Source: an uncultured cyanobacterium (GTDB taxonomy: Bacteria > Cyanobacteriota > Cyanobacteriia > Cyanobacteriales > Nostocaceae). From it: a stretch of 64,000 bases of DNA. Position numbers and translations under genes: made by a program. The stretch's first letter is position 1; every line of letters begins with the position of its first letter. Under the pieces are notes generated by a model. It searched no databases and was not told where the DNA came from. It saw nothing but the letters and a program-made list of their open reading frames with translations. The stretch is taken from contig CAINGU010000040.1 of assembly GCA_903848645.1 (NCBI GenBank), forward strand, positions 124,001 to 188,000. Direction: 5' to 3'. Below, in pieces: positions 1 through 64,000 of the stretch.

Positions 1-2
1 GC

Positions 3-194
3 ACGGCTGATTGGTCAACCGCTGTTGCACCTTTTTGGAATGTGGTCATTGATTCAGCATTTACACCCCAAGCATTTATCGGTTTATTAATGGCTGGTTG
101 GACTACAATTCAGGGGGCATTATCTTTAGGCTTAATGCGTCGAGGTTATGAAACTGGATTAGTTAGATTTGGATTATTACGCGGGACAAAATAG
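3..194 (+). CDS. C-terminus of an unrecognised membrane-associated protein (partial)
   Basis: An open frame runs in from the left edge and stops at TAG 192-194, giving the last 63 residues. The visible part is hydrophobic and tryptophan-rich (TADWSTAVAPFWNVVIDSAF near the start), has a likely membrane helix around GLLMAGWTTIQGALSLGLM, and ends in a basic tail (MRRGYETGLVRFGLLRGTK). The reading frame is clean and the codon use matches its neighbours. I do not recognise the family, and the N-terminus lies outside the window. Confidence 0.6.
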   Translation, partial: TADWSTAVAPFWNVVIDSAFTPQAFIGLLMAGWTTIQGALSLGLMRRGYETGLVRFGLLRGTK

Positions 195-346
195 TAACAT
201 TGTCAGAATCAGGATATCCAGAATTAAAGGATTAACAGGATGAAAACTAGAGATTTTATCACCAATTACTAGCCTCAATTAGCAACTTGAGTTACTAGAG
301 GTTTAGCAATATCAAATGTATTGTCAGAAATAAAAAATAAGAAAAG

Positions 347-1288
347 ATGAATCAATTGTATCAACAAAATTCGGCTATTTCTCCAAAAAGTTGGTTTTAT
401 GCTTTTTGGAAGTTTTCCCGTCCCCATACAATTATGGGAACAACTTTGAGTGTTTTGGGTTTATATTTAATTACCCTGGGTGTCACTTCGACAAAGTTTT
501 CTGGTTTGCATATTAGTCAGATTTTAGCAACGTGGGTTGCTTGTATCTGTGGCAATATTTATATTGTTGGTTTGAATCAATTGGAAGATATTGACATTGA
601 TAAAATCAATAAACCAGATTTACCTTTAGCGTCGGGAGAATTTACCAGAGGACAAGGACAATTAATTGTTATTATTACTGGGATTGTGGCTTTAGCTTTA
701 GCATGGCTAACAGGACCATTTTTAATGGGAATGGTAACGATAAGTTTGGCAATTGGTACGGCTTATTCTTTACCACCAATTCGGTTAAAACAGTTTCCTT
801 TTTGGGCTGCTTTGTGTATTTTTTCGGTGCGGGGAACGATTGTTAATTTAGGTTTGTTTTTGCATTTTAGCTGGGTATTGCAAAGAAGCCAAGGGATTCC
901 GGGTGCAGTTTGGGCTTTAACTGTGTTTATCTTGGTATTTACATTTGCGATCGCTATTTTCAAAGATATTCCTGATATGGAAGGAGATAGAGTTTATAAT
1001 ATCACAACTTTCACTCTCCAACTCGGACAACAAAAAGTATTTAGTCTCGCACTTGGGGTATTAACAATCTGTTATGGAGGCATGATTTTAGTAGCGTTAT
1101 TCCATCTTGCGGAAGTTAACACTATCTTCATCTTAATCACCCATACAGTAGCTTTAATTGTGATGTGGTGGCAAGGTAATGGGGTAGATTTACAAGACAA
1201 AAAAGCCATTACTAACTTCTATCAATTTATCTGGAAATTGTTTTTCATTGAATATCTGATTTTTCCCGTTTCCTGTTTATTAGCTTAA
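347..1288 (+). CDS. hpt: Homogentisate phytyltransferase (UbiA family)
   Basis: Membrane prenyltransferase of 313 aa that joins phytyl diphosphate to homogentisate, the committed step of tocopherol synthesis in cyanobacteria. Visible: the first aspartate-rich UbiA motif in VGLNQLEDIDIDKINKPDLP (about residues 80-100), which binds Mg-diphosphate; the second motif in FKDIPDMEGDR (about 205-215); and about eight hydrophobic helices. Length fits the family. The ATG at 347 follows a purine-rich stretch (aagaaaag). The TPR gene starts 4 bp after the stop, so the two are probably cotranscribed. A related UbiA enzyme such as a solanesyl or chlorophyll-type transferase is less likely, because the motif spacing and length match cyanobacterial HPT. 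Confidence 0.88.
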   Translation: MNQLYQQNSAISPKSWFYAFWKFSRPHTIMGTTLSVLGLYLITLGVTSTKFSGLHISQILATWVACICGNIYIVGLNQLEDIDIDKINKPDLPLASGEFTRGQGQLIVIITGIVALALAWLTGPFLMGMVTISLAIGTAYSLPPIRLKQFPFWAALCIFSVRGTIVNLGLFLHFSWVLQRSQGIPGAVWALTVFILVFTFAIAIFKDIPDMEGDRVYNITTFTLQLGQQKVFSLALGVLTICYGGMILVALFHLAEVNTIFILITHTVALIVMWWQGNGVDLQDKKAITNFYQFIWKLFFIEYLIFPVSCLLA

Positions 1289-1292
1289 ATTC

Positions 1293-1757
1293 ATGTTAGA
1301 AACATTTCCCAACTCGTCTGATATTATCGCTATTTCTGTAGTCATTGTTGGTCTTAGTATTCTTGGTTATTTGAGTATCAAAACATTGATTACTTCCAAT
1401 TTATTTCAGAAAGGCATCAATTTTTATCAAGCCAAAGATTTTGAAAATGCTGAAATAGCTTTGAGAAAAGTTATTGCTATCAACTCTACCAATGATATGG
1501 TACGTTTGCTATTAGGAGATATTTTAAATCAAAAGGGACAAATTGCCGAAGCAAAAGCGTTATTTTGTGGAGTAATTGATAGCAGTCCTAAAAATCCTGA
1601 TGCTTATTTACGTTTAGCAAATATTCTCATGCAGGAACAACAGGAAGTAGAAGCGAAAAGTAATTTAGTTCAAGCAAAGGAGTTATTGCAAAAACAGCGT
1701 CAACCAGAAAGGGCTAAAAAGGTTAGTGCTTTGTTGGATAAAATGTCTAAACTGTGA
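1293..1757 (+). CDS. Membrane-anchored TPR protein
   Basis: A 154-aa protein with one N-terminal membrane helix (about residues 10-30, IIAISVVIVGLSILGYLSI) followed by tetratricopeptide repeats: YQAKDFENAEIALRKVIAIN, LLLGDILNQKGQIAEAKALF and a third repeat around AYLRLANILMQEQQEVEAK. TPRs are protein-binding scaffolds; the partner is not known. It begins 4 bp after hpt, suggesting one transcript. Nothing in the sequence links it to tocopherol synthesis beyond position. Confidence 0.75.
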   Translation: MLETFPNSSDIIAISVVIVGLSILGYLSIKTLITSNLFQKGINFYQAKDFENAEIALRKVIAINSTNDMVRLLLGDILNQKGQIAEAKALFCGVIDSSPKNPDAYLRLANILMQEQQEVEAKSNLVQAKELLQKQRQPERAKKVSALLDKMSKL

Positions 1758-1793
1758 TTTTTAGGATTTTGATGATTTTTAGGATTATTGATG

Positions 1794-2177
1794 TTAAATT
1801 AATAGTCCATTTGCTTCTTTTATAACTTGAGAGATTTCAGGTTTATCAGAAGCAATTACATCATCTGGTAAATGTTTATGATAGGGAAAGTTCGGCAGAT
1901 TAGGAAAGTGAGGGGTGCTATCATAACGAAAAATCAGGTAATTATGTTCGTTTTGAAAATGGTAACGATAATCGAGAAATTGTAATTGATTGTCTGCGAC
2001 TACGATAGCTTCATTTATTTCCAGTAAATGTGTTTGATTGAAACGCAATCGAATTCTGATATTAGCTCGGTTGGGAGTCAAAATTTCCTCTTCGTAACGT
2101 TCGACATAAACATTACTGTACATAAGAACTGCCTGCTCAAATTGATTGAGGTAATCAGATAGAATATTAGGCAGCAT
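1794..2177 (-). CDS. TumE-like toxin (DUF6516 family)
   Basis: A 127-aa protein resembling the TumE/DUF6516 toxins of type II toxin-antitoxin systems common in cyanobacteria. Family-like features are the central beta-rich core (RIRLRFNQTHLLEINEAIVV, then LDYRYHFQNEHNYLIFRYD) and the C-terminal HLPDDVIASDKPEISQVI stretch, whose family form is HKHLPDGV. The start overlaps the end of the upstream antitoxin-like gene by 11 bp, the usual arrangement. The gene looks intact. The family is proposed to be a nuclease-like toxin; no catalytic residue is assigned here. Confidence 0.7.
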   Translation of the reverse strand: MLPNILSDYLNQFEQAVLMYSNVYVERYEEEILTPNRANIRIRLRFNQTHLLEINEAIVVADNQLQFLDYRYHFQNEHNYLIFRYDSTPHFPNLPNFPYHKHLPDDVIASDKPEISQVIKEANGLLI

Positions 2178-2397
2178 AGTTAAATCTTTGCTCTAGTTCC
2201 TGACGTAAAGCAAGGTAGTGACGGTAATCATTTGCCCATTCTATAAATAGGGCATCATCTGATAATATACCTTGATTATATTGGTAAAAAAATTCTTCAG
2301 AATCCATTTTTTGTTGGTTTTCATAGATACTCAACCGTTTTGCAACCGCAACTAAAGCATCTAATGGTGATGTATATTGAATAGTTTGTTTACGCAT
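2167..2397 (-). CDS. TumA-like antitoxin
   Basis: A 76-aa acidic helical protein (RKQTIQYTSPLDALVAVAKR at the N-terminus) lying upstream of, and overlapping by 11 bp, the TumE-like toxin. Size, gene order and overlap fit the antitoxin of a TumE pair; the conserved pattern SPLDALVAVAKRLSIYE followed by SEEFFYQYNQG is the family-like part. The operon promoter should lie in the 119-bp gap shared with the divergent gene at 2517. The call depends mostly on pairing with its neighbour. Confidence 0.65.
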   Translation of the reverse strand: MRKQTIQYTSPLDALVAVAKRLSIYENQQKMDSEEFFYQYNQGILSDDALFIEWANDYRHYLALRQELEQRFNYAA

Positions 2398-2516
2398 TGT
2401 TTTTTCAATATTGTGGAAGTTGTTGGATTTCCTTAAGTCAAGCTAATTGATATGAACTAATTATACAATATAATAGGTGAGTAATCACATTTTAAATTTT
2501 TTCCTAAAACCTGAGC

Positions 2517-3503
2517 ATGAATTTACCTTTAGAAGTTATTTTGAGTTTAGTTCTAGAAATTTTGATAGGTTTATGGCTAATTTGGCAAGCTATAAAAATA
2601 AACTCTAATATTGATATATTCAAAATAGGAGTTAACTGGTTTAGGGATAGACCTATCATTTTACCTTCTTTATTTTTTTTAATGTTTCCATTTTTGTCTA
2701 CATATATTTTTCATAATTTACCAGCAGATTTAAATAAGATTTTTGACAACAGAATAATTGGACAATTATTAACAACTTTTGGGACAGTTATAAGCATCTA
2801 TATTGGAAACATAGCTTTAGAAAGCTTCAGGAAAACTCAGGGAGGAAAGAAGGTAGCAAAAGTAATCGTTGCGAGCATGGAAGGTCATTTAGTATATCTA
2901 TCGGAAATTATTAGATGCCTTGAAGAGTATTTATTTGAAGAAACAAATAAAAAATTCTTGCCAGGAAATCAAGAACAAGGGCTTAACTATCAAGAATTAT
3001 GTCTTAAAAATATTGATGGCAGACTTGAGCAAATTAAAAATGATTATATATATGAATCAGCACTCAAAGAAATTGGAATTCTCAAAAGCGAATATATCAA
3101 TATAATTTACGATTACTCTAGGTTTTTAAACTCTATTTTATATGAAATTTCAAAAATACAGGATATAAAAAAGCTAGGTTTTATGTGTAATTTGCAAGAA
3201 CAAATTTGCGAATTTGATATTAACACAAAATTAGATATGATGATTATCACCAAAGAAATTCTTCAGGATTATGAATATTTCAACAATCACAAAGAATGCG
3301 TGAAATATTACTATACTCAAAAAGTGTGTATTGATATCCATAAAGGTACACAAATTACACCAAAGAAAGATAACATGGAAGAAAAAATCTTAATAAGAAC
3401 TCACAGATTATTTAAAGATTTTGGCTTATTCAATGAGCTTGATGATGCTTATGATAAAAATCAAATTGAATTTGAAGCGAAACGAAAAATGGAAGATTTA
3501 TAA
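2517..3503 (+). CDS. Orphan membrane protein, 328 aa
   Basis: Not recognised. Three hydrophobic segments occupy about residues 4-25 (LEVILSLVLEILIGLWLIW), 47-65 (IILPSLFFLMFPFLSTYIF) and 84-102 (LLTTFGTVISIYIGNIAL). They are followed by about 220 cytoplasmic residues that are helical and rich in Lys, Glu, Tyr and Ile, with several cysteines. Base composition is noticeably more AT-rich than adjacent housekeeping genes. It sits between a TA pair and a kinase with no cotranscribed partner. The layout (membrane helices plus a charged effector-like domain) is seen in some defence effectors, but nothing here proves that. Confidence 0.6.
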   Translation: MNLPLEVILSLVLEILIGLWLIWQAIKINSNIDIFKIGVNWFRDRPIILPSLFFLMFPFLSTYIFHNLPADLNKIFDNRIIGQLLTTFGTVISIYIGNIALESFRKTQGGKKVAKVIVASMEGHLVYLSEIIRCLEEYLFEETNKKFLPGNQEQGLNYQELCLKNIDGRLEQIKNDYIYESALKEIGILKSEYINIIYDYSRFLNSILYEISKIQDIKKLGFMCNLQEQICEFDINTKLDMMIITKEILQDYEYFNNHKECVKYYYTQKVCIDIHKGTQITPKKDNMEEKILIRTHRLFKDFGLFNELDDAYDKNQIEFEAKRKMEDL

Positions 3504-3548
3504 CTAAGAAATGGATAATTTATCATTCTCTATACTCTTATGTAAGCG

Positions 3549-4985
3549 TTATCTTTGACACCTTGTAAGTCTCAACACTAGAGAAGAAATATTATTTAGT
3601 TTACCATACCTTACTAAATTCCCCCACCCTAACCCCCAGCCACGCAATCCAGGAATAAACATAACTGATGGGAGGTGTCCTTCTGGTGCTGTTATATTAA
3701 AAGCAATATCAAAGTCATACACCCGGTGTTTTCCGCCTTTTATCCAACCTACTGCATTTCCAAATGCTTGCAAACTTTTTGCATCTGACTCATTTGTATT
3801 TACTAGACTTTGATAAATGCGTTTTTGGACGGAAAAACCAAACCTTCCCTTGCTGTATCTTACCCACAAATCATCAATTATGCGGAGGTCTTCGCAGGGG
3901 AAATTGTCAATATTCTCTACACGTAACCAACCCTCCGTTTCTCTGTCTGTTGCTTTCAGCATAACCTTACCTGTTTCTATGTCTGCTGCTTTCCACTTCC
4001 CTGATGCTAAAAGTTTATCTAATTCTCGATAGTCAACACCTATTGATGAAATCAATTTAACAGAAAGAATAGAAGAAACTTGTCTTTTTGTGTTTGTTCC
4101 AACTTCCTGCTTTTCCAATTCTAATAAAACCTCATTTGCAAACTGAAACCGATTAATTGGTAAATCCTGCAACATCTTATCTAAAACTAATTCCAACTCC
4201 TGACTTACAGAAACATATTGTTTCCATACCCACTGCATTCTCATAGCATCAAACAGCGGGTCAGAACCATCTCCTTTTTGAAAATATCCCGTTAATAAAC
4301 GAATACAAGTTACAGCTAAACTATAAAGATCACTATTAGGAAAAACCATCCCGCGAAATTGTTCTGGTGGTGCATATCCCGGTGTACCTGTAATTGTCCC
4401 CACTCTACTCAAAACACTTCCACCAACTTCCTTAGAAACTCCAAAATCAATTAGGAATAAAGCACCAGTTTGAGAACTTCTAATAATATTTTCTGGTTTA
4501 ATATCTCTGTGAATGACTTTTTTATCATGGACAAATTGTAAAATAGGTAATAATTCAACTAATATCTGTTTAACTTCCGATTCGCTGAATTTTCCTTTTT
4601 GTTGTAATTCATCTAAGAGATTTTTACCTTCGATAAATTCCTGAATTAAATATAATCTTCCTTCTTGTTGAAAGAAAGCCAGTAAATCTGGAATATGTGA
4701 ATGTTTCCCTAAATCTCGCAGTCGAAAAGCTTCTTGTTTAAATAACTCCGTCGCTTTTTCTAAAGCCGCACTTCCCGACTGTTGGGGTAAAAATTGCTTA
4801 ATTACACAGGGAGTATCTAATCTTTGTTCGTCTACTGCTAAAAACGTTCTCCCAAATCCACCTTCTCCAATAACCCGCACACCACGATACCGCTCTTGTA
4901 ATACCAGTTTACTCCCACAACGTTGACAAAATATCGTCTTCGGTGGATTTTGCTGTAGACATTCGGGGTTAAGACACTGACTCAT
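3549..4985 (-). CDS. Ser/Thr protein kinase with zinc ribbon and GUN4 domain
   Basis: A 478-aa three-part protein. Residues 4-23 form a zinc ribbon (C-x4-C-x10-C-x2-C). Residues about 33-290 are a Hanks-type kinase: glycine loop GEGGFGRTF (40-48), catalytic lysine in CVIKQF (K63), HRDIKPENII, DFGVSKEV and the PGYAPPEQ segment, all intact. Residues about 320-470 are a GUN4 domain (LDKLLASGKWKAADIETGKV, FPCEDLRIIDDLWVRYSKGR, FGFSVQKRIY). GUN4 binds porphyrins and stimulates Mg-chelatase in chlorophyll synthesis, so this kinase may sense tetrapyrroles; that is inference. It is a single gene with its own 5' region. Kinase-GUN4 fusions are known in cyanobacteria. Confidence 0.9.
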   Translation of the reverse strand: MSQCLNPECLQQNPPKTIFCQRCGSKLVLQERYRGVRVIGEGGFGRTFLAVDEQRLDTPCVIKQFLPQQSGSAALEKATELFKQEAFRLRDLGKHSHIPDLLAFFQQEGRLYLIQEFIEGKNLLDELQQKGKFSESEVKQILVELLPILQFVHDKKVIHRDIKPENIIRSSQTGALFLIDFGVSKEVGGSVLSRVGTITGTPGYAPPEQFRGMVFPNSDLYSLAVTCIRLLTGYFQKGDGSDPLFDAMRMQWVWKQYVSVSQELELVLDKMLQDLPINRFQFANEVLLELEKQEVGTNTKRQVSSILSVKLISSIGVDYRELDKLLASGKWKAADIETGKVMLKATDRETEGWLRVENIDNFPCEDLRIIDDLWVRYSKGRFGFSVQKRIYQSLVNTNESDAKSLQAFGNAVGWIKGGKHRVYDFDIAFNITAPEGHLPSVMFIPGLRGWGLGWGNLVRYGKLNNISSLVLRLTRCQR

Positions 4986-5043
4986 AGATACTCATTGGGG
5001 CTAATCATTTCAGTATAATTATACGTTAAGGTGTAGGTAAAAA

Positions 5044-5256
5044 TTATCTGAGTTGATTAAATTCTTCCTCTGTAATATTCAACTGGTTGAGAATTTCATG
5101 AAATAACCAACCACCAATTTCTGAATTTCGATGAATAGGAATAGTGGTTGCACGTCCGTCTAAATGTTGCCAACGTGCATGACTACCCTTTTGACGGACT
5201 TTTTTAAAACCGAGTTTTCTGGCAACTCTTTCTAATTCACTTGCTTTAGCTGGCAT
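5044..5256 (-). CDS. hicA: HicA-family toxin (mRNA interferase)
   Basis: A 70-aa protein with the dsRBD-like HicA fold signature: KLGFKKVRQKGSHARWQH, where the GSH histidine is the catalytic residue in the family, then TTIPIHRNSEIGGWLFHEIL. HicA cleaves mRNA in a translation-independent way until blocked by HicB. The gene overlaps the upstream hicB by 11 bp. The sequence appears intact, including the histidine. Confidence 0.85.
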   Translation of the reverse strand: MPAKASELERVARKLGFKKVRQKGSHARWQHLDGRATTIPIHRNSEIGGWLFHEILNQLNITEEEFNQLR

Positions 5257-5467
5257 TTGCTATTACTAATTCAATATCATCTGGCATAACTAAACCGTTT
5301 TCTGTATATTCTTCTTGAATCATTTCAAATACATAATTCAGTTCAAGACGTGCTTCATCTGGTGTTTTTCCCCAAGCGTGACAACCAGAAATTGCTGGGA
5401 TATAAGCAACATAAGTACCATTGTCATCAGGACGAATAACTGTGGTGTAGTCTTGTAAAGACTTCAT
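5246..5467 (-). CDS. hicB: HicB-family antitoxin
   Basis: A 73-aa protein with the degraded-RNase-H-like HicB core: DDNGTYVAYIPAISGCHAWG followed by TPDEARLELNYVFEMIQEEY. It lies upstream of hicA and overlaps it, so the antitoxin is translated first. There is no C-terminal DNA-binding domain as in long HicB proteins, so autoregulation would need another mechanism. Together with hicA this is a complete small TA locus divergent from cobA. Confidence 0.85.
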   Translation of the reverse strand: MKSLQDYTTVIRPDDNGTYVAYIPAISGCHAWGKTPDEARLELNYVFEMIQEEYTENGLVMPDDIELVIANAS

Positions 5468-5536
5468 AAGGATTATATCATGTTTGAGTAACTTTATTAT
5501 AATATAAAAACCTTTATTTAGGAGTAACTACTAAAC

Positions 5537-6256
5537 ATGATTATAAAAATTGGTAAAGTTTATCTTGTTGGTGCAGGTCCTGGAGATGTGGAATATTTAA
5601 CAGTTAAAGCCTATCGGCTTTTGGGAACTGCTCAAGTATTAGTTTATGATGCTTTAGTTGATAGTCAATTATTAGATTGTGTCCCCGCTAATTGTCTAAA
5701 AATAGATGTTGGTAAACGGGGTGGTAAACCCAGCACTTCCCAAACTGAAATTAACGATTTACTAGTAAAACATTGTTTAGAAGGACAACAAGTAATTAGA
5801 CTAAAATCAGGAGATCCATTTATATTTGGTCGCTGTCTTTTAGAAATTGAAGCATTAAAAAAAGCAGGTTGTGAATTTGAAATAATTCCCGGAATTTCTT
5901 CCGCATTAGCCGCACCGCTATTAGCCGGAATTCCCCTCACAGATAACGTTATTAGTCGTTGTTTTGCCGTCTGTACAGCCCATGAACCAGAAACCTTAAA
6001 CTGGGAAGCATTAGCAAGCCTAGAAACCTTAGTAATTTTGATGGGAGGAAAAAATTTATCAGAAATAATCCATCAACTGATAAAATATAGAAAATCCTAT
6101 TCTACACCCATTGCTATCATCCGTTGGGCTGGAACACCAAACCAACAAATCTGGACAGGAGAACTGGGAAATATCCTCGAACAAACCGCTGATTTATCTC
6201 TTTCTCCCGCAGTTATAGTCATTGGTGAAGTTGTCCGATTACGCGATTACCTATAA
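5537..6256 (+). CDS. cobA: Uroporphyrinogen-III C-methyltransferase (SUMT)
   Basis: A 239-aa SAM-dependent enzyme that methylates uroporphyrinogen III at C2 and C7 to precorrin-2, the branch point to sirohaem and cobalamin. Family motifs in order: VYLVGAGPGDVEYLTVKAYR (residues 8-27), VYDALVDSQLLDCVP, RLKSGDPFIFGR (the GDPF loop), EIIPGISSALAAPLLAGIPL and LMGGKNLSEI. This is the stand-alone form, without the CysG dehydrogenase/ferrochelatase part. hemD follows 71 bp later in the same direction, a common cyanobacterial pairing that puts synthesis and first methylation of uroporphyrinogen III together. Confidence 0.93.
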   Translation: MIIKIGKVYLVGAGPGDVEYLTVKAYRLLGTAQVLVYDALVDSQLLDCVPANCLKIDVGKRGGKPSTSQTEINDLLVKHCLEGQQVIRLKSGDPFIFGRCLLEIEALKKAGCEFEIIPGISSALAAPLLAGIPLTDNVISRCFAVCTAHEPETLNWEALASLETLVILMGGKNLSEIIHQLIKYRKSYSTPIAIIRWAGTPNQQIWTGELGNILEQTADLSLSPAVIVIGEVVRLRDYL

Positions 6257-6327
6257 TCTGAAAAAATCTCTTCTTTGCGTCTTTGCGACTTTGCGTGAAA
6301 CCCAAAATTATTAATATTACAAATTCA

Positions 6328-7134
6328 ATGTCAACCGTGAATCAAAATCTTTCCCCCCTTGCTGGTAAAACCATCTTAGTTACCCGTTCCGTAGGACAAT
6401 CAAATCAATTTAGCGATCGCTTAACCTCCGCAGGTGCTAAAGTAATAGAAATGCCAACTTTGGAAATTGGACACCCTAGCAGTTGGGAAGCTTTAGATCA
6501 GGCAATTTTGGATTTATCAACTTTCAATTGGCTAATTCTCACATCTAGTAATGGTGTAGAATACTTTTTTAGTAGATTAGAAAAATCTGGTCAAGATAAA
6601 ACTGCTTTAGCTGAGGTAAAAATTGCCGTTGTCGGTGAAAAAACTGCCCAAAGTTTGCAAAAGCAAAATATTCAAGCTGATTTTATTCCTCCTAACTTTG
6701 TGGCTGATTCTTTAGTTGAAAATTTTCCCGAATCCCTAACAGGTAAAAAGATATTATTTCCCAGAGTAGAAAGTGGTGGAAGGGAAGTATTAGTTAAAGA
6801 ATTAACCGCCAAAGGTGCAGAAGTAATTGAAGTTCCTGCTTATGAATCTTGCTGTCCTCAAAGTATCCCGGCTGCGGCTGAATATGCCCTGGTTAATAAT
6901 ACCATAGATGTCATTACTTTTGCTAGTTCTAAAACAGTCTTATTTTTCTCACAGTTAACAGCACATATTTTTACTTACAACCCGGAAAATTTAGCCAGAG
7001 TTTGTATAGCTTCCATTGGTCCCCAAACTTCAAAAACTTGTCATTCTGTATTTGGAAGAGTAGATATTGAAGCGGAAGAATATACTTTAGAAGGTTTAAC
7101 AAATGCAATTATTAAATGGGTAAATCAGCAATAA
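6328..7134 (+). CDS. hemD: Uroporphyrinogen-III synthase
   Basis: Cyclises hydroxymethylbilane to uroporphyrinogen III with inversion of ring D. The 268-aa protein shows the two-lobed HemD pattern: LAGKTILVTRSVGQSNQFSD at the N-terminus, FNWLILTSSNGVEYFFSRL, VGEKTAQSLQKQNIQADFIP, and the second half with KILFPRVESGGREVLVKEL, VITFASSKTVLFF and ASIGPQTSKTCHS. I choose ATG 6328 rather than the in-frame TTG at 6283: the TTG lies in the dispersed repeat ctttgcgtctttgcgacttt and would add 15 residues not expected in HemD. coaE follows 3 bp after the stop. Confidence 0.9.
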   Translation: MSTVNQNLSPLAGKTILVTRSVGQSNQFSDRLTSAGAKVIEMPTLEIGHPSSWEALDQAILDLSTFNWLILTSSNGVEYFFSRLEKSGQDKTALAEVKIAVVGEKTAQSLQKQNIQADFIPPNFVADSLVENFPESLTGKKILFPRVESGGREVLVKELTAKGAEVIEVPAYESCCPQSIPAAAEYALVNNTIDVITFASSKTVLFFSQLTAHIFTYNPENLARVCIASIGPQTSKTCHSVFGRVDIEAEEYTLEGLTNAIIKWVNQQ

Positions 7135-7137
7135 CTA

Positions 7138-7728
7138 ATGAATAAAAACTTAATTGGTTTAACTGGTGGTATTGCGACGGGTAAAAGTACGGTTGCTAAT
7201 TATTTAGCTACAGCTTACAATTTACCGATTTTAGATGCAGATATTTATGCGAGAGATGCTGTATCTATAGGTTCTCCTATTTTGTCACAAATTGCTGAAA
7301 AATATGGTAAAGATATTATATTAAATGATGGTAATTTAAATAGAGCAAAATTAGGAGAAATTATCTTTAATCATCTAGAAGAACGTCATTGGGTAGAAAA
7401 TATAATTCATCCTTATGTGAGAAATTGTTTTGATAAAGCCATTAACGAATCATTTGCAAATACTTTAATTTTAGTAATTCCCCTATTATTTGAAGCCAAC
7501 CTAGAAAACCTAGTCAATGAAATTTGGGTTGTATCTTGTTCAGAACAACAGCAACAACAACGATTAATAGAAAGAAATCATTTAACACTAGAACAAGCAG
7601 CAGCAAGAATAAATAGCCAATTACCCATTACTGAAAAAATCGCTCGTGCTGACGTAAATTTAGATAATTCCTCAACGTTAGAATTACTATTACAACAAAT
7701 AGATATAGTGGTGAAAAATCTTTCCTAG
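7138..7728 (+). CDS. coaE: Dephospho-CoA kinase
   Basis: Last step of coenzyme A synthesis: phosphorylates the 3'-hydroxyl of dephospho-CoA. The 196-aa protein has the P-loop GLTGGIATGKSTVANYL at residues 7-23, the LDADIYARDAV segment that binds substrate, HPYVRNCF, and VIPLLFEANLENLVNEIWVV. Length is normal. It lies 3 bp downstream of hemD, so cobA-hemD-coaE probably form one unit. Sequence is intact. Confidence 0.93.
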   Translation: MNKNLIGLTGGIATGKSTVANYLATAYNLPILDADIYARDAVSIGSPILSQIAEKYGKDIILNDGNLNRAKLGEIIFNHLEERHWVENIIHPYVRNCFDKAINESFANTLILVIPLLFEANLENLVNEIWVVSCSEQQQQQRLIERNHLTLEQAAARINSQLPITEKIARADVNLDNSSTLELLLQQIDIVVKNLS

Positions 7729-7861
7729 ACACCCTTTTTCTTCAATACTCAACTCTGCGGAGAAGTTGGGTAATTTTATTCTTTTTACATCTTGACTTGT
7801 CAAGCCTCATAAGTTTATTATTTATAGTAAGTAATTTTAGAAACAACTATTAAGGGTGCAA

Positions 7862-10800
7862 ATGAACAAAATAATAATAAATCCAGACTTAGCCAATGTT
7901 GATTATACTGATTTATTAGCAAAAATTTTATTGGTATTGCAAAAACCAAATCAGGAAATATTTAAACTTTATGATGATAATAAACGTTTACAAATCAATA
8001 TTGATCAGGTGGTAACTGAAGTTGCTAATATGCAGGTAGAAAATCCCTTGGGAGCATCTGCAAACAGTGTCCGTTCTGCTACTGTAAATATTAGTCCAGG
8101 TTCGGAAGCAAAGTTTCGGACTCAAATTCACGAAATTAAAGATTGTGTTGAGAAATTATTACAATCATTCTTAGGAGATAGCAAATCAATAGAAGAATTT
8201 GTTAGTAACCTAATTACAGATTTACAGAAATTCCAAGGAACAAAAGCTAACTTAGACTTTACCTATCCTTTTCCTAATTATGATAATCTGCAAAAGCAAC
8301 GTTTAACCTTTAATAAAAAAAATCCTGAAAACAGAGAATTACTAAAAGTCCACAAGCTAACTATTTCTGTTCAGAAAACTCGTGATTTTGATGCAGAATT
8401 GCGAAAGGGTTTAGAACATTATATTCGTGTTAAATTTGCGAGTGCAAATGCTGAAGAAAAACAAGATTTAGAATACATTCTTGAAGATTTAGAAAAAGAT
8501 CAAAATTCTGACCTTTTTCGGTTGCGGGATGTTGTCAATAAAGAAACATTAGGAAAACTCAAAAAACAAGCACAGATAAATTATTTAGAGTTCCTGCTAG
8601 AAAATATTAACACCAATAGTAGAAATCTCAATTCCACAGGTGCTATCCCAGGTGGTATATACTTAGAAGATTTAATTAGAAGACTAAGACTTATAGAAGA
8701 ATATATCAACGATAGCAATAAAGCTGATGGTGATTATCTCGTCAATTATGCAGGTGCTGAAGTTAATTACAAAGATGCTTTTTCTCGTGGTGAAGCATTT
8801 GATAAGCTGCCAATTATTCCCATAGTAGAAGGTTTTTTGGGAGAAACAAAAGATGAAAATCGCGGAGAAATTCAATTTGTATTTGGACTCAAATTGAAGT
8901 TTGATGGTAAAGTTCATACTGACGGTGGTAAAAGCGTTTTTGATTATCGTCTCAATATCCTGAATCCAGATAGTCAAGAACATAAAGATGCACTTGCAGA
9001 TCCTTTACAGCGAGAATCATTTGCAAAAGAGGTATTAAGAATAGCATTTTTGTACTATTTTGTATTTGCATCTCGTCAAGATCCAGAAAAAAAAAACTAC
9101 AACCCCAATGATGAATTAAAATATGATCCTATTGCGGGATTTGAACAAGGAGTAATATCAATCCTAAAAGGTTCTGATGATATAGCAAAACAGGACTTAT
9201 TGCGGAAAATTCTTAAAGGTTTTACTAAATTTAATATTCAGGTTAAAATCAATTTTCTCAAAGATATACTGCAAGATATTCTCAAACGGAAAACTTCCTT
9301 TCCTACAAGAGAGTATCCTGTACATATTTCTGTGAAAAACGGGATTCTTGAAGAAGATACCCGAAATATTTTCAATAACAATACATTTTTCAAACCTGTT
9401 GTCAGAAGAAATCCTAAAGAAGTTCTCAAATACATATCTTTAGGAAAACCAAATACAGAAACAAATTCCCTTTGTACCCTACCAGCTAAAGTTACTATCA
9501 ACGACATTCACTTTTTTGCTACAGATGATCAAGAAACCTTTAGCATGGAATATGATTTAACTGCTATCCGCTATCCGCGCATTACCAGTAATTTTTGCAC
9601 CTTTAGATGATCCGAGATGTTTAAGTATTTGCAGTCAACACTTCAAAACTCGACAACTTTTATTATTTCCCTATCGTTTAGAAAATAAAAAACTAGAACC
9701 TCCTCAAGCTTTTGTTTATAAATTTACTTACGGTTTGCTTGCTTATATTTGTCTTGAACTTTTACTGGAAAAGCAGACAAGATTATTTATTCCCATTCTC
9801 AGATTACATCTGCACGGTAAAGATGATGATGCACCGATAGAAAAATTTATAGTTTCTTTATCTGCTGTTTTATCTCATTTATTCAATGAAACCCATCGTG
9901 CTAATAAGAAAGGATTTGATATTAGAAAGTTGGGATTTAAAATTCCTAATACTATGAGTTCGTTGTACTCTGTTTTACCCAAAAAATTCACTTTTCATAG
10001 TTCTTCAAAATCTCCCAAATTAGACAAACTAGCCATTATTATTGTCTCCAGTCGTGAAAGTGATCGTGGTTGGAATGGTTCTGCAAAAATCTACAATTTA
10101 ATGGGAGAAATTATAGGTGTAAACACGAAAAATGGGGTAGTCAAATTTCAGTTACCGACAACTTTTTCTGACAACTATAACCAGCAAGAAATGTATACAA
10201 ATCCTAGCGTAATTATTGATAAAGTTACTGAACTTTACCAACTGGGATACAAGCACATTGTCTATATTGCGAAAGCACCTTTTACTAGCACATTACATCT
10301 AACACAAACAGAAGATGATGATGGACTTTTCTTTATGTCAAGAGACGTAATTAGAGGTTTAAAATCTGAATATCATGATATCAAAATCTATCCCATGTTT
10401 TTTGATAAATACTATGCGGTTAGACTGGAAGATATTGCAGCTAGTTCTTTGTATATTCAAGACACAGTAGAACTAACAAATTTACTCGAAGATCCTAGCA
10501 AAAAATCTGTTGTATTTTTCAACTTATTTAATGGAATGAAAGTAGGTAAAGAGGAAGAAAGATATTATAGAGGTGTCATTTCTTATGCGACGCTGTTAAA
10601 TATTTATCAAGGAATCCTTGACGATGAAGATATTCACAAAGGACTTATTTTTGATGGTTCATTAAAAGACGATATCTTGCAATATTTGACTTTATTTCAC
10701 TTCTCCCGCTACCAAAAAGCCGACAAACAAATTCACGTCAAACTAGATCCTTACGACAATTTAATCGGAGATAAATCCGTGGGTAAACTTTCTTTACTTA

Positions 10801-10877
10801 ATCATTTTAAAGGAAAAGGTGAATTTAACTCTTTAGCATTTTTAACTCTTGTGAGAAAAGTGTTAAATGCAAAGTAA
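7862..10877 (+). pseudogene. Large orphan gene (about 1002 aa) split by a 7-bp duplication
   Basis: Two long frames (to 9610, and 9735-10877) are one gene. A tandem copy of ctatccg at 9564-9570/9571-9577 shifts the frame; removing one copy joins ...EYDLTAIR to ALPVIFAPLDDPRC... and leaves 3009 nt, exactly 1003 codons, open through to TAA 10877. ATG 7862 follows AAGGG at a 5-nt gap and is preferred to GTG 7856. The rebuilt protein is not recognised. Residues about 1-350 are helical and charged; about 570-690 are mixed; about 720-1002 alternate strands and helices (KLAIIIVSSRESDRGWNG, YNLMGEIIGV, GYKHIVYIAKAPF, DIKIYPMFFDKYYAVRL), as in Rossmann or RNase H/Piwi-like folds. No catalytic motif can be assigned. 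The downstream gene at 10914 is probably cotranscribed. Confidence 0.8.
9564..9577. repeat. Frame-breaking 7-bp tandem duplication
   Basis: Two adjacent copies of ctatccg inside the orphan gene. One copy keeps the frame open across the whole gene; two copies lead to TGA at 9608-9610. This is the expected product of slipped-strand replication. Confidence 0.85.
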
Positions 10878-10913
10878 AGCAAAGGTTAACACAAAAATCA
10901 TCTGAAAATTAAC

Positions 10914-12509
10914 ATGAAATCTAAAATAGCTGAAGATTTAGGACGTTTATTTGAAGTAGGTTTTAATATTGGAGTTATTGCTTATATTCAAGAACAGAAA
11001 ATTAAGCACAAATTTGGTGACTTATATCGTCAAGAATTACAGCAGCTAAAATTATCTAACATCCAACAGCGATTTGTGGCTAAAGTTATCAGCACTGTAG
11101 AAAGAGAAATGGCTAAAAAGTGGAGTATATTTTTTATTCAAAAGGGGTTTTTAAGTGGTTTTAATTTCTTCCGAGAATACATCAAATCTACAGGTTGGGA
11201 TAAACCACACAAATTACCAAATGTGGAAATATTATATTATCAATGTCGGTTTAATGGTGATAATAGTATTGGTACTTATGACACCAAGGATGATTCTCAG
11301 TGGTTTAGGGAAGTATTATCTCAATTTGACAACTTAGATAATATCCCTCAATATATTACAAAGTATAAGAAAAAAGGCGAGTTTCTGAATGCAGATACTT
11401 TAATTTTATTACGTCATAGGAAAGAGGATCGAGTTATTTGTGTTGATTTATCGGTGTTTTCTATCAACTCCAATGAAGATGTTGAAGATATTGATTATAT
11501 AGCAATTATCCGCAGGTTATTAATGCGGGATATTAGCTATTTACGTTCAAAAAGTGTCTTTTCTAGTCTGAGAATTGATACTGAATCTTTAGGGTTAGAA
11601 TTTTCAGAAGGTTTAAAGACATACTTTACTGCTTTTAAATATAGGGATAAAGAAAGTACCAAATCAATTCAAGCTGCTTGTTATCTCCATAGCTTCTATG
11701 AATTTCTGCAAAAAACTACTATTCTTCCAGATACAGCAAATCTAGTTTTCAATTCTATAGGATATAGCGATCGCGGAATTAGTACAATATCCATTCAACG
11801 GGAAAATGTAGATATCTTAAAAACTTGTTATCAGGATTTCGTAATTCAAAGTACAACTGAATCTAATTATTTAGCACTACAAAAGTCTTTTAACAGCAAG
11901 TTTTCAGAAATTTCTCATACTCTCGATAAGTTATTAGATTTTGGTAAACTTGAACCTGGTTATATTAGTGGTGGTTTGCTGGTAGTACCTATTGCTAATA
12001 ATAAGTTAGAAGAAACTTATCAAATGCGACTAGCTGATATAACAACCTATGCTAATGAAGAATTGTGGAAAAATATGCACGAAATTACCCGTCGCAAATC
12101 TTATTATCCAGAAAATTTACGATTTGCTATTCAAGATGCGATAGAATTAGTAAAAAATTTAAAAGATGATGTGAAGAAAACACAAAGACTGGAACAAAGT
12201 AGTCAACACAATGATCAATATTACGCTTTACCATTATTTGCATTTATTAGTGGGGAAGTTATGAAAGAATATTTTGAAAATGAACCACAAGAACCGGAAG
12301 ATCAACTTTTTCGGGATATTTTATCTACCTATATTCGCTCATTATATCCCGTTGGTAATGTTTTACCAATTGGTCATAATTACAAAGAATTTCCCTTTGT
12401 GGTATTTAGAAGTTATAGCTTAGAAGAAATCAGAAACAAAATATTTACAGAAAAGTACCTATTAAATTCTCATGAATTAAATGTGCTAAATTTGATTCTT
12501 TCTTCCTAA
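10914..12509 (+). CDS. Unrecognised 531-aa partner protein of the orphan module
   Basis: Not recognised. It starts 36 bp after the split gene, on the same strand, and looks intact. Residues 1-95 are helical (AEDLGRLFEVGFNIGVIAYI, KKWSIFFIQKGFLSGFNFFR). Around 160-182, NADTLILLRHRKEDRVICVD followed by LSVF has the strand-turn-strand spacing of a PD-(D/E)xK nuclease core (D161, D178), but the usual lysine position is serine (S180), so activity is doubtful. Around 350-365 a glycine-rich strand (GYISGGLLVVPIAN) precedes a long helical segment (LADITTYANEELWKNMHEIT). No signal peptide or membrane helix is seen. The pairing with the about 1002-aa gene suggests one functional unit, possibly nucleic-acid related; that is inference. 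Confidence 0.75.
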   Translation: MKSKIAEDLGRLFEVGFNIGVIAYIQEQKIKHKFGDLYRQELQQLKLSNIQQRFVAKVISTVEREMAKKWSIFFIQKGFLSGFNFFREYIKSTGWDKPHKLPNVEILYYQCRFNGDNSIGTYDTKDDSQWFREVLSQFDNLDNIPQYITKYKKKGEFLNADTLILLRHRKEDRVICVDLSVFSINSNEDVEDIDYIAIIRRLLMRDISYLRSKSVFSSLRIDTESLGLEFSEGLKTYFTAFKYRDKESTKSIQAACYLHSFYEFLQKTTILPDTANLVFNSIGYSDRGISTISIQRENVDILKTCYQDFVIQSTTESNYLALQKSFNSKFSEISHTLDKLLDFGKLEPGYISGGLLVVPIANNKLEETYQMRLADITTYANEELWKNMHEITRRKSYYPENLRFAIQDAIELVKNLKDDVKKTQRLEQSSQHNDQYYALPLFAFISGEVMKEYFENEPQEPEDQLFRDILSTYIRSLYPVGNVLPIGHNYKEFPFVVFRSYSLEEIRNKIFTEKYLLNSHELNVLNLILSS

Positions 12510-12537
12510 ACATCTCCCATAAATCCCCAAAAATCAA

Positions 12538-12566
12538 ATACCCGACTCCTTGGAAAAGTCGAGTAT
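12538..12566. terminator. Hairpin terminator after the orphan module
   Basis: Inverted repeat of the ataccCGACT...AGTCGagtat type, 29 nt downstream of the stop at 12509. The same hairpin family occurs at 25604 and 48865, each 3' of genes. Confidence 0.6.
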
Positions 12567-12570
12567 CTAA

Positions 12571-12789
12571 GAGGGTGTTTGAAAAGTCTAAATTCATACT
12601 CTCTGGGCGATTAGAAATCGCGGCTACACAGACAAAACCCACCTATTCCTTCGGTTCGGTAAGGGATATGTGGGTTCAGAAGCTTTGATTTTTCATTAGT
12701 CCACGAAGGTGGACTTCGCTTGTGTAGTAGCGAATTATATTCGCCGATAGCGTAGCGTGGCGTTAGCCATAAACTTTTCAAACATCCTC
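12571..12789. mobile_element. 219-bp MITE with terminal inverted repeats
   Basis: The left end gagggtgtttgaaaagt (12571-12587) is matched by acttttcaaacatcctc (12773-12789), a 17-bp inverted repeat with one mismatch. TAA flanks both sides (12568-12570 and 12790-12792), fitting a 3-bp target duplication as made by IS5-type transposases with TNA targets. There is no transposase. The interior has several hairpins, such as gtccacgaaggtggac and gcgaattatattcgc. It must be mobilised in trans, if at all. Confidence 0.82.
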
Positions 12790-12879
12790 TAAAATGAATG
12801 ATAATTTTTCGCGTTTTATGGGTTGAGGCTATTGACTTGCACCAAAAAATCTGTTAGACTAGATCTTGATAAGGAAGAA

Positions 12880-14280
12880 CTATTCTGCACTTTCTCCCCC
12901 AACCACAACATCTCGAATTCGTAAACTGGGACCTCCGCAACCAACAGGTAAACCATTTTGTCCACCTTTACCACAACCCCCGGATTCATCCCAGTAAAAA
13001 TCATCACCAATGGCTTCGATATCTGCGAGGGTTTGGAAGACGTTACCAGAAAGAGTAACATCTTTCACAGGTTCAGCAATTTTGCCATTTCTAATCATCC
13101 AAGCTTCCCCAGCACTGAAAGTGAACATTTCCCCGTTCGTCATTCCCCCTAACCAATTTTGAGCAAAAACACCTTCTTTAATCCCTGTAAATAAATCTGC
13201 GACGGGAGTTTTACCCCGTTCAATCCAGGTATTTGTCATTCTCACAATGGGGGAATAGTGATAATTAAGACAACGAGCATTACCTGTGGGTTTTTCTTCT
13301 AATTTACCAGCAGTTTCACGGGAATGGAGTCTACCAACTAATACACCATCTTCAATTAATTGGGTAGTCGTCGCAGGTGTACCTTCATCGTCGTAAAAAT
13401 AACTGCCGCGATGTCCTTGGGGTGCAGCACCATCAAATATTTGCAGTTCTTCGGGTCCAAAACGTCTTCCCAAAGTCATAACTTCGAGAATATCGGGGTT
13501 TTCATAAGCCATATCTGCTTCGGAAAGATGTCCAAAGGCTTCATGTACAAATAAACCGCTGAGAATGGGATCAATAACTACGGTGTAAGTATTACCTTTG
13601 ACAGGCGGTAAAGATAAAGACGTAACTGCTCTTTTTGCTGCACCTTTAACTTGCTTGTCTAAATTAGTTAAGTCTTCGTAAGCCTTGCGAGAACCTGTGG
13701 TTTCTCTGCCAGTTTGCACTGTGTCCCCATTCCTTGCTGTAGCAGCAAAGCGCATTTCCATATCTACCCAAGATTGGTCAATAAAAGTTCCTTCTGAGGT
13801 GACAATAATCACTCTTTGGGTACTGTCACTATAATGAACGGAGGTGGTAGTAATGCGGTGATCAACTGTTTTTAAAAGGTCAGTATAGTGATCGCATAAT
13901 TGCTTTTTCTGCTTTAGCGAAACCTGACGGGGATCAGTACCCAGTAAAGGTAATTTACATACGGCTTGTACGGGATCAATCGCTGCAAGTATAGTCTCTT
14001 CATCACCCACTATCCGGGCTGCGGCAATGGCTTCTTCTATGCGTTCTTCAATGGTTGCTAATTTATTAAAACTACTTAAACCCCAGCCACCTTTATAACA
14101 AGTGCGAACATGGCCACCAATGGAAATCCCTTCGCTGAGAGTTTCCACTTTATCACCACGCAAAACAATATCTGTTCCCTCGGCTTCTTCCAAGCGAATC
14201 ATCAAATAATCCACACGAGAAGAGTAACGGGAAATTAAATCTGAGAGGATATTTTGAACATCAGTAAGTTTAGTTGTCAT
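12880..14280 (-). CDS. tldD: TldD-family metalloprotease
   Basis: A 466-aa zinc peptidase subunit of the TldD/PmbA family, which with PmbA degrades unfolded or small peptides and matures some ribosomal peptides. The zinc motif HEAFGH is present in LFVHEAFGHLSEADMAYENP at about residue 245. Other family blocks are SEGISIGGHVRTCYKGGWGL, DDEGTPATTTQLIEDGVLVG, GNARCLNYHYSPIVRMTNTW and LSGNVFQTLADIEAIGDDFY. Length is typical. It follows a photolyase-like gene on the same strand by 32 bp. No PmbA partner lies in the window. Confidence 0.92.
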   Translation of the reverse strand: MTTKLTDVQNILSDLISRYSSRVDYLMIRLEEAEGTDIVLRGDKVETLSEGISIGGHVRTCYKGGWGLSSFNKLATIEERIEEAIAAARIVGDEETILAAIDPVQAVCKLPLLGTDPRQVSLKQKKQLCDHYTDLLKTVDHRITTTSVHYSDSTQRVIIVTSEGTFIDQSWVDMEMRFAATARNGDTVQTGRETTGSRKAYEDLTNLDKQVKGAAKRAVTSLSLPPVKGNTYTVVIDPILSGLFVHEAFGHLSEADMAYENPDILEVMTLGRRFGPEELQIFDGAAPQGHRGSYFYDDEGTPATTTQLIEDGVLVGRLHSRETAGKLEEKPTGNARCLNYHYSPIVRMTNTWIERGKTPVADLFTGIKEGVFAQNWLGGMTNGEMFTFSAGEAWMIRNGKIAEPVKDVTLSGNVFQTLADIEAIGDDFYWDESGGCGKGGQNGLPVGCGGPSLRIRDVVVGGESAE

Positions 14281-14312
14281 TTTATGAATCGCGATAAATT
14301 ACATTTATTTTC

Positions 14313-14729
14313 TTATTGAAAAACATATTTTTGGGCTACTTTCCAATAACGGGAAAACCGCTTTAAATCAATATATCCGTCATATTCAAAAAACGGTTCT
14401 CCAGCCAAGACTTCTAATTTTACAGACTTTTCAATTTGATGACGAATATCATCAAATCGCGGACTGGGACTATCTGTAGTTACAACTAAATTAGTATTAT
14501 GTTCTTTTGCAAAAGCTAAAATTTCTTGTGCTACATTTCCCCGGCGAATTTCTACAGGTAATTCTAGCAAACATTCATAAATGAAAGTCAGGCGTTTTAG
14601 GCCAATTTGCCATTCTCCTATTAAAGCATCATCCCAAACCCAAAGGGCTGGGGCTTGGGGATATGCTTGAAGTGCAGGGTTTTGGGGACTCAGACAGTCT
14701 CCATTGATCCAAATAACTGGTGTATTCAT
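14313..14729 (-). CDS. Stand-alone photolyase-like N-terminal domain protein
   Basis: A 138-aa protein resembling only the alpha/beta antenna-binding N-terminal domain of DNA photolyase/cryptochrome: ALWVWDDALIGEWQIGLKRL, FIYECLLELPVEIRRGNVAQ, EILAFAKEHNTNLVVTTDSP. The FAD-binding helical domain is absent and the frame ends cleanly, so this is either a separate small family or an old truncation. Position upstream of tldD (32 bp) suggests one transcript. It cannot be a working photolyase alone. Confidence 0.6.
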   Translation of the reverse strand: MNTPVIWINGDCLSPQNPALQAYPQAPALWVWDDALIGEWQIGLKRLTFIYECLLELPVEIRRGNVAQEILAFAKEHNTNLVVTTDSPSPRFDDIRHQIEKSVKLEVLAGEPFFEYDGYIDLKRFSRYWKVAQKYVFQ

Positions 14730-15270
14730 TATCTGCGCTTATCTATATCAATAGAAAAACAAATATATAACCATCTTAAATCATAACGGCGATGGTTGAT
14801 ATTCAAAAAAGCTCAAATCTTTTAAATCCTGATTTGACAAGCATTCTGACTCCTAACTCCTAACTGATAAATTCCCTTGCCAATAAATTTTTAATAATTT
14901 TTGCAAAATCGTAACTATGGATACATCCAATTCTGGCAACCGTGGATAACATGATAAAAATATTCACATAGTAAAAAACATCAAGAACCAAAAAACCATT
15001 GTTCTTGTTCATCTTTCCATCTTTATAAACAGCAGCCTACAGGAGTTTACCTTCCTAAATAATTTACCTGACAAAAATAATCCCTACTGCCTTAAATATA
15101 AGGACAAAACAACTTTATCACAATCCAGTATGACATCACAAAAACCTGTCATACCCATTCGGGATTTTAGATTGGGAATGAATTACACTTTTGCAGCAAT
15201 TTCCCACACCACTAAATATCCGCAGTTAGCGTCCTTGTGATATTTCAGCTAAACAATCAAGGAGTTTATT
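14730..15270. other. Non-coding gap, 541 bp
   Basis: Holds promoters for the leftward tldD unit and the rightward small gene at 15271. No supported gene. There is an imperfect inverted repeat aagaac...gttctt near 14984-15008, a gactcctaactcctaactga heptamer-type repeat near 14850, and the ribosome site aaggag at about 15259-15264. Confidence 0.5.
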
Positions 15271-15534
15271 ATGCTTCGACAAATGTGCTGGTTATCTAAG
15301 TCTAGCGGCGATGATGAAAAGATTTTGTACTTGCAAACTGCACCTGGACAACCTTGGCGGCCTTACACAGCTTTTCCACAGTTTTCAGTTCCAGATTATC
15401 GCGTTCCTCGTGGTTCTAAGGGTTGGGCAACTTATCAAAAACTCTTTAAAGCAGGTTGGACTTTAGTACCTAGCGCCAGAGGTAGCGAATTTGGTGATAG
15501 TTGCTATGCAGAGTCAACTGTGCAGAGTTCATAG
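15271..15534 (+). CDS. Small conserved-looking protein, 87 aa
   Basis: Not recognised by function. The ATG has a strong ribosome site (aaggag, 6-nt spacing). The protein is soluble, rich in Trp, Tyr, Pro and Ser (APGQPWRPYTAFPQFSVPDY, then KGWATYQKLFKAGWTLVPSA), with two cysteines. The long untranslated leader and good start suggest a real, individually regulated gene. A dispersed repeat begins just 4 bp after the stop. Confidence 0.6.
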   Translation: MLRQMCWLSKSSGDDEKILYLQTAPGQPWRPYTAFPQFSVPDYRVPRGSKGWATYQKLFKAGWTLVPSARGSEFGDSCYAESTVQSS

Positions 15535-15538
15535 CCTA

Positions 15539-15643
15539 TACAGCAGATTTCGGAGAAATGAGGTACAAGCTTGAATAATGAAACTCTTGTGGTGCGGGCA
15601 TCTTGCCCGCTATGTGTACCTTATAACAGCAAAAATCGCTGTA
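15539..15643. repeat. Hairpin repeat family, copy 1 (about 105 bp)
   Basis: Ends tacagcagattt / aaaaatcgctgta form an inverted repeat; inner arms atgaggtaca / tgtaccttat and a core hairpin gcgggcatcttgcccgc also pair, so the whole unit can fold into one long stem. Other copies: 32086-32192, 35653-35707 (partial) and 59971-60077. Confidence 0.85.
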
Positions 15644-15777
15644 TTACCATCTGGGGAACACCATCAATATTATCTCATCCCCAGATGGGTGAAATTATTT
15701 GCGTATCTGAGCAAGTAAACCCCAAACACCTTACAATAGATAGGGTGCGTTAACTGCTGTTACAAACATTTATATTT

Positions 15778-16035
15778 ATGCCTCCCCGTTGGCCTCGCAA
15801 ACCAGATCGCAAAGATCCAGATTTCCGTAAACTAGATGATCGCATGAATTTCGCTGTTCATGTCGGTATTTGTGCAACTGTCACTTCTGGGTTGTGGTTT
15901 TTCCACATTTTGAAAACTACTTCCTGGGAATGGCTACCTGGGTTAACACTTGGTTGGGTAGGAGTATTGCTACTGCATCTAATTTACATTGGTGCGATCG
16001 CTAATTACGACCCCACACCACCAAAATCCACCTAA
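15778..16035 (+). CDS. Small two-helix membrane protein
   Basis: An 85-aa protein with a basic, proline-rich N-terminus (MPPRWPRKPDRKDPDFRKLD) and two membrane helices, about residues 28-46 (VHVGICATVTSGLWFFHIL) and 53-75 (WLPGLTLGWVGVLLLHLIYI). It is of the small 2TM type common in cyanobacterial genomes; function unknown. The 5' region contains the copy 1 repeat. Frame is clean and includes a GCGATCGC site. Confidence 0.65.
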   Translation: MPPRWPRKPDRKDPDFRKLDDRMNFAVHVGICATVTSGLWFFHILKTTSWEWLPGLTLGWVGVLLLHLIYIGAIANYDPTPPKST

Positions 16036-16153
16036 AGAAAGAAAAACAAGCTAGGGAATTCTCCCATGTGGTAGTAGATCAAGTCTAGCTAATTGAGTAA
16101 TAATATGAAATAGGCTAAGATATTTCAATATTGCTAACAATGAGGTTATATTT

Positions 16154-16462
16154 ATGGCTAATACTAATACCACAGAAATACTAGAAACCCTAGCTGCCGA
16201 AATTGGTGAAAGTGTTTATATAGATATTGCCAAATGGCATCTTTATCTATCAGATGCCAAACTGCATCATGTTGTGGCTGAAAAATTGTATCCTTTAATT
16301 ACTTCTAAAAGCGTTAATGAAGATAAGGTAATTGCCGCTTTAGAATCTATCACTGTCAAAGTTGGTGGTGGTAGAAAGGAACTATCTTTAATTGATTTAT
16401 TACCCTTGCAATGTCAAGTTACTTTAGTAGATATTGTTGAAAAATATCAACGGGAAATCTAA
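16154..16462 (+). CDS. DUF3181-like cyanobacterial protein
   Basis: A 102-aa soluble helical protein matching the cyanobacterial DUF3181 pattern: TTEILETLAAEIGESVYIDI, AKWHLYLSDAKLHHVVAEKL, then VKVGGGRKELSLIDLLPLQC. Function is not known. It is followed 57 bp later by another small cyanobacterial gene on the same strand, perhaps in one transcript. Confidence 0.7.
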   Translation: MANTNTTEILETLAAEIGESVYIDIAKWHLYLSDAKLHHVVAEKLYPLITSKSVNEDKVIAALESITVKVGGGRKELSLIDLLPLQCQVTLVDIVEKYQREI

Positions 16463-16519
16463 TCTTCATTTTCTTCCCATTGGCAAATTTACATATTTAA
16501 ATAATGGAGGTTGATCAAG

Positions 16520-16744
16520 ATGTTTTTACAAATCAAACATAGCCACGATTTGGTGAAAATAGTCGATGTTCAAGAACTATTAGACCCCACCAGTGAAACT
16601 GTCCACGCCCAAGACCAAGAAGGACAAGAAGAACAGGAAACGGACATTTATAAAAAGGAAGAACTAGTATTTCCTTCTGGGGAAAACCTACCGCGCTGTT
16701 GGTTAGATGCCAAATTCAGAGAAAGAGAAGCTGTAGCAGCTTAA
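16520..16744 (+). CDS. Small acidic protein, 74 aa
   Basis: Function unknown. I choose ATG 16520, 9 nt after the ribosome site GGAGG (16506-16510), over the in-frame TTG at 16511, which abuts that site. The protein begins MFLQIKHSHDLVKIVDVQEL, has an acidic Gln/Glu-rich middle (HAQDQEGQEEQETDIYKKEE) and a short C-terminal motif FPSGENLPRCWLDAKFRERE. The same general pattern occurs in small cyanobacterial proteins, but I know no role. Confidence 0.6.
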   Translation: MFLQIKHSHDLVKIVDVQELLDPTSETVHAQDQEGQEEQETDIYKKEELVFPSGENLPRCWLDAKFREREAVAA

Positions 16745-16763
16745 TTTTAATTACAGTCAGTCA

Positions 16764-16792
16764 GTAGGGGTTTAGCAATGCTAAACCCCTAC
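16764..16792. terminator. Bidirectional hairpin between convergent genes
   Basis: A 14-bp perfect inverted repeat (gtaggggtttagca / tgctaaacccctac) with a single central base, placed between two convergent stop codons. It can terminate both transcripts; the same sequence type is a dispersed repeat in cyanobacteria. Confidence 0.7.
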
Positions 16793-16798
16793 ATTAAT

Positions 16799-17263
16799 TT
16801 AATTCACAGCAGTTTTTTCTGCTGCTGTCACACCTTCAGCACCTTTAGAAAAAGCTTTAGTAATCCAATAGGTGAAAATATGAGAAAGCACACCTAACGG
16901 ACCGGCAAATAGACACAAAGCTAGAGAATGAATTGTCCAAATTCCGGTTTTTTGTCCTTCCCAATAAATCCATCTACCGACAAATAAATCCATTACTAAA
17001 AAATGAATCCAACCTGTAGCAGCGGCTGTTTCATCACTAAAAAACCTGGCTATATCTGCTAATTGAGGATTTGATAAAGCCGCAGCGTTTTCTGGAGTAA
17101 TGCTGGTGACAAATAAGTACAAATATGCACCCGCTAAAACCACAAAAGGCAGATAAGATTCCATTACCTTGCGAGTTACTTTCCAGTTAGGTAAAAGAAT
17201 CATCAAAGCCCAAAAAGGCAAAACAAAAACATTGGCAACATTAAATAAATCTGTGATATTCAT
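16799..17263 (-). CDS. ABA4-like membrane protein
   Basis: A 154-aa integral membrane protein like plant ABA4 (needed for neoxanthin formation) and its cyanobacterial homologues of unproven function. Seen: LFNVANVFVLPFWALMILLP, YLPFVVLAGAYLYLFV, then GWIHFLVMDLFVGRWIYWEG, the conserved His/Asp/Arg block of the family, and CLFAGPLGVLSHIFTYWITK. Four membrane helices fit. The start lies 1 bp beyond the stop of the upstream CobW gene, so the two are translationally close and form an operon. Confidence 0.8.
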   Translation of the reverse strand: MNITDLFNVANVFVLPFWALMILLPNWKVTRKVMESYLPFVVLAGAYLYLFVTSITPENAAALSNPQLADIARFFSDETAAATGWIHFLVMDLFVGRWIYWEGQKTGIWTIHSLALCLFAGPLGVLSHIFTYWITKAFSKGAEGVTAAEKTAVN

Positions 17264-17264
17264 A

Positions 17265-18314
17265 TTACAAAGCTACTAATTGAGATTCTATTGCTGAAGA
17301 TTGTAAATTACGACCGATAAAAACTAAACTGGTTTGTTTTGCTTCTTCTGGTTTCCAAGGACGATCATAAAATTTATCAAATCTATTTCCTACACCTTGC
17401 ATAACTAACCGCATGAGTTTATTTTCAACAGCCACAAAACCTTTAATTCGGTAAATTTCTTGTTCTTGTGCCAGTTTTTCTAATGTTGCTTGTAGCTTTT
17501 CGGGGTCAAATGTCCGGTCTAAAATGACGTGAGTTGAGTTAATTTCATCATCATGATCATGGTCTTCTTCTGTGTCGTGGTGACTAGGACGAGAATCTAA
17601 ATTATCTTCAACTGCGGCTGCAAATCCTAATAAGATAGATGGGTCTAATTTACCATAATCACTAGAGACAATTTTCACAACTCTAGGTAATTCTTTCTTG
17701 ACTAATTCTAAAACTTGTGCTTGGGTTTCTGCATCAACTAAATCAGTTTTATTCAAAATTACTAAATCAGCACAAGCAAGTTGATCTTCAAACAATTCTT
17801 GTAATGGTGTTTCATGTTCTAGACTATCATCTTCTTGGCGTTGGGCAGCTATGGCATCTAAATCACTGGCAAATGTTCCCGCTGCAACTGCGGCACAATC
17901 TACAACTGTAATTACTGCATCTACTGTAGCAGCGTTGCGGATTTCTTGCCAACGAAAGGCTTTAACTAAGGGTTTTGGTAAGGCTAAACCAGAGGTTTCA
18001 ATGATAATATAATCTATACTATCTCGGCGTTTAATTAATTCCCGCATTGTCGGGTAAAATTCTTCTTGAACGGTGCAGCATAAACAGCCGTTTGTGAGTT
18101 CAAATATATTAGTTTCTTGATTTGCTTCTGTTTCATCTTCCGGGCAAATTTGACAAGATTTCAATAATTCTCCATCTATCCCCAGTTCGCCAAATTCGTT
18201 GACTAATACTGCTATGCGTCGTCCTTGGTTGTTTTGGAGGAGGTGACGGATAATGCTGGTTTTACCGCTTCCTAAGAAGCCTGTGATGACGGTAACGGGG
18301 ATTTTTGTAGCCAT
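17265..18314 (-). CDS. CobW/COG0523-family GTPase (metal chaperone)
   Basis: A 349-aa G3E GTPase. Visible: the P-loop GFLGSGKTSIIRHLL (residues 12-26), the metal-binding CxCC motif in ELTNGCLCCTVQEEFYP, the switch region with ETSGL, NKTDLVD for guanine recognition, a His/Asp-rich linker (SHHDTEEDHDHDD) and the CobW C-terminal domain (ILDRTFDPEKLQATLEKLAQ onward). Family members deliver zinc or cobalt to client enzymes; which metal cannot be read here. The His-rich linker supports metal binding. cobN and cobD lie elsewhere in the window. Confidence 0.88.
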   Translation of the reverse strand: MATKIPVTVITGFLGSGKTSIIRHLLQNNQGRRIAVLVNEFGELGIDGELLKSCQICPEDETEANQETNIFELTNGCLCCTVQEEFYPTMRELIKRRDSIDYIIIETSGLALPKPLVKAFRWQEIRNAATVDAVITVVDCAAVAAGTFASDLDAIAAQRQEDDSLEHETPLQELFEDQLACADLVILNKTDLVDAETQAQVLELVKKELPRVVKIVSSDYGKLDPSILLGFAAAVEDNLDSRPSHHDTEEDHDHDDEINSTHVILDRTFDPEKLQATLEKLAQEQEIYRIKGFVAVENKLMRLVMQGVGNRFDKFYDRPWKPEEAKQTSLVFIGRNLQSSAIESQLVAL

Positions 18315-18476
18315 GTTTTGTGTGTGGTTTTGAATTCAATTTTACCATATATTGTATAACCCCTCTCCAAACCTCTCCCCGCAACGGGGAAAGGCTTAAA
18401 TACAAATACAGTTCTGTGAAGAGTTGATTTTGGCTTAAATACTTAATTTAATATAACTAATTATTTAGTTTAAAAG

Positions 18477-18499
18477 CCCCTCTCCGTGTCGGAGAGGGG
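18477..18499. repeat. REP-like hairpin
   Basis: cccctctccg tgt cggagagggg, a perfect 10-bp stem with a 3-nt loop, followed by ttggggtgagg. A related sequence lies at about 18361-18397. This type is repeated many times in cyanobacterial genomes. Confidence 0.65.
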
Positions 18500-18520
18500 T
18501 TGGGGTGAGGTCAGATTATT

Positions 18521-18787
18521 TTAAGAATATCCAATTTCTATCATTTTGAAAAATTGCTGAACTACTTCATTTCGAGTTTCATAACATCTTTCAGCATCAA
18601 ATCTTTCTTGTTTTTCAACTCTGCGTTCTGCGGTGTGAAATGGTTCATCAACTTCCAAAATTCCTCATTTGTTATAATGGCAAATGAGGAAATCAGCTTC
18701 TTTATTTTCTCTCCCCTTGGGTGTGGTAAGTCGTGCTAAAAAGTTGGATACAAATAAAACTCCAGTTCGGTCTATTGCCCATATTAC
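18521..18787 (-). pseudogene. Decayed endonuclease-like gene
   Basis: Read on the minus strand, an open stretch gives AIDRTGVLFVSNFLARLTTP, KGRENKEADFLICHYNK, a TGA stop, then GILEVDEPFHTAERRVEKQE, RFDAERCYETRNEVVQQFF and a normal TAA at 18521. The EADFLI...GILEVD...FH arrangement resembles a PD-(D/E)xK-type restriction-like protein of cyanobacteria. The stop falls where the family-like text would read KWGILEVD, so one TGG-to-TGA change explains it. The N-terminus is lost into a gggtaatgggtaat repeat, and the segment between the two conserved blocks looks shortened. Confidence 0.6.
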
Positions 18788-18804
18788 CCATTACCCATCA
18801 CCAA

Positions 18805-20103
18805 TTACCGATTATCCCACTGCTGTGCCGCATCTTCCACAGCCTTATCTACGGTTTTCTGTCCTAACATAGCCGCTTGTAAATTTTCGTAAATTGCCTT
18901 TTGCAAAACTTTAAAATCTTTGAGTTTGGGAGTTAGTACCTCAGCTTGTTGTAATTGTGTCGCACTAATTACCCGACCCTTCTCCGCTGTTGTAGCATTA
19001 GCCGGAACTTCCTTAAAGTAAGGATCAGACAATGCCTTAACTGTAGAAGGTAGAACATTAGCAGCTTTGGCAAAGGCTAACTGGTTTTGATCATTAGTAA
19101 CAAATAAGGCAAACTTAACAGCTTGATCAGGATATTTACTATCACGAGGAATCACTATATTCATCACAGCGACATTTTTCTTACCTGTATCACCCGTAAT
19201 TTGTGGGGCAATTGCCGAAGCTTGGGCAACCTTGGGGGCATTAGTGGCAATGGTTTTCAGAAATTCAGGACCAGAAGCTAAAAAAGCCGTTTCTCCAGAT
19301 TGGTATAAATCTATGCCATGCCGATGTCCTTGAGTTAAAGATTCTTTTGGCAATAAACCTTTTTTGTACAAATCTACCCAATATTGAAAAGCAGCTTTTC
19401 CTTTATCCGTGTTAAAACCAGCTTTACCTTCAGCATTAATTAGAGTCACACCCATTTGTACCAAGGATTCCAACACCTCACCAGAGTCTTGGGGGACAAA
19501 AGTAGCAAAGAAAGCATACTTACCCGTTTTGTCTTTAATTTGTTGTGCTACTTGTCCTAATTCTGCGTAAGTGGCAGGAGGTTTTGTAATACCCGCTTGT
19601 TTTAGTAAATCGGTGTTATAAATAGTTAGTCGCGTGGTCAGATACCAAGGAATCCCAAAACTCTTACCATTGAGGCTACTTGCTTGCCAAATATTTGGTA
19701 AATAGGTAGAACGGACTTGATTAGTAACTTTTGCATCTAAATCTAACCAAGCATTTTTTCCCGCTAATTGGGAAGCAAAGTCGGGATTCAGGTTAACCAC
19801 ATCTGGTGGCATTTTTGCTGAGACAGATGTTAAAATCTTGTTCTCCATCGCAGACCAAGGCACATCTACCCATTTAACTTTGATACTTGGGTTTTGTGAT
19901 TCAAAAGTCGTAATTAGACTTTGGAAGTAGTTGGTAAATTGTGGTTGAAGTTGCATTGTCCAAAACTCAATCGTAGCAACTCCAGCAGCGGCAGGTTTTG
20001 GATTATTACCGACATTACCTGTGCTACAACTAACAAGCCAACTGGTAAGTAAACCTAGTAATGCCCAACCAACAAGTTGTTTAAATTTTTGCAATCGAAT
20101 CAT
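18805..20103 (-). CDS. ABC transporter sugar-type solute-binding lipoprotein
   Basis: Family 1 extracellular solute-binding protein. With ATG 20103 it is 432 aa and begins with a lipoprotein signal, GWALLGLLTSWLVSCSTGNV, where the cysteine would be lipidated. The in-frame start at 20181 would add 26 residues before this signal, so I reject it. Typical blocks: IEFWTMQLQPQFTNYFQSLI, KWVDVPWSAMENKILTSVSA, PPDVVNLNPDF, SFGIPWYLTTRLTIYNTDLL and QGHRHGIDLYQSGETAFLAS. No permease or ATPase genes are adjacent, so it must work with components encoded elsewhere. Substrate is probably a sugar or glycerol compound, but unproven. Confidence 0.87.
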   Translation of the reverse strand: MIRLQKFKQLVGWALLGLLTSWLVSCSTGNVGNNPKPAAAGVATIEFWTMQLQPQFTNYFQSLITTFESQNPSIKVKWVDVPWSAMENKILTSVSAKMPPDVVNLNPDFASQLAGKNAWLDLDAKVTNQVRSTYLPNIWQASSLNGKSFGIPWYLTTRLTIYNTDLLKQAGITKPPATYAELGQVAQQIKDKTGKYAFFATFVPQDSGEVLESLVQMGVTLINAEGKAGFNTDKGKAAFQYWVDLYKKGLLPKESLTQGHRHGIDLYQSGETAFLASGPEFLKTIATNAPKVAQASAIAPQITGDTGKKNVAVMNIVIPRDSKYPDQAVKFALFVTNDQNQLAFAKAANVLPSTVKALSDPYFKEVPANATTAEKGRVISATQLQQAEVLTPKLKDFKVLQKAIYENLQAAMLGQKTVDKAVEDAAQQWDNR

Positions 20104-20301
20104 CGTAGTAGGTGGTAGTATTTTTAGAATTAATCTGGGTAAAAAAGGATAGAGAATTGTGGAGACTATAGGATATATCAATTGTGGTAATTGGTAATCG
20201 GTAATTGGTAATTGGGAAAGAAGTAATAAAACTCTTCCCTAACAACTGACAACTGACAACTGACATTAGTATTTTTCTTTAGTAATCTAGCGGGTAAAAC
20301 T

Positions 20302-21411
20302 GTGGTGAAAGCCTTTACTAGTTTCTTTAATAAATCCAATCAAGGTATTGGTATTGAACTAGCGCCGGAACGGGTGAACGTAGTCCAACTACGTAAACAA
20401 CGCCAAAACTTAAAAATCGAATCTTTAACAACAGTACCAGTACCAGAAGGTATATTTGTTGATGGTCAAATTGCTGATTCTCCAGGAATGGCAGAAATTA
20501 TTCAACAAGCAATTGCTGAAAGTAAAACTAAAGCTTCTCGTGTTGCTACTTGTATACCAGGACGAGACTCTATTGTGCGTTTAATTCCTGTCCCCTCGGA
20601 ATTAGATGACAAAGAGTTACGAGAAATGGTACTCAACCATGAAGCGTCTTTATATTTGCCCTATCCCCGTGAAGATGCTGATGTTGACTATCAGAAACTT
20701 GGGTACTTTATAGACGAAGACGGTATCGAAAAAGTCCAGGTTTTATTGGTTGCTACTCGTAAAGATGTCACCCAAACCTATTTGAATACCTTTGAACAGG
20801 CAGGATTAACTGTTGATATTCTAGAAATTAACAGTTTTGCCCTAATTCGGACTGTTCGTGATCAGTTACGACTATTTGGTCCTCAAGAAGCAGCCGTGTT
20901 AGTTGATATTGAATTTGAGAGTACAGAAATTGCCATCATTATCAATGGTGTGCCACAATTTTCTCGCACAGTACCTATTGGTACATATCAACTGCAAACT
21001 GCCCTGTCCAGGGCGATGAACTTACCAGTATCACGGGATATGGATATGTTGGAAAGTATGACTATTCCTACAACTTCAGGAGATTCAATTAATACGGGGG
21101 TAACTGGTAGTAATCCGGGGATGGCTTCGATGTTGAGAGTTCTGGGAGAATTAGCTGATGAACTGCGTCGCTCTATTGATTTTTACCTCAATCAAAGTGA
21201 AAATCTGGAAGTCGCACAGATTCTTTTAGCAGGTCCTGGGGGAGGATTACCTCAAATTGATGAGTTTTTTACTCAAAGATTGGGTTTACCCACTATCCAA
21301 ATAGATCCAATTACTTCTTTATCTTTGGAGGTAGATGCGGAAAAATATCCTTTAATTAAACGTCCTGGCTTGGGTATTATACTAGGTTTAGGAATGCGCG
21401 GGGTGTCATAA
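20302..21411 (+). CDS. pilM: Type IV pilus assembly protein PilM
   Basis: An actin-like ATPase of 369 aa on the cytoplasmic side of the pilus alignment complex. Blocks: GIGIELAPERVNVVQLRKQR (residues 16-35, phosphate loop), AEIIQQAIAESKTKASRVAT, MVLNHEASLYLPYPREDADV, VDIEFESTEIAIIINGVPQF and ILLAGPGGGLPQIDEFFTQR. The start is GTG at 20302 (a second GTG follows). pilN begins 1 bp after the stop. First gene of pilM-N-O-Q, which serve twitching motility and DNA uptake. Confidence 0.93.
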   Translation: MVKAFTSFFNKSNQGIGIELAPERVNVVQLRKQRQNLKIESLTTVPVPEGIFVDGQIADSPGMAEIIQQAIAESKTKASRVATCIPGRDSIVRLIPVPSELDDKELREMVLNHEASLYLPYPREDADVDYQKLGYFIDEDGIEKVQVLLVATRKDVTQTYLNTFEQAGLTVDILEINSFALIRTVRDQLRLFGPQEAAVLVDIEFESTEIAIIINGVPQFSRTVPIGTYQLQTALSRAMNLPVSRDMDMLESMTIPTTSGDSINTGVTGSNPGMASMLRVLGELADELRRSIDFYLNQSENLEVAQILLAGPGGGLPQIDEFFTQRLGLPTIQIDPITSLSLEVDAEKYPLIKRPGLGIILGLGMRGVS

Positions 21412-21412
21412 A

Positions 21413-22204
21413 ATGTACAGTCTAGATATTAACTTTCTTAAAGACCGTCCAGAATACCAGAATAAAACTGAAACGAAGGTTAAGCCAAAACCTATTCAAC
21501 TAGGGAATTTAATTCCAGTTTATATAGGACTGGGAGTAGGTTTAGCGTTCCCGGCTTTGGTATTTGCTGGTTTGTCATTCTTGCAAGGGAAAACTGCTGA
21601 AATAACACAAGAAATAGGAAAACTAGAGGAGGAAGGTAAAAGTTTAGATGGCAGAATAGCCAACATTAAGAAAATTAAAGCGGAAACAGATGGCATTAAT
21701 AGCCAAACTAAGGCTTTAGTGACAGTGTTTGATCAGATACGTCCTTGGTCAGCAATGTTACAGGATTTGCGCGATCGCATTCCTAACAAAGTGCAAATCG
21801 AAACTATTAAACAAATTGCCGCACCCCTTCCCGGTAAAGGTGCTGTAGCTGAAACCCCTAGTAATCCCGCTGGATTATTAGAAATTTCTGGTTTTGCTAT
21901 TTCCTATGGTTTTGTTAACGATTTTGCCCTAAGTCTAGGACAATCTAAATTTTTGAATCCCCTAGAAACCAAAATTGTGACAGCAGAACTAGTGGACGCA
22001 CCAGCAATTACAGGTTTTCTGCCACCAAAAGCGGAGAAATCTGGTGTCAAAGTTAAACCTCTCCAGGTAGTTAAATACACTATTAAAACAGGTTTGAGTA
22101 GTGTGCCGGCATCTGATTTAATTCAAGAGTTAGAGAAAAAAGGCACAGTCGGATTAGTAGATAGACTTCGTAATATCCAAAAAGTAGGAGTCATTAGCAA
22201 ATGA
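21413..22204 (+). CDS. pilN: Type IV pilus assembly protein PilN
   Basis: Bitopic inner-membrane protein of 263 aa. The N-terminus YSLDINFLKDRPEYQN carries the short PilN motif that binds PilM. One membrane helix lies at about residues 38-57 (IGLGVGLAFPALVFAGLSFL), followed by a coiled coil (EITQEIGKLEEEGKSLDGRI) and a ferredoxin-like periplasmic domain. It is longer than proteobacterial PilN, as usual in cyanobacteria. The stop overlaps the pilO start (ATGA type, 4 bp). Confidence 0.9.
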   Translation: MYSLDINFLKDRPEYQNKTETKVKPKPIQLGNLIPVYIGLGVGLAFPALVFAGLSFLQGKTAEITQEIGKLEEEGKSLDGRIANIKKIKAETDGINSQTKALVTVFDQIRPWSAMLQDLRDRIPNKVQIETIKQIAAPLPGKGAVAETPSNPAGLLEISGFAISYGFVNDFALSLGQSKFLNPLETKIVTAELVDAPAITGFLPPKAEKSGVKVKPLQVVKYTIKTGLSSVPASDLIQELEKKGTVGLVDRLRNIQKVGVISK

Positions 22205-22968
22205 CACTGAGTGATGATTTAAATTTTCCAGACAAAGCTACAGAGATTCAGGATTCTAGCCCTGTTCTCTTTGGTATCACCATAACACCAACTATTATTG
22301 GTGGTGTAGTCGGCTTTTTAGGTGTAGCAGGTGCAGCTTATATGCTATTTAATATGGCAATGCCCGCTTGGGATGCCTATCAACAACAGCAAAGCAAACG
22401 TGATCAACTACAAACAGAAGTTGCCCAAAAGAAAAGCCAAGCCGAACAAATCGGTAAAGTAGAAGCAGATTTAGCAAAATCTAAAGAACAACAAAAACAA
22501 GTTTTAGCTTTATTTGCTGATGAAAAAAGTTTGGATACCCTATTATTAGATACCAGTCGCTTAATAGATTCTAGTAATAGTCAAGCTTTTGGTAATGCTA
22601 TTAGAGCCAAAATGAAAAAATTTGTTCCTGCTTCTGAGAAACCTATTCTCATAGAAGATGGTAGTTTTGGGGCAGAAGTTAATAATAAACTCAAACGCAG
22701 TCTCATTAATGTCGAAATTGAGGGGAATTTTGAACAAACCCAATCAATTATGCGGAACATTGAGCGATTGCAGCCTTTATTGTTAGTCAAAAATTATGAC
22801 TCCAAATTAACTCCACCAGAGATGTCAGATGATAAAGATAACCCTATACCAATTGGTATTGGTAAACTGACAACATCTTTTCAATTAGAGGCTTTAATGC
22901 CACTCACTTCTGAAGAAGCGACAGACTTAGCAGCAAAAACAGCAGCAGGTAAAGCCCCGAAAAAATAA
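22201..22968 (+). CDS. pilO: Type IV pilus assembly protein PilO
   Basis: A 255-aa inner-membrane protein with one helix at about residues 32-52 (TIIGGVVGFLGVAGAAYMLF), a coiled coil rich in Gln and Lys (YQQQQSKRDQLQTEVAQKKS), and a periplasmic ferredoxin-like domain (INVEIEGNFEQTQSIMRNIE). Pairs with PilN to form the alignment complex. Start overlaps the pilN stop. No pilP gene follows; cyanobacteria generally lack it. A 176-bp gap with a taatgggtaattgg repeat precedes pilQ. Confidence 0.9.
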   Translation: MTLSDDLNFPDKATEIQDSSPVLFGITITPTIIGGVVGFLGVAGAAYMLFNMAMPAWDAYQQQQSKRDQLQTEVAQKKSQAEQIGKVEADLAKSKEQQKQVLALFADEKSLDTLLLDTSRLIDSSNSQAFGNAIRAKMKKFVPASEKPILIEDGSFGAEVNNKLKRSLINVEIEGNFEQTQSIMRNIERLQPLLLVKNYDSKLTPPEMSDDKDNPIPIGIGKLTTSFQLEALMPLTSEEATDLAAKTAAGKAPKK

Positions 22969-23144
22969 TCAAATTTGAGGTAATGGGTAATTGGTAATGG
23001 GTAATAGATTTAGGAATAAGGAGGTTGTGCAAAAATCAAACAGGATGACTATATAGACAATCAAAAACCGCAAATTTAGAATTCGTGGTTAAAAAATAGA
23101 AATACGTGACATTTTAGACTTTTATTTTATGTGAGGAATGAACT

Positions 23145-25577
23145 GTGAAACAGTTTCATAATAGTGTTTTTGTATCAAGTGCGGCTGCTTGTGTTATATT
23201 AGCCGCCCAACCAGTTTTAGCACAGATGACAGAAGTTACTGATGTCAAACTCAATCCCATTGCCGGGGGAGTTAGTGTAATTTTAAAAACTGGGGTGGGA
23301 AATAATCCCCAAGTATTCACAACTAAAAAGGACAAATCCTTAGTTGCAGATGTAATTAATGCTCAACTGCGTTTACCCAAGGGCAATAATTTCCGTCAAG
23401 AAAACCCCGCACCGGGAATTGCGTCCATTGAAGTTAAACAGTTAGATGCTAATAGCATTCGGGTGACAGTTACAGGTACTGATGATATTCTCAGCAGTCA
23501 GCCTGTAATCCGCAAAGACAATAATCTGACTCTGGGCTTTACCACGACTACCACGAATTCAACAGCATCAAACCCCACCAAGCCCACGGATAAAGTATTA
23601 GCAGCACCAGCGACAACTAACCCTACAGATAAAGTACCAGTTGCCCCAGCTACCACATCTGAATATAAACCAGATGAACCTGGTAAACGTCCAGATGTGT
23701 TAGTTCCTAATCCTCAAGTCACCATTGACGGTAAAATTGCCCAATCAGCAGGGCCGAATCAGCCTTATAACCAAGCTCCTCCTTTCTTACCCAGAGCCGT
23801 TGCTCCACCAGTAGGAGATATTACCCAGTCTAATATTGATACATCACCTAGTGTCATTGATTTAGGGACTCAGGAACGAGTTCCCCGTTTGGTATTACGA
23901 GATGCTCCTGTGAGAGAGGTTTTATCACTGTTGGCGCGGGCTGCGGGTTTAAACGTCGTTTATATCGGTGGTGAAGGAGCATCAACCCAGGGATCTTCTG
24001 GAGGTACTGATACAAGTAAGACATCTCAGACAATTTCCCTAGATATAGAAAACGAACCTGTACAAGATGTCTTTAACTACGTCCTGCGGTTGAGTGGTTT
24101 AGAATCTAACCGCAATGGACGCACGATCTTTGTAGCTGCTAAACTGCCTAATAGTACCCGTGATACTATCATGCGGAGTTTGCGACTAAATCAGGTGACA
24201 GTGGGATCTGCGTTAAATTTCTTGGTGGCTTTGGGTGCAGAAAGTGCCGTCAGTCGAGAACGACAAGTTACCAGCGTTAATGCTGTAGCCGTTGGTGCTA
24301 CTGCTCCCGTTACCCAAACTCAAACTACCACAGAAACCAAAGTAGAAACTCAACGCATTAATTATACAGACTCAACACCTTTACTGAGAGGTTTACAGGC
24401 ATTAGGAGACGAGCGCACCAATGCTATCACATTGATTGGTTCTCCCAAGCTAGTTGAAATGGCAACAAGTCAATTAGTTCAGCTTGATGTCCGTCGTCGC
24501 CAAGTGGTGGTGAATGTCAAAATTATTGATGTTAACTTAACAGGCGCTCAAGACTACAACACCAGTTTTTCTTTTGGGCTTGGTAATAACTTCTTTGCCA
24601 GTGATGGTGGTGCAGCAAGTTTCAATTTTGGTGGTTCTAAGCCTGCTAGTGCTAGTGATGTAGCAAACAGTGTTACTGCAACTCCTACGGCTACTAATCC
24701 ACTTACTAGTGCAAATATTTTTCTTAACCCAACAGACCCAAATACTGGACAAGCTAGTGCTGGCATAAGTTCAAATCCAACAACACCAGGGTTAACGGCA
24801 TATACAGCAGCAGTACCAGGAACAGTTACATCTGTACCAATAGCATTTGATCCGACAACGGGTCTACCAACTCAATATTCTAGTCAAGTTAGCGGTGGTA
24901 CTCCTGCTAAATATACTTATAGTTTGCCCACTTTATATCAGTTTCCCAAACGCTTTCTTGCCAGTTTACAAGCACAAGTTACAAGTGGCAATGCCAAGAT
25001 TTTGACAGATCCAACCTTAATTGTGCAAGAAGGACAAACAGCTAATGTCAATTTAACTCAAGAAGTTGTAGGCAACATTACCTTAAAAACAACTGATACT
25101 TCTGCTGGAACTAGGACAGACAGAACAATTGATAAACAAAAAGTTGGCTTAACGTTGAATGTCAAAATTGAACGGATTGATGATAATGGTTTTGTTTCTC
25201 TATCAGTTGCACCTACTGTTAACTCCCCCACACAAGATGTCAATACAGGAAACGGAACTATCTCTTTAGTAGCTGAACGCTCTATTCAATCTGGCTTAAT
25301 TCGCTTGCGAGACGGGCAAACATTGATTCTTTCCGGTATTATTCAAGATCAAGATCGAACAACTGTATCTAAATTACCAATCTTGGGTGATATTCCTCTG
25401 CTTGGTGCGCTATTTAGAAAAACAAACAGAAGCAATGAACGTAGAGAGGTAATTGTATTACTAACACCTCAAGTTATGGATGACTCAGAGCGTTCCAGCT
25501 ACGGTTATAACTACAATCCTAGCCCCCAGGTGCGGCAAATTCTGGAACGTCGGGGGTTGAAAGTTCAGCCTCGGTAG
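23145..25577 (+). CDS. pilQ: Type IV pilus secretin PilQ
   Basis: Outer-membrane secretin of 810 aa through which the pilus passes. Order: signal peptide (SSAAACVILAAQPVLAQ, cleavage near residue 27); AMIN domain (TEVTDVKLNPIAGGVSVILK), which binds peptidoglycan; a Pro/Thr linker with repeated TNPTDKVPVAPATT-type units; an STN domain (RLVLRDAPVREVLSLLARAA); N-domains (QVTVGSALNFLVALGAESAV); a Ser/Gly/Thr-rich insert at about 470-570; and the secretin core with NAKILTDPTLIVQEGQTANV and LRDGQTLILSGIIQDQDRTT. The GTG start has ttatgtgaggaatgaact upstream. A terminator follows at 25604. Confidence 0.93.
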   Translation: MKQFHNSVFVSSAAACVILAAQPVLAQMTEVTDVKLNPIAGGVSVILKTGVGNNPQVFTTKKDKSLVADVINAQLRLPKGNNFRQENPAPGIASIEVKQLDANSIRVTVTGTDDILSSQPVIRKDNNLTLGFTTTTTNSTASNPTKPTDKVLAAPATTNPTDKVPVAPATTSEYKPDEPGKRPDVLVPNPQVTIDGKIAQSAGPNQPYNQAPPFLPRAVAPPVGDITQSNIDTSPSVIDLGTQERVPRLVLRDAPVREVLSLLARAAGLNVVYIGGEGASTQGSSGGTDTSKTSQTISLDIENEPVQDVFNYVLRLSGLESNRNGRTIFVAAKLPNSTRDTIMRSLRLNQVTVGSALNFLVALGAESAVSRERQVTSVNAVAVGATAPVTQTQTTTETKVETQRINYTDSTPLLRGLQALGDERTNAITLIGSPKLVEMATSQLVQLDVRRRQVVVNVKIIDVNLTGAQDYNTSFSFGLGNNFFASDGGAASFNFGGSKPASASDVANSVTATPTATNPLTSANIFLNPTDPNTGQASAGISSNPTTPGLTAYTAAVPGTVTSVPIAFDPTTGLPTQYSSQVSGGTPAKYTYSLPTLYQFPKRFLASLQAQVTSGNAKILTDPTLIVQEGQTANVNLTQEVVGNITLKTTDTSAGTRTDRTIDKQKVGLTLNVKIERIDDNGFVSLSVAPTVNSPTQDVNTGNGTISLVAERSIQSGLIRLRDGQTLILSGIIQDQDRTTVSKLPILGDIPLLGALFRKTNRSNERREVIVLLTPQVMDDSERSSYGYNYNPSPQVRQILERRGLKVQPR

Positions 25578-25603
25578 TTAGTTCTTGGTTGTTGTTTTCC
25601 AGA

Positions 25604-25632
25604 TACCCGATTTATGGGAGAAGTCGGGTATT
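25604..25632. terminator. Hairpin terminator after pilQ
   Basis: atacccga / tcgggtat, a perfect 8-bp stem 26 nt after the pilQ stop. Same hairpin family as 12538 and 48865. Confidence 0.65.
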
Positions 25633-25681
25633 TAGGATTTAGCAGTTGCCATAGCTTGTGATAAATTAAATGATGTTCACA

Positions 25682-25695
25682 TTTGTATATACAAA
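25682..25695. promoter_or_regulatory. Palindromic operator of BrnT/BrnA locus 1
   Basis: TTTGTATATACAAA, a perfect 14-bp palindrome 16 bp upstream of the ATG at 25712, nested inside wider arms aaatgatgtt / aacatcattt. The same core lies at 48304-48317 before the second BrnT/BrnA locus. It is the likely site for the RHH antitoxin. Confidence 0.7.
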
Positions 25696-25711
25696 CATCA
25701 TTTTTATTGCT

Positions 25712-26027
25712 ATGCTAGAAACTGTAAATGGTTTTGATTGGGATGAAGGAAACTGGAGCAAAATGCTGGAATCGTGTTCCTCAAGAAGAAATCGAATATT
25801 TATTTCATCAGAAAGATGTTCTAATTACCCCAGATATTAAGCATTCTGAAGATGAAGATAGATATCTTGCTGTAGGAGTTTCCTGTAAAGGAAGGCACAT
25901 TTTTGTAGCTTTTACTTTTCGCAATCAGCAAGAAGAAATATTGATTAGACCAATCAGTGCCAGATATATGCACGACAAAGAGGTACTTTCCTATGAAGAA
26001 AACTTTCCCAAGAGTCAAAACGGATGA
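25712..26027 (+). pseudogene. BrnT-family toxin with a 1-nt frameshift
   Basis: From ATG 25712 the frame reads MLETVNGFDWDEGNWSK, the expected BrnT N-terminus, but then leaves frame. The rest of the protein (CWNRVPQEEIEYLFHQKDVL, then EDEDRYLAVGVSCKGRHIFV and IRPISARYMHDKEVLSYEE) is in another frame from 25728. One extra A in the run AAAA (25760-25763) explains this: with AAA the text reads WDEGNWSKCWNRVPQEEIE. BrnT is an RNase-like toxin. The protein as it stands either is not made or starts at a weak internal codon without the first strand. The antitoxin gene overlaps the 3' end by 35 bp and is intact. Confidence 0.75.
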
Positions 26028-26247
26028 AGAGATAGAAGCACTTTTAGAAAATGATTTATCAGAATACCTTCATCCTGGAAATTTTCAACCTGTAACCTTT
26101 GAATTTAAACCTAAAGACAAAAGTGTTAATGTCAGAATGTCTGAAGAAATGTTAGAAGCCGTTAAGAAGGTTTCACAAAAAGAAGGTATCCCCTATCAAC
26201 GTTATATTAGACGGGCAATAGAAAGATCATTGGGTGTTGAATGCTAA
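25993..26247 (+). CDS. BrnA/CopG-type antitoxin, locus 1
   Basis: An 84-aa protein with an N-terminal toxin-binding part (MKKTFPRVKTDEEIEALLEN, then LSEYLHPGNFQPVTFEF) and a C-terminal ribbon-helix-helix domain (KSVNVRMSEEMLEAVKKVSQ, then GIPYQRYIRRAIERSL). The start at 25993 is preferred to 25957, which would put 12 residues of shifted toxin sequence in front. Likely represses its own promoter through the palindrome at 25682. It remains intact although the toxin is shifted. Confidence 0.75.
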   Translation: MKKTFPRVKTDEEIEALLENDLSEYLHPGNFQPVTFEFKPKDKSVNVRMSEEMLEAVKKVSQKEGIPYQRYIRRAIERSLGVEC

Positions 26248-26327
26248 GTCTTGAGATTTTACAGCTATTGCATAGCCAACATAATTAATAGTTTACTGAA
26301 ATAAATACCAAAAACTATCGTTGACTA

Positions 26328-26389
26328 GGGCAGGCTAGAAGCCCACCCCACAATTAATATATTAATCTTGTGGGGTGGGCATCCTGCCC
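26328..26389. terminator. Long hairpin between convergent genes
   Basis: gggcaggctagaagcccacc pairs with ggtgggcatcctgccc across a ttaatatattaat loop. It lies between the BrnA-type gene (+) and pyrR (-) and can serve both; the arm gtgggcatcctgcccgcc also resembles the core of the 105-bp repeat family. Confidence 0.65.
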
Positions 26390-26425
26390 GCCCATCTTAT
26401 ATTTAATTGTCTAAAAAAGTCAATT

Positions 26426-26962
26426 TCAATTACTAATTAACTCCACAGCATCGCGTCCATCAATATCTTGCAGATAAACTTTGACAATTTCTTCCTTCGC
26501 TGTGGGTAACTTTTTCCCCACAAAATCTGGATGAATTGGTAACTCCCGATGCCCTCTATCTACTAATACAGCTAAACGAATTACTTCTGGTCTACCATAT
26601 TCATTTACGGCATTTAAAGCAGCCCGAATAGTTCTCCCTTTAAAAATAACATCATCTACAAGTACCACCGTTTTACCTGTCAAATCAAAAGGAATATCAG
26701 TTTTTTCTGGAGTTCTCAAGCCAATTTTATCAAGATCATCACGATAAAATGTAATATCCAAAGAGCCTACAGAAACATTAACATCTTCCAGAATTTCTAT
26801 TTGCCGCGCTAATGAATAAGCTAATGGGACTCCTCTTGTATGAATACCCAGAAGTAACAACTGAGATAAATCTCGCGTCCTTTCTACAATTTGAGAAGCC
26901 ATACGAGTTAGTGTACGACGCAGTTTTTCTGATGAAAGAATTTCAACTACTTTGGTAGACAT
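26426..26962 (-). CDS. pyrR: PyrR bifunctional regulator / uracil phosphoribosyltransferase
   Basis: A 178-aa phosphoribosyltransferase-fold protein. PyrR binds pyr mRNA in some bacteria and has uracil PRTase activity. Seen: [20 protein letters not shown] at the N-terminus, [20 protein letters not shown], and the PRPP loop [18 protein letters not shown] (about residues 92-109), then [23 protein letters not shown] 26962 is chosen; the longer frame to 27004 begins in a ggtgattggtgattgg repeat. cobD follows upstream by 49 bp on the same strand. Confidence 0.9.
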
Positions 26963-27011
26963 AAGATTGGTAATTGGTGATTGGTGATTGGTAAACCCCT
27001 GCAAATAAAAA

Positions 27012-27962
27012 CTAACTAATTAAAAATATTGCTATTCCTAACCATAGTAAAAACGCATATCGGGTTAATTGTAAAGCTTGATAAATAGAATCTGGAGTAA
27101 TGGGATAAATAGCATCTCCTAAAAGTGGTTTCTCTTTAGCCACTCCACGATACCAATTTATGCCTCCCATTTGTACACCTAAAACCGCAGCATAAGCGCA
27201 TTCACTCCAACCAGAATTGGGACTGGGATCTTTAATTGCATCGCGGCAACAAATTCGCCAAACATTTACAGGTTTCAAGGATAATAATGATAAAGTTATC
27301 ACTGTTAACCGACAGGGCCACCAAGTTAAACCATCTTCCCATCGCGCACTAAACCAACCAATATAAGTATAAGGTGCTTCTTTATAACCGACCATTGAAT
27401 CTAAAGTGCTACTAGCTTTATATGCTAAAGCCAAAGGGACAGCACCGATAACAGGGATAAATGCACCGATAATAGTATAAAAAAGAGGAGCCATTACGCC
27501 ATCAGTAGCATTTTCTGTGACAGTTTCCAAAACTGCTCGGAAAATGTCCCCTGGGGAAAGATTGGCTGTATCTCTACCCACATAATTACTTAAAACTTGT
27601 CGCGCTGGTTCTAATTCTCCATTTATTAAAGGTTGGAGAACTTCCATAGCTGCATTTCGTAAACTTTTGAAAGCAAAACAACTAGCGAGAAGAATACTTT
27701 CTACCGCAATTCCTAAAAATGGATGTACCCACTTGGCGCTTTGAACTATTATCCAACCTACCAAGCCACTACCAGTAATTACAATCACCCCCAGGAGAAT
27801 TCCCGCAAGTCGCTGAGAAAGAGGATTTTGGCAATATTGGAGAGCTAATTTACTTAAGTGAGAAATTACCCATCCCATGACTCGCACTGGATGAGGCCAA
27901 CCCCAAGGATCTCCTATTAAATAATCTAAAAATGCAGCCAAAACCAAAACAGTAGATGTCAT
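27012..27962 (-). CDS. cobD: Adenosylcobinamide-phosphate synthase (CobD/CbiB)
   Basis: A 316-aa membrane enzyme that attaches aminopropanol phosphate to adenosylcobyric acid in cobalamin synthesis. Family marks: [20 protein letters not shown] at the N-terminus, [20 protein letters not shown] (central, with the conserved E-T-V-T-E-N), [20 protein letters not shown], and [20 protein letters not shown]. Multiple membrane helices. A ccttctt heptamer tract sits just upstream; read on the coding strand it is purine-rich (gaaggaag) and overlaps the ribosome-site position. Confidence 0.92.
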
Positions 27963-27967
27963 TTATT

Positions 27968-28010
27968 CTTCCTTCTTCCTTCTTCCTTCTTCCTTCTTCC
28001 TTCTTTCTCC
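27968..28010. repeat. Heptamer tandem repeat (ccttctt)
   Basis: Five or more tandem 7-bp units in the gap between cobD and the Rrf2 gene. It abuts the cobD start, so unit number could change cobD translation initiation. Confidence 0.75.
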
Positions 28011-28028
28011 TGACTCCTTCTCTATTGA

Positions 28029-28472
28029 CTAAACCACAAAATTGGCTTCTTCACCTTGAGATGCTTGCCAACTGCGAGCATCATAATAAAGGTCTGCTAG
28101 GGTAATATTGTACAGGGCTTCTTTGAGCTTTTGGTTAAGTCTGTGCCAGAGAGTGGATGTTACCCAATCTGCTGTTTGAGTAGGTGTGGGATTATCCAGG
28201 GGTAAGTTAGTTATATTCTCACCAACGGCCTCTAAAATTTGTCCAATAGATATTTGTGCCGGTTTTTTTGCTAATTGGTAACCACCGACGCTACCACGAA
28301 TTGATCTCACTAACCCAGCCCGACGCATTTCTATGAGCAGCTTTTCTAAATAGGGAGCGGGAATATCTTGACGTTTAGCGATCGCTCTGACAGATTCAGG
28401 CCCATATTTTGGTTGTAAACTCAAATCTAGCAATGCTTTCACACTGTAGTGTCCCCTCGTCGTTAGTTTCAT
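28029..28472 (-). CDS. Rrf2-family transcriptional regulator
   Basis: A 147-aa winged-helix protein: MKLTTRGHYSVKALLDLSLQ, AIAKRQDIPAPYLEKLLIEM, RRAGLVRSIRGSVGGYQLAK. No cysteine occurs in the protein, so it cannot hold an IscR-type Fe-S cluster and may sense something else or be a plain repressor. ATG 28472 is chosen since the longer frame adds 19 unmatched residues. It is divergent from the cyAbrB gene, with a 275-bp shared promoter region. Confidence 0.87.
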   Translation of the reverse strand: MKLTTRGHYSVKALLDLSLQPKYGPESVRAIAKRQDIPAPYLEKLLIEMRRAGLVRSIRGSVGGYQLAKKPAQISIGQILEAVGENITNLPLDNPTPTQTADWVTSTLWHRLNQKLKEALYNITLADLYYDARSWQASQGEEANFVV

Positions 28473-28747
28473 ATTTCCGTTATTATAAATTTTTCTTTCC
28501 CTAATCACAGAAATAAATTTATATCTCATTTAGGATCGCTATATCTATAGTAGCTATCAGCATCATTGTAATTATATTTCATATAATTTCTTGACAATAT
28601 TGATAATAATGCAACAATTTTGTCTATGAGTGTAATATACTTGGCTAGGCTGATCCAAAAACTCAAGGATTCTGTTCCTATTAGTTCAATGTCAGCTAAA
28701 ATAAAATCCACTCAACAACTTCAAAAATTCGTTTTCGACCTAAGTTG

Positions 28748-29158
28748 ATGCCTAAACAGAAAAAAATTGAACTCCTAGTCGGTGAAGAACTGCTCACAAA
28801 AGTCAAAGAGCTAGAAGCCCTCAGCAAAGACGAAAAAGCTAAACAGTGTGGCTACTATACTGTTACCAAAAATGGTATAGAGCGCGTCAATATGATGAAA
28901 TTCTTGAATGCCCTAATTGATGCAGAGGGTATTCAGTTGGATAGTTCCCCCAGTGCTAATGGACGTGGTGGACGCAGTGCCAGCTATAGAATTAGTGTGC
29001 AATCAAACGGCAATTTGCTCATCGGTTCAGCTTATACAAAACAGATGAATCTTCAACCTGGTGATGAGTTTGTCATCACTTTAGGGAAAAAGCACATTCG
29101 ACTCCGGCAAGTAGATTCCGAATCTCTAGAAAATGCCGAAGTAGAAGCTACAGCTTAA
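28748..29158 (+). CDS. cyAbrB-type transcription regulator
   Basis: A 136-aa cyanobacterial AbrB-family protein. N-terminal half: PKQKKIELLVGEELLTKVKE, CGYYTVTKNGIERVNMMKFL. C-terminal AbrB-like domain: ASYRISVQSNGNLLIGSAYT, KQMNLQPGDEFVITLGKKHI. In cyanobacteria the DNA-binding AbrB domain is C-terminal, as here, and the proteins regulate carbon/nitrogen balance and other global traits. ATG 28748 is used rather than TTG 28745. Which of the two usual cyAbrB paralogues it is cannot be decided here. Confidence 0.87.
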   Translation: MPKQKKIELLVGEELLTKVKELEALSKDEKAKQCGYYTVTKNGIERVNMMKFLNALIDAEGIQLDSSPSANGRGGRSASYRISVQSNGNLLIGSAYTKQMNLQPGDEFVITLGKKHIRLRQVDSESLENAEVEATA

Positions 29159-29359
29159 TGAATATTCATTAGTTAGTTGTGAGTTGTCAGTTGTCAGTGG
29201 TTTAGTTTTACCTCTGACGGCTGCACATTGGTTAATCATATTGGTTCACTGGAATATTGATATAAATAGACAGCAGAAGAGCAGGGGAGCAGAGCGGAAA
29301 TTATTTGTATCTCTACATTTGCCGAAATAATATGACCAATGACCAATTACCAATGACCT

Positions 29360-31252
29360 TTACATATCAGTCACTGGTAGAACGGGTAAATATTGATGTA
29401 GTGCCTTAGTGATTGCTGTTAAATTACAAGTTAATTCAATTTGTTCTCTTTCTAGTAAACCGAGAATACAATCAGGATATTCTTTAGCCACCACGGGTAA
29501 TTGATGTAATCCACGTAATGCCATGCGGTCTAAAGCTTCAGATAAAGGTTCATCAACCCATGCATAGAGAATATCAGTAGTACAGATATCTATCAGTCTT
29601 TGACTAGATAAATATTCCTGAATTTCAGGAGATGAATTCGGGAGATTTTGCCATAGAGTAAGAGTCCGCTTAATATCTTCTAAAGAAAGAATTCCCACTA
29701 ACTTTCCCCCATCATCAATTATCAAAGCACTGCGAGTCCTTTCCCTTGTCATTTCCACCGCAGCCTCTAGAACCCCCACAGTTGCGGATAGTTTTTGGGG
29801 ACGAGTGTGCATAGCATCTGCTACTAACATTTGCTGCCAAAGTTCTACCTTTTCATCTTTCAATTCTGGTAAACCAATCTGTTGAAGATTAGAATTAGCA
29901 TCTAAAGTTGGCTTGATTCGTTCTACCAACCAAACACTTAAACCCACCGCTGCCATTAAAGGTAAAACAATCCGATAATCGCGGGTTAATTCAAATAACA
30001 TTAAAATTGCTGTTAATGGCGCTCTCACACTCCCTGCTAAAACTGCTGCCATGCCTACCATTGCATAAGCTGGGGGAGCAGCCATATATTCCCCAATTCC
30101 TGGTGCTATCAAAGCCAGAAATTTAGCATAAGCAGACCCAAAGGACGCACCTAAAAACATAGCTGGGGCAAATAATCCACCCACAAAACCACTACCCGCA
30201 CTCACTGCTGTCATTAGCAGTTTTAACAGTAGTAATATTAGTAATAGCTTCAGAGAAAAATCCTCATCCTGTAGTATGGCTTGTACAGTTCCATAGCCAA
30301 TACCCAAAATTTGTGGGTAACGCCAACCAACAATACCAATAATTACACCACCAATAATGGGCTGAATGGATTGAGGAATATTACCTAGTAACTTTAACCC
30401 TGCTAATTTACCAGCAAAGCCGGCTTTAGCTAACCGAATTGATTCAGTATAGGTGAGAGAAATCAAACTTGCACCTAAACCCAAACCGATATAAAGAGGC
30501 AATTCTAGATAACTCCGAACTTGATAAGCAGGTAAAGCAAAAGCAGGTTGTGAACCTAAGCCAATTTGAGCAATTAAGGCAGCTACGACGGCGGCAAGTA
30601 ACACCACACTCACCGCAGAAGTAGCAAAATATGTACTTCCCATAACTACTTCTAAGGCAAAAAATACTCCGGCAATGGGGGCATTAAAACCAGCCGCTAA
30701 ACCAGCCGCAGCCCCAGCCCCCAAGAGTAAACGCTGACGCTCTTGAGAAACTTGTAATATATCAGACAATAACACCCCGAAATTAGTCCCAATTTCTACA
30801 CTTGGACCTTCAGGACCTAAAGATGCACCGCTACCCAGAGAAACAGCCGCAGCGATCATTTTTGTGACCGGTCGTAGTGGCTTCTTCGCTTCTTTTCCCT
30901 GAGAAACAGCTATCAGAGTTGAAAGTCCTGGCCCAAAATCTTGAGTGCGCCAACGCATGAGGCCAACAATGATTCCACCCAGAGTGGGGACAGCGGCTAA
31001 AGTCCAAGCCCCCCAGACACCAATCTGTCCCATGAAATTTTCCAGCATGAACTTGTTAATTAGCTGGATTAAATAGTGAAAGGTGACAATACCCATCCCC
31101 GTACTACCGCCAATTAGCACTGCTAAAAACAGCACTACTGTTTCTGGGGATGCGTGGAAACGATTAATCAACTGAGTAAACTGAATGGAAGGTGTGGGAA
31201 AAGTAGGGGATTCCCTGACCTTCTTCTGTGAAGCAGGAGGCAAGAGAGTCAT
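29360..31252 (-). CDS. ClC-family chloride channel/transporter with CBS pair
   Basis: A 630-aa membrane protein. Motifs: SLGSGASLGPEGPSVEIGTN, where GPEGP holds the gating glutamate; AGFNAPIAGVFFALEVVMGS; GFVGGLFAPAMFLGASFGSA; and GMAAVLAGSVRAPLTAILML. About ten to twelve hydrophobic helices span residues 35-450. Two CBS domains follow (MHTRPQKLSATVGVLEAAVE, then DILYAWVDEPLSEALDRMAL), which usually bind adenine nucleotides and regulate transport. Whether it is a channel or H+/Cl- exchanger is not decided. The 5' region is divergent from the zinc-ribbon gene. Confidence 0.92.
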   Translation of the reverse strand: MTLLPPASQKKVRESPTFPTPSIQFTQLINRFHASPETVVLFLAVLIGGSTGMGIVTFHYLIQLINKFMLENFMGQIGVWGAWTLAAVPTLGGIIVGLMRWRTQDFGPGLSTLIAVSQGKEAKKPLRPVTKMIAAAVSLGSGASLGPEGPSVEIGTNFGVLLSDILQVSQERQRLLLGAGAAAGLAAGFNAPIAGVFFALEVVMGSTYFATSAVSVVLLAAVVAALIAQIGLGSQPAFALPAYQVRSYLELPLYIGLGLGASLISLTYTESIRLAKAGFAGKLAGLKLLGNIPQSIQPIIGGVIIGIVGWRYPQILGIGYGTVQAILQDEDFSLKLLLILLLLKLLMTAVSAGSGFVGGLFAPAMFLGASFGSAYAKFLALIAPGIGEYMAAPPAYAMVGMAAVLAGSVRAPLTAILMLFELTRDYRIVLPLMAAVGLSVWLVERIKPTLDANSNLQQIGLPELKDEKVELWQQMLVADAMHTRPQKLSATVGVLEAAVEMTRERTRSALIIDDGGKLVGILSLEDIKRTLTLWQNLPNSSPEIQEYLSSQRLIDICTTDILYAWVDEPLSEALDRMALRGLHQLPVVAKEYPDCILGLLEREQIELTCNLTAITKALHQYLPVLPVTDM

Positions 31253-31571
31253 TGATAAACGGGGTAAATGTCAGAAAAAATCTATTTTTTATCTGTTACT
31301 TCTTATTGTGGTTCATTATGGGAGCAACTGCCTAATCAATAACTAATTAACTCGATAGCAAAATATTTTGGGAAAAAATTTTCACTCGGCGGTACTAGCA
31401 ACTTGGGTTAATATTGAGAGGAGTATGTCAATGGGTCAATTCCATTCTGAAAGTCCACAATCTTATTCGGCAAATCAATATCAGTAATTATGGCAAAAAT
31501 ACTAGAGTTTAAGTAGAATTCAATACGAGTATTGTTATAAAGAAAATCAAGGGACTAGACGGACGAGGTAG
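31253..31571. other. Divergent promoter region with a possible 20-aa ORF
   Basis: A 319-bp gap between divergent genes. A tiny ORF at 31425-31487 (+) has a good ribosome site (gaggag) and would encode MSMGQFHSESPQSYSANQYQ. No other gene is supported. The tiny ORF may be chance. Confidence 0.4.
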
Positions 31572-31949
31572 ATGAGTACAAATACTTTTGATAATCATTA
31601 TGTTACTTGCCCAATTTGCCAAAGAAATAACAGAACAACGCCAATTAAGTCTTATATTGGTTTGTTTAGCTGTCCTTATTGTCAAGAAAAGTTAGTTGTT
31701 TGCCAAAGCGGACACTATGTACGTGATCCATTTATTTGGAGACAAATGATGATTTCTTCGGCTTTACGTCGCCAAAGCCGACCTTTAGCGAGGATGATCA
31801 GAGATTTTATTTTCATTAGGCGTTCTTTCTGGTCTTTGCTGTTGGGAAGTGCGGTTTTTTTGACTATTGTGACTATGACTCAAGAAAATATGAGTCATGA
31901 TGTCCAAAAAATTCCCCAGATCGAAAAAGTCAATATGGGTGAAAAATAG
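31572..31949 (+). CDS. Small zinc-ribbon membrane protein
   Basis: A 125-aa protein with a four-cysteine zinc ribbon (CPIC at residues 13-16, CPYC at about 35-38), a further CQSGHYVRDPFIWRQMM segment, a basic region (RRQSRPLARMIRDFIFIRRS) and one membrane helix (FWSLLLGSAVFLTIVTMT, about 91-108). Function unknown. The ribbon would be cytoplasmic and the short tail outside, by the positive-inside rule. Zinc ribbons of this type often bind nucleic acid or partner proteins. Confidence 0.65.
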   Translation: MSTNTFDNHYVTCPICQRNNRTTPIKSYIGLFSCPYCQEKLVVCQSGHYVRDPFIWRQMMISSALRRQSRPLARMIRDFIFIRRSFWSLLLGSAVFLTIVTMTQENMSHDVQKIPQIEKVNMGEK

Positions 31950-32085
31950 ATTCTTCTGGGAGCGTAATCAACAATTCAAAATTTAAAATTTAAAAATGAA
32001 TCTAAAATTGTTTAACTGCGTTCCTGAAGAAAAATATTTTTATAAGTTAGACTAACTTAAGATCAAGTTGCATAGAATCAGATAT

Positions 32086-32192
32086 TACAGCAGATTTCGC
32101 TCTAATGAGGTACAAACTTGAATTATGAAACTCTTGTAGTGCGGGCATCTTGCCCGCTATATATGTACCTCATAACACCGGAAAGTGCTGTA
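32086..32192. repeat. Hairpin repeat family, copy 2
   Basis: Full copy with ends tacagcagatttc / gaaagtgctgta, inner arms atgaggtaca / tgtacctcat and the core gcgggcatcttgcccgc. It sits in the 329-bp gap 31950-32278, which otherwise holds only a repeat of the type cgcagataaacgcagataaa at about 32203-32234. Confidence 0.85.
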
Positions 32193-32278
32193 AGAATAAT
32201 TTACCGCAGATAAACGCAGATAAACGCGGATGAATTAATGGATTTCATAATTCTGTGCAGCCTCACATAAAATTGCTA

Positions 32279-33877
32279 TCACTTGGTAATTAATTGCCCA
32301 TCTTCTACTTGATCTACTACTTTGATAGATGAGATTTCTAGGTTTTGTAAGGTAGATGTGTTGAGAAGAAAATAAGGTTGGATATCATACTGCCAGTAAT
32401 ATTGGAGATCACTATTAGAAACAGGAATAATGGTGCGTTCACTATAAAAATCCAAAGAAGGACGATGGTATGGAAAAGATGTATAGATTTTCTTAACTGC
32501 TGGATTTATTTTTGTGATCATCGCCGCTACTGGTTTCACAGTATAAGCTGTATTTAATTCCCAAATCCAGTAATTAGATTTCATTAGTAGAAATAGAGAA
32601 ATATAACTTCCCCAAATTAAAATTCTCAGAAATTGTCTATCCCCTCTTTCTGCCAAAATTGCGGCTAAAGTCATAGTTAAAGCCACAGCAGCAAAAATGA
32701 TTTGTAACTCTACTTTGTCTACAGTTCTCCCAGTAAAATAAATACTACAGGCAGATGCACCCACCGCCAGCATAGCTAAACCCGTTACCCAAGTGCGAGG
32801 ATAGCCTGAGAATAAAGGGATATTTTCCATATCTGCTAATTGAAACCCAAAAGCTAAAGCCAAACTAGGATAAATCGGCAGGATATGCCAGGGAAGTTTG
32901 AAACTAATTAGGGCAATAATTAATAGAGAAATACCACACCAGACAATAATCAGTTTTGCCCAACTTAAATTATTATTTTCTCTAATAATGCGGATAGTTT
33001 GGGGTAGAAATATTAACCAAGGCCATGTCCATTTACAAATTTCTAGAAGATAATACCAAGGTGCTTCGGAACTACTATGAGTAATAGTTTGGATATGGCT
33101 TAAAGATTTATTGACATCAAGATTTAAGGGATAACCATAGTGGAATAGCTGAAACCCGTACCAAAAAAATATAGGTAGACAACCGATAAAAATACCCATC
33201 CAGAAATAATAACAAGTTAGTAGTCTGGGTGTATCCCAATAGAGAAATACTAAAACAATTGCACCTAAATAAATACCCGTCATGCCTTGAGTTAGACAAA
33301 TTAAGCCAAAACTAATCCCTACACCTAAGCAGTAACGTAAATCCCGGCGCGATCGCAATACAAACCACATCATCAAGATCAAAAAACTGACAACCGCCCC
33401 ATCTAACATTGCTAATCTGCCATAACGTACCACTGGTAACATTGTTAGATAAATCAAAGAACTATAAATAGCTGCCCAACGTTGACGAAATATCTCTCTA
33501 CCAATGCAATACAACAAAGGTACAGAAGTTGCTGTCAAAATCGCCCCAGGTAGCCGAGTTGTCCATTCATTAACACCACCAAGGGCATAAGCCCAAGCAA
33601 TTAACCAGTGCATAAGTGGGGGTGTCTGCTGGTATGGTTTACCACCTAAAGTGGGGTAAAGCCAGCCCATAGAATCTGCTGGGGCTTGCCAAATTTCCCT
33701 TGCTACCTGTGCCACAGTAGCCTCATCACCATTTTGTAAAGGCAATCCGCCAAGATTGATAGTAAACAATAGCACCGCTGCCAATAGCAATATTATCAGC
33801 CATAACCAATCAATCTTCTTTTCAACCACACGGTGCTGTTTTTCTAGATGAGTCCAAATAAAACTTCCTTCTTGCAT
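32279..33877 (-). CDS. GT39-type membrane glycosyltransferase (ArnT/PMT-like)
   Basis: A 532-aa polytopic protein of the dolichyl/undecaprenyl-phosphate-sugar mannosyltransferase type, moving a sugar from a lipid carrier to a periplasmic target. Key block: GGLPLQNGDEATVAQVAREI in the first periplasmic loop, with the Asp-Glu pair that is catalytic in this family; then LYPTLGGKPYQQTPPLMHWL and GGVNEWTTRLPGAILTATSV. About eleven helices follow. The C-terminal about 80 residues are periplasmic. Target is unknown. No sugar-synthesis genes are adjacent. Confidence 0.82.
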   Translation of the reverse strand: MQEGSFIWTHLEKQHRVVEKKIDWLWLIILLLAAVLLFTINLGGLPLQNGDEATVAQVAREIWQAPADSMGWLYPTLGGKPYQQTPPLMHWLIAWAYALGGVNEWTTRLPGAILTATSVPLLYCIGREIFRQRWAAIYSSLIYLTMLPVVRYGRLAMLDGAVVSFLILMMWFVLRSRRDLRYCLGVGISFGLICLTQGMTGIYLGAIVLVFLYWDTPRLLTCYYFWMGIFIGCLPIFFWYGFQLFHYGYPLNLDVNKSLSHIQTITHSSSEAPWYYLLEICKWTWPWLIFLPQTIRIIRENNNLSWAKLIIVWCGISLLIIALISFKLPWHILPIYPSLALAFGFQLADMENIPLFSGYPRTWVTGLAMLAVGASACSIYFTGRTVDKVELQIIFAAVALTMTLAAILAERGDRQFLRILIWGSYISLFLLMKSNYWIWELNTAYTVKPVAAMITKINPAVKKIYTSFPYHRPSLDFYSERTIIPVSNSDLQYYWQYDIQPYFLLNTSTLQNLEISSIKVVDQVEDGQLITK

Positions 33878-34129
33878 ATTCTATGCGAATCTTATGACTG
33901 TTGGGTTTGATTACATAGAGATCAAAGCGAATCTCCAATTTTGCCATCTAGAACCTATATTTTGAACAATGGCTAGATCCCAAATTAGCTCAGTTTCTTA
34001 GGAACAGAAATAATTTTTTGGCGAAGATTTTCTTATTGTTTTTTTAAGGAACTTTACAAGCATTTTTCCGATTAAATGATATAAATATTACCATCAGCCG
34101 TTGGTCAATTACCCTGAAGGAGAATGTTA

Positions 34130-35656
34130 ATGAACCTACCTTTTATTTTAGACGTAGCACTGGGGTTAATTTTTATTTACTTAATTTTAAGTTTACTGGC
34201 TTCAGAAATTCAAGAACTATTAACAACTGTACTGCAATGGCGGGCTGAACACCTGAGAAGATCCATTGAAATTCTTTTAGCTGGTGATGCTCAAAACTCA
34301 GAAAAACCGGAAGTGATTCAACTAGTCAATAAAATTTATGGCAATCCTTTAATTCAAAGCATTAATCAAGAAGCTAAAGGTTTATTGGCAACTTTACCCC
34401 GTAAAGCGACTTGGGTAATCGGTTCATTTTTTAGTCTCTTTAGAAAATCTAATTCTAGATTCAGAAAAGAAACTGTTTTTGGTGATCAAAAACGGAGTGC
34501 GCCTTCCTATATTGGTGGGGAAAATTTTGCTAATACTTTTATGGATACCCTACAACTGCCAACACTGGTAAAAAAATTAACTGAAATCAGACTAGAAAAA
34601 TTCAAAGAAGAACGTCTAGATGATATTAGACAGATTTTAATTCAATTGCAAGTTTACATTAATAATCAGGAATTATCTAGTGAATTTGCTACCAGTATTG
34701 CCGCAGATTATAGACAGTTGGAATTAGAATATAACCGCATTTTTGATGAATTCAATAAAGATAAATATGATATATACATGGCGATAAATCGGATGAGGGA
34801 TAGCCTGGATAAATATATAGATAGTTTCCAAACAAACATAGACAATTATGCAGATATTTTAGATAAACCTTTGCGGGAACTAAAATTCTTAAGGAAAGAT
34901 ATTTTTGAAGATGCAGACAAAGCGATAGTCTTGGGAGGATTAAAGCCTAATATCAATGAAATTGTTAAATCTATTCAGAAGGGTAGTGATATTCATGATG
35001 AAGTTATCACAGCTATCCAAGATAAAGACAGTGAAACTTATAAAAAAGTTAAAGAACTAATTGATATTCTGCCAGATTCTGTAGTTGATAGTATTGAAAC
35101 TATGGCAAAACGTGCCCAAATCAGAGCAAAAAGCACTGAAGAAGGAATTATTCTCTTACGAAAAGAAATTGAAAATAGTTTTGATAGCTCTATGGAAAGA
35201 GCGGGTGGTGTTTATAAACGTAATGCTAAAGGAGTCGCAATTATCATTGGGATAACTTTAGCTATCACAGCCAATGCAGATACTTTTCACATCATCAACC
35301 GCTTATCTAAGGATTCTTTATTGCGAGAAATAATTATTGATAGAGCTACTCAAATAGTACCGCAACGATCTAATCCTTCAGATATCAATAACATAGATCC
35401 TAATGAGATTTTAAAAGAAGTTGAGTTACCAATTGGTTGGACAAATGCTAACTTACAACAGCAAATCAACGGCACAAAATATAGAATTCATGGTTTACCT
35501 GTTTTCAGTGTTTTGAGTATGATTGCTGGTTGGCTTGTAACTGGTATTGCTATTGCTATGGGTGCGCCTTTTTGGTTTGATTTACTAGGGAAAGTTATGA
35601 ATGTGCGAAATGCGGGTAAAAAAGGCAAACAATCTCCTAAAAATCAAGATGATTGA
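34130..35656 (+). CDS. Coiled-coil membrane protein of unknown function
   Basis: A 508-aa protein. An N-terminal membrane segment with the conserved-looking FILDVALGLIFIYLILSLLA, then SEIQELLTTVLQWRAEHLRR (residues 1-45); a long charged coiled-coil middle (about 130-350); and two C-terminal helices (GVAIIIGITLAITANADTFH; FSVLSMIAGWLVTGIAIAMG). ATG 34130 has the ribosome site AAGGAG at a 7-nt gap; ATG 34124 would be only 1 nt from it. The stop TGA at 35654-35656 is supplied by the start of a dispersed repeat (copy 3), so the last residues may differ from relatives. Function unknown. Confidence 0.75.
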   Translation: MNLPFILDVALGLIFIYLILSLLASEIQELLTTVLQWRAEHLRRSIEILLAGDAQNSEKPEVIQLVNKIYGNPLIQSINQEAKGLLATLPRKATWVIGSFFSLFRKSNSRFRKETVFGDQKRSAPSYIGGENFANTFMDTLQLPTLVKKLTEIRLEKFKEERLDDIRQILIQLQVYINNQELSSEFATSIAADYRQLELEYNRIFDEFNKDKYDIYMAINRMRDSLDKYIDSFQTNIDNYADILDKPLRELKFLRKDIFEDADKAIVLGGLKPNINEIVKSIQKGSDIHDEVITAIQDKDSETYKKVKELIDILPDSVVDSIETMAKRAQIRAKSTEEGIILLRKEIENSFDSSMERAGGVYKRNAKGVAIIIGITLAITANADTFHIINRLSKDSLLREIIIDRATQIVPQRSNPSDINNIDPNEILKEVELPIGWTNANLQQQINGTKYRIHGLPVFSVLSMIAGWLVTGIAIAMGAPFWFDLLGKVMNVRNAGKKGKQSPKNQDD

Positions 35657-35707
35657 ATAATGAAACTCTTGTGGTGCGGGCATCTTGCCCGCTATCTGTA
35701 CGCTGTA
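35653..35707. repeat. Hairpin repeat family, copy 3 (partial)
   Basis: Contains ttgaataatgaaactcttgt, the core gcgggcatcttgcccgc and the right end gctgta, but lacks the left arm and part of the right arm. It begins in the stop codon of the preceding gene. Confidence 0.8.
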
Positions 35708-35730
35708 ATTTGGCAAAATATACAAAAAAA

Positions 35731-35804
35731 TCGGGATGACTGGATTCGAACCAGCGGCCCCTTCGTCCCGAACGAAGTGCGCTACCAAGCTGCGCCACAT
35801 CCCG
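35731..35804 (-). tRNA. tRNA-Pro (CGG)
   Basis: Minus-strand cloverleaf: acceptor CGGGATG / CATCCCG (7 bp), D-arm GCGC-agcttggta-GCGC, anticodon arm CTTCG-TTCGGGA-CGAAG with anticodon CGG, and T-arm GCTGG-TTCGAAT-CCAGT. The discriminator base is A and CCA is not encoded. Confidence 0.93.
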
Positions 35805-35929
35805 CCACAAAAATGGCATCGTAAGGAAATAATACCACAATCAGTACAAAATAACAAATCTTCCTTCTGCCATAGATGTCTTTGCTTGCTACCATAAGAT
35901 TTGTATAACTAAAATGGTAAAAGTAGACT

Positions 35930-36799
35930 GTGACTGTAAAACCAGACTGGTTGCGGGTAAAAGCGCCTCAATGGGAGCGTGTTGGTAACGTTAAAGAAAT
36001 TTTGCGGGATTTAGCCCTGAATACTGTTTGTGAAGAAGCTTCCTGTCCCAATATTGGCGAATGCTTCAACGCAGGTACTGCCACATTTTTGATCATGGGT
36101 CCAGCTTGCACTAGGGCTTGTCCTTACTGTGATATTGACTTTGAAAAAAAACCCCAAGCATTAGATCCCACCGAACCCACAAGACTAGCGGAAGCAGTGC
36201 GGCGAATGCAGCTTAATCACGTCGTGATTACTTCCGTTAACCGAGATGATTTACCAGATGGTGGTGCATCTCAATTTGTCCATTGTATTAATGCTATTCA
36301 TGAAGTTTCGCCTCATACGACAATTGAAGTATTAATTCCCGACTTATGCGGTAATTGGCAAGCTTTAGAAATAATTCTCCAAGCTAAACCAGAAGTAATT
36401 AACCATAATACAGAAACCATTCCCCGCTTATATCGCCGTGTGCGTCCCCAGGGGAATTATGAGCGAACACTGGAATTATTACAACGCTCGCGGCAAATTT
36501 CTCCCAGCACTTACACCAAATCTGGTATAATGGTTGGCTTGGGTGAAACAGATGCAGAAATTCGCCAAGTTATGGAAGACCTCAGAAGAGTAGATTGTGA
36601 TATTTTGACAATTGGGCAATATCTCCAACCCAGTCAAAAACACTTACAAGTATCTGACTTTATCACACCAGCACAATTTGCAGCTTGGCAAGTATTTGGA
36701 GAAGAACTAGGATTTTTACAAGTTGTTTCTTCACCATTGACAAGAAGCTCCTATCATGCAGAACAAGTCAGAGAATTAATGAAACGTTACCCAAGATAG
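35930..36799 (+). CDS. lipA: Lipoyl synthase
   Basis: A 289-aa radical-SAM enzyme that inserts two sulfurs into protein-bound octanoyl groups. The auxiliary cluster motif is [13 protein letters not shown] (residues about 37-49) and the radical-SAM CxxxCxxC is in [15 protein letters not shown] (about 63-77). Other blocks: [40 protein letters not shown] and the C-terminal [13 protein letters not shown], with the conserved RSSY. The GTG start at 35930 gives the usual length. Cyanobacteria often carry two lipA genes, so this may be one of a pair. Confidence 0.93.
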
Positions 36800-36840
36800 T
36801 TATTTGTCAGTGGTCAGTTGTCAGTTGTTATTCTACCCTA

Positions 36841-37833
36841 ATGACCAATTCCAAAATCCAAAATCCAAAATCCAAAATCCAAAATTCAACATCTGTTGTC
36901 ATTCTTGGTGCTGGTGCTTGGGGTACAGCCTTGGCCAAATTAGCAGCAATTAATGGTTATCATGTGCATTTATGGTCACGTTCTGACTCCCAACCCTTAG
37001 AAAAAGTATTAGAAAATGAAAATGTTCAAATAGTCTTGTCAGCTATTTCTATGAAAGGGGTAAGAGATGTAGCCTCTGTGGTACAGTCTTTGCCCCTAGC
37101 TCCACAGACAATCTTTGTTACCGCAACTAAGGGATTAGAACCACAGACTACATACACACCTTCGCAAATTTGGCAAGCAACTTTTCCTAATCATCCCGTT
37201 GTGGTTTTATCTGGTCCGAATTTATCCCAGGAAATTGCCCAGGAATTACCAGCAGCAACCGTAGTAGCTAGTAAAAGTACCAATGCTGCCCAAACTGTCC
37301 AACTAGTATTTTCTTCCAGTCGCTTTCGTGTTTATACTAACCCTGACCCTGTGGGCGTAGAATTAGGGGGAACACTCAAAAATGTGATAGCGATCGCTGC
37401 GGGTGTATGTGATGGATTACATCTGGGAACAAATGCTAAAGCTGCTTTAGTCACTCGTGGCTTAACCGAAATGGTGAGAATCGGTAATACTTTAGGCGCG
37501 AAAACGGAAACATTTTATGGTTTATCCGGTCTAGGAGATTTATTAGCAACCTGCAACAGCCCCTTAAGTCGCAATTATCAAGTTGGCTATCAATTAGCCC
37601 ATGGAAAAACGCTAACAGGAGTTTTAGCAAGTCTTCCAGGCACAGCCGAAGGTGTCAACACTTGTCGGGTATTAATGGAAATCGCTCAACAACGAAGTAT
37701 TGCTATTCCTATTACTGAGCAAGTTTATCAACTACTTGAGGGAGAAGTTACACCTAAACAAGCATTAGATAAACTGATGTTACGAGATGTTAAACCTGAA
37801 TTTGATAATTTTCCTACAGAACAAATGTGGTAA
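36841..37833 (+). CDS. gpsA: Glycerol-3-phosphate dehydrogenase [NAD(P)+]
   Basis: A 330-aa enzyme making sn-glycerol 3-phosphate from dihydroxyacetone phosphate for lipid synthesis. Seen: nucleotide-binding SVVILGAGAWGTALAKLAAI, the catalytic-domain blocks GVELGGTLKNVIAIAAGVCD (with K and N), TRGLTEMVRIGNTLGAKTET, FYGLSGLGDLLATCNSPLSR. The only reasonable start, ATG 36841, precedes five tandem ccaaaat heptamers, so about the first 15 residues (MTNSKIQNPKSKIQNS) are repeat-encoded and not part of the enzyme fold. There is no in-frame ATG, GTG or TTG between the repeat and the Rossmann core. Confidence 0.92.
   Translation: MTNSKIQNPKSKIQNSTSVVILGAGAWGTALAKLAAINGYHVHLWSRSDSQPLEKVLENENVQIVLSAISMKGVRDVASVVQSLPLAPQTIFVTATKGLEPQTTYTPSQIWQATFPNHPVVVLSGPNLSQEIAQELPAATVVASKSTNAAQTVQLVFSSSRFRVYTNPDPVGVELGGTLKNVIAIAAGVCDGLHLGTNAKAALVTRGLTEMVRIGNTLGAKTETFYGLSGLGDLLATCNSPLSRNYQVGYQLAHGKTLTGVLASLPGTAEGVNTCRVLMEIAQQRSIAIPITEQVYQLLEGEVTPKQALDKLMLRDVKPEFDNFPTEQMW
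36851..36885. repeat. Heptamer tandem repeat (ccaaaat)x5 at the start of gpsA
   Basis: Five exact tandem units immediately inside the gpsA start. Seven is not a multiple of three, so gain or loss of one unit would put the ATG out of frame with the enzyme. Confidence 0.9.
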
Positions 37834-38381
37834 ATAGGGCAGAAATGCTGACAGGGTAAGGTGTCCAATTGAAATTAAATCATTACCGCAAAATCCCTAG
37901 GAAAAATTTGCCAAATTGTCAGGAAATTACCTTTTGAGTGATGTAAATATGACTATGTAGTTTATAAACATCATTATGACTAAAAGTATGTTTATAATCA
38001 GTTAAAAAAATAACCGTTAATATCCATAAAAATGGTAATATTAACTAGGTAACTCCTAATTTAAAGTCTGGCTAGAGATTTGAATAGCTATTGGTTCAGT
38101 CACAGAGCTATAAGAACCGAATAACTCATTAAAAATGTATTTTTTCAAACTAGTGGAGTATGGCAAGAATAACTATCTAGTTCAAAAAGTCTCAAAGCTG
38201 ATTAAATTAAGTTTTCTTGACTTCTGCCTACTTAATGCTAGTACAAAGTTTTGCGAAGAATTGTACACCGAAGACTAAACCGTGTTATTTCATGACAAAT
38301 TACGGAATAGCAACAGTTAATTAGCTGACCGTAATTTTAGCTGACCCTAATCTATTGTTACCTGGAGCAGTTTGAGACATT
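37834..38381. promoter_or_regulatory. Long upstream region of sigC, 548 bp
   Basis: No gene is supported. The region is AT-rich and likely carries the sigC promoter(s) and a long leader. No clear riboswitch or strong palindrome was found by eye. Confidence 0.45.
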
Positions 38382-39635
38382 ATGCCAGCAACATCTTTTT
38401 ATAAAAATGCCGCCTACGATGGCCAAAATCCAAGCCCAGCTTTGGATATTGATATCAGTAGTGATGAAAATGATTTATCCCTAGATAATTTGCCGGATTT
38501 AGATATGGCTGCTGTTGAATCTGATTTAGCCTTAGCCGCGCAAACTAGTCGCCGCAGTACAGACTTAGTGCGTCTCTATCTCCAAGAAATTGGCCGAGTC
38601 CGGTTGTTAGGACGAGACGAAGAAGTTGCTGAAGCCCAAAAAGTCCAGCGATATTTACGAATGCGAATTTTGCTTAGTGCTGCTGCCACTGAGGGAGATG
38701 CTGTAATTATCCCCTATTCGCGGTTAATGGAGGTACAGGAGCGGTTAACAGCGGAACTAGGACACCGCCCTTCTTTGGAACGGTGGGCGACTACTGCGGG
38801 GATAAATTTACCTGATCTGAAGCCAACTTTAGCCAATGGTAAAAGACGCTGGGCAGAAATTGCTAAATTAACAGTAGAAGAACTAGAACAAGTTCAAACT
38901 CAAGGACTTCAAGCCAAATCGCACATGATTAAAGCGAATTTGCGTTTGGTGGTATCTGTAGCTAAAAAATACCAAAATCGTGGTTTGGAATTGTTAGATT
39001 TAGTCCAAGAAGGGACTTTAGGCTTAGAACGAGCAGTTGAGAAATTCGACCCTACCAAAGGTTATCGTTTTAGTACCTATGCTTACTGGTGGATTCGTCA
39101 AGGTATTACCAGGGCGATCGCTACTTCTAGCCGGACTATTCGCCTTCCTGTCCATATTACCGAAAAGCTCAACAAAATTAAAAAGGCGCAACGGAAAATT
39201 GCCCAAGAGAAAGGTCGCACACCGACTTTAGAAGACTTGGCTATTGAGTTGGATATGACGGCTATCCAAGTCCGGGAAGTCTTATTGAGAGTTCCTCGTT
39301 CTGTGTCTTTAGAAACCAAGGTAGGAAAAGATAAAGATACTGAATTAGGAGAATTACTAGAGACGGATACGATTACGCCAGAGGAGATGTTAATGCGGGA
39401 ATCTTTACATAAAGATTTGCATAATCTTCTCGATGATTTAACTAGTCGGGAACGGGATGTTATCTTGATGCGTTTTGGCTTATCCGATGGTCATGCTTAC
39501 TCCTTAGCAGAAATTGGCCGCGCCCTTGACTTATCACGGGAAAGAGTGAGACAAATTGAATCAAAGGCTTTGCAAAAACTCCGCCAACCCAAGCGCCGTA
39601 ACCTTATCCGCGACTATCTAGAGTCGTTAACGTAG
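38382..39635 (+). CDS. sigC: Group 2 RNA polymerase sigma factor SigC
   Basis: A 417-aa sigma-70-family factor. Region 1.2: STDLVRLYLQEIGRVRLLGR; region 2: LVVSVAKKYQNRGLELLDLV, then GYRFSTYAYWWIRQGITRAI; region 3: RTIRLPVHITEKLNKIKKAQ; region 4: LTSRERDVILMRFGLSDGHA, SLAEIGRALDLSRERVRQIE. It lacks the long region 1.1 of SigA. The N-terminus MPATSFYKNAAYDGQN and its place directly before furA match Anabaena sigC. Group 2 sigmas are non-essential and respond to stress or nutrient state. Confidence 0.88.
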   Translation: MPATSFYKNAAYDGQNPSPALDIDISSDENDLSLDNLPDLDMAAVESDLALAAQTSRRSTDLVRLYLQEIGRVRLLGRDEEVAEAQKVQRYLRMRILLSAAATEGDAVIIPYSRLMEVQERLTAELGHRPSLERWATTAGINLPDLKPTLANGKRRWAEIAKLTVEELEQVQTQGLQAKSHMIKANLRLVVSVAKKYQNRGLELLDLVQEGTLGLERAVEKFDPTKGYRFSTYAYWWIRQGITRAIATSSRTIRLPVHITEKLNKIKKAQRKIAQEKGRTPTLEDLAIELDMTAIQVREVLLRVPRSVSLETKVGKDKDTELGELLETDTITPEEMLMRESLHKDLHNLLDDLTSRERDVILMRFGLSDGHAYSLAEIGRALDLSRERVRQIESKALQKLRQPKRRNLIRDYLESLT

Positions 39636-39756
39636 AAAGCAAGAGGCAACTAACAACTGACAACTAGTAAATATTCTCAATAAGCAGTTATTGTTGCAAA
39701 TCAAGCCAAACATTTGTTATATTCTCAATTAATGAGCTTTGTTGAGAAAATTTAGT

Positions 39757-40212
39757 ATGACTGTGTACACAACTGGTTCACTTAAAGCAGAATTAAACGA
39801 CCGTGGCTGGCGTTTAACTCCACAACGCGAAACGATTCTCCATATTTTTCAAGAACTCCCGCAAGGTGAGCATTTAAGTGCCGAGGATTTGTATCATCGC
39901 TTAGAGACTGACGGTGAAGGGATTAGTTTATCAACTATCTATCGCACTTTAAAGTTGATGGCGAGAATGGGGATTTTGCGGGAGTTGGAATTGGGTGAAG
40001 GCCATAAACATTATGAGATTAATCAGCCTTATCCCCATCATCACCATCACTTAATTTGTGTCCGGTGTAACTCGACTATTGAGTTTAAAAACGACTCAAT
40101 TTTAAAGATTGGCGGAAAAACAGCGCAAAAAGAAGGTTTCCATTTATTAGATTGTCAAATGACAATTCATGCGGTGTGTCCTAAGTGCCAAAGGGCGTTA
40201 ATGCCTATTTAG
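39757..40212 (+). CDS. furA: Ferric uptake regulator FurA
   Basis: A 151-aa Fur protein almost certainly FurA: MTVYTTGSLKAELNDRGWRL, TPQRETILHIFQELPQGEHL, then the winged helix (LSTIYRTLKLMARMGILREL), a His run (PYPHHHHHLICVRCNSTIEF) and two CxxC motifs (CVRC, CPKC). FurA represses iron uptake and many other genes, and binds haem. ATG 39757 is chosen over TTG 39739. An A/T-rich 5' region (ttgttatattctcaattaat) is a likely self-binding site. The convergent gene downstream is the partner of a known antisense transcript in Anabaena. Confidence 0.95.
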   Translation: MTVYTTGSLKAELNDRGWRLTPQRETILHIFQELPQGEHLSAEDLYHRLETDGEGISLSTIYRTLKLMARMGILRELELGEGHKHYEINQPYPHHHHHLICVRCNSTIEFKNDSILKIGGKTAQKEGFHLLDCQMTIHAVCPKCQRALMPI

Positions 40213-40282
40213 TAGGTAAGGCAATTACCAGCCTAAATTTTGGAGGAATAATTAAGTAGTGCGGGAATCTAAGTGTATTGAG

Positions 40283-40310
40283 AAAGCGGGAATTACAAAC
40301 TTCCGCTTTT
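40283..40310 (+). terminator. Terminator of furA inside the convergent gene's 3' end
   Basis: aaagcgggaa ttacaaac ttccgctttt, a stem with one bulged G followed by T residues. It overlaps the last codons of the gene on the opposite strand (ends 40293). Confidence 0.55.
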
Positions 40311-41270
40311 CAGATCATTAAGACTGATACCATAAAACTCTTGAGCGCGACTAATTGCTTTTTTGGTATCATCTGCCATCATGCCGTTGATTTGACCTTT
40401 GTAAAAACCCTTTTCATGTAGTCGTCTTTGGATTTCTAAAGTAGTAAAATCATTTTTGCCTGAATTTTTAACCAAACTATATAATTTAGAACGGGTGGTT
40501 TGTCCAGCCATGCCATTAACTTCTAGTTTGTGCTGTTGTTGAAAGCGATTTACAGCATCAACTGTGTGAGAACCATAGTAACCATTGGGCTGACTTTGGA
40601 GAAATCCGGCTTTAATTAATTGTTCTTGCAAAATTCTGACGGCTTCGCCGCGATCGCCTAAACTAAGTATATCTTGATTATCTGATTTTTGAGAAGTAGT
40701 TATGCCATTTTCATCAGTCACCGCTGGTAATTTAGCTAATGTGGATTTACCAACAATGCCATCCACTGTGAGTTTATAAGCCTTTTGGAATCGGTTTACA
40801 GATTCTTCTGTAATTGGACCAAAAATCCCTGTGGGATTGCCATAATAGAAACCTGCAATTTTCAAGCGTTGTTGTAAAACTCTAACATCTGCACCTTCAT
40901 CACCTTTAACCAATTTATTCGGGTTTTGGCGTTTGTTGCTCACAGGGATAATGTAATCTTTTGTCTGACTGCTTGTAGGGGCTGTACTAATAACTTTGTT
41001 ATTAGCGGTTTCAATCTGAGATATCCAATTTTGTTGGACATTGCTGACAGCAGTATCTTTATCACTTTTTTCTAGCGCTAAAACATTACTAACGCTATTC
41101 AAAATAGACACCATTAAAGCCAGGGGAATCATGTACTTCCAAGCTGTGTTGGAAAAGAGTTGCCAATTTGGTGTTGCTGCTTTTTTGAATAAAGAACTGA
41201 GGGAGATTAACTCAGCAGTTTCACTATCCTCATGGGCAAAAGCTAAGTGTAAATACGCAAGATTTTCCAT
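40293..41270 (-). CDS. Peptidoglycan-binding repeat protein convergent to furA
   Basis: A 325-aa protein with an N-terminal cytoplasmic stretch, a membrane helix (about residues 45-65, WKYMIPLALMVSILNSVSNV), then two PG_binding_1 domains (GDEGADVRVLQQRLKIAGFY; GDRGEAVRILQEQLIKAGFL) and a shorter third repeat (TLEIQRRLHEKGFYKGQING). Such domains bind cell-wall peptidoglycan. Its position corresponds to alr1690 of Anabaena PCC 7120, whose transcript reads through as an antisense RNA of furA; the same could happen here, since no strong leftward terminator is seen in the 80-bp gap. Confidence 0.82.
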   Translation of the reverse strand: MENLAYLHLAFAHEDSETAELISLSSLFKKAATPNWQLFSNTAWKYMIPLALMVSILNSVSNVLALEKSDKDTAVSNVQQNWISQIETANNKVISTAPTSSQTKDYIIPVSNKRQNPNKLVKGDEGADVRVLQQRLKIAGFYYGNPTGIFGPITEESVNRFQKAYKLTVDGIVGKSTLAKLPAVTDENGITTSQKSDNQDILSLGDRGEAVRILQEQLIKAGFLQSQPNGYYGSHTVDAVNRFQQQHKLEVNGMAGQTTRSKLYSLVKNSGKNDFTTLEIQRRLHEKGFYKGQINGMMADDTKKAISRAQEFYGISLNDLKSGSL

Positions 41271-41289
41271 ATCTGTTTCCTAAACTAAA

Positions 41290-44200
41290 TTATTTTTCTT
41301 CGATAGTTGCTTCCGCTTGATGGACTAAATTGCGGAGGTTTTCTAGGGTTTCTATCCTCACATCCTGCCATAACCCCCGCTGGTTTGCTTCTAGTAGTCT
41401 TTCCGCAATATCACGTAATGCCCAAGGATTTTTATCTTGGATAAATTCACAAACGGCAGCATCTTCTAAATATGCTTCAACAACACCTTGATACATATAA
41501 TCTTCAACACATTGGGCGGTAGCATCATAAGCGAAAAGAAAATCTACCGTTGCCGCCATTTCAAATGCGCCTTTATAACCGTGACGCATAACTCCAGCTA
41601 TCCATTTAGGATTAACCACGCGAGAACGATAAACCCTGGCAATTTCGGAACTAAGTTGACGGACTTTGGGCTGAGATGTGTTGGAATTATCACCAAAATA
41701 AGTTTCAGGATTTTTACCTTGAAGAGAACGCACCGCTGCGGTTAAACCACCCTGAAATTGATAATAGTCATCGGAATCGAGTAAATCATGTTCTCGGTTA
41801 TCTTGATTATGCAAAACAATTTGCATTTGCTTCAAGCGTTGCTCAAAAGCTTCAATATTCTTATTCCCTGTTCCCTGTTGCCTGTTCTCTGTTCCCTGAT
41901 GAGAAGAATAGGGGTAAGAACTCCAATTGATGTAAGCTTGGGCTAAATCGTTGTCATCTTGCCAATTTTGAGCGGCGATTAAGCCTTGGAGTCCTGCACC
42001 GTAAGCACCTGGTTTTGAACCAAAGACACGATATTGCGATCGCTCGGCTGCTGCTTCTAAAGATAAACCCTCTTGAGTCCATAAATCCGTTTCTTTACGA
42101 ACTGTATCTGCTAGGGGATTTTGATCCGGTGGTTCATCTAAAGAAGAAACTGCTTTTACAGCTTGATCGAATAAGGTGATTAAATTGGGGAAAGCATCCC
42201 GGAAAAAGCCCGAAATTCTGAGGGTGACATCAACACGGGGACGACCAACAATAGATAAAGGTAAAATTTCAAAATCTACTACTCGTCGCGCTGCACCATC
42301 CCAAACGGGTTGAACACCAAGTAAAGCTAAAGCTTCGGCTATATCATCACCACCAGTCCGCATGGTAGCTGTTCCCCACACAGATAAACCCAGGGTTTTG
42401 GGATATTCTCCATGTTCTTGGGTGTAGGTTTCAATGAGGGTTTCCGCGGCTTTTCTGCCAATATCCCAGGCGGTTTCTGTGGGAATGGCACGAATATCAA
42501 CAGCGTAAAAGTTTTTACCTGTGGGCAGGACTTCAGGGCGGCCGCGTGTGGGTGCGCCGGAAGCACCGCTGGGAACGTATTTGCCATCAAGTCCCCGTAA
42601 TAGGTTGGTGGTTTCTTCGGTGGTTTTTCGCAGGGCTGGGAGGAGTTTGTCACTGATCCAATCCGTAGGGGCGCAGGGCCTGCGCCCAGAGATAACGTCT
42701 TCTACTAAATGGGCTGCTTCTATTTCTAGGAGTTCGACGACATCACCGATGATGTGACAGGATTTAAGTCTCTCGCAGAGGCTCAGAGGCTCAGAGAGGG
42801 GGGTTGAGAGGTCATCGGTGAGGGGGTCTATGTCTATTTGCCATTGTTTGGCGATCGCTCTGGTAATGCCGATATAATGGCGATTGGGGATGCGAGCGAT
42901 CGCTACTATTAAATCTCGCAGTTGTGTTCCTTGGGGACATTGGCCAAATATGTGTAAGCCGTCACGGATTTGGGCTTCTTTGAGTTCGCACAAGTAACCG
43001 TCTAGGGAATTTAAGATTAAGGTTTCAAAGTTAGCGATGTCTTTAGGGTTGGTAATTCCTAAATCTTTGTAAAGGTTTTCTTTGATGACGAGTTCTTGAA
43101 TACGTTCTCTTATTGTTGGTAAACGGGAAGGATCTAAACTTTCGGCTTCGTAATATTCATCAATTAGGTTTTCTACTTGTTGCAATCCTCCATATAATTG
43201 GGCGCGGGTCATTGGTGGGGTTAAATGATCAATTATTACGGCTTGGGCGCGTCTTTTTGCCTGTGAACCTTCACCGGGATCATTAACAATAAATGGATAT
43301 AAATGGGGCATTGGACCGAAGGCAATTTCTGGATAACAGGTATTAGATAAAGCCACACTTTTACCCGGTAGCCATTCTAAGTTGCCATGTTTGCCAACAT
43401 GAACTATGGCATCAGCATTAAAAGATTCTCGTACCCAATAATAAAAGGCTAAATAATTATGAGTTGGTTCTAAATCTGGCGCATGATAATTTAAACTAGG
43501 GTCGAGATCATAACCTCTTGATGGTTGAATACCGACGAAAACATTACCAAATTGAATTCCAGAAATTGCCCAATTTTGGACTGAATCTAAAGTTGGTTTT
43601 CCCCAACGTTCAACAATTTCTTTTTGGATTATTTCTGGTAAAGTAGCAAAATATTTTTGATATTCTGCTGTTGACAAACTTTGGTTTATTGGTTTCCAAT
43701 CTTTTCCTTCTGGATCATTAGTAACGCTAGATGTGAGAATCTCAATTAATTCGTCTCCAGTTTCGGGAATATTTCCCAGTTCATAACCAGCTAATTTTAA
43801 AGCTTTGAGAATTTCTACACAACTGGCGGGAGTGTCCAATCCTACGCCGTTGGCAAGGCGGCCGTTGGTGTTGGGGTAATTTGCTAAAATTAGCGCTATG
43901 CGGCGTTCTTGGGGCGGTTTTACCCGCAATCGTACCCAGTTTGCAGCCAGTTGGGCGACAAATTCAATGCGATCGCTCACGGGTTCATAAACTACCACAT
44001 CGGTTTCTAGTTTATGATTCCGAGTTTGCAAAGTTTTGAAAGACACAGCCCGGCTAATAATTCGCCCGTCTACTTCTGGTAATGCCACATTTATCGCCAT
44101 ATCACGGGGTGTTAAACCTTGTGATTGTGATTCCCATTGTTCAACGGAACTAGCGCAAAGAATTACTTGCAAAACAGGAACATTTAATTTTTCCCAAAGT

Positions 44201-45063
44201 TCAGTTTGTGGTATTTCTGTTTCTAAACTTGCTAGGGAAAAACTTGTAGTATTCATCAATAAACTAACATGATTATTATTTTCTTCTGCCAACAATTCAC
44301 ACAATTTATCGCTGACACCAGGTTCACGCAATGAAGAAACAAAAACAGGTACAGGTTGTAAATTTTTCTCCACTAAAGCATTACATAAAGCATCAATAAC
44401 CTTGGTATTTCCTGCTAAATAATGAGCGCGATAAAACAAAATACCAACTTTAGGCTGAGTTCTGACTGGGCGCATTCCCTTGACTGGGCGCAGGCCCTGC
44501 GCCCCTACTTCCTGACTGCTTTCGTACAATCCCACGCGGGGAACAGATTGGGGTGCTGGTGGATTAAATGCTGTTGATAGGACTGTATCAGTAATAAATT
44601 GCAACGCGTTGAGGAAATTTTCTATGCCACCTTCTTGAAAGTATTGCCAAATTTTCTGAACAATTTCTTGAGAAACTGTAGATTTGGAAATAAGATCAGG
44701 ATCAAATCCATCATCTCCTGGCATCACAATCAAAGTTGTGGCATTACGTTGTACAATTTCCTGGACTACTTCTAAGCCATAAGCCCAGTAGGAACTTCCT
44801 CCTATGAGACGAAGCACAATTATTTGGGCAGATTCTAAAACTTGCTCACCATAAGCATCTATACTTATTTGTTGCTGTAGTTGTAATAAGTTAGCTACTC
44901 GAAGTTCAGGGAATTGACTAGGTAATTTAGGAACTACAGCCGCTAGGGTTTGAATATCAGTATCGGCTGCTGTAATCAACACGAAAGGGGCGGGGGTTTG
45001 TTCGAGGAAAAATAATCCTTCAGACTGATTTAATCCGCCTGGTGTGGCGCTGATTCTGTGCAT
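41290..45063 (-). CDS. cobN: Cobaltochelatase large subunit CobN
   Basis: A 1257-aa subunit of the chelatase that inserts cobalt into the corrin ring, related to ChlH/BchH. Blocks: LVITAADTDIQTLAAVVPKL-like N-terminus (seen as FVLITAADTDIQTLAAVVPK), PKVGILFYRAHYLAGNTKVI, HVGKHGNLEWLPGKSVALSN, YPFIVNDPGEGSQAKRRAQA, VDIRAIPTETAWDIGRKAAE, TLGLSVWGTATMRTGGDDIA and the C-terminal HGYKGAFEMAATVDFLFAYD. ChlH is less likely given the N-terminal and C-terminal text. Four dispersed-repeat fragments lie inside the gene, all in frame (separate entries). It lies 19 bp downstream of no other gene on this strand and has its own 5' gap. Confidence 0.9.
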   Translation of the reverse strand: MHRISATPGGLNQSEGLFFLEQTPAPFVLITAADTDIQTLAAVVPKLPSQFPELRVANLLQLQQQISIDAYGEQVLESAQIIVLRLIGGSSYWAYGLEVVQEIVQRNATTLIVMPGDDGFDPDLISKSTVSQEIVQKIWQYFQEGGIENFLNALQFITDTVLSTAFNPPAPQSVPRVGLYESSQEVGAQGLRPVKGMRPVRTQPKVGILFYRAHYLAGNTKVIDALCNALVEKNLQPVPVFVSSLREPGVSDKLCELLAEENNNHVSLLMNTTSFSLASLETEIPQTELWEKLNVPVLQVILCASSVEQWESQSQGLTPRDMAINVALPEVDGRIISRAVSFKTLQTRNHKLETDVVVYEPVSDRIEFVAQLAANWVRLRVKPPQERRIALILANYPNTNGRLANGVGLDTPASCVEILKALKLAGYELGNIPETGDELIEILTSSVTNDPEGKDWKPINQSLSTAEYQKYFATLPEIIQKEIVERWGKPTLDSVQNWAISGIQFGNVFVGIQPSRGYDLDPSLNYHAPDLEPTHNYLAFYYWVRESFNADAIVHVGKHGNLEWLPGKSVALSNTCYPEIAFGPMPHLYPFIVNDPGEGSQAKRRAQAVIIDHLTPPMTRAQLYGGLQQVENLIDEYYEAESLDPSRLPTIRERIQELVIKENLYKDLGITNPKDIANFETLILNSLDGYLCELKEAQIRDGLHIFGQCPQGTQLRDLIVAIARIPNRHYIGITRAIAKQWQIDIDPLTDDLSTPLSEPLSLCERLKSCHIIGDVVELLEIEAAHLVEDVISGRRPCAPTDWISDKLLPALRKTTEETTNLLRGLDGKYVPSGASGAPTRGRPEVLPTGKNFYAVDIRAIPTETAWDIGRKAAETLIETYTQEHGEYPKTLGLSVWGTATMRTGGDDIAEALALLGVQPVWDGAARRVVDFEILPLSIVGRPRVDVTLRISGFFRDAFPNLITLFDQAVKAVSSLDEPPDQNPLADTVRKETDLWTQEGLSLEAAAERSQYRVFGSKPGAYGAGLQGLIAAQNWQDDNDLAQAYINWSSYPYSSHQGTENRQQGTGNKNIEAFEQRLKQMQIVLHNQDNREHDLLDSDDYYQFQGGLTAAVRSLQGKNPETYFGDNSNTSQPKVRQLSSEIARVYRSRVVNPKWIAGVMRHGYKGAFEMAATVDFLFAYDATAQCVEDYMYQGVVEAYLEDAAVCEFIQDKNPWALRDIAERLLEANQRGLWQDVRIETLENLRNLVHQAEATIEEK
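41861..41903. repeat. ttccctg heptamer repeat inside cobN
   Basis: The attccctgttccctgttgcc type repeat seen elsewhere between genes, here translated in frame as SHQGTENRQQGTGNKN between conserved CobN blocks. Confidence 0.75.
42665..42689. repeat. Palindromic repeat inside cobN, copy A
   Basis: A 25-bp palindrome-rich unit containing ggggcgcagggcctgcgccc, in frame, coding GRRPCAPT on the minus strand. The exact inverted copy lies at 44484-44508. Confidence 0.85.
42769..42800. repeat. gaggctcag repeat inside cobN
   Basis: tctcgcagaggctcagaggc, a unit like repeats common between genes in Nostoc-type cyanobacteria, translated here as part of PLSEPLSLCERL. Confidence 0.6.
44465..44508. repeat. 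Palindromic repeat inside cobN, copy B
   Basis: Contains the inverted exact copy of the 25-bp unit at 42665 plus an extra partial unit (actgggcgcattcccttg). It codes GAQGLRPVKGMRPV between SSQEV and RTQPKVGILF. Confidence 0.85.
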
Positions 45064-45258
45064 AATTAGTAATTAATAATTGGTGATTTGTAAATGGAAT
45101 TTCAATTTTAACAACTAGACTAATCCATTCTTATCTGCGTTCATTTGCGTTCATCTGCGTTTAATTATTCTGGAAATCTTATTCTATAACAACTCTCACA
45201 AATTTATTCCACCAAATGCTCCTGATATCCAAAGTTAATTTACAATTAAAAATAAAAC

Positions 45259-45921
45259 ATGATTAATTTACCAAAAGGATTAATTGTTTCCTGTCAAGCA
45301 CCTGTAAACTCTCCATTACATGATCCTTATGTAATTGCGGCCATGGCAAAAGCCGCAGTTAATAATGGGGCTGTAGCCGTGAGAATTGACACTCCCAGTC
45401 ATATTCAAGCTGTGCGGGAAAAAGTCCAAGTTCCGATTATCGGACTGTGGAAACAAGTAATAACTGGTTCTGATGTTTATATTACACCACAGTTTCATCA
45501 TGCTGTGGCTGTGGCACAAGCAGGTGCAGATATTATTGCTATAGATGCTACTACTAGAAATCGTCCTGGTGATGAAAAGTTAGCAGATATTATTACTCTG
45601 ATTCATCAGAAATTAAATAAGCCAGTTATGGCAGATGTAGATACTTATGAATCTGCACAATTAGCTGTGAATGCAGGTGCGGATATTGTGGGAACTACTC
45701 TATTTGGTTATACTTCCCAAACTCAAAATTTCTCTCCTCCTGGTTGGGAATTACTCACCCAAATCATCGAAAATCTCGATACTTTTGTGATTTGTGAAGG
45801 TGGTGTTTCTTCCCCAGAAATGGCTAAACAAGCTTTAGATTTAGGGGCTAATGCTGTTGTGGTTGGTGGGGCAATTACTGGGATTGATTTGTTAGTTCAA
45901 GCTTATAATTCTGTATTATAG
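45259..45921 (+). CDS. nanE: N-acetylmannosamine-6-phosphate 2-epimerase (putative)
   Basis: A 220-aa TIM-barrel enzyme of the NanE family interconverting ManNAc-6-P and GlcNAc-6-P. Blocks: LIVSCQAPVNSPLHDPYVIA, GAVAVRIDTPSHIQAVREKV, PIIGLWKQ, ADIIAIDATTRNRPGDEKLA, KPVMADVDTYESAQLAVNAG, FVICEGGVSSPEMAKQALDL. Length is typical. No other sialic-acid genes are near, so in a cyanobacterium it may serve amino-sugar recycling; that is inference. Confidence 0.88.
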   Translation: MINLPKGLIVSCQAPVNSPLHDPYVIAAMAKAAVNNGAVAVRIDTPSHIQAVREKVQVPIIGLWKQVITGSDVYITPQFHHAVAVAQAGADIIAIDATTRNRPGDEKLADIITLIHQKLNKPVMADVDTYESAQLAVNAGADIVGTTLFGYTSQTQNFSPPGWELLTQIIENLDTFVICEGGVSSPEMAKQALDLGANAVVVGGAITGIDLLVQAYNSVL

Positions 45922-45943
45922 ACTATTTTTATGAAATCGAATT

Positions 45944-46825
45944 TTATCGGTTAAAAATTATCATTTCATTACCCACCACTGGACTCCGGGCAATTATTTT
46001 CTTTTGAGAATCAACAATTTCTAAATGGATAAAATTCAGTTCTTGAGAACGTTGTAATATTTCCGCAGCTAGTTTATCCTGTTGAGATTTTTCCAGATTG
46101 TACCAAATATCACTAATTTTTACAGTTAAATCGCTGGTACGGAAATTAGCGCCCATAGGTTTTATTAGTTGAGAAAATATATTTTTATCTTTGGTATTCT
46201 TCACAGAAATGCTAATATCTGAAAACTGATTTTCAATTGCTGCTAGTAAAGTTTGTTCTGGTGTTAATTCTATAACTGGAGTTGGAGTTACTTCTGTTTC
46301 TATAACTGGAGTTGGAGTTGGTTCTGGTTCTATAACTGGAGTTGGAGTTGGTTCTGGTTCTACAACTGGAGTTGGAGTTGGTTCTGGTTCTACAACTGGA
46401 GTTGGAGTTGTTTCTGGTTCTACAACTGGAGTTGGTGTGATAACTTTCTCTACTGGGGGAACAGTTGCGACTTCAACAGATTTAGGAATAAACAAAAATG
46501 TAGTTATTCCTATTGTCACCGCAAAAATTACGGCAAAAATTCCTGTCAAAACCGTATCTGACACATTGTTAGATATACTTGATGGTAAGAATAAGCGAAA
46601 TGTCCTTAAAAAGCCATCCCAACTTGACAAAAAATTCTTCTTTTTCTGAGAATCATTGGGTGTTTCTGTCTCCAGTTTGACTACTGTAGTTTCTAAAATA
46701 CCAATTGTTCCCCGCAAAATTTGGATAATTGCCGTTTTCCAAATTGGTTGATTTTTTGGGTAGAGTATGGGAGAAGGTTGACTTTTTTGTTCATTTCTTG
46801 GTTTTCTTCGTTTTTCTCCTGACAT
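45944..46825 (-). CDS. Proline-repeat single-pass membrane protein
   Basis: A 293-aa protein: a basic cytoplasmic N-terminus (about 1-95, with KRRKPRNEQK), one membrane helix at about 100-120 (VLTGIFAVIFAVTIGITTFL), a linker of about 57 residues made of decapeptide repeats PTPVVEPEPT, and a C-terminal domain of about 100 residues (LLAAIENQFSDISISVKNTK ... LNFIHLEIVDSQKKIIARSP). The Pro/Glu repeat probably spans the periplasm as a rigid spacer. ATG 46825 is preferred over TTG 46840. Function unknown. Confidence 0.75.
   Translation of the reverse strand: MSGEKRRKPRNEQKSQPSPILYPKNQPIWKTAIIQILRGTIGILETTVVKLETETPNDSQKKKNFLSSWDGFLRTFRLFLPSSISNNVSDTVLTGIFAVIFAVTIGITTFLFIPKSVEVATVPPVEKVITPTPVVEPETTPTPVVEPEPTPTPVVEPEPTPTPVIEPEPTPTPVIETEVTPTPVIELTPEQTLLAAIENQFSDISISVKNTKDKNIFSQLIKPMGANFRTSDLTVKISDIWYNLEKSQQDKLAAEILQRSQELNFIHLEIVDSQKKIIARSPVVGNEMIIFNR
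46271..46440. repeat. 30-bp coding tandem repeat, about 5.7 units
   Basis: Units of ta(t/c)aactggagttggagtt plus ggttctggttc in tandem, coding PTPVVEPEPT on the minus strand. Variants (VI for VV, ET/TT/EV for EP) show partial divergence. Confidence 0.9.
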
Positions 46826-46907
46826 GGAACTTTTACCCAAATTAGTAAATCAAAAATAGAGAAAACATATTTTGACTATAATCAATTATTGTGCCATTTA
46901 ATGAAAT

Positions 46908-47807
46908 ATGAATATTAAACGCCGTCAATTTTTGTTTTTAAGTGGAATCAGTACCATAGCATCTGGTTTTCTGGGTTGGAAACTATCAAGCAAAAATTCT
47001 TTTATAGAATCAGCCACAGCAGCTAACCCAGTTAGAAAAGATTTATTATTGCGTTTTGTCTCTGTAGCTGATACGGGAACTGGTACAAAAGGACAATATG
47101 CTGTAGCTAATGCTATGAATTTTTATCATGAGAAAAATCCTTACAATTTAGTAGTTTTAGCTGGTGATAATATCTATAATAATGGCGAAATTGAGAAAAT
47201 TAATGAGGTTTTTGAACGTCCCTATCAAGCTTTACTAAAAAATGGTGTCAAGTTTCATGCTTGTTTAGGTAATCATGATATTCGCACTAATAATGGCGTT
47301 AATGAACTTAAATATCCTGGTTTTAATATGCAGGGACGTTATTACACATTTAGCCAAAATAAAGTCCAATTTTTTGCTTTAGATACTAATGGTAATGCTG
47401 ATTGGAAAAATCAATTAATCTGGTTAGAGAAGGAATTAAGTATTAGTAAAGCACCTTGGAAAGTTGTTTTTGGTCATCATCCCATTTATTCATCTGGTCA
47501 ATATGGGAATAATACAAGTTTTATTAAAACCTTTACTCCCCTATTTAAAAAATACAATGTTCAACTTTATATCAATGGCCATGAACATAATTATGAACGC
47601 ACTCACGCTATTGACGGAACTACCTATTTAATCTGTGGTGCGGGTGCTGGTAATCGTCCCGTGGGCCGTTCTCAATGGACAGAATATTCAACCAGTGATT
47701 TGAGTTTTGCAGCTTATGATGTGTATGCAGATAGAATAGAAGTGAGTGCTATTGGTACTAATAATCGCGTTTTTGATCGGGGTATAATTAAGTTAAAAAG
47801 TGTTTAA
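46908..47807 (+). CDS. Secreted metallophosphatase (purple acid phosphatase-like)
   Basis: A 299-aa calcineurin-like phosphoesterase. The N-terminus NIKRRQFLFLSGISTIASGF has a twin-Arg-like signal (KRRQF) and hydrophobic segment, so export by Tat is likely. Metal motifs: VADTGTG, LAGDNIYNNG, CLGNHDIR, FGHHPIYSSG and INGHEHNYER, all intact and in order. The DxG first motif and Tyr in GDNIY are as in purple acid phosphatases. It likely releases phosphate from organic esters outside the cytoplasm; the true substrate is unknown. Confidence 0.88.
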   Translation: MNIKRRQFLFLSGISTIASGFLGWKLSSKNSFIESATAANPVRKDLLLRFVSVADTGTGTKGQYAVANAMNFYHEKNPYNLVVLAGDNIYNNGEIEKINEVFERPYQALLKNGVKFHACLGNHDIRTNNGVNELKYPGFNMQGRYYTFSQNKVQFFALDTNGNADWKNQLIWLEKELSISKAPWKVVFGHHPIYSSGQYGNNTSFIKTFTPLFKKYNVQLYINGHEHNYERTHAIDGTTYLICGAGAGNRPVGRSQWTEYSTSDLSFAAYDVYADRIEVSAIGTNNRVFDRGIIKLKSV

Positions 47808-47906
47808 TGAAAGGAGTCAGGAGTCAGGAGTTAGAAAGAAGAAAGAAAAGAAGTATAATCAAAAGACTTTTCCTTCCCCTGTTTCCTGTTCCCTGTTCCC
47901 TGCTAT

Positions 47907-48143
47907 TTAGTAATGATTGAGGTTGATTCCTGCTTCTTTTGCCATTGCGTCTAAACCTTTAAATTCTAAGGTTTTGATGGCTTTGGTGGAAAGTTTCAAT
48001 TTTACCCAACGGTTGCCAGCAGCCCACCAAACCCGCTTGTTTTGCAGATTAGCGTGTTGTAGACGCTTGGTGTGACGGTTGGAGTGGGATACGGCACAAG
48101 CGTTATTGGCTTTTCTGCCAGTTAGTTCACAACGACGGGACAT
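47907..48143 (-). CDS. rpmB: Ribosomal protein bL28
   Basis: A 78-aa ribosomal protein: [40 protein letters not shown], then [23 protein letters not shown] 48143 has the ribosome site aggaga upstream at normal spacing; TTG 48149 is rejected. Only one cysteine is present, so this is the zinc-free type. Stand-alone gene. Confidence 0.96.
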
Positions 48144-48300
48144 AATCAATATCTCCTAGAGTGTTATTTAAAGACAACCTTCCCATTATATCCCAACAAG
48201 TTCGGGAAAAAGAATAATTATCTAGTATCTAGGGAATTATGGCAAGTATTATCAAACCTTTTAGAAAATCTTAATCTTTAGCATTTATCACTAATGTTAC

Positions 48301-48320
48301 CATTTTGTATATACAAAATG
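48301..48320. promoter_or_regulatory. Palindromic operator of BrnT/BrnA locus 2
   Basis: CATTTTGTATATACAAAATG is a perfect 20-bp palindrome 14 bp before the BrnT start. Its 14-bp core equals the operator of locus 1 at 25682. Confidence 0.75.
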
Positions 48321-48334
48321 TATTTACAGGTCTA

Positions 48335-48622
48335 ATGGAATTTGAATGGGACGAACATAAAAATCAACAAAATCAGAAAAAACATGGACTTAGCTTTGAG
48401 GAAGCACAAGAAATTTTTCAGGGAATTGTTTTTACGTCAATTGATGAACGATTTGACTATGATGAAGAAATTAGAGAAATTACTATTGGTGCAATACAAG
48501 GAATTATTGTTGTCACTGTAGCCCATACCGAAAGAAACGGTAAAATTCGTCTGATTTCAGCCCGAAAAGCCACCCCTAAAGAAAGGAGACAATACTATGA
48601 ATATCTCGCTGCAACGTCTTGA
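48335..48622 (+). CDS. brnT: BrnT-family toxin, locus 2
   Basis: A 95-aa toxin, intact. MEFEWDEHKNQQNQKKHGLS is the classic BrnT N-terminus, then FEEAQEIFQGIVFTSIDERF, EIREITIGAIQGIIVVTVAH and IRLISARKATPKERRQYYEY. BrnT is an RNase-fold toxin that halts translation. The start at 48335 is chosen; an in-frame TTG at 48305 falls inside the operator palindrome. It overlaps the antitoxin gene by 26 bp. Confidence 0.9.
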   Translation: MEFEWDEHKNQQNQKKHGLSFEEAQEIFQGIVFTSIDERFDYDEEIREITIGAIQGIIVVTVAHTERNGKIRLISARKATPKERRQYYEYLAATS

Positions 48623-48848
48623 AGAAATCCAAAATATCCCAGATTCTGCTATTGATACCTCTGATATTCCCGAATTAGATGATCATTTTTGGGAAACAGC
48701 TAAAATGGTGAAACCTATCACTAAAAAAGCTATTTCCATTCGCTTAGATAGTGATGTTTTGGAATGGTTTAAACACCAGGGAAAAGGCTATCAATCAATG
48801 ATTAATACTGTGCTTCGTTCTTATATTAACCATCAAGAAAACCTCTAA
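48597..48848 (+). CDS. brnA: BrnA-family antitoxin, locus 2
   Basis: An 83-aa antitoxin with a toxin-binding N-terminus (IPDSAIDTSDIPELDDHFWE) and a C-terminal RHH domain (KKAISIRLDSDVLEWFKHQG, KGYQSMINTVLRSYINHQ). It binds BrnT and represses the operon, probably at the 48301 palindrome. A terminator follows at 48865. Confidence 0.9.
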   Translation: MNISLQRLEEIQNIPDSAIDTSDIPELDDHFWETAKMVKPITKKAISIRLDSDVLEWFKHQGKGYQSMINTVLRSYINHQENL

Positions 48849-48864
48849 AAAAATCAAGTGCTAC

Positions 48865-48889
48865 AACCGACTTCCCAGAGAAGTCGGTT
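48865..48889. terminator. Bidirectional terminator between brnA and htpG
   Basis: aaccgactt / aagtcggtt, a 9-bp perfect stem with a 7-nt loop between convergent stops. Confidence 0.75.
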
Positions 48890-48899
48890 ATCTAGCTAT

Positions 48900-50867
48900 T
48901 TATTTGCTGGCTTGTTCAGTTAGCTTAGTAAGTACGTCATTAGAACGTTCTACAAAGGATTTCATCCCATCTGCATCAAAGCCTTTTTGAGACATTAGAG
49001 CCAAATCATAAACGTGCTGACACATCATGTTAACTAATTGACTGGAGGGTGATTCACCATTACCTTGGATAATACTACCCTGACTGAGATTAACCAGGTT
49101 TTGAATTAAAGGGTGGGCAGTATTTACCAGTAAAATATGTTCTTCAGGAAATTCAGCGCTTTGCTGCTGCATCATGGCGGTCATTTCTCGCATCCGACGC
49201 AGAAATTCGGGTAATAACACCATTGCCGGTGGTGTTCCTTGGGGGTCGTCGGATTTCAATGATTCGGTGCGGATGTTGAGTTTTGGCTTGTTGAGGGCTT
49301 TCTCAAATAGTTCTTTAACGACTTCTCCTTTGGTTTTGTTGGTGGTAGGATCAACAATTTCGCCAGTTTTGTCATCCAGGAGGGTGTTATCAAGGTCAGA
49401 GTCTACCCGTGTAAATTTAACATCCCGATATTCTTGTTCTAGGAAGTTAATGAAGTGGGTATCAATGAAGGAGTCCATATAGAGGACTTCCAAACCTTGA
49501 TTTTTGTGGAGTTCAATATAAGTGGATTGACTAGCTCCATCCGTGCTGTAAAATACCTTGTTTTCGTGGCGTTCTTTGTTCCGTTCTAGGTATTCTTTCA
49601 GGGTTGTATAGGGGATGCTAGTCGTGTTTGCTGGGGTGACATCTTGCCAAGCATCACCGTCTGAAGATTGAACTTCCACGGCTGCGCTGTCGGCCGCTGG
49701 GGCTTCTAATTTGGCTGTGCTACGGAAAACAATGATGTCTTCAACTTGTTTTTTAAATTTATCATCGTTGAGAACGCCAAATTTTACGAATGTTCCCAAG
49801 TCTTTCCAGGCTGTTACGTATTGTTCGCGGTTGTCGCGGTATAATTCTTTGAGTCTATCGCCGACTTTTTTGGCGATGTAGTCTCCTATTCTCTTAATAG
49901 TGCGATCGCCTTGTAATGCACTCCGTGATACATTCAAAGGAATATCAGTGCTATCAATTACCCCCCGCATGGGCATTAAAAACTGGGGAATAATTTCCTC
50001 ACAGTTATCACTGACAAACACCTGATTGCAGAATAACTTAATTTGTCCTTTAGTCACATCTACATCAGGACGCATTTTGGGGAAATACAAAATCCCGTTA
50101 ATCACAAAGGGATAATCTGTATTCAAATGCACCCACAACAGGGGTTCTTCTTGGAAAGGATATAAATAGCGGTAAAACTCTAAATAATCTTCTTCACTGA
50201 GATTACTAGGAGATTCACGCCATGCAGCTTTTTGTTTATTTAAAATTTCCCCATCCATTTTAATGGGAACTGACATGAAATCACAATAGGTCTTGACAAG
50301 ATTCTTAATTCGTGCTGGTTCTAAAAATTCCTCTTCTTCCCCTTCTAAGGAGAGGATAATCGTAGTTCCGCGAGTGGTGCGGGAAGATTCATCTAAGATA
50401 AATTTAGGTGACCCATCACAAGTCCAGCGCACAGCTTGTGCGCCTTCTTGATAAGATAGAGTATCAATTTCTACTTGCTTCGCTACCATGAAGGAGGAGT
50501 AGAAACCCAGCCCGAAGTGACCGATAATCGGTTGATCTGCTTTACCTTCATATTTGTGAATAAATTCTTCAGCACTAGAGAAAGCAACTTGGTTAATATA
50601 TTTTTTTACTTCCTCTGCTGTCATCCCAATGCCATTATCAGTAATGGAAAGGGTTTTATTGTCTTTATCAATGCTAATTGTAATTTCTGGTTCACCAACT
50701 TCGCCATTGTATTCCCCAGCACGGGATACCATGTTTAACTTTTGGATAGCGTCTACCCCGTTGGATACCAGTTCCCGCAGGAAGATTTGATGATCTGAGT
50801 AAAGTGACTTCTTGATGATCGGGAAAATATTCTCAGTATGAATACTGATATTGCCTTGTTCTAACAT
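48900..50867 (-). CDS. htpG: Chaperone HtpG (Hsp90)
   Basis: A 655-aa bacterial Hsp90. ATP-site motifs: LRELVSNGVDAIQKLNMVSR, ITDNGIGMTAEEVKKYINQV, GHFGLGFYSSFMVAKQVEID. The middle domain holds GVIDSTDIPLNVSRSALQGD and the C-terminal dimer part ends at LTKLTEQASK. In cyanobacteria HtpG helps tolerance of heat and oxidative stress and assists phycobilisome and haem enzymes. Intact. Monocistronic by context. Confidence 0.96.
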   Translation of the reverse strand: MLEQGNISIHTENIFPIIKKSLYSDHQIFLRELVSNGVDAIQKLNMVSRAGEYNGEVGEPEITISIDKDNKTLSITDNGIGMTAEEVKKYINQVAFSSAEEFIHKYEGKADQPIIGHFGLGFYSSFMVAKQVEIDTLSYQEGAQAVRWTCDGSPKFILDESSRTTRGTTIILSLEGEEEEFLEPARIKNLVKTYCDFMSVPIKMDGEILNKQKAAWRESPSNLSEEDYLEFYRYLYPFQEEPLLWVHLNTDYPFVINGILYFPKMRPDVDVTKGQIKLFCNQVFVSDNCEEIIPQFLMPMRGVIDSTDIPLNVSRSALQGDRTIKRIGDYIAKKVGDRLKELYRDNREQYVTAWKDLGTFVKFGVLNDDKFKKQVEDIIVFRSTAKLEAPAADSAAVEVQSSDGDAWQDVTPANTTSIPYTTLKEYLERNKERHENKVFYSTDGASQSTYIELHKNQGLEVLYMDSFIDTHFINFLEQEYRDVKFTRVDSDLDNTLLDDKTGEIVDPTTNKTKGEVVKELFEKALNKPKLNIRTESLKSDDPQGTPPAMVLLPEFLRRMREMTAMMQQQSAEFPEEHILLVNTAHPLIQNLVNLSQGSIIQGNGESPSSQLVNMMCQHVYDLALMSQKGFDADGMKSFVERSNDVLTKLTEQASK

Positions 50868-51093
50868 AACCTTAGTTTAATAAAATTCGCTTACTCTGAA
50901 TTTTAATAGTATCGTGAGTGCGATCGCTTCCCCTAAATGGGTTTGTTTACACCCTAATACTAATGCGGATTTCCCTACTTAATTCTTTTTTGCATCTACC
51001 ATATCTGAGTAATTATGTTTATGGGCGTTCTATATATTGACAAAATCCCCGCTCACGAAATATCTGATCCAAATTCAGACCAACTTTCTCCTC

Positions 51094-52263
51094 TTAATTA
51101 ATTATTTCCCTCATTAACTGCTTGGTATTCTCTACACACACTTTCCAGTTTAAGCGAGATTGATACTGATCAAAAGATGAATAAGCTAGTTGCTCATATT
51201 CACTATAATTTGTCATCAAGTTGATTATATAATTGCAGTATTCTGAGGTGCTGACATTAAGAGCAAATGTTTTACCATTGAGGTTATCTTTAACTGCTGT
51301 TGAAATACCACCAATATTACTTGCTAAAGAGGGTAAACCAAAAGAACTGGCTTCGCAAAATACATGACCAAATGCGTCTGCTCTAGAAGGTAAAATTAGA
51401 AAATGAGATTCAGCAAATAATCTATTGATTTTCTTCAATCCTTCAGGTGTTGATTTATCAATAAACCCTATAACTTTGACAAAATCTGGTAAAGGCAGAT
51501 TAATTATTGGTTGACATCCAACTACTATTAATTCAGTATTTAATCCGGCATTATTTAACTCTTGAGCTACTTGAAAAGCAATATTTCCTCCTTTCCTTAC
51601 CCAGTCAACACCGATAAAAAGCAATTTACATTTTGTCTTCTCTCTAGAATTGATAATTTCTCGAATATCTTCCCAGGTTCTATGACACTCTAAATTAGCC
51701 CCATAGGGAACTACTTTAATTTTAGATACAGCAATACCATAGGTTTGCATAGCATTTTTAGCAGCCCATTCTGAAGTATATATAATTAACTGACAACGAT
51801 TAAGAGCCTCTGCTTCCATTGCATATATATTTTTAATATTCTCATCACATAAATTCTCCATGTGTTGATAGAAATTGATCAAAGAACTCAAAGTTGCATC
51901 AGTCCATAAAACTAGAGGTTGCTTACAGTTTATATTAGCAATAGGTACTATATTATCTGGGCATAAAACTATATCTGGATTGAATAAATTTAACTTATTT
52001 TCAATTTGACGAGCATAATTTTTAATAACTAATGGTTCTGCCCAGCGATAATAATCTTTTTTAAATAAATATCTATAAAAACTCCATTTTATTTTAGTTA
52101 AAACTGCTAATTTTTTCTCAAGTGGGCAAATATAATCTAGTTGTGTAGATTCATCTGTGAGATGTTTGGCGATGTAATATGCAGCCTCACAGCGTCCTTG
52201 TAAATACTTCGGCCAAGAACTTTTATTTAAAATATCATCAACTGCTACATAAGCTATTTTCAT
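51094..52263 (-). CDS. Glycosyltransferase family 4
   Basis: A 389-aa GT-B enzyme. N-terminal domain: MKIAYVAVDDILNKSSWPKY, LNLFNPDIVLCPDNIVPIAN. C-terminal domain: CKLLFIGVDWVRKGGNIAFQ, ELIVVGCQPIINLPLPDFVK, then the donor-sugar motif SHFLILPSRADAFGHVFCEA (E-x7-E-type, ending in SSFGLPSLASNIGG). It lies last in the leftward cluster, 13 bp after the GT2 gene. Probably adds a hexose to an exported polysaccharide. Confidence 0.88.
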   Translation of the reverse strand: MKIAYVAVDDILNKSSWPKYLQGRCEAAYYIAKHLTDESTQLDYICPLEKKLAVLTKIKWSFYRYLFKKDYYRWAEPLVIKNYARQIENKLNLFNPDIVLCPDNIVPIANINCKQPLVLWTDATLSSLINFYQHMENLCDENIKNIYAMEAEALNRCQLIIYTSEWAAKNAMQTYGIAVSKIKVVPYGANLECHRTWEDIREIINSREKTKCKLLFIGVDWVRKGGNIAFQVAQELNNAGLNTELIVVGCQPIINLPLPDFVKVIGFIDKSTPEGLKKINRLFAESHFLILPSRADAFGHVFCEASSFGLPSLASNIGGISTAVKDNLNGKTFALNVSTSEYCNYIINLMTNYSEYEQLAYSSFDQYQSRLNWKVCVENTKQLMREIIN

Positions 52264-52276
52264 GATTTAATTCCTA

Positions 52277-53260
52277 TTAATCAATTTTTGTATAGCCAAA
52301 GAATGTACTCATATTAAATAATGAGGGAAATTGATTTATTAATCTCATGACTAATGGAGAAGGTAGTAATATCATGATTAGAAATTTTACGCAAGCTTTA
52401 TAGATAATTCGCTGCTGTAGAAGTCCAGGATCTCTTTTTACTGTTTCCCATAAAATTCTCACCACCAATAAATTATTTTGTTTTCCGGGGGCTACGTCTA
52501 GTGTTTTATAACATAGATATTTGTAAAGATTAGCTATTGATTGTGGCTGGAGATGCTGTAGAGATGCAGCTTTTTTATGTTTGAAAGCACTGTGAATAAC
52601 TTCTAATTGTGCTGCTTCCATGCCCACAATATTAGATGATACAGAATTAGGAAGAATGCGATATAAAACTTGTACTTTTGGCACGCAAACAAAATCGGTT
52701 ATTGCGGCTAAACGTAACCATGTATCACGATCTTGAGCATTTGTTAGAGATTCATTAAAGCCACCGACTTGAGCTAAAACATTTTCACGAATCATAACAT
52801 TAGATCCACTGGCAATAAAATCATTTAATAAAAGTGTTCTATAAATATCACCTTGCCAGGTAGCATGACTACATGATCGTAAAAACTTACCTTTTTCGTC
52901 AATAGCATCAGTCCAACTGTACACAACAGCAGCTTGGGGATTATCCTTTAATATGTTGTATTGTAATTCTAGTTTATCTGGTGTCCAAAGATCATCCGCA
53001 TCTAAAAAAGCAATCAATTCTCCAGTAGCATGAGTTAAACCGCGATTACGATTGACTGAACCATTTGCTTTTGGATAATTATATATTTTGATTCTTTGAT
53101 CTTGGATACTAGAAACTATCTCTAATGTTCTATCAGTGGAATCTGAATTAATAACAATAAGTTCAAAGTGAGAATATGTTTGTTGTAAAACAGATTCTAT
53201 TGTTTCTTTGATTGTTTTTGCCCCATTATAGACAGGGATAACTACAGAAATTAGTTCCAT
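52277..53260 (-). CDS. Glycosyltransferase family 2, copy b
   Basis: A 327-aa GT-A enzyme: LISVVIPVYNGAKTIKETIE, the nucleotide-sugar part FELIVINSDSTDRTLEIVSS, the DxD motif in GELIAFLDADDLWTPDKLEL, and WTDAIDEKGKFLRSCSHATW. It is a close paralogue of copy a (53400-54389): first 105 residues differ at only about ten positions. Part of a leftward cluster; 13 bp before the GT4 gene. A clpB-like fragment lies just upstream (53321-53393). Confidence 0.9.
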   Translation of the reverse strand: MELISVVIPVYNGAKTIKETIESVLQQTYSHFELIVINSDSTDRTLEIVSSIQDQRIKIYNYPKANGSVNRNRGLTHATGELIAFLDADDLWTPDKLELQYNILKDNPQAAVVYSWTDAIDEKGKFLRSCSHATWQGDIYRTLLLNDFIASGSNVMIRENVLAQVGGFNESLTNAQDRDTWLRLAAITDFVCVPKVQVLYRILPNSVSSNIVGMEAAQLEVIHSAFKHKKAASLQHLQPQSIANLYKYLCYKTLDVAPGKQNNLLVVRILWETVKRDPGLLQQRIIYKACVKFLIMILLPSPLVMRLINQFPSLFNMSTFFGYTKID

Positions 53261-53320
53261 AATAATTAAGTGATGATTTCATTTATACAGTTAAGTAACT
53301 TGGGGCAAAATTGCAATCTA

Positions 53321-53393
53321 AAACCTTGTTACGCATAATATCATATTTGCTATCATCACCAGATAAATTGAGCATATATTCACTAATTTCATG
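53321..53393 (-). pseudogene. Fragment of a clpB gene
   Basis: Minus-strand text [23 protein letters not shown] matches clpB residues around [19 protein letters not shown] in the same window (DNA 56444-56505), at roughly 80 per cent identity over about 62 bp by eye. Nothing else of clpB is present. A short frame continues to TAA with unmatched text (DCNFAPSYLTV). Confidence 0.75.
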
Positions 53394-53399
53394 AATTTT

Positions 53400-54389
53400 T
53401 CAATCACCATTAATTTTTACATAGCCAAATAAGGTCTTCATGTTAAATAATGAAGGAAATTTATTCATTAATATATTGGCTAATGGGGTAGGTAGTAACA
53501 CCATAACAGCAAATTTACAACAAGCTTTATATATAACGCGCTTCTGTATAAGTTTCGGATCTGTTTTAAATGTTTGCCATAAAATTCTGGCTATTGCTGC
53601 GTTATTTTGTTTTCCGGGAGCTACGTCTAGTGTTTTATAACATAGATATTTATAGTAATTAGCTATTACTTGTGGTTTAAGATGCTGTAGAGATGCAGCT
53701 TTTTTGTCTTTAAAAGCACTATTAATAACTTGTAATCGTGATGCTTCCATTCCTAAAATATTAGATGACTTAGAATTAGGATGAATACGGTATAAAATTT
53801 GTGCTTTTGCTACACAAACAAAATCGGTTATGGCTGCTAAACGTATACATACATCAATATCTTCAGTATTGGTTAGAGATTCATTGAAACCACCAACTTT
53901 GACTAAAACATTTTTACGAATCATTACATTAGAACCACTGGAAATAAAATTCTGAAACAGCAGTTTTGCATAAACATCACCTTTCCAAATATCATGATTC
54001 AACGTATCTAGAAACTTGCCTGATTCGTCAATCGTATTGGTCCAACTATAGACAACACCAGCTTGGGGATTTTCTTGAAGTGCTTTATATTGTAATTCCA
54101 GTTTATCTGGTGTCCAAAGATCATCAGCATCTAAAAAAGAAATTAATTCACCACTAACATGAGTTGATCCACGATTTCTATTAACGGCTACATTTGCTTT
54201 TGGATAGTTATATATTTTGATTCTTTGGTCTTGAATACTAGAAACTATCTCTAATGTTTTATCAGTAGAATCTGAATTAATAACAATTAATTCAAAGTTA
54301 GAATATGTTTGTTGTAAAACAGATTCTATAGTTTCTTTAATTGTTTTTGCACCATTATAGACAGGGATAACTACAGAAATTAGTTCCAT
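53400..54389 (-). CDS. Glycosyltransferase family 2, copy a
   Basis: A 329-aa GT-A enzyme, paralogue of copy b: MELISVVIPVYNGAKTIKET, FELIVINSDSTDKTLEIVSS, DxD in GELISFLDADDLWTPDKLEL. The C-terminal third also matches (KKAASLQHLKPQVIANYYKY; LCYKTLDVAPGKQNNAAIAR). It starts 5 bp after the preceding GT2 stop, so it sits in the operon proper; copy b is the one separated by 140 bp. Confidence 0.9.
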   Translation of the reverse strand: MELISVVIPVYNGAKTIKETIESVLQQTYSNFELIVINSDSTDKTLEIVSSIQDQRIKIYNYPKANVAVNRNRGSTHVSGELISFLDADDLWTPDKLELQYKALQENPQAGVVYSWTNTIDESGKFLDTLNHDIWKGDVYAKLLFQNFISSGSNVMIRKNVLVKVGGFNESLTNTEDIDVCIRLAAITDFVCVAKAQILYRIHPNSKSSNILGMEASRLQVINSAFKDKKAASLQHLKPQVIANYYKYLCYKTLDVAPGKQNNAAIARILWQTFKTDPKLIQKRVIYKACCKFAVMVLLPTPLANILMNKFPSLFNMKTLFGYVKINGD

Positions 54390-54394
54390 AATAA

Positions 54395-55366
54395 TTACGT
54401 GATGAATTTTTGGAAAAATCTTCTAATTTTTAAAGTTTCTAAATAAAAAGGACTAATCATCCTGCTTCTTAATCTTTCCATTTCGCAAGCAATAAGAATA
54501 TCACTATTGATCAGGTTATGATAACGAACATAATATAATGTAAATTTGCGTAAATCATTAATCAAATATGCAAAAAATGCCAAAGGTCTTTGCCAGGTTG
54601 GTAATATTAGCATTCGTAAATGATGACAAGCTAAACCAACGGCTTGCATGAGAGAAATTAAATAATTCCGTTCTAACCGTGAAGTTGGGATCAGATGCTC
54701 TATTTTCATGGCTGGATTATACCAAATTTCCCAACCAGCTTTTTGGATATAACATAAAGCTTCAGCATCTTCACTACCTAACATTGATGAACCAACTCTA
54801 CCAACAAAAAAAGGTTTTTTGGGAACGTTATCTTGCCATGCTTGACGACGAACCACTAACCCCGCAGTTGGTGGAAATCCCTGTTTTCGAGGTTGAAATA
54901 AATGGGGATATTCACCTCTTTCTGTAATTGCTAGATAAAATATTATTGGTTTAATATTTTCTGGGGGATTTACTTCAAACTTACCACTGATTCTACTAGC
55001 GATCGCTCCAGCTTGAGGATTATTTATAGCAAATTTATAAGCCTCTATAACCCAATTTTGCGCGGGTAAATTATCATCATCTAAGAAACAGATAATTTCA
55101 CTCTGAGCTTCTTGAATAGCTTTAGCTCTAGCGAAGGCTGCACCTTGTTGAATCTCCGATAAATACTTTAACAAATATGGATGATTCCAGTTAGCTTGGT
55201 AATTGTGAACTAACTGTGCTGTAGCATCTTTACTATTATTATCAACAACTAAAATTTCCCAATTCAGGTTTTCTATCCCTTGTTGGTTTTGCAAATGCTC
55301 TATAACTTTGGGTAAACGGCTTTCCCCATTATAAGTAGGTATGGCAACAGTCAAATCAAGAGACAT
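54395..55366 (-). CDS. Glycosyltransferase family 2 (HpsE-like)
   Basis: A 323-aa GT-A enzyme: LTVAIPTYNGESRLPKVIEH, NLNWEILVVDNNSKDATAQL, DDD motif in SEIICFLDDDNLPAQNWVIE, then FPPTAGLVVRRQAWQDNVPK and SSMLGSEDAEALCYIQKAGW. The text resembles HpsE of the hormogonium polysaccharide locus of filamentous cyanobacteria, though this rests on memory of the family. Preceded by the methyltransferase pseudogene (10 bp) and followed by copy a (5 bp). Confidence 0.85.
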   Translation of the reverse strand: MSLDLTVAIPTYNGESRLPKVIEHLQNQQGIENLNWEILVVDNNSKDATAQLVHNYQANWNHPYLLKYLSEIQQGAAFARAKAIQEAQSEIICFLDDDNLPAQNWVIEAYKFAINNPQAGAIASRISGKFEVNPPENIKPIIFYLAITERGEYPHLFQPRKQGFPPTAGLVVRRQAWQDNVPKKPFFVGRVGSSMLGSEDAEALCYIQKAGWEIWYNPAMKIEHLIPTSRLERNYLISLMQAVGLACHHLRMLILPTWQRPLAFFAYLINDLRKFTLYYVRYHNLINSDILIACEMERLRSRMISPFYLETLKIRRFFQKFIT

Positions 55367-55376
55367 AATTACAAAC

Positions 55377-56006
55377 TCAGGTTTTTTGTAAAATCAAGAA
55401 ATAATGGTATGGATTGCTAGGGTCTATAAATTCGTGTTTTATAGTTAGACCAGCTTTGGCAACGGAGTTTAAAAACCGCTGTTTGGGATATCCTTTCAGT
55501 CCAATTTCCCAATAGTGGTAGTCAGATAAAGGCTTCTTAGTCCAAAACTTAGGAACATTAATGAATAAATGCCTTGGCCTACCCAGAAAAGAAAATTTTA
55601 CCTGTATTGCTAAGTATTCAGTATTATAGGGAATAGAGATCAACAAGTATTCTTTTGTTGCCACTGCGAGTTTTTGCAATGCCAATTCTGATTGCTCATA
55701 GGGAAGATGTTCTAGAACCTGAAACAGGACAATCACATCAAATGTATCTTGCCGTAGTGTAAAGTCTTGCGTAAGATCCAATATAATATCTGGGTTGAGG
55801 TGAGGATTAAAATCAGCGGTGGTGACGTTATAGCCACTCCTCTTCAGGATATCTGTGAATAGGGAGTTTCAAATTCCGATCTCTAAGACATTTTTTACCT
55901 GTTTGCCAAGTGATGATAATAGACGTAACTGGTTGTGGTAACTAATAAATCTATCTTTAGAAAAGTATTCTGAGGTTTTAAGATTTAAAGAGGTGATTAA
56001 TTCCAT
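55377..56006 (-). pseudogene. Class I SAM methyltransferase interrupted by TGA
   Basis: From ATG 56006 the frame reads MELITSLNLKTSEYFSKDRF ... NVLEIGI, then TGA (55871-55869), then continues in the same frame NSLFTDILKRSGYNVTTADF, NPHLNPDIILDLTQDF, TFDVIVLFQVLEHLPYEQSE to the stop at 55377: 209 codons in all. The stop replaces the third glycine of SAM motif I (E-I-G-x-G), which a GGA-to-TGA change explains. A part-length product from an internal TTG (55781) would lack motif I. The family transfers a methyl group, probably to a sugar here. It is in the glycosyltransferase operon. Confidence 0.8.
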
Positions 56007-56043
56007 AGTGACTATTTGCCTCAACGATAAATTATATTTCTGA

Positions 56044-58701
56044 TCAAACTTCTAACAACTTTACAGTAACAGGTACGGATACAGGTGCTTTTTTATTAAA
56101 ACTTAACCCATTTTCACTTATATCAATGATAATTGTATCACCAGAGATAAAAGTATTTTCCAGTAACTTTGTCGCTAGAGGATTTTCTACCTCGCGCTGA
56201 ATTGACCGTTTTAATGGACGTGCGCCGTAGACAGGATCATAACCAGCTTCTACAAGATGGTCACAAGCGGCTTGGGATATCTCCAAGGAGATTTTTTGCT
56301 CCTTGAGCAGATTTTCCACCCGTTTAAGTTGAATACGGATAATATGCCCCATTTCTGAGCGATTGAGAGTGTGGAAAAGGATCAGATCATCTACACGGTT
56401 CAGGAATTCGGGACGAAAGTGACTTCGTAAACCTTCCATCACCTTATTACGCATCATATCATACTTGGAATCATCACCGGATACATCCAAAATATGTTCA
56501 CTACCGATGTTACTAGTCATGACTATGACAGTATTGCGGAAATCTACCGCCCGTCCTTGGGAATCAGTAACTCTACCATCATCTAAGACTTGCAACAAAA
56601 TATTAAATACATCGGGGTGGGCTTTTTCCACTTCATCTAAAAGCACCACAGAATAAGGATGTCGGCGAATTGCTTCCGAAAGTTGTCCCCCTTCTTCATA
56701 ACCGACATATCCCGGAGGCGCACCCACCAAACGGGAAACTGAGTGTTTTTCCATGTACTCGGACATATCCAAACGCACCAAAGCATCATCAGAATCAAAG
56801 AGAAATTGAGCTAAGGCGCGGGCAAGTTCGGTTTTACCCACGCCAGTTGGTCCCATAAACAAAAATGAACCAATAGGTCTAGAGGGGTCTTTCATGCCAG
56901 CACGGGCGCGACGGATAGCCGCAGAGACGGCGGAAACTGCTTCTTCCTGACCGATTACCCGTTCGTGTAAATGACTTTCTAGTTGTAGTAATTTTTGCCG
57001 TTCTGATTCCAAAAGCCGATTTACAGGGATTCCAGTCCATTTGGCGACAATTTCGGCAATATCGGCTTCTGTGACTTGTTCACGCAGCAGGGTAGAACCT
57101 TGGGTTTGAATTTCTAAAAGTTTTGCTTCTTTAATTTCTCGTTCTCTTTGCACACCCTCCAACTTACCGTACTTGAGTTGAGCAGCTTTGTTTAAATCAT
57201 AGTCCCGTTCTGCTTGTTCAATTTGTACCCGCAGTGCGTCTTCTTCTTTCTTTAAACCGCTAATAGATTCTAAAATATGCTTTTCACCTTGCCATTGTTC
57301 ATTAAATATTTGCTGTTTGACTGTTAAACTGGCAATTTCTTCCTGAATTCGTTCTAATCGTTCTTTTGTTGGGGAAATGCTTTGTTCTTCTCCAGATAAT
57401 GACAGCTTTTCCATTTCTAGCTGCATCAAACGTCTGTCAATGGTTTCTAATTCCGCCGGTTTGGATGTAATCTCCATTTTCAATTTCGCTGCTGCTTCAT
57501 CAACCAAGTCTATCGCTTTGTCTGGTAAAAAGCGGTCAGCAATATACCGCGCTGACAAGGTTGCAGCAGCCACTAAAGCGGAATCGGAAATTTTGACGTT
57601 ATGATGCACTTCATAACGCTCTTTTAAACCCCGCAAAATCGAAATTGTATTTTCTACAGTTGGTTGATCTACATATACTTGTTGAAATCTTCTTTCAAGG
57701 GCTGCATCTTTTTCAATAAATTTGCGATATTCATCTAAGGTCGTTGCACCAATACAACGTAACTCACCCCGCGCCAACATAGGTTTAAGCAAATTACCTG
57801 CATCCATTGACCCTTGTTGATTAGAACCAGCCCCGACAACGGTATGCAGTTCATCAATAAATAGAACTACTTGCCCGTTTGATTCCGTAACTTCACGGAG
57901 GACATTTTTTAAACGGTCTTCAAATTCACCTCTATATTTTGCTCCTGCAATCAAACTACCGATATCTAAAGAGATCAATTGGCGGTTTTTCAAAGATTCA
58001 GGAACGTCGCCATTTACCATTCTTTGGGCTAAAGCTTCAGCGATCGCAGTTTTGCCAACTCCAGGCTCACCAATTAACACAGGGTTATTTTTGCTACGTC
58101 GAGACAATACCTGAATTACCCGGCGAATTTCATCATCTCTCCCAATCACAGGATCTAATTTTCCTGCTTTTGCTTGTTCTGTCAAATCTCGTCCAAATCT
58201 TTTTAAAGCTTCCTCTTGCACATCCGCTTCTGCTTTTGGTGATGCTTTGATTTGAGGAGTAGCGCGAACAGATTTAACCCCAAGTTCTACCTGAGCAATA
58301 TCTATATTTAAGCTTTTAAATAATCTTCTACCAACCCGTTCGTCATTACCAAACGCTAAAATTATATGCCCTTCTGAGATTTCCTCCTCTCTCATTTTGG
58401 TTCTAATTTCATCGGCTTTGTCTAAAAGTAAATCTAAATTCCGCCCTAGGTAAAGTTGATCACTTTTACCAACCTTCGGTTGACGTTGGGTAAAAGCCTC
58501 TAGTTGTTGTTTGAATCGAACTGAATCAACTTCCGCACGGGTGAGAATGGCTGTAGCTAGGCTGGTAGGTTCTTCTAAAAGCGCAATAATTAAATGTTCA
58601 ACTTCTAATTGTTGTTGTTTATAAGCACGAACCACGTCTTGGGATTTTGTTACCGCTTCCCAGGCTGTATCAGTAAATTTATCAGGATCTGTAGGCTGCA
58701 T
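56044..58701 (-). CDS. clpB: ClpB disaggregase
   Basis: An 885-aa Hsp100 ATPase that rescues proteins from aggregates with DnaK. N-domain: [43 protein letters not shown]1 Walker [15 protein letters not shown] with Walker [11 protein letters not shown]; coiled-coil middle domain about 410-530; NBD2 Walker [15 protein letters not shown], Walker [13 protein letters not shown]; and C-terminal [20 protein letters not shown]. Cyanobacteria have a housekeeping and a heat-inducible ClpB; which one this is cannot be said. All catalytic motifs are intact. Confidence 0.95.
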
Positions 58702-58797
58702 TTGTAAAATTTTAGATTTTCGACTTGTAATTTAAGTTTAGGGGGGGAATTGGTAATGGGTAAAGAAGTTCTTTGTCTTCCTACCCTTTACCTTAAA

Positions 58798-59190
58798 TTA
58801 TTCTGGAATTTTTAACTGAATCAATTCAACTTTATAACCATCTGGATCTTCCACGAAAGCAATGACCGTTGAACCGTGTTTCATGGGACCTGGTTCTCGA
58901 ACTACTTTACCACCCAGTTGTTTAATGGTCTCACAGGTAGCGTAAATATCATCCACACCCAAAGCGATATGACCATAGGCATTACCTAAATCATACTTTT
59001 CTACACCCCAATTATGGGTGAGTTCTAAAACTGAATGATCACTTTCTTCTCCATAACCGACAAAAGCCAGGGTAAATTCTCCCGCTGGGTAATCTTTCCG
59101 TCGGAGTAACTTCATTCCCAGAACATCACAGTAAAATTTCAAGGAATCTTCTAAATTACCGACGCGAAGCATTGTGTGTAGTAATCGCAT
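58798..59190 (-). CDS. gloA: Lactoylglutathione lyase (glyoxalase I)
   Basis: A 130-aa metalloenzyme converting the methylglyoxal-glutathione adduct to lactoylglutathione. Metal ligands by family: His5 ([20 protein letters not shown]), Glu in [20 protein letters not shown], His in [20 protein letters not shown] and Glu in [11 protein letters not shown]. Length and motif spacing are typical of the Ni-type bacterial enzyme. Intact. Confidence 0.93.
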
Positions 59191-59357
59191 ATTTACCCTT
59201 GATTCAATTTCTACATTTTATATTCTGATAGGGAATTTTTACAAAACCAGTGTTTAATTCTGCTTTTGATTGCTCAATCGTTGGTAATTCTATCTTAACT
59301 AATTTCAGCAAGAGCTTGTGCTAAAATTGATTTTAATTTCAGATGGAGGAAATAATT

Positions 59358-59942
59358 ATGATTTCATCACCTTTGATATTACATTTTCCCTCATCAATGC
59401 CAATGACAGATGATCAATTTTTTGAATTCTGTCAAGAAAATCGTGATTTACGCATTGAGAGAAATCAATTTGGAGATATATCAATCATGTCACCCGCAGG
59501 TTCAGAAACAGGAAATCGAGAATTTAATATTGCTGTACAGTTAGGAATTTGGTCAGAAAAAGATGGTACAGGAATTGGTTTTTCTTCCAGTACAGGCTTT
59601 ACACTTTCCACGGGTGCAGAACGTTCTCCTGATGCTGCTTGGATAAAATTAGAAAGATGGAATAAACTTACACCTGCACAACAAAAGAAGTTTGCCCCTA
59701 TTTGTCCTGATTTTGTAATTGAATTAAGGTCAGCTTCTGACAATTTGCAGCCTTTAAAAGATAAAATGCAAGAATATATGCAAGAACCAGAAATAAAATT
59801 AGGCTTATTAATTGACCGCAAAAATCGCCAAGTTTATATTTATCGTCCTGGACAACTAGAAGAATGTTTAGAAAATCCTGATACTGTTAATTGTGATCCT
59901 GTTTTACCGGGGTTTGTTTTGAATATGAGTAAAATTTGGTAG
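59358..59942 (+). CDS. Uma2-family (DUF820) putative endonuclease
   Basis: A 194-aa protein of the restriction-endonuclease-like family greatly expanded in cyanobacteria. Core: LRIERNQFGDISIMSPAGSE, FNIAVQLGIWSEKDGTGIGF, GAERSPDAAWIKLERW (the PD), ICPDFVIELRSASDNLQPLK (ExR), and LGLLIDRKNRQVYIYRPGQ. ATG 59358 is chosen as GGAGGA (59345-59350) sits 7 nt before it; ATG 59343 overlaps that site. Cellular role unknown. Confidence 0.9.
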   Translation: MISSPLILHFPSSMPMTDDQFFEFCQENRDLRIERNQFGDISIMSPAGSETGNREFNIAVQLGIWSEKDGTGIGFSSSTGFTLSTGAERSPDAAWIKLERWNKLTPAQQKKFAPICPDFVIELRSASDNLQPLKDKMQEYMQEPEIKLGLLIDRKNRQVYIYRPGQLEECLENPDTVNCDPVLPGFVLNMSKIW

Positions 59943-59970
59943 TTATAAAATTCATATTTTTAATCCAGAT

Positions 59971-60077
59971 ACACCAGATTGCAGGTAAATGAGGTACAAA
60001 CATGAATAATAAAACTCTTGTGGTGCTGGACAAAAAGCCAGCTATGGGTGTACCTCATTCAGACGAAATCCGCTGTA
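59971..60077. repeat. Hairpin repeat family, copy 4
   Basis: Retains atgaggtaca / tgtacctcat arms, aaaactcttgtggtg and the right end gaaatccgctgta. The core hairpin has changed to gctggacaaaaagccagc, with both sides altered so that pairing is kept. Confidence 0.8.
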
Positions 60078-60100
60078 TGATTCCTATCAAATAGGAGATT

Positions 60101-60352
60101 TTACGATAATTGATTTTTTGTCAGCTTCTTAGATACCCAGCTAATAATTCCGCTAAGTAATGCACCACCCATGAGAATACCAATGGCCGGGTTAAATAAT
60201 GGTATCCAGAGTTTATGCCACAAATCTAAGCCAAGATTGATTCCTGAAGCATCACCAATCACAGCAATAACAAGCCACGCAAAACCTAAAATTACTAGAA
60301 AAACATCAGCGACTAAGATGAAGTTGAGCCAATTTAATAATTTGTCTTTCAT
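60101..60352 (-). CDS. Small two-helix membrane protein
   Basis: An 83-aa protein with two membrane helices (about residues 10-32, FILVADVFLVILGFAWLVIA; and 52-70, LFNPAIGILMGGALLSGIIS) and a basic tail (KKLTKNQLS). The loop holds GDASGINLGLDLWHKLWIP. Function unknown; looks like a conserved cyanobacterial type. Confidence 0.65.
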   Translation of the reverse strand: MKDKLLNWLNFILVADVFLVILGFAWLVIAVIGDASGINLGLDLWHKLWIPLFNPAIGILMGGALLSGIISWVSKKLTKNQLS

Positions 60353-60360
60353 TTTGATTG

Positions 60361-60462
60361 GTCAGTTGTCAGTTGTCAGTTGTCAGTTGTTCGTTGAAAA
60401 TATTTTGTCCCTATTCCCTATTCCCTGTTCCCTGTTCCCTATTCCCTATTCCCTGTTCCCTA
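60361..60462. repeat. Heptamer repeats (gtcagtt)x4 and (tccct[a/g]t)x7
   Basis: Two 7-bp tandem arrays in one short intergenic gap: gtcagtt x4 at 60361-60388, and tccctat/tccctgt units at about 60408-60462. Confidence 0.85.
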
Positions 60463-60470
60463 ATTACAAA

Positions 60471-60896
60471 TTATTCTGTTTCAAATAACCATTTTTTGAC
60501 TTTAACTAAGTTTTTCCAATCAGGGTTTCTGGTTAAACCATCTTCAATGCTGTTTTTAACTTCTTCTTGCCATTCTTCATTGACAAATATCAATTGTTGT
60601 GCAATGTCAATGTGTTCCCGCAAACCCTTTTGACCGGTTTCTAGCATAGCTAAAGCTAGATTAATTCTTGCTTGTGGATCTTGAGCATTGAGTTTCACAG
60701 CTTTATTAGCAGCGTTGAAAGCCAATTTACCTTTGTTATCAAGAAGATATAACCAAGCGAGACAAACCCAGGCTGAACTGGCTTTAGGAGAGCGATCACA
60801 TACTTCTTTAAATACAGGAATTAGAGATTCTACAGATTCTCCAGCTTTATAGCGTTCTAAACCTGTATCAAATAGGGAATCAACGGTATTAGTCAT
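60471..60896 (-). CDS. Small TPR-like protein
   Basis: A 141-aa helical protein with TPR-type pairs: LFDTGLERYKAGESVESLIP, SSAWVCLAWLYLLDNKGKLA, FNAANKAVKLNAQDPQARIN, LALAMLETGQKGLREHIDIA. No signal peptide. It probably serves as a protein-binding adaptor; partner unknown. It is bracketed by heptamer repeat arrays on both sides. Confidence 0.75.
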   Translation of the reverse strand: MTNTVDSLFDTGLERYKAGESVESLIPVFKEVCDRSPKASSAWVCLAWLYLLDNKGKLAFNAANKAVKLNAQDPQARINLALAMLETGQKGLREHIDIAQQLIFVNEEWQEEVKNSIEDGLTRNPDWKNLVKVKKWLFETE

Positions 60897-60901
60897 TTGT
60901 T

Positions 60902-61000
60902 GTTAGTCAGTTGTTAGTTGTCAGTGGTCAGTTGTCAGTTGTTAGTGGTCAGTTGTTATGGAAAAATTCTTTCTCCCTGACTCCTGACTCCTGACTCCTC
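60902..61000. repeat. Heptamer-type repeats (gtcagttgtta, ctgactc)
   Basis: Imperfect gtcagttg/gttagtgg units, then ctgactc x3 at about 60977-60997, between the TPR gene and the Fe-S carrier gene. Confidence 0.75.
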
Positions 61001-61006
61001 ACAATA

Positions 61007-61363
61007 TTACACCCCGAAAGACTTACCACAACCGCAAGTTTGGGCAGCATTAGGGTTAGTAAATTGGAAACCACCACCAATCATGGCATCACTATAATCG
61101 AGCATTAAGCCGTAAAGGTAAAGTAGACTTTTGCGATCGCTGATAATTTTGAAGCCATCATAATCAAACACCTCATCATCAGCAGTAATCTTGCTGACAT
61201 CCTCAAAATCCATCATGTAAGACATTCCCGAACAACCACCTTGTCTCACTCCCACCCGTAAGCATAAATCTTGTCCTTGCTTGTCTTGAAGAGACTTAAC
61301 CTGACGCAATGCAGATTCAGATAATAGAATTCCCCGTTGTTGAGTTTGAGTTGCTTGTGTCAT
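61007..61363 (-). CDS. A-type Fe-S cluster carrier (SufA/IscA-like)
   Basis: A 118-aa HesB/IscA-family protein that carries Fe-S clusters to apoproteins. The three ligand cysteines are present: [15 protein letters not shown] and the C-terminal [10 protein letters not shown]. Also [15 protein letters not shown] and [14 protein letters not shown]. Length is typical. Cyanobacteria have more than one A-type carrier (SufA, IscA), and I cannot tell which this is. Confidence 0.9.
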
Positions 61364-61660
61364 AAATTCTTAACTCCTGAACTAGTTTTATCAATAACCT
61401 ATAAGGTATTCTCATACCTCTGGGCTGCTATGAATGTTTTTGTATTCATTCTAGCGACATTAGGACGGCAAAAAAGAATAATTTGGTGGGAAGATGGGAA
61501 GACAGGAAGAAAATTCTCAATTATCCCTTCCTTATCAACTGTTGCCTCATTTTCAGCAACCAAAGATTTTTATTCTAGAATTGAGGGGTTCGGTGTGTTT
61601 AAAGATTAACCATTCCCAAAAGTCTAATTCTCAATCGCTTTGTTTTGATTCATTTACTCT

Positions 61661-63268
61661 ATGACAAGTTTTAATCGCTCTACCAGTCGCCGGTTGCAGA
61701 AATTAACCCAAATTCCTTCTGTATGGGAGGGCGATCGCCGTCCATTGTCATCACCACACACCCCCTTTGCAGACCCAGAGGCCAAAGGAGATTGTATCCT
61801 TTGGGTAGATGCCTCTGAAGGCATTGTTAGAGGCATGGACATGGTAGATCCCAGTTTAGGTCCAGAAGCCATTGTGCGTACCCTGATGCGGGCAATAGAA
61901 CATCCCCAAAGTCCTGCCAAACCCGGTAGACCACAAAGAATAGTTGTGCGTGACCGGGAAATTCAATTTTACTTGCGCGGAGTCTTGCAAGACTTAGATA
62001 TTGCCATTGACTACGTACCGGAATTACCCATCATTGACGAACTATTTCGCTCTTTTGCCGAAGTCATTGACAGCCAAATTCCCGATTTACCACCCAAATA
62101 TGCCAAACTCCTCCATGATAAAGCCTTAGAAGTCTGGCAATCTGCCCCTTGGAGATTTTTGGAAGAACAGCAAATTTTGTCCATAGAGATCAATCAATGG
62201 GATGTAGAGAAACTCTATGCCTCAGTCATGGGAATGCTAGGAATTGAGTATGGAATTTTGTTTTATCGTTCGGAAGATTCCCTAAAACGGTTTCGGGCTG
62301 CTGTTTTAGCTGATGAAGATGAACTCAAGCAAGACTTAGAAGAAGCCTTTCTCAAGCAAGACTGCTTATTTCTCACCTTTGATTCACTGCACGATAACGA
62401 CGATGATGAATCGGATAATTTGGCAGATATGCCTCTTTCAGAAATTCAACCGACTTTTGGGAATATTCATCCCCTAGAAGGATTACGTTCCGTTTTGTAT
62501 GAAGAAGAAGCACTACTAACTTTTGTCGCTGTAGAAAGTTTATTGCGGTTTATCCGTGATCACCATCGGCAATTATACGAGGAAGATTTTCTCACCCTTC
62601 GTCAGCGTTATCGAATTTCCTTACCAGAAACCGACAAAAATCGTAAATCCTTAACTGTCCATGTTTCTACCATGCCAGAGTTGACAGCAGAATTAGAAGA
62701 AATGGCTGGTTTTGATTTGGATGATGAAGATGAAGATGATTCTATATTTGAAGCCTTAAGAGACGACTTAATCCCAGAAGATGCTTTCATGAGTCTGGGT
62801 GTATTACCTTGGGAAACATTAAATTACCTGCGTCAAGGACCCAACTACCAAGCAGCGGGGGAATTTGAACCAAAAGGGGACGGTTTACCTGTCATCGTCA
62901 TTCAAACCTCTCGCCCTAAAGCTAAGGGGATTATTGAAAATATTCAAGCCGCTGGAGGATTAAATGCCATCTGTTTTCACACCGTAACTGATCCTGTGGA
63001 TGATGATCTCTATGACTTAGGTTTATTACAAACAGATAATAGTGAATTATTTTTGTTTGGGCAATTTTTAGATGATGACCCAGTGCATATAGAAGCCAAG
63101 AGAAAATGGCAGCAGCGTTGTCAAAATACCAAGGGCCATTGCGGTTTAATTATTGCGAAAGGATTGACCGGCGCTGCTCGTGGTAATCCCCAATTACGAG
63201 ATATGATGGCTCTATTAGAGGCTCATGTACTTTCCTCGGAAGAATTAAGTTTGGAAACGGTTGACTAA
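61661..63268 (+). CDS. DUF6930-like cyanobacterial protein
   Basis: A 535-aa soluble acidic protein. N-terminal block ILWVDASEGIVRGMDMVDPS, then RRIVV-type stretch (PQRIVVRDREIQFYLRGVLQ), LDIAIDYVPELPIIDELFRS; middle WDVEKLYASVMGMLGIEYGI, LFYRSEDSLKRFRAAVLADE; Asp/Glu-rich linkers (HDNDDDESDNLADM; GFDLDDEDEDDSIFEALRDD); C-terminal GLPVIVIQTSRPKAKGIIEN and GLIIAKGLTGAARGNPQLRD. Resembles a conserved cyanobacterial family of unknown role. Intact, single gene. Confidence 0.7.
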   Translation: MTSFNRSTSRRLQKLTQIPSVWEGDRRPLSSPHTPFADPEAKGDCILWVDASEGIVRGMDMVDPSLGPEAIVRTLMRAIEHPQSPAKPGRPQRIVVRDREIQFYLRGVLQDLDIAIDYVPELPIIDELFRSFAEVIDSQIPDLPPKYAKLLHDKALEVWQSAPWRFLEEQQILSIEINQWDVEKLYASVMGMLGIEYGILFYRSEDSLKRFRAAVLADEDELKQDLEEAFLKQDCLFLTFDSLHDNDDDESDNLADMPLSEIQPTFGNIHPLEGLRSVLYEEEALLTFVAVESLLRFIRDHHRQLYEEDFLTLRQRYRISLPETDKNRKSLTVHVSTMPELTAELEEMAGFDLDDEDEDDSIFEALRDDLIPEDAFMSLGVLPWETLNYLRQGPNYQAAGEFEPKGDGLPVIVIQTSRPKAKGIIENIQAAGGLNAICFHTVTDPVDDDLYDLGLLQTDNSELFLFGQFLDDDPVHIEAKRKWQQRCQNTKGHCGLIIAKGLTGAARGNPQLRDMMALLEAHVLSSEELSLETVD

Positions 63269-63553
63269 ATAAATAGATATACCTAAAATTTATAAATTAA
63301 ATTAGAGGATATCTATGATCTAAATCTACAAATTGATCGGTCGAGTCAATGGTACTCAGGTTAAAATCACCAGGAATGACCAGCATTAAAGCAAGGTTAT
63401 CGCCAAATTTATTTGGGCAAGTAGTTGACAAACTGAAAATTTTAAATAAGATTAGTGTTTTTGTTACATTCTTAATTCCGACTAACTTTCATAGTATCAT
63501 TTTTCTTTTGAGTGACCAAACTCTCTAAATCAAGTTAATATACAGCAAAGTGC

Positions 63554-63724
63554 ATGATAATGACAAATAAAAAATGGGCAGTTAAACGCATAACAGTTAA
63601 TCTTGCCACACAAGAAGCAGAGAAACTAGAAAAATATTGTCAACAGACAGGTAGACCGGCAACAGATGTAATTCGGGAACTGATTAGAAGTTTACCCCAG
63701 GGGGAAGAGGTGGCAGGAGGGTGA
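63554..63724 (+). CDS. Small RHH (CopG-like) DNA-binding protein, 56 aa
   Basis: A short frame reading MIMTNKKWAVKRITVNLATQ, then EAEKLEKYCQQTGRPATDVI, RELIRSLPQGEEVAGG. The strand (KRITVNL) plus two helices, the second ATDVIRELIRSL, is the ribbon-helix-helix pattern. ATG 63554 or 63560 could be the start. No toxin partner is adjacent, so it may be an orphan regulator or a lone antitoxin. Confidence 0.65.
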   Translation: MIMTNKKWAVKRITVNLATQEAEKLEKYCQQTGRPATDVIRELIRSLPQGEEVAGG

Positions 63725-63843
63725 TAGAGGGCAGGGGGCAGGGGGCAGGGAGAAGATACTTCCAATTAACAACTGACAACTGACAACTGACCAGTCACCA
63801 ATTCAGTTACAATTTGTAAAGAAACTGAACAAGGAACGAGGGA

Positions 63844-64000
63844 ATGCGCGTTGCAATTGTAGGTGCGGGATTAGCGGGGTTAGCAACTGCTGTAGATTTA
63901 GTAGATGCGGGCTGTGAGGTAGAAATTTTCGAGTCCCGTCCGTTTGTGGGTGGTAAAGTTAGCAGTTGGGTAGATGGTGACGGCAACCATATTGAGATGG
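63844..64000 (+). CDS. crtQ: Zeta-carotene desaturase, N-terminus (partial)
   Basis: The first 52 residues, cut by the window edge: [20 protein letters not shown] with the FAD-binding GxGxxG, then [20 protein letters not shown] and [12 protein letters not shown]. The text fits plant-type zeta-carotene desaturase (ZDS/CrtQ), which makes lycopene precursors for beta-carotene; phytoene desaturase (CrtP) is the alternative but matches less well. A ggaacgag ribosome site precedes the ATG. Confidence 0.82.

Follow-up and report, generated by a model that had tools for sequence, protein, structure and literature searches.

A two-gene module of a possible Argonaute-like protein and an SF2 helicase, conserved in cyanobacteria and probably decaying at a Nostocaceae locus

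The window, i.e., the whole stretch of 64,000 nucleotides that was analyzed, carries two adjoining, codirectional genes on the plus strand within positions 7862 to 12509, here called A and B. Compared with their intact relatives, both are damaged. The following features were assigned:

7862 to 9607, plus strand (open reading frame 7856 to 9610): 5' piece of gene A, corresponding to the N-terminal approximately 570 residues and out of frame past the lesion
9564 to 9577, plus strand: a 7-bp word duplicated in tandem, causing the frameshift in gene A, based on the sequence, the frames, and the intact relatives
9578 to 10877, plus strand: 3' piece of gene A, with a MID-like and RNase H/PIWI-like C-terminal part, the fold being assigned at low confidence
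10914 to 11834, plus strand: N-terminal part of the gene B remnant, with a RecB/PD-(D/E)XK-like pattern
11835 to 11839, plus strand: in-frame deletion junction, at which the helicase core was lost (approximately 673 codons compared to homologue L022)
11838 to 12509, plus strand: C-terminal part of the gene B remnant

In the close intact relatives (L022 to L024), gene A is one open frame of 996 to 1008 aa. In the window, it is broken by the two tandem 7-bp copies, as the sequence-only reading had recognized. A profile built from the relatives covered model positions 1 to 573 in the 5' piece, and the second frame extends to the end of the 3' piece. Phase variation via the 7-bp repeat was rejected as the main reading because gene B is shortened as well.

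Gene B of the window is an open frame of 531 aa (10914 to 12509), and this had been taken as the natural size of the second gene. It is instead the size of a deletion remnant: the closest intact relatives have 1203 to 1204 aa (1204 aa in the reference homologue L022), and the window copy lacks residues ∼309 to 981, the part bearing the SF2 helicase motifs. In L022, L048, and L049, the 7-bp sequence CAGATTT is present at both ends of the stretch that is missing from the window. The nuclease-like strip that had been proposed for the second gene was recovered as an N-terminal RecB-like pattern with S for K, and the remnant retains D161, D178, S180, K246, K250, Q253, and Y257.

Comparison of the window with its relatives revealed dN/dS values of ∼0.06 to 0.25, indicating purifying selection. 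Furthermore, a second, intact A-B pair is present in the same genome. We conclude that the window pair is probably a recently decayed copy of a conserved module and that it probably no longer works as a system. If the 531-aa form of B were instead a functional, helicase-free derivative, this would fit the preserved frame across the deletion, the retained nuclease-like residues, the normal-looking dN/dS in both remaining parts, and a second locus (G398), at which A and B are fused in frame following a deletion. However, the partner A is frameshifted within the same pair, the identical shortened B was seen at no other listed locus of the B profile search, and recent decay would also leave dN/dS normal. 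A functional short form is thus very improbable.

The occurrence of both genes was analyzed in 291 cyanobacterial genomes, with the presence of A counted at E < 1e-10. Lack of conserved pairing would speak against a module, and what we found was B in 41/41 genomes with A, and A in 41 of the 42 genomes with B. In the exception (G267), B is reduced to a 126-residue piece, and a contig end is not the cause; a piece in G116 is likewise not located at a contig end. Gene A is upstream of B and on the same strand at all loci with both genes on one contig (43/43). The intact proteins comprise approximately 1000 to 1200 aa (A) and 1200 to 1340 aa (B). Across 41 loci, the identities of A and B were correlated with an r of 0.987, a value reached in 0 of 1000 permutations, although shared descent alone raises r too. 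The distribution is patchy, with the pair missing from 249/291 genomes and present in 7/9 genomes of the genus of the window, and six loci are clearly broken. One doubtful remnant (G301; A, E 1.8e-6, with internal stops) was excluded from the counts. Weak A matches in 10 genomes of one cyanobacterial family were left out as chance; four of them, read by eye, were 5'-nucleotidase/metallophosphoesterase-like proteins. The B matches in G100 and G160 (E 6e-4 and 8e-4) covered only the Walker A stretch and were also left out as chance.

Sequence features mark intact B as an SF2 helicase whose N terminus carries a RecB-like, putative nuclease domain. The helicase is central, and its residues G414, K420 (Walker A), D616, E617, Q855, and R859 are found in 43/43 aligned rows. 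The nuclease-like pattern spans residues 155 to 257: G155, D161, D/E178, and S/T180 are each present in 43/43 rows, and K246, K250, Q253, and Y257 in 44/44 rows. D161, D/E178, and the QxxxY of residues 253 to 257 may represent the D, (D/E)xK, and QxxxY nuclease motifs, the lysine position of the PD-(D/E)XK pattern being occupied by S/T180. No D...(D/E)xK was detected among the conserved C-terminal residues, and the best PDB match by sequence (E 0.048) was not a nuclease. B may have nuclease activity; the replacement of the lysine counts against it.

The C-terminal third of A had been described as compatible with an RNase H/Piwi-like fold, and this is supported at the fold level only, by a low-confidence model. 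The AlphaFold2 model of A had a mean pLDDT of 43.5 (28 to 71 over residues 711 to 840), and Foldseek with this model gave a best E of 0.009, with no match reaching 0.001 and no residue-level matches in the output. Of the top 20 chains, 17 were of the RNase H, RuvC, or Argonaute type, nine of them Argonautes or short-Argonaute complexes. The still poorer model of the 531-aa B remnant (pLDDT 37) was useless in itself and served only as a Foldseek control; it matched mostly receptors (best E 0.84). The C-terminal half of A most likely adopts an Argonaute-like MID/RNase H fold, in which the canonical catalytic aspartate of strand 1 is not conserved. Whereas the low-confidence model matches Argonaute chains at the fold level, A differs from prokaryotic Argonautes in lacking this aspartate and in having no sequence match to the PIWI family PF02171.

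Direct homology of A to Argonautes was not supported at the profile level. In a profile-profile comparison with 14 cyanobacterial prokaryotic Argonautes, the C-terminal part of A gave a probability of 0.1; 51/100 column shuffles reached the real score, and the reversed alignment surpassed it. The best PDB chain by sequence was a designed protein (E 0.009 in one comparison and 0.039 in another), and none was an Argonaute. Motifs aligned by hand (SQ/QG, DIS-R against VSSR, and LLH...P) looked striking, but they are used as a lead only, since the profile score was within the shuffles and the best alignment was in another register.

That the two genes match no known family was largely borne out. 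Using curated cutoffs, neither gene of the window matched a model in Pfam, NCBIfam, or PADLOC, the best Pfam E values (0.083 and 0.025) being far below the cutoff. Intact B, however, matched the Pfam helicase C-domain (Helicase_C) above the cutoff (E 1e-9), in addition to weak P-loop matches in NCBIfam. In PADLOC, which presumably contains DdmDE, the only match for A or B was a weak one to Csf4/DinG (E 0.07). Apart from the generic helicase match, A and B have no curated family model in the libraries searched. Viral contigs yielded no relatives with the queries A1 and A2, and phage records yielded none with one protein each of A and B. A recognized description of the pair was not found in the literature searched, in which ApsAB and PIWI-RE surfaced, although such absence is unproven. 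In line with the sequence-only reading, the genes represent a conserved and apparently undescribed two-gene module.

The same reading had placed the pair between toxin-antitoxin systems and a MITE. This was borne out in part. A 231-bp element whose ends are inverted repeats of 26 nt is located at 12565 to 12795 and belongs to a repeat family with 61 matching stretches in the genome, some of them overlapping. HicA/HicB-like open reading frames, identified by eye, are located at 5044 to 5467, but three housekeeping-type genes separate them from the pair.

The possible role in conflict was addressed by a crude PADLOC test for defense islands in cyanobacterial chromosomes, in which open reading frames of at least 150 aa within 10 kb of the pairs (122 proteins; 10 of 13 genomes fetched) were compared with 118 proteins from 19 of 26 control stretches fetched. 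At E 1e-15, 49 families were matched near the pairs versus 19 in the controls. No enrichment is claimed because PD-T4-6 models, each with three or four matching proteins that we presume to be kinases, make up 22 of the 25 families listed (of 49). Convincing defense enrichment around the pairs was not found in these 10 genomes.

On plasmids, A-B pairs were detected in six records, all typed as conjugative. Plasmid C of Trichormus variabilis ATCC 29413 carries an intact pair (L046). Intact pairs on Acinetobacter, Cupriavidus, and Acetobacter plasmids have the same gene order as in cyanobacteria, and profiles built only from cyanobacteria matched them with E values of 4e-31 to 3e-133 (A) and 5e-141 or better (B). 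HipA, Fic, and HigB are encoded near the pair of Acinetobacter sp. PK01, and downstream of it lies a gene whose product matches PDC-S37, a PADLOC candidate, at E 0.

These data bear on the possibility that A and B are a housekeeping pair for DNA or RNA repair or processing rather than for defense. The chromosomal cyanobacterial copies examined are mostly located amid housekeeping genes, many adjoining purQ, rseP, nth, or tldD (named by eye), and the purifying selection and unconvincing defense enrichment described above are compatible with such a role. Against it stand the absence of the pair from most genomes, its carriage by conjugative plasmids, the repeated decay, and the defense- or toxin-antitoxin-type neighbors in proteobacteria. 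We consider a housekeeping function rather unlikely. The conflict role suggested from the sequence remains plausible, owing to the plasmid carriage, the patchy occurrence, the frequent decay, and the resemblance to ApsAB and DdmDE, while no convincing defense-island enrichment was seen in the 10 genomes tested.

ApsAB is an anti-plasmid system of Escherichia coli ST38, and its description (PMC11096173) reports ApsAB-like systems in cyanobacteria and gamma- and betaproteobacteria, with copies in islands that are complete or partly deleted. Like A-B as interpreted here, it consists of two genes, one for an Argonaute-like protein and one for a large SF2 helicase that carries a PD-(D/E)XK-type domain. 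The ApsA trait of more than 1100 aa with a central SF2 core is shared by intact B and lost in the window copy. DdmDE, the plasmid defense system of Vibrio cholerae, also combines a helicase-nuclease with an Argonaute-like partner; the same paper describes DdmE as devoid of the MID-like motif and different from ApsB in structure (PMC11096173). This motif of ApsB is given as Y[X]3K[X]nQG[X]nK (PMC11096173). At the site of its QG, A has QG (residues 679 to 680) in 38/40 rows covering the site, with K in place of Q in the window copy itself. The preceding Y-x3-K is found in 3/42 A rows (two rows lack the region), and the downstream K is only partly conserved. From QG to the C terminus, there are ∼312 residues in ApsB by the numbering of the paper (PMC11096173) and ∼320 to 345 in most cyanobacterial A rows; the distance is longer in L041, L043, L044, and L045.

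The shared pairing, hosts, and QG could mean that A-B directly belongs to the published ApsAB/DdmDE families and is already described in kind. However, the nuclease motif of ApsA is C-terminal (D1420...DVK1435; PMC11096173), whereas the nuclease-like pattern of B is N-terminal with S for K. The helicase motifs, as far as described for ApsA, also differ (DELH/SAT/QAVGRVER, compared with DEIT/DAS/QVIYRGRG in window-type rows of B). In ApsAB, the helicase gene comes first and ApsB was sought downstream, opposite to the A-B order, and ApsB ends at approximately residue 743, well short of A (PMC11096173). Moreover, PADLOC yielded nothing useful for B. We regard direct membership as unlikely.

Another candidate is a diverged pPIWI-RE module, composed of a REase, a DinG-like helicase, and PIWI-RE. 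As described in PMC3702460, this system has a similar logic, with a PIWI-like protein, an SF2 helicase, a REase-fold nuclease, and similar protein sizes, but the REase is encoded by a separate gene, the helicase is of the DinG type with an Fe-S site, and the PIWI gene is last. Eight PF13032 loci were found in 244 genomes of the phylum, each with the PIWI-RE gene beside a large open reading frame that was taken as its helicase after PMC3702460; these frames range from 775 to 1212 aa, and the shortest is close to a contig end. PF13032 had no match in A. By hhalign, the probability was 0.1 for A7 against pPIWI-RE and 13.6 for the helicases, the latter on the Walker A stretch only, and PIWI-RE membership was rejected at the sequence level. 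In addition, the module has two genes versus three in pPIWI-RE, and the aligned rows of B contain no near-invariant cysteine and therefore no DinG-type Fe-S site. A pPIWI-RE origin is highly doubtful.

On balance, we favor the view that A-B is a new variant of Argonaute-like/helicase immunity that is decaying in the window, its function being proposed by analogy. The more specific proposal, with somewhat less than even chances, is a third, undescribed branch alongside ApsAB and DdmDE: a catalytically dead MID/PIWI-like protein encoded upstream of an SF2 helicase whose N-terminal RecB-like domain lacks the lysine, found in cyanobacteria and proteobacteria and carried by conjugative plasmids, perhaps for plasmid-plasmid competition. 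If A has an Argonaute fold, uses guides, and acts with B in defense, as we infer, A would bind a guide or a target nucleic acid on the DNA of invaders, probably plasmids, and recruit B to it. B would then translocate, unwind, and lead to loss of the invading DNA, similar to the proposals for ApsAB and DdmDE.

If this is true, a family without a curated model in the libraries searched, present in cyanobacteria and carried by plasmids of unrelated proteobacteria, would join a newly recognized class of Argonaute-like/helicase systems, and this class would exist with swapped gene order and nuclease position. Why the pairs ride conjugative plasmids and often decay would become testable. On the practical side, genetic work in cyanobacteria may be constrained by anti-plasmid systems. 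As the window further illustrates, what is left of a gene after a deletion can be mistaken for a natural gene in a raw reading.

In the window, coaE and a tldD-like gene (neighbours named by eye) enclose two co-directional genes, A and B, with the following features:

7862-10877: gene A, broken; its 5' frame ends at 9610, with the remainder in another frame
9564-9577: tandem 7-bp word inside gene A
10914-12509: gene B, open frame of 531 aa

The sequence-only reading had described a two-gene module here. The adjacency and shared direction stand, but the window pair is a decayed copy: A is broken and the 531-aa B, judged by alignment with eight relatives, is a remnant. Compared to these relatives, it lacks approximately 673 residues in frame (309-981 of the intact B at locus L022), and closer relatives align to its residues 1-320 and approximately 307-531, with a long stretch in between. 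SF2 helicase elements (the Walker A and DE boxes plus motifs V and VI) fall within the missing stretch. Since CAGATTT is found at both of its ends in L022 and at two further loci (L048 and L049), loss of the helicase core by slippage or a short-homology deletion is suggested. The dN/dS values of the remaining A and B parts against relatives (0.06-0.25) were like those among intact relatives (0.09-0.24, except one 29-codon comparison at 0.49). Thus, either the loss was recent or the remaining parts are still constrained.

The same genome harbors a second, intact A-B pair of another subtype on contig C98 (locus L030, G000:C98:77000-94699, 7427-14535), and A and B are type-matched in each subtype. 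Part of window B shows 23% identity to B of this pair, which lies close to an rseP-like gene (by eye). In a MID-like QG motif, window A and A of L048 (genome G242) have K where Q is otherwise conserved. At 12565-12795 lies an element of 231 bp whose 26-nt ends are inverted and 85% complementary. It belongs to a repeat family that matches 61 stretches of the genome, some of them overlapping, and is consistent with a MITE.

A search for B among 194 genomes of the class revealed B-like places in 10 (9 plus the window's genome), the intact ones with open frames of 1203-1309 aa, and one scan of genome contigs yielded eight B loci with 56-91% identity. From stop to stop, the intact proteins span about 1000-1200 aa (A) and about 1200-1340 aa (B). 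In the phylum, A was detected at E < 1e-10 in 41 of 291 genomes, and B was present in all 41. B was found in 42 of the 291, the extra genome (G267) containing only a 126-residue piece away from contig ends. Two B and ten A matches at E 1e-5 to 1e-3, judged to be chance, and an A match with stops in genome G301 (E 1.8e-6) were dropped before counting. All 43 loci with both genes on one contig have A upstream of B, in the same direction; in G293 and G313, the genes are on different contigs. The A-B gap was <250 bp in most same-contig loci and larger in G285, G345 C4, G366, G335, and the decayed G143 copy. Across 41 loci, the pairwise identities of B correlated with those of A, the latter over its C-terminal 500 aa (r = 0.987), a value that shared descent alone would also raise. 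In one pair (L164, G335:C1:3483000-3496000, 3173-8843), the ORFs between A and B appear by eye to encode a large protein with a methyltransferase-like NPPY stretch, a small endonuclease-like product and a PIN-like product, perhaps a defence-type insertion.

The pair was absent from 249/291 genomes and present in 7/9 sampled genomes of the window's genus. Six copies are clearly broken: that of the window, the G143 copy with its many stops, two remnants within contigs (G116 and G267, neither at a contig end), G345 C13, in which B is shortened to 242 aa, and G398. In the last of these (G398:C100:4796-8095), a deletion seems to have joined the first ~600 residues of A to the last ~500 of B in an open frame of 1118 aa, a second in-frame deletion among the A/B loci. 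Single stops were found in the G366, G259, and G351 copies.

Both genes are also present on six cyanobacterial plasmid records, all six typed as conjugative in PLSDB, and a seventh (Stanieria) contains a B fragment only. More distant pairs with the same gene order occur in Acinetobacter (L041, L043), Cupriavidus (L042), and Acetobacter (L044), again on plasmids. There, cyanobacteria-only profiles detected A with E values of 4e-31 (L041), 5e-40 (L043), 8e-35 (L044), and 3e-133 (L042), and B at 5e-141 or better. Two overlapping ORFs (998 and 329 aa) make up B in Acetobacter persici (L044, 7837-11819), possibly another broken copy.

The neighbors of L041 include HipA, Fic, and HigB, and the protein adjoining B matches PDC-S37 (E 0); HNH, methyltransferase, and WYL genes accompany L043. 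The chromosomal cyanobacterial copies looked at have mostly housekeeping neighbors (purQ, rseP, nth, and tldD, by eye). A PADLOC scan of 122 neighbor proteins from 10 genomes against 118 controls revealed no convincing defence enrichment (25 of 49 families listed). Downstream of the pair on Trichormus variabilis ATCC 29413 plasmid C (L046), at 13137-21660, we observed a DEAD/DEAH helicase and two large uncharacterised ORFs of ~828 and ~1853 aa, perhaps another defence operon.

Pfam Helicase_C matched an intact B relative (E 1e-9), and in PDB, whole B matched known helicases along their P-loop or other segments (best E 2e-4). In the front end, G155, D161, D/E178, S/T180, K246, K250, Q253, and Y257 are constant in 43-44 aligned proteins. 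The RecB-type motif series is D, (D/E)xK, QxxxY. The B residue pattern appears to resemble it, with serine at the lysine position, and therefore nuclease activity of B is uncertain. The best PDB sequence match of this region (E 0.048) was a non-nuclease.

A had no match at the cut-off in Pfam (best E 0.042), NCBIfam, or PADLOC, and only two weak matches to PHROGs families of unknown function (E 0.011 and 0.04). An AF2 model from seven sequences (pLDDT 43.5) predicted strands at 719-728, 740-752, and 755-768, helices, a strand at 794-800, a helix, and a strand at 837-841, which in the model is the RNase H order. The best Foldseek match in PDB was foamy virus RNase H (E 0.009; no match reached E 0.001). 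Among the top 20, 17 were RNase H, reverse-transcriptase RNase H, RuvC, or Argonaute-type chains, with nine Argonautes or short-Argonaute complexes; a poorer control model of the 531-aa B remnant matched mostly receptor helices (best E 0.84). Profile-profile comparison of A with 14 cyanobacterial Argonautes was negative (51/100 shuffles scored as high as the real alignment, and the reversed one scored higher than it), as was that with pPIWI-RE proteins. At the position of the strand-1 catalytic aspartate, most rows have V/Y-S-[ST]-R (724 V/Y, 41/41; 725 S, 34/41; 726 S/T, 40/41; 727 R, 36/41), and thus A itself is probably not a nuclease. The fold-level grounds for an RNase H/Argonaute-like nature of A are weak.

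According to PMC11096173, the ApsAB system pairs a helicase-nuclease with an Argonaute-like protein that has the motif Y[X]3K[X]nQG[X]nK. It acts against plasmids, is inactive against the eight phages tested, and belongs to a family with links to DdmDE and reported occurrence in cyanobacteria. The QG of this motif was found in 38/40 A rows, but Y-x3-K in only 3/42. Set against this description, A/B also differs in the order of its genes, the position of the nuclease-like part, and the helicase motifs. The pPIWI-RE module (PMC3702460) follows the same logic but has three genes, and homology between it and A/B was not detectable. The sequence-only proposal that the pair is undescribed, conflict-type and in part RNase H/Piwi-like is partly borne out. 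The A/B family can best be regarded as a new variant among the Argonaute-like/helicase systems, with a putative role in conflict.
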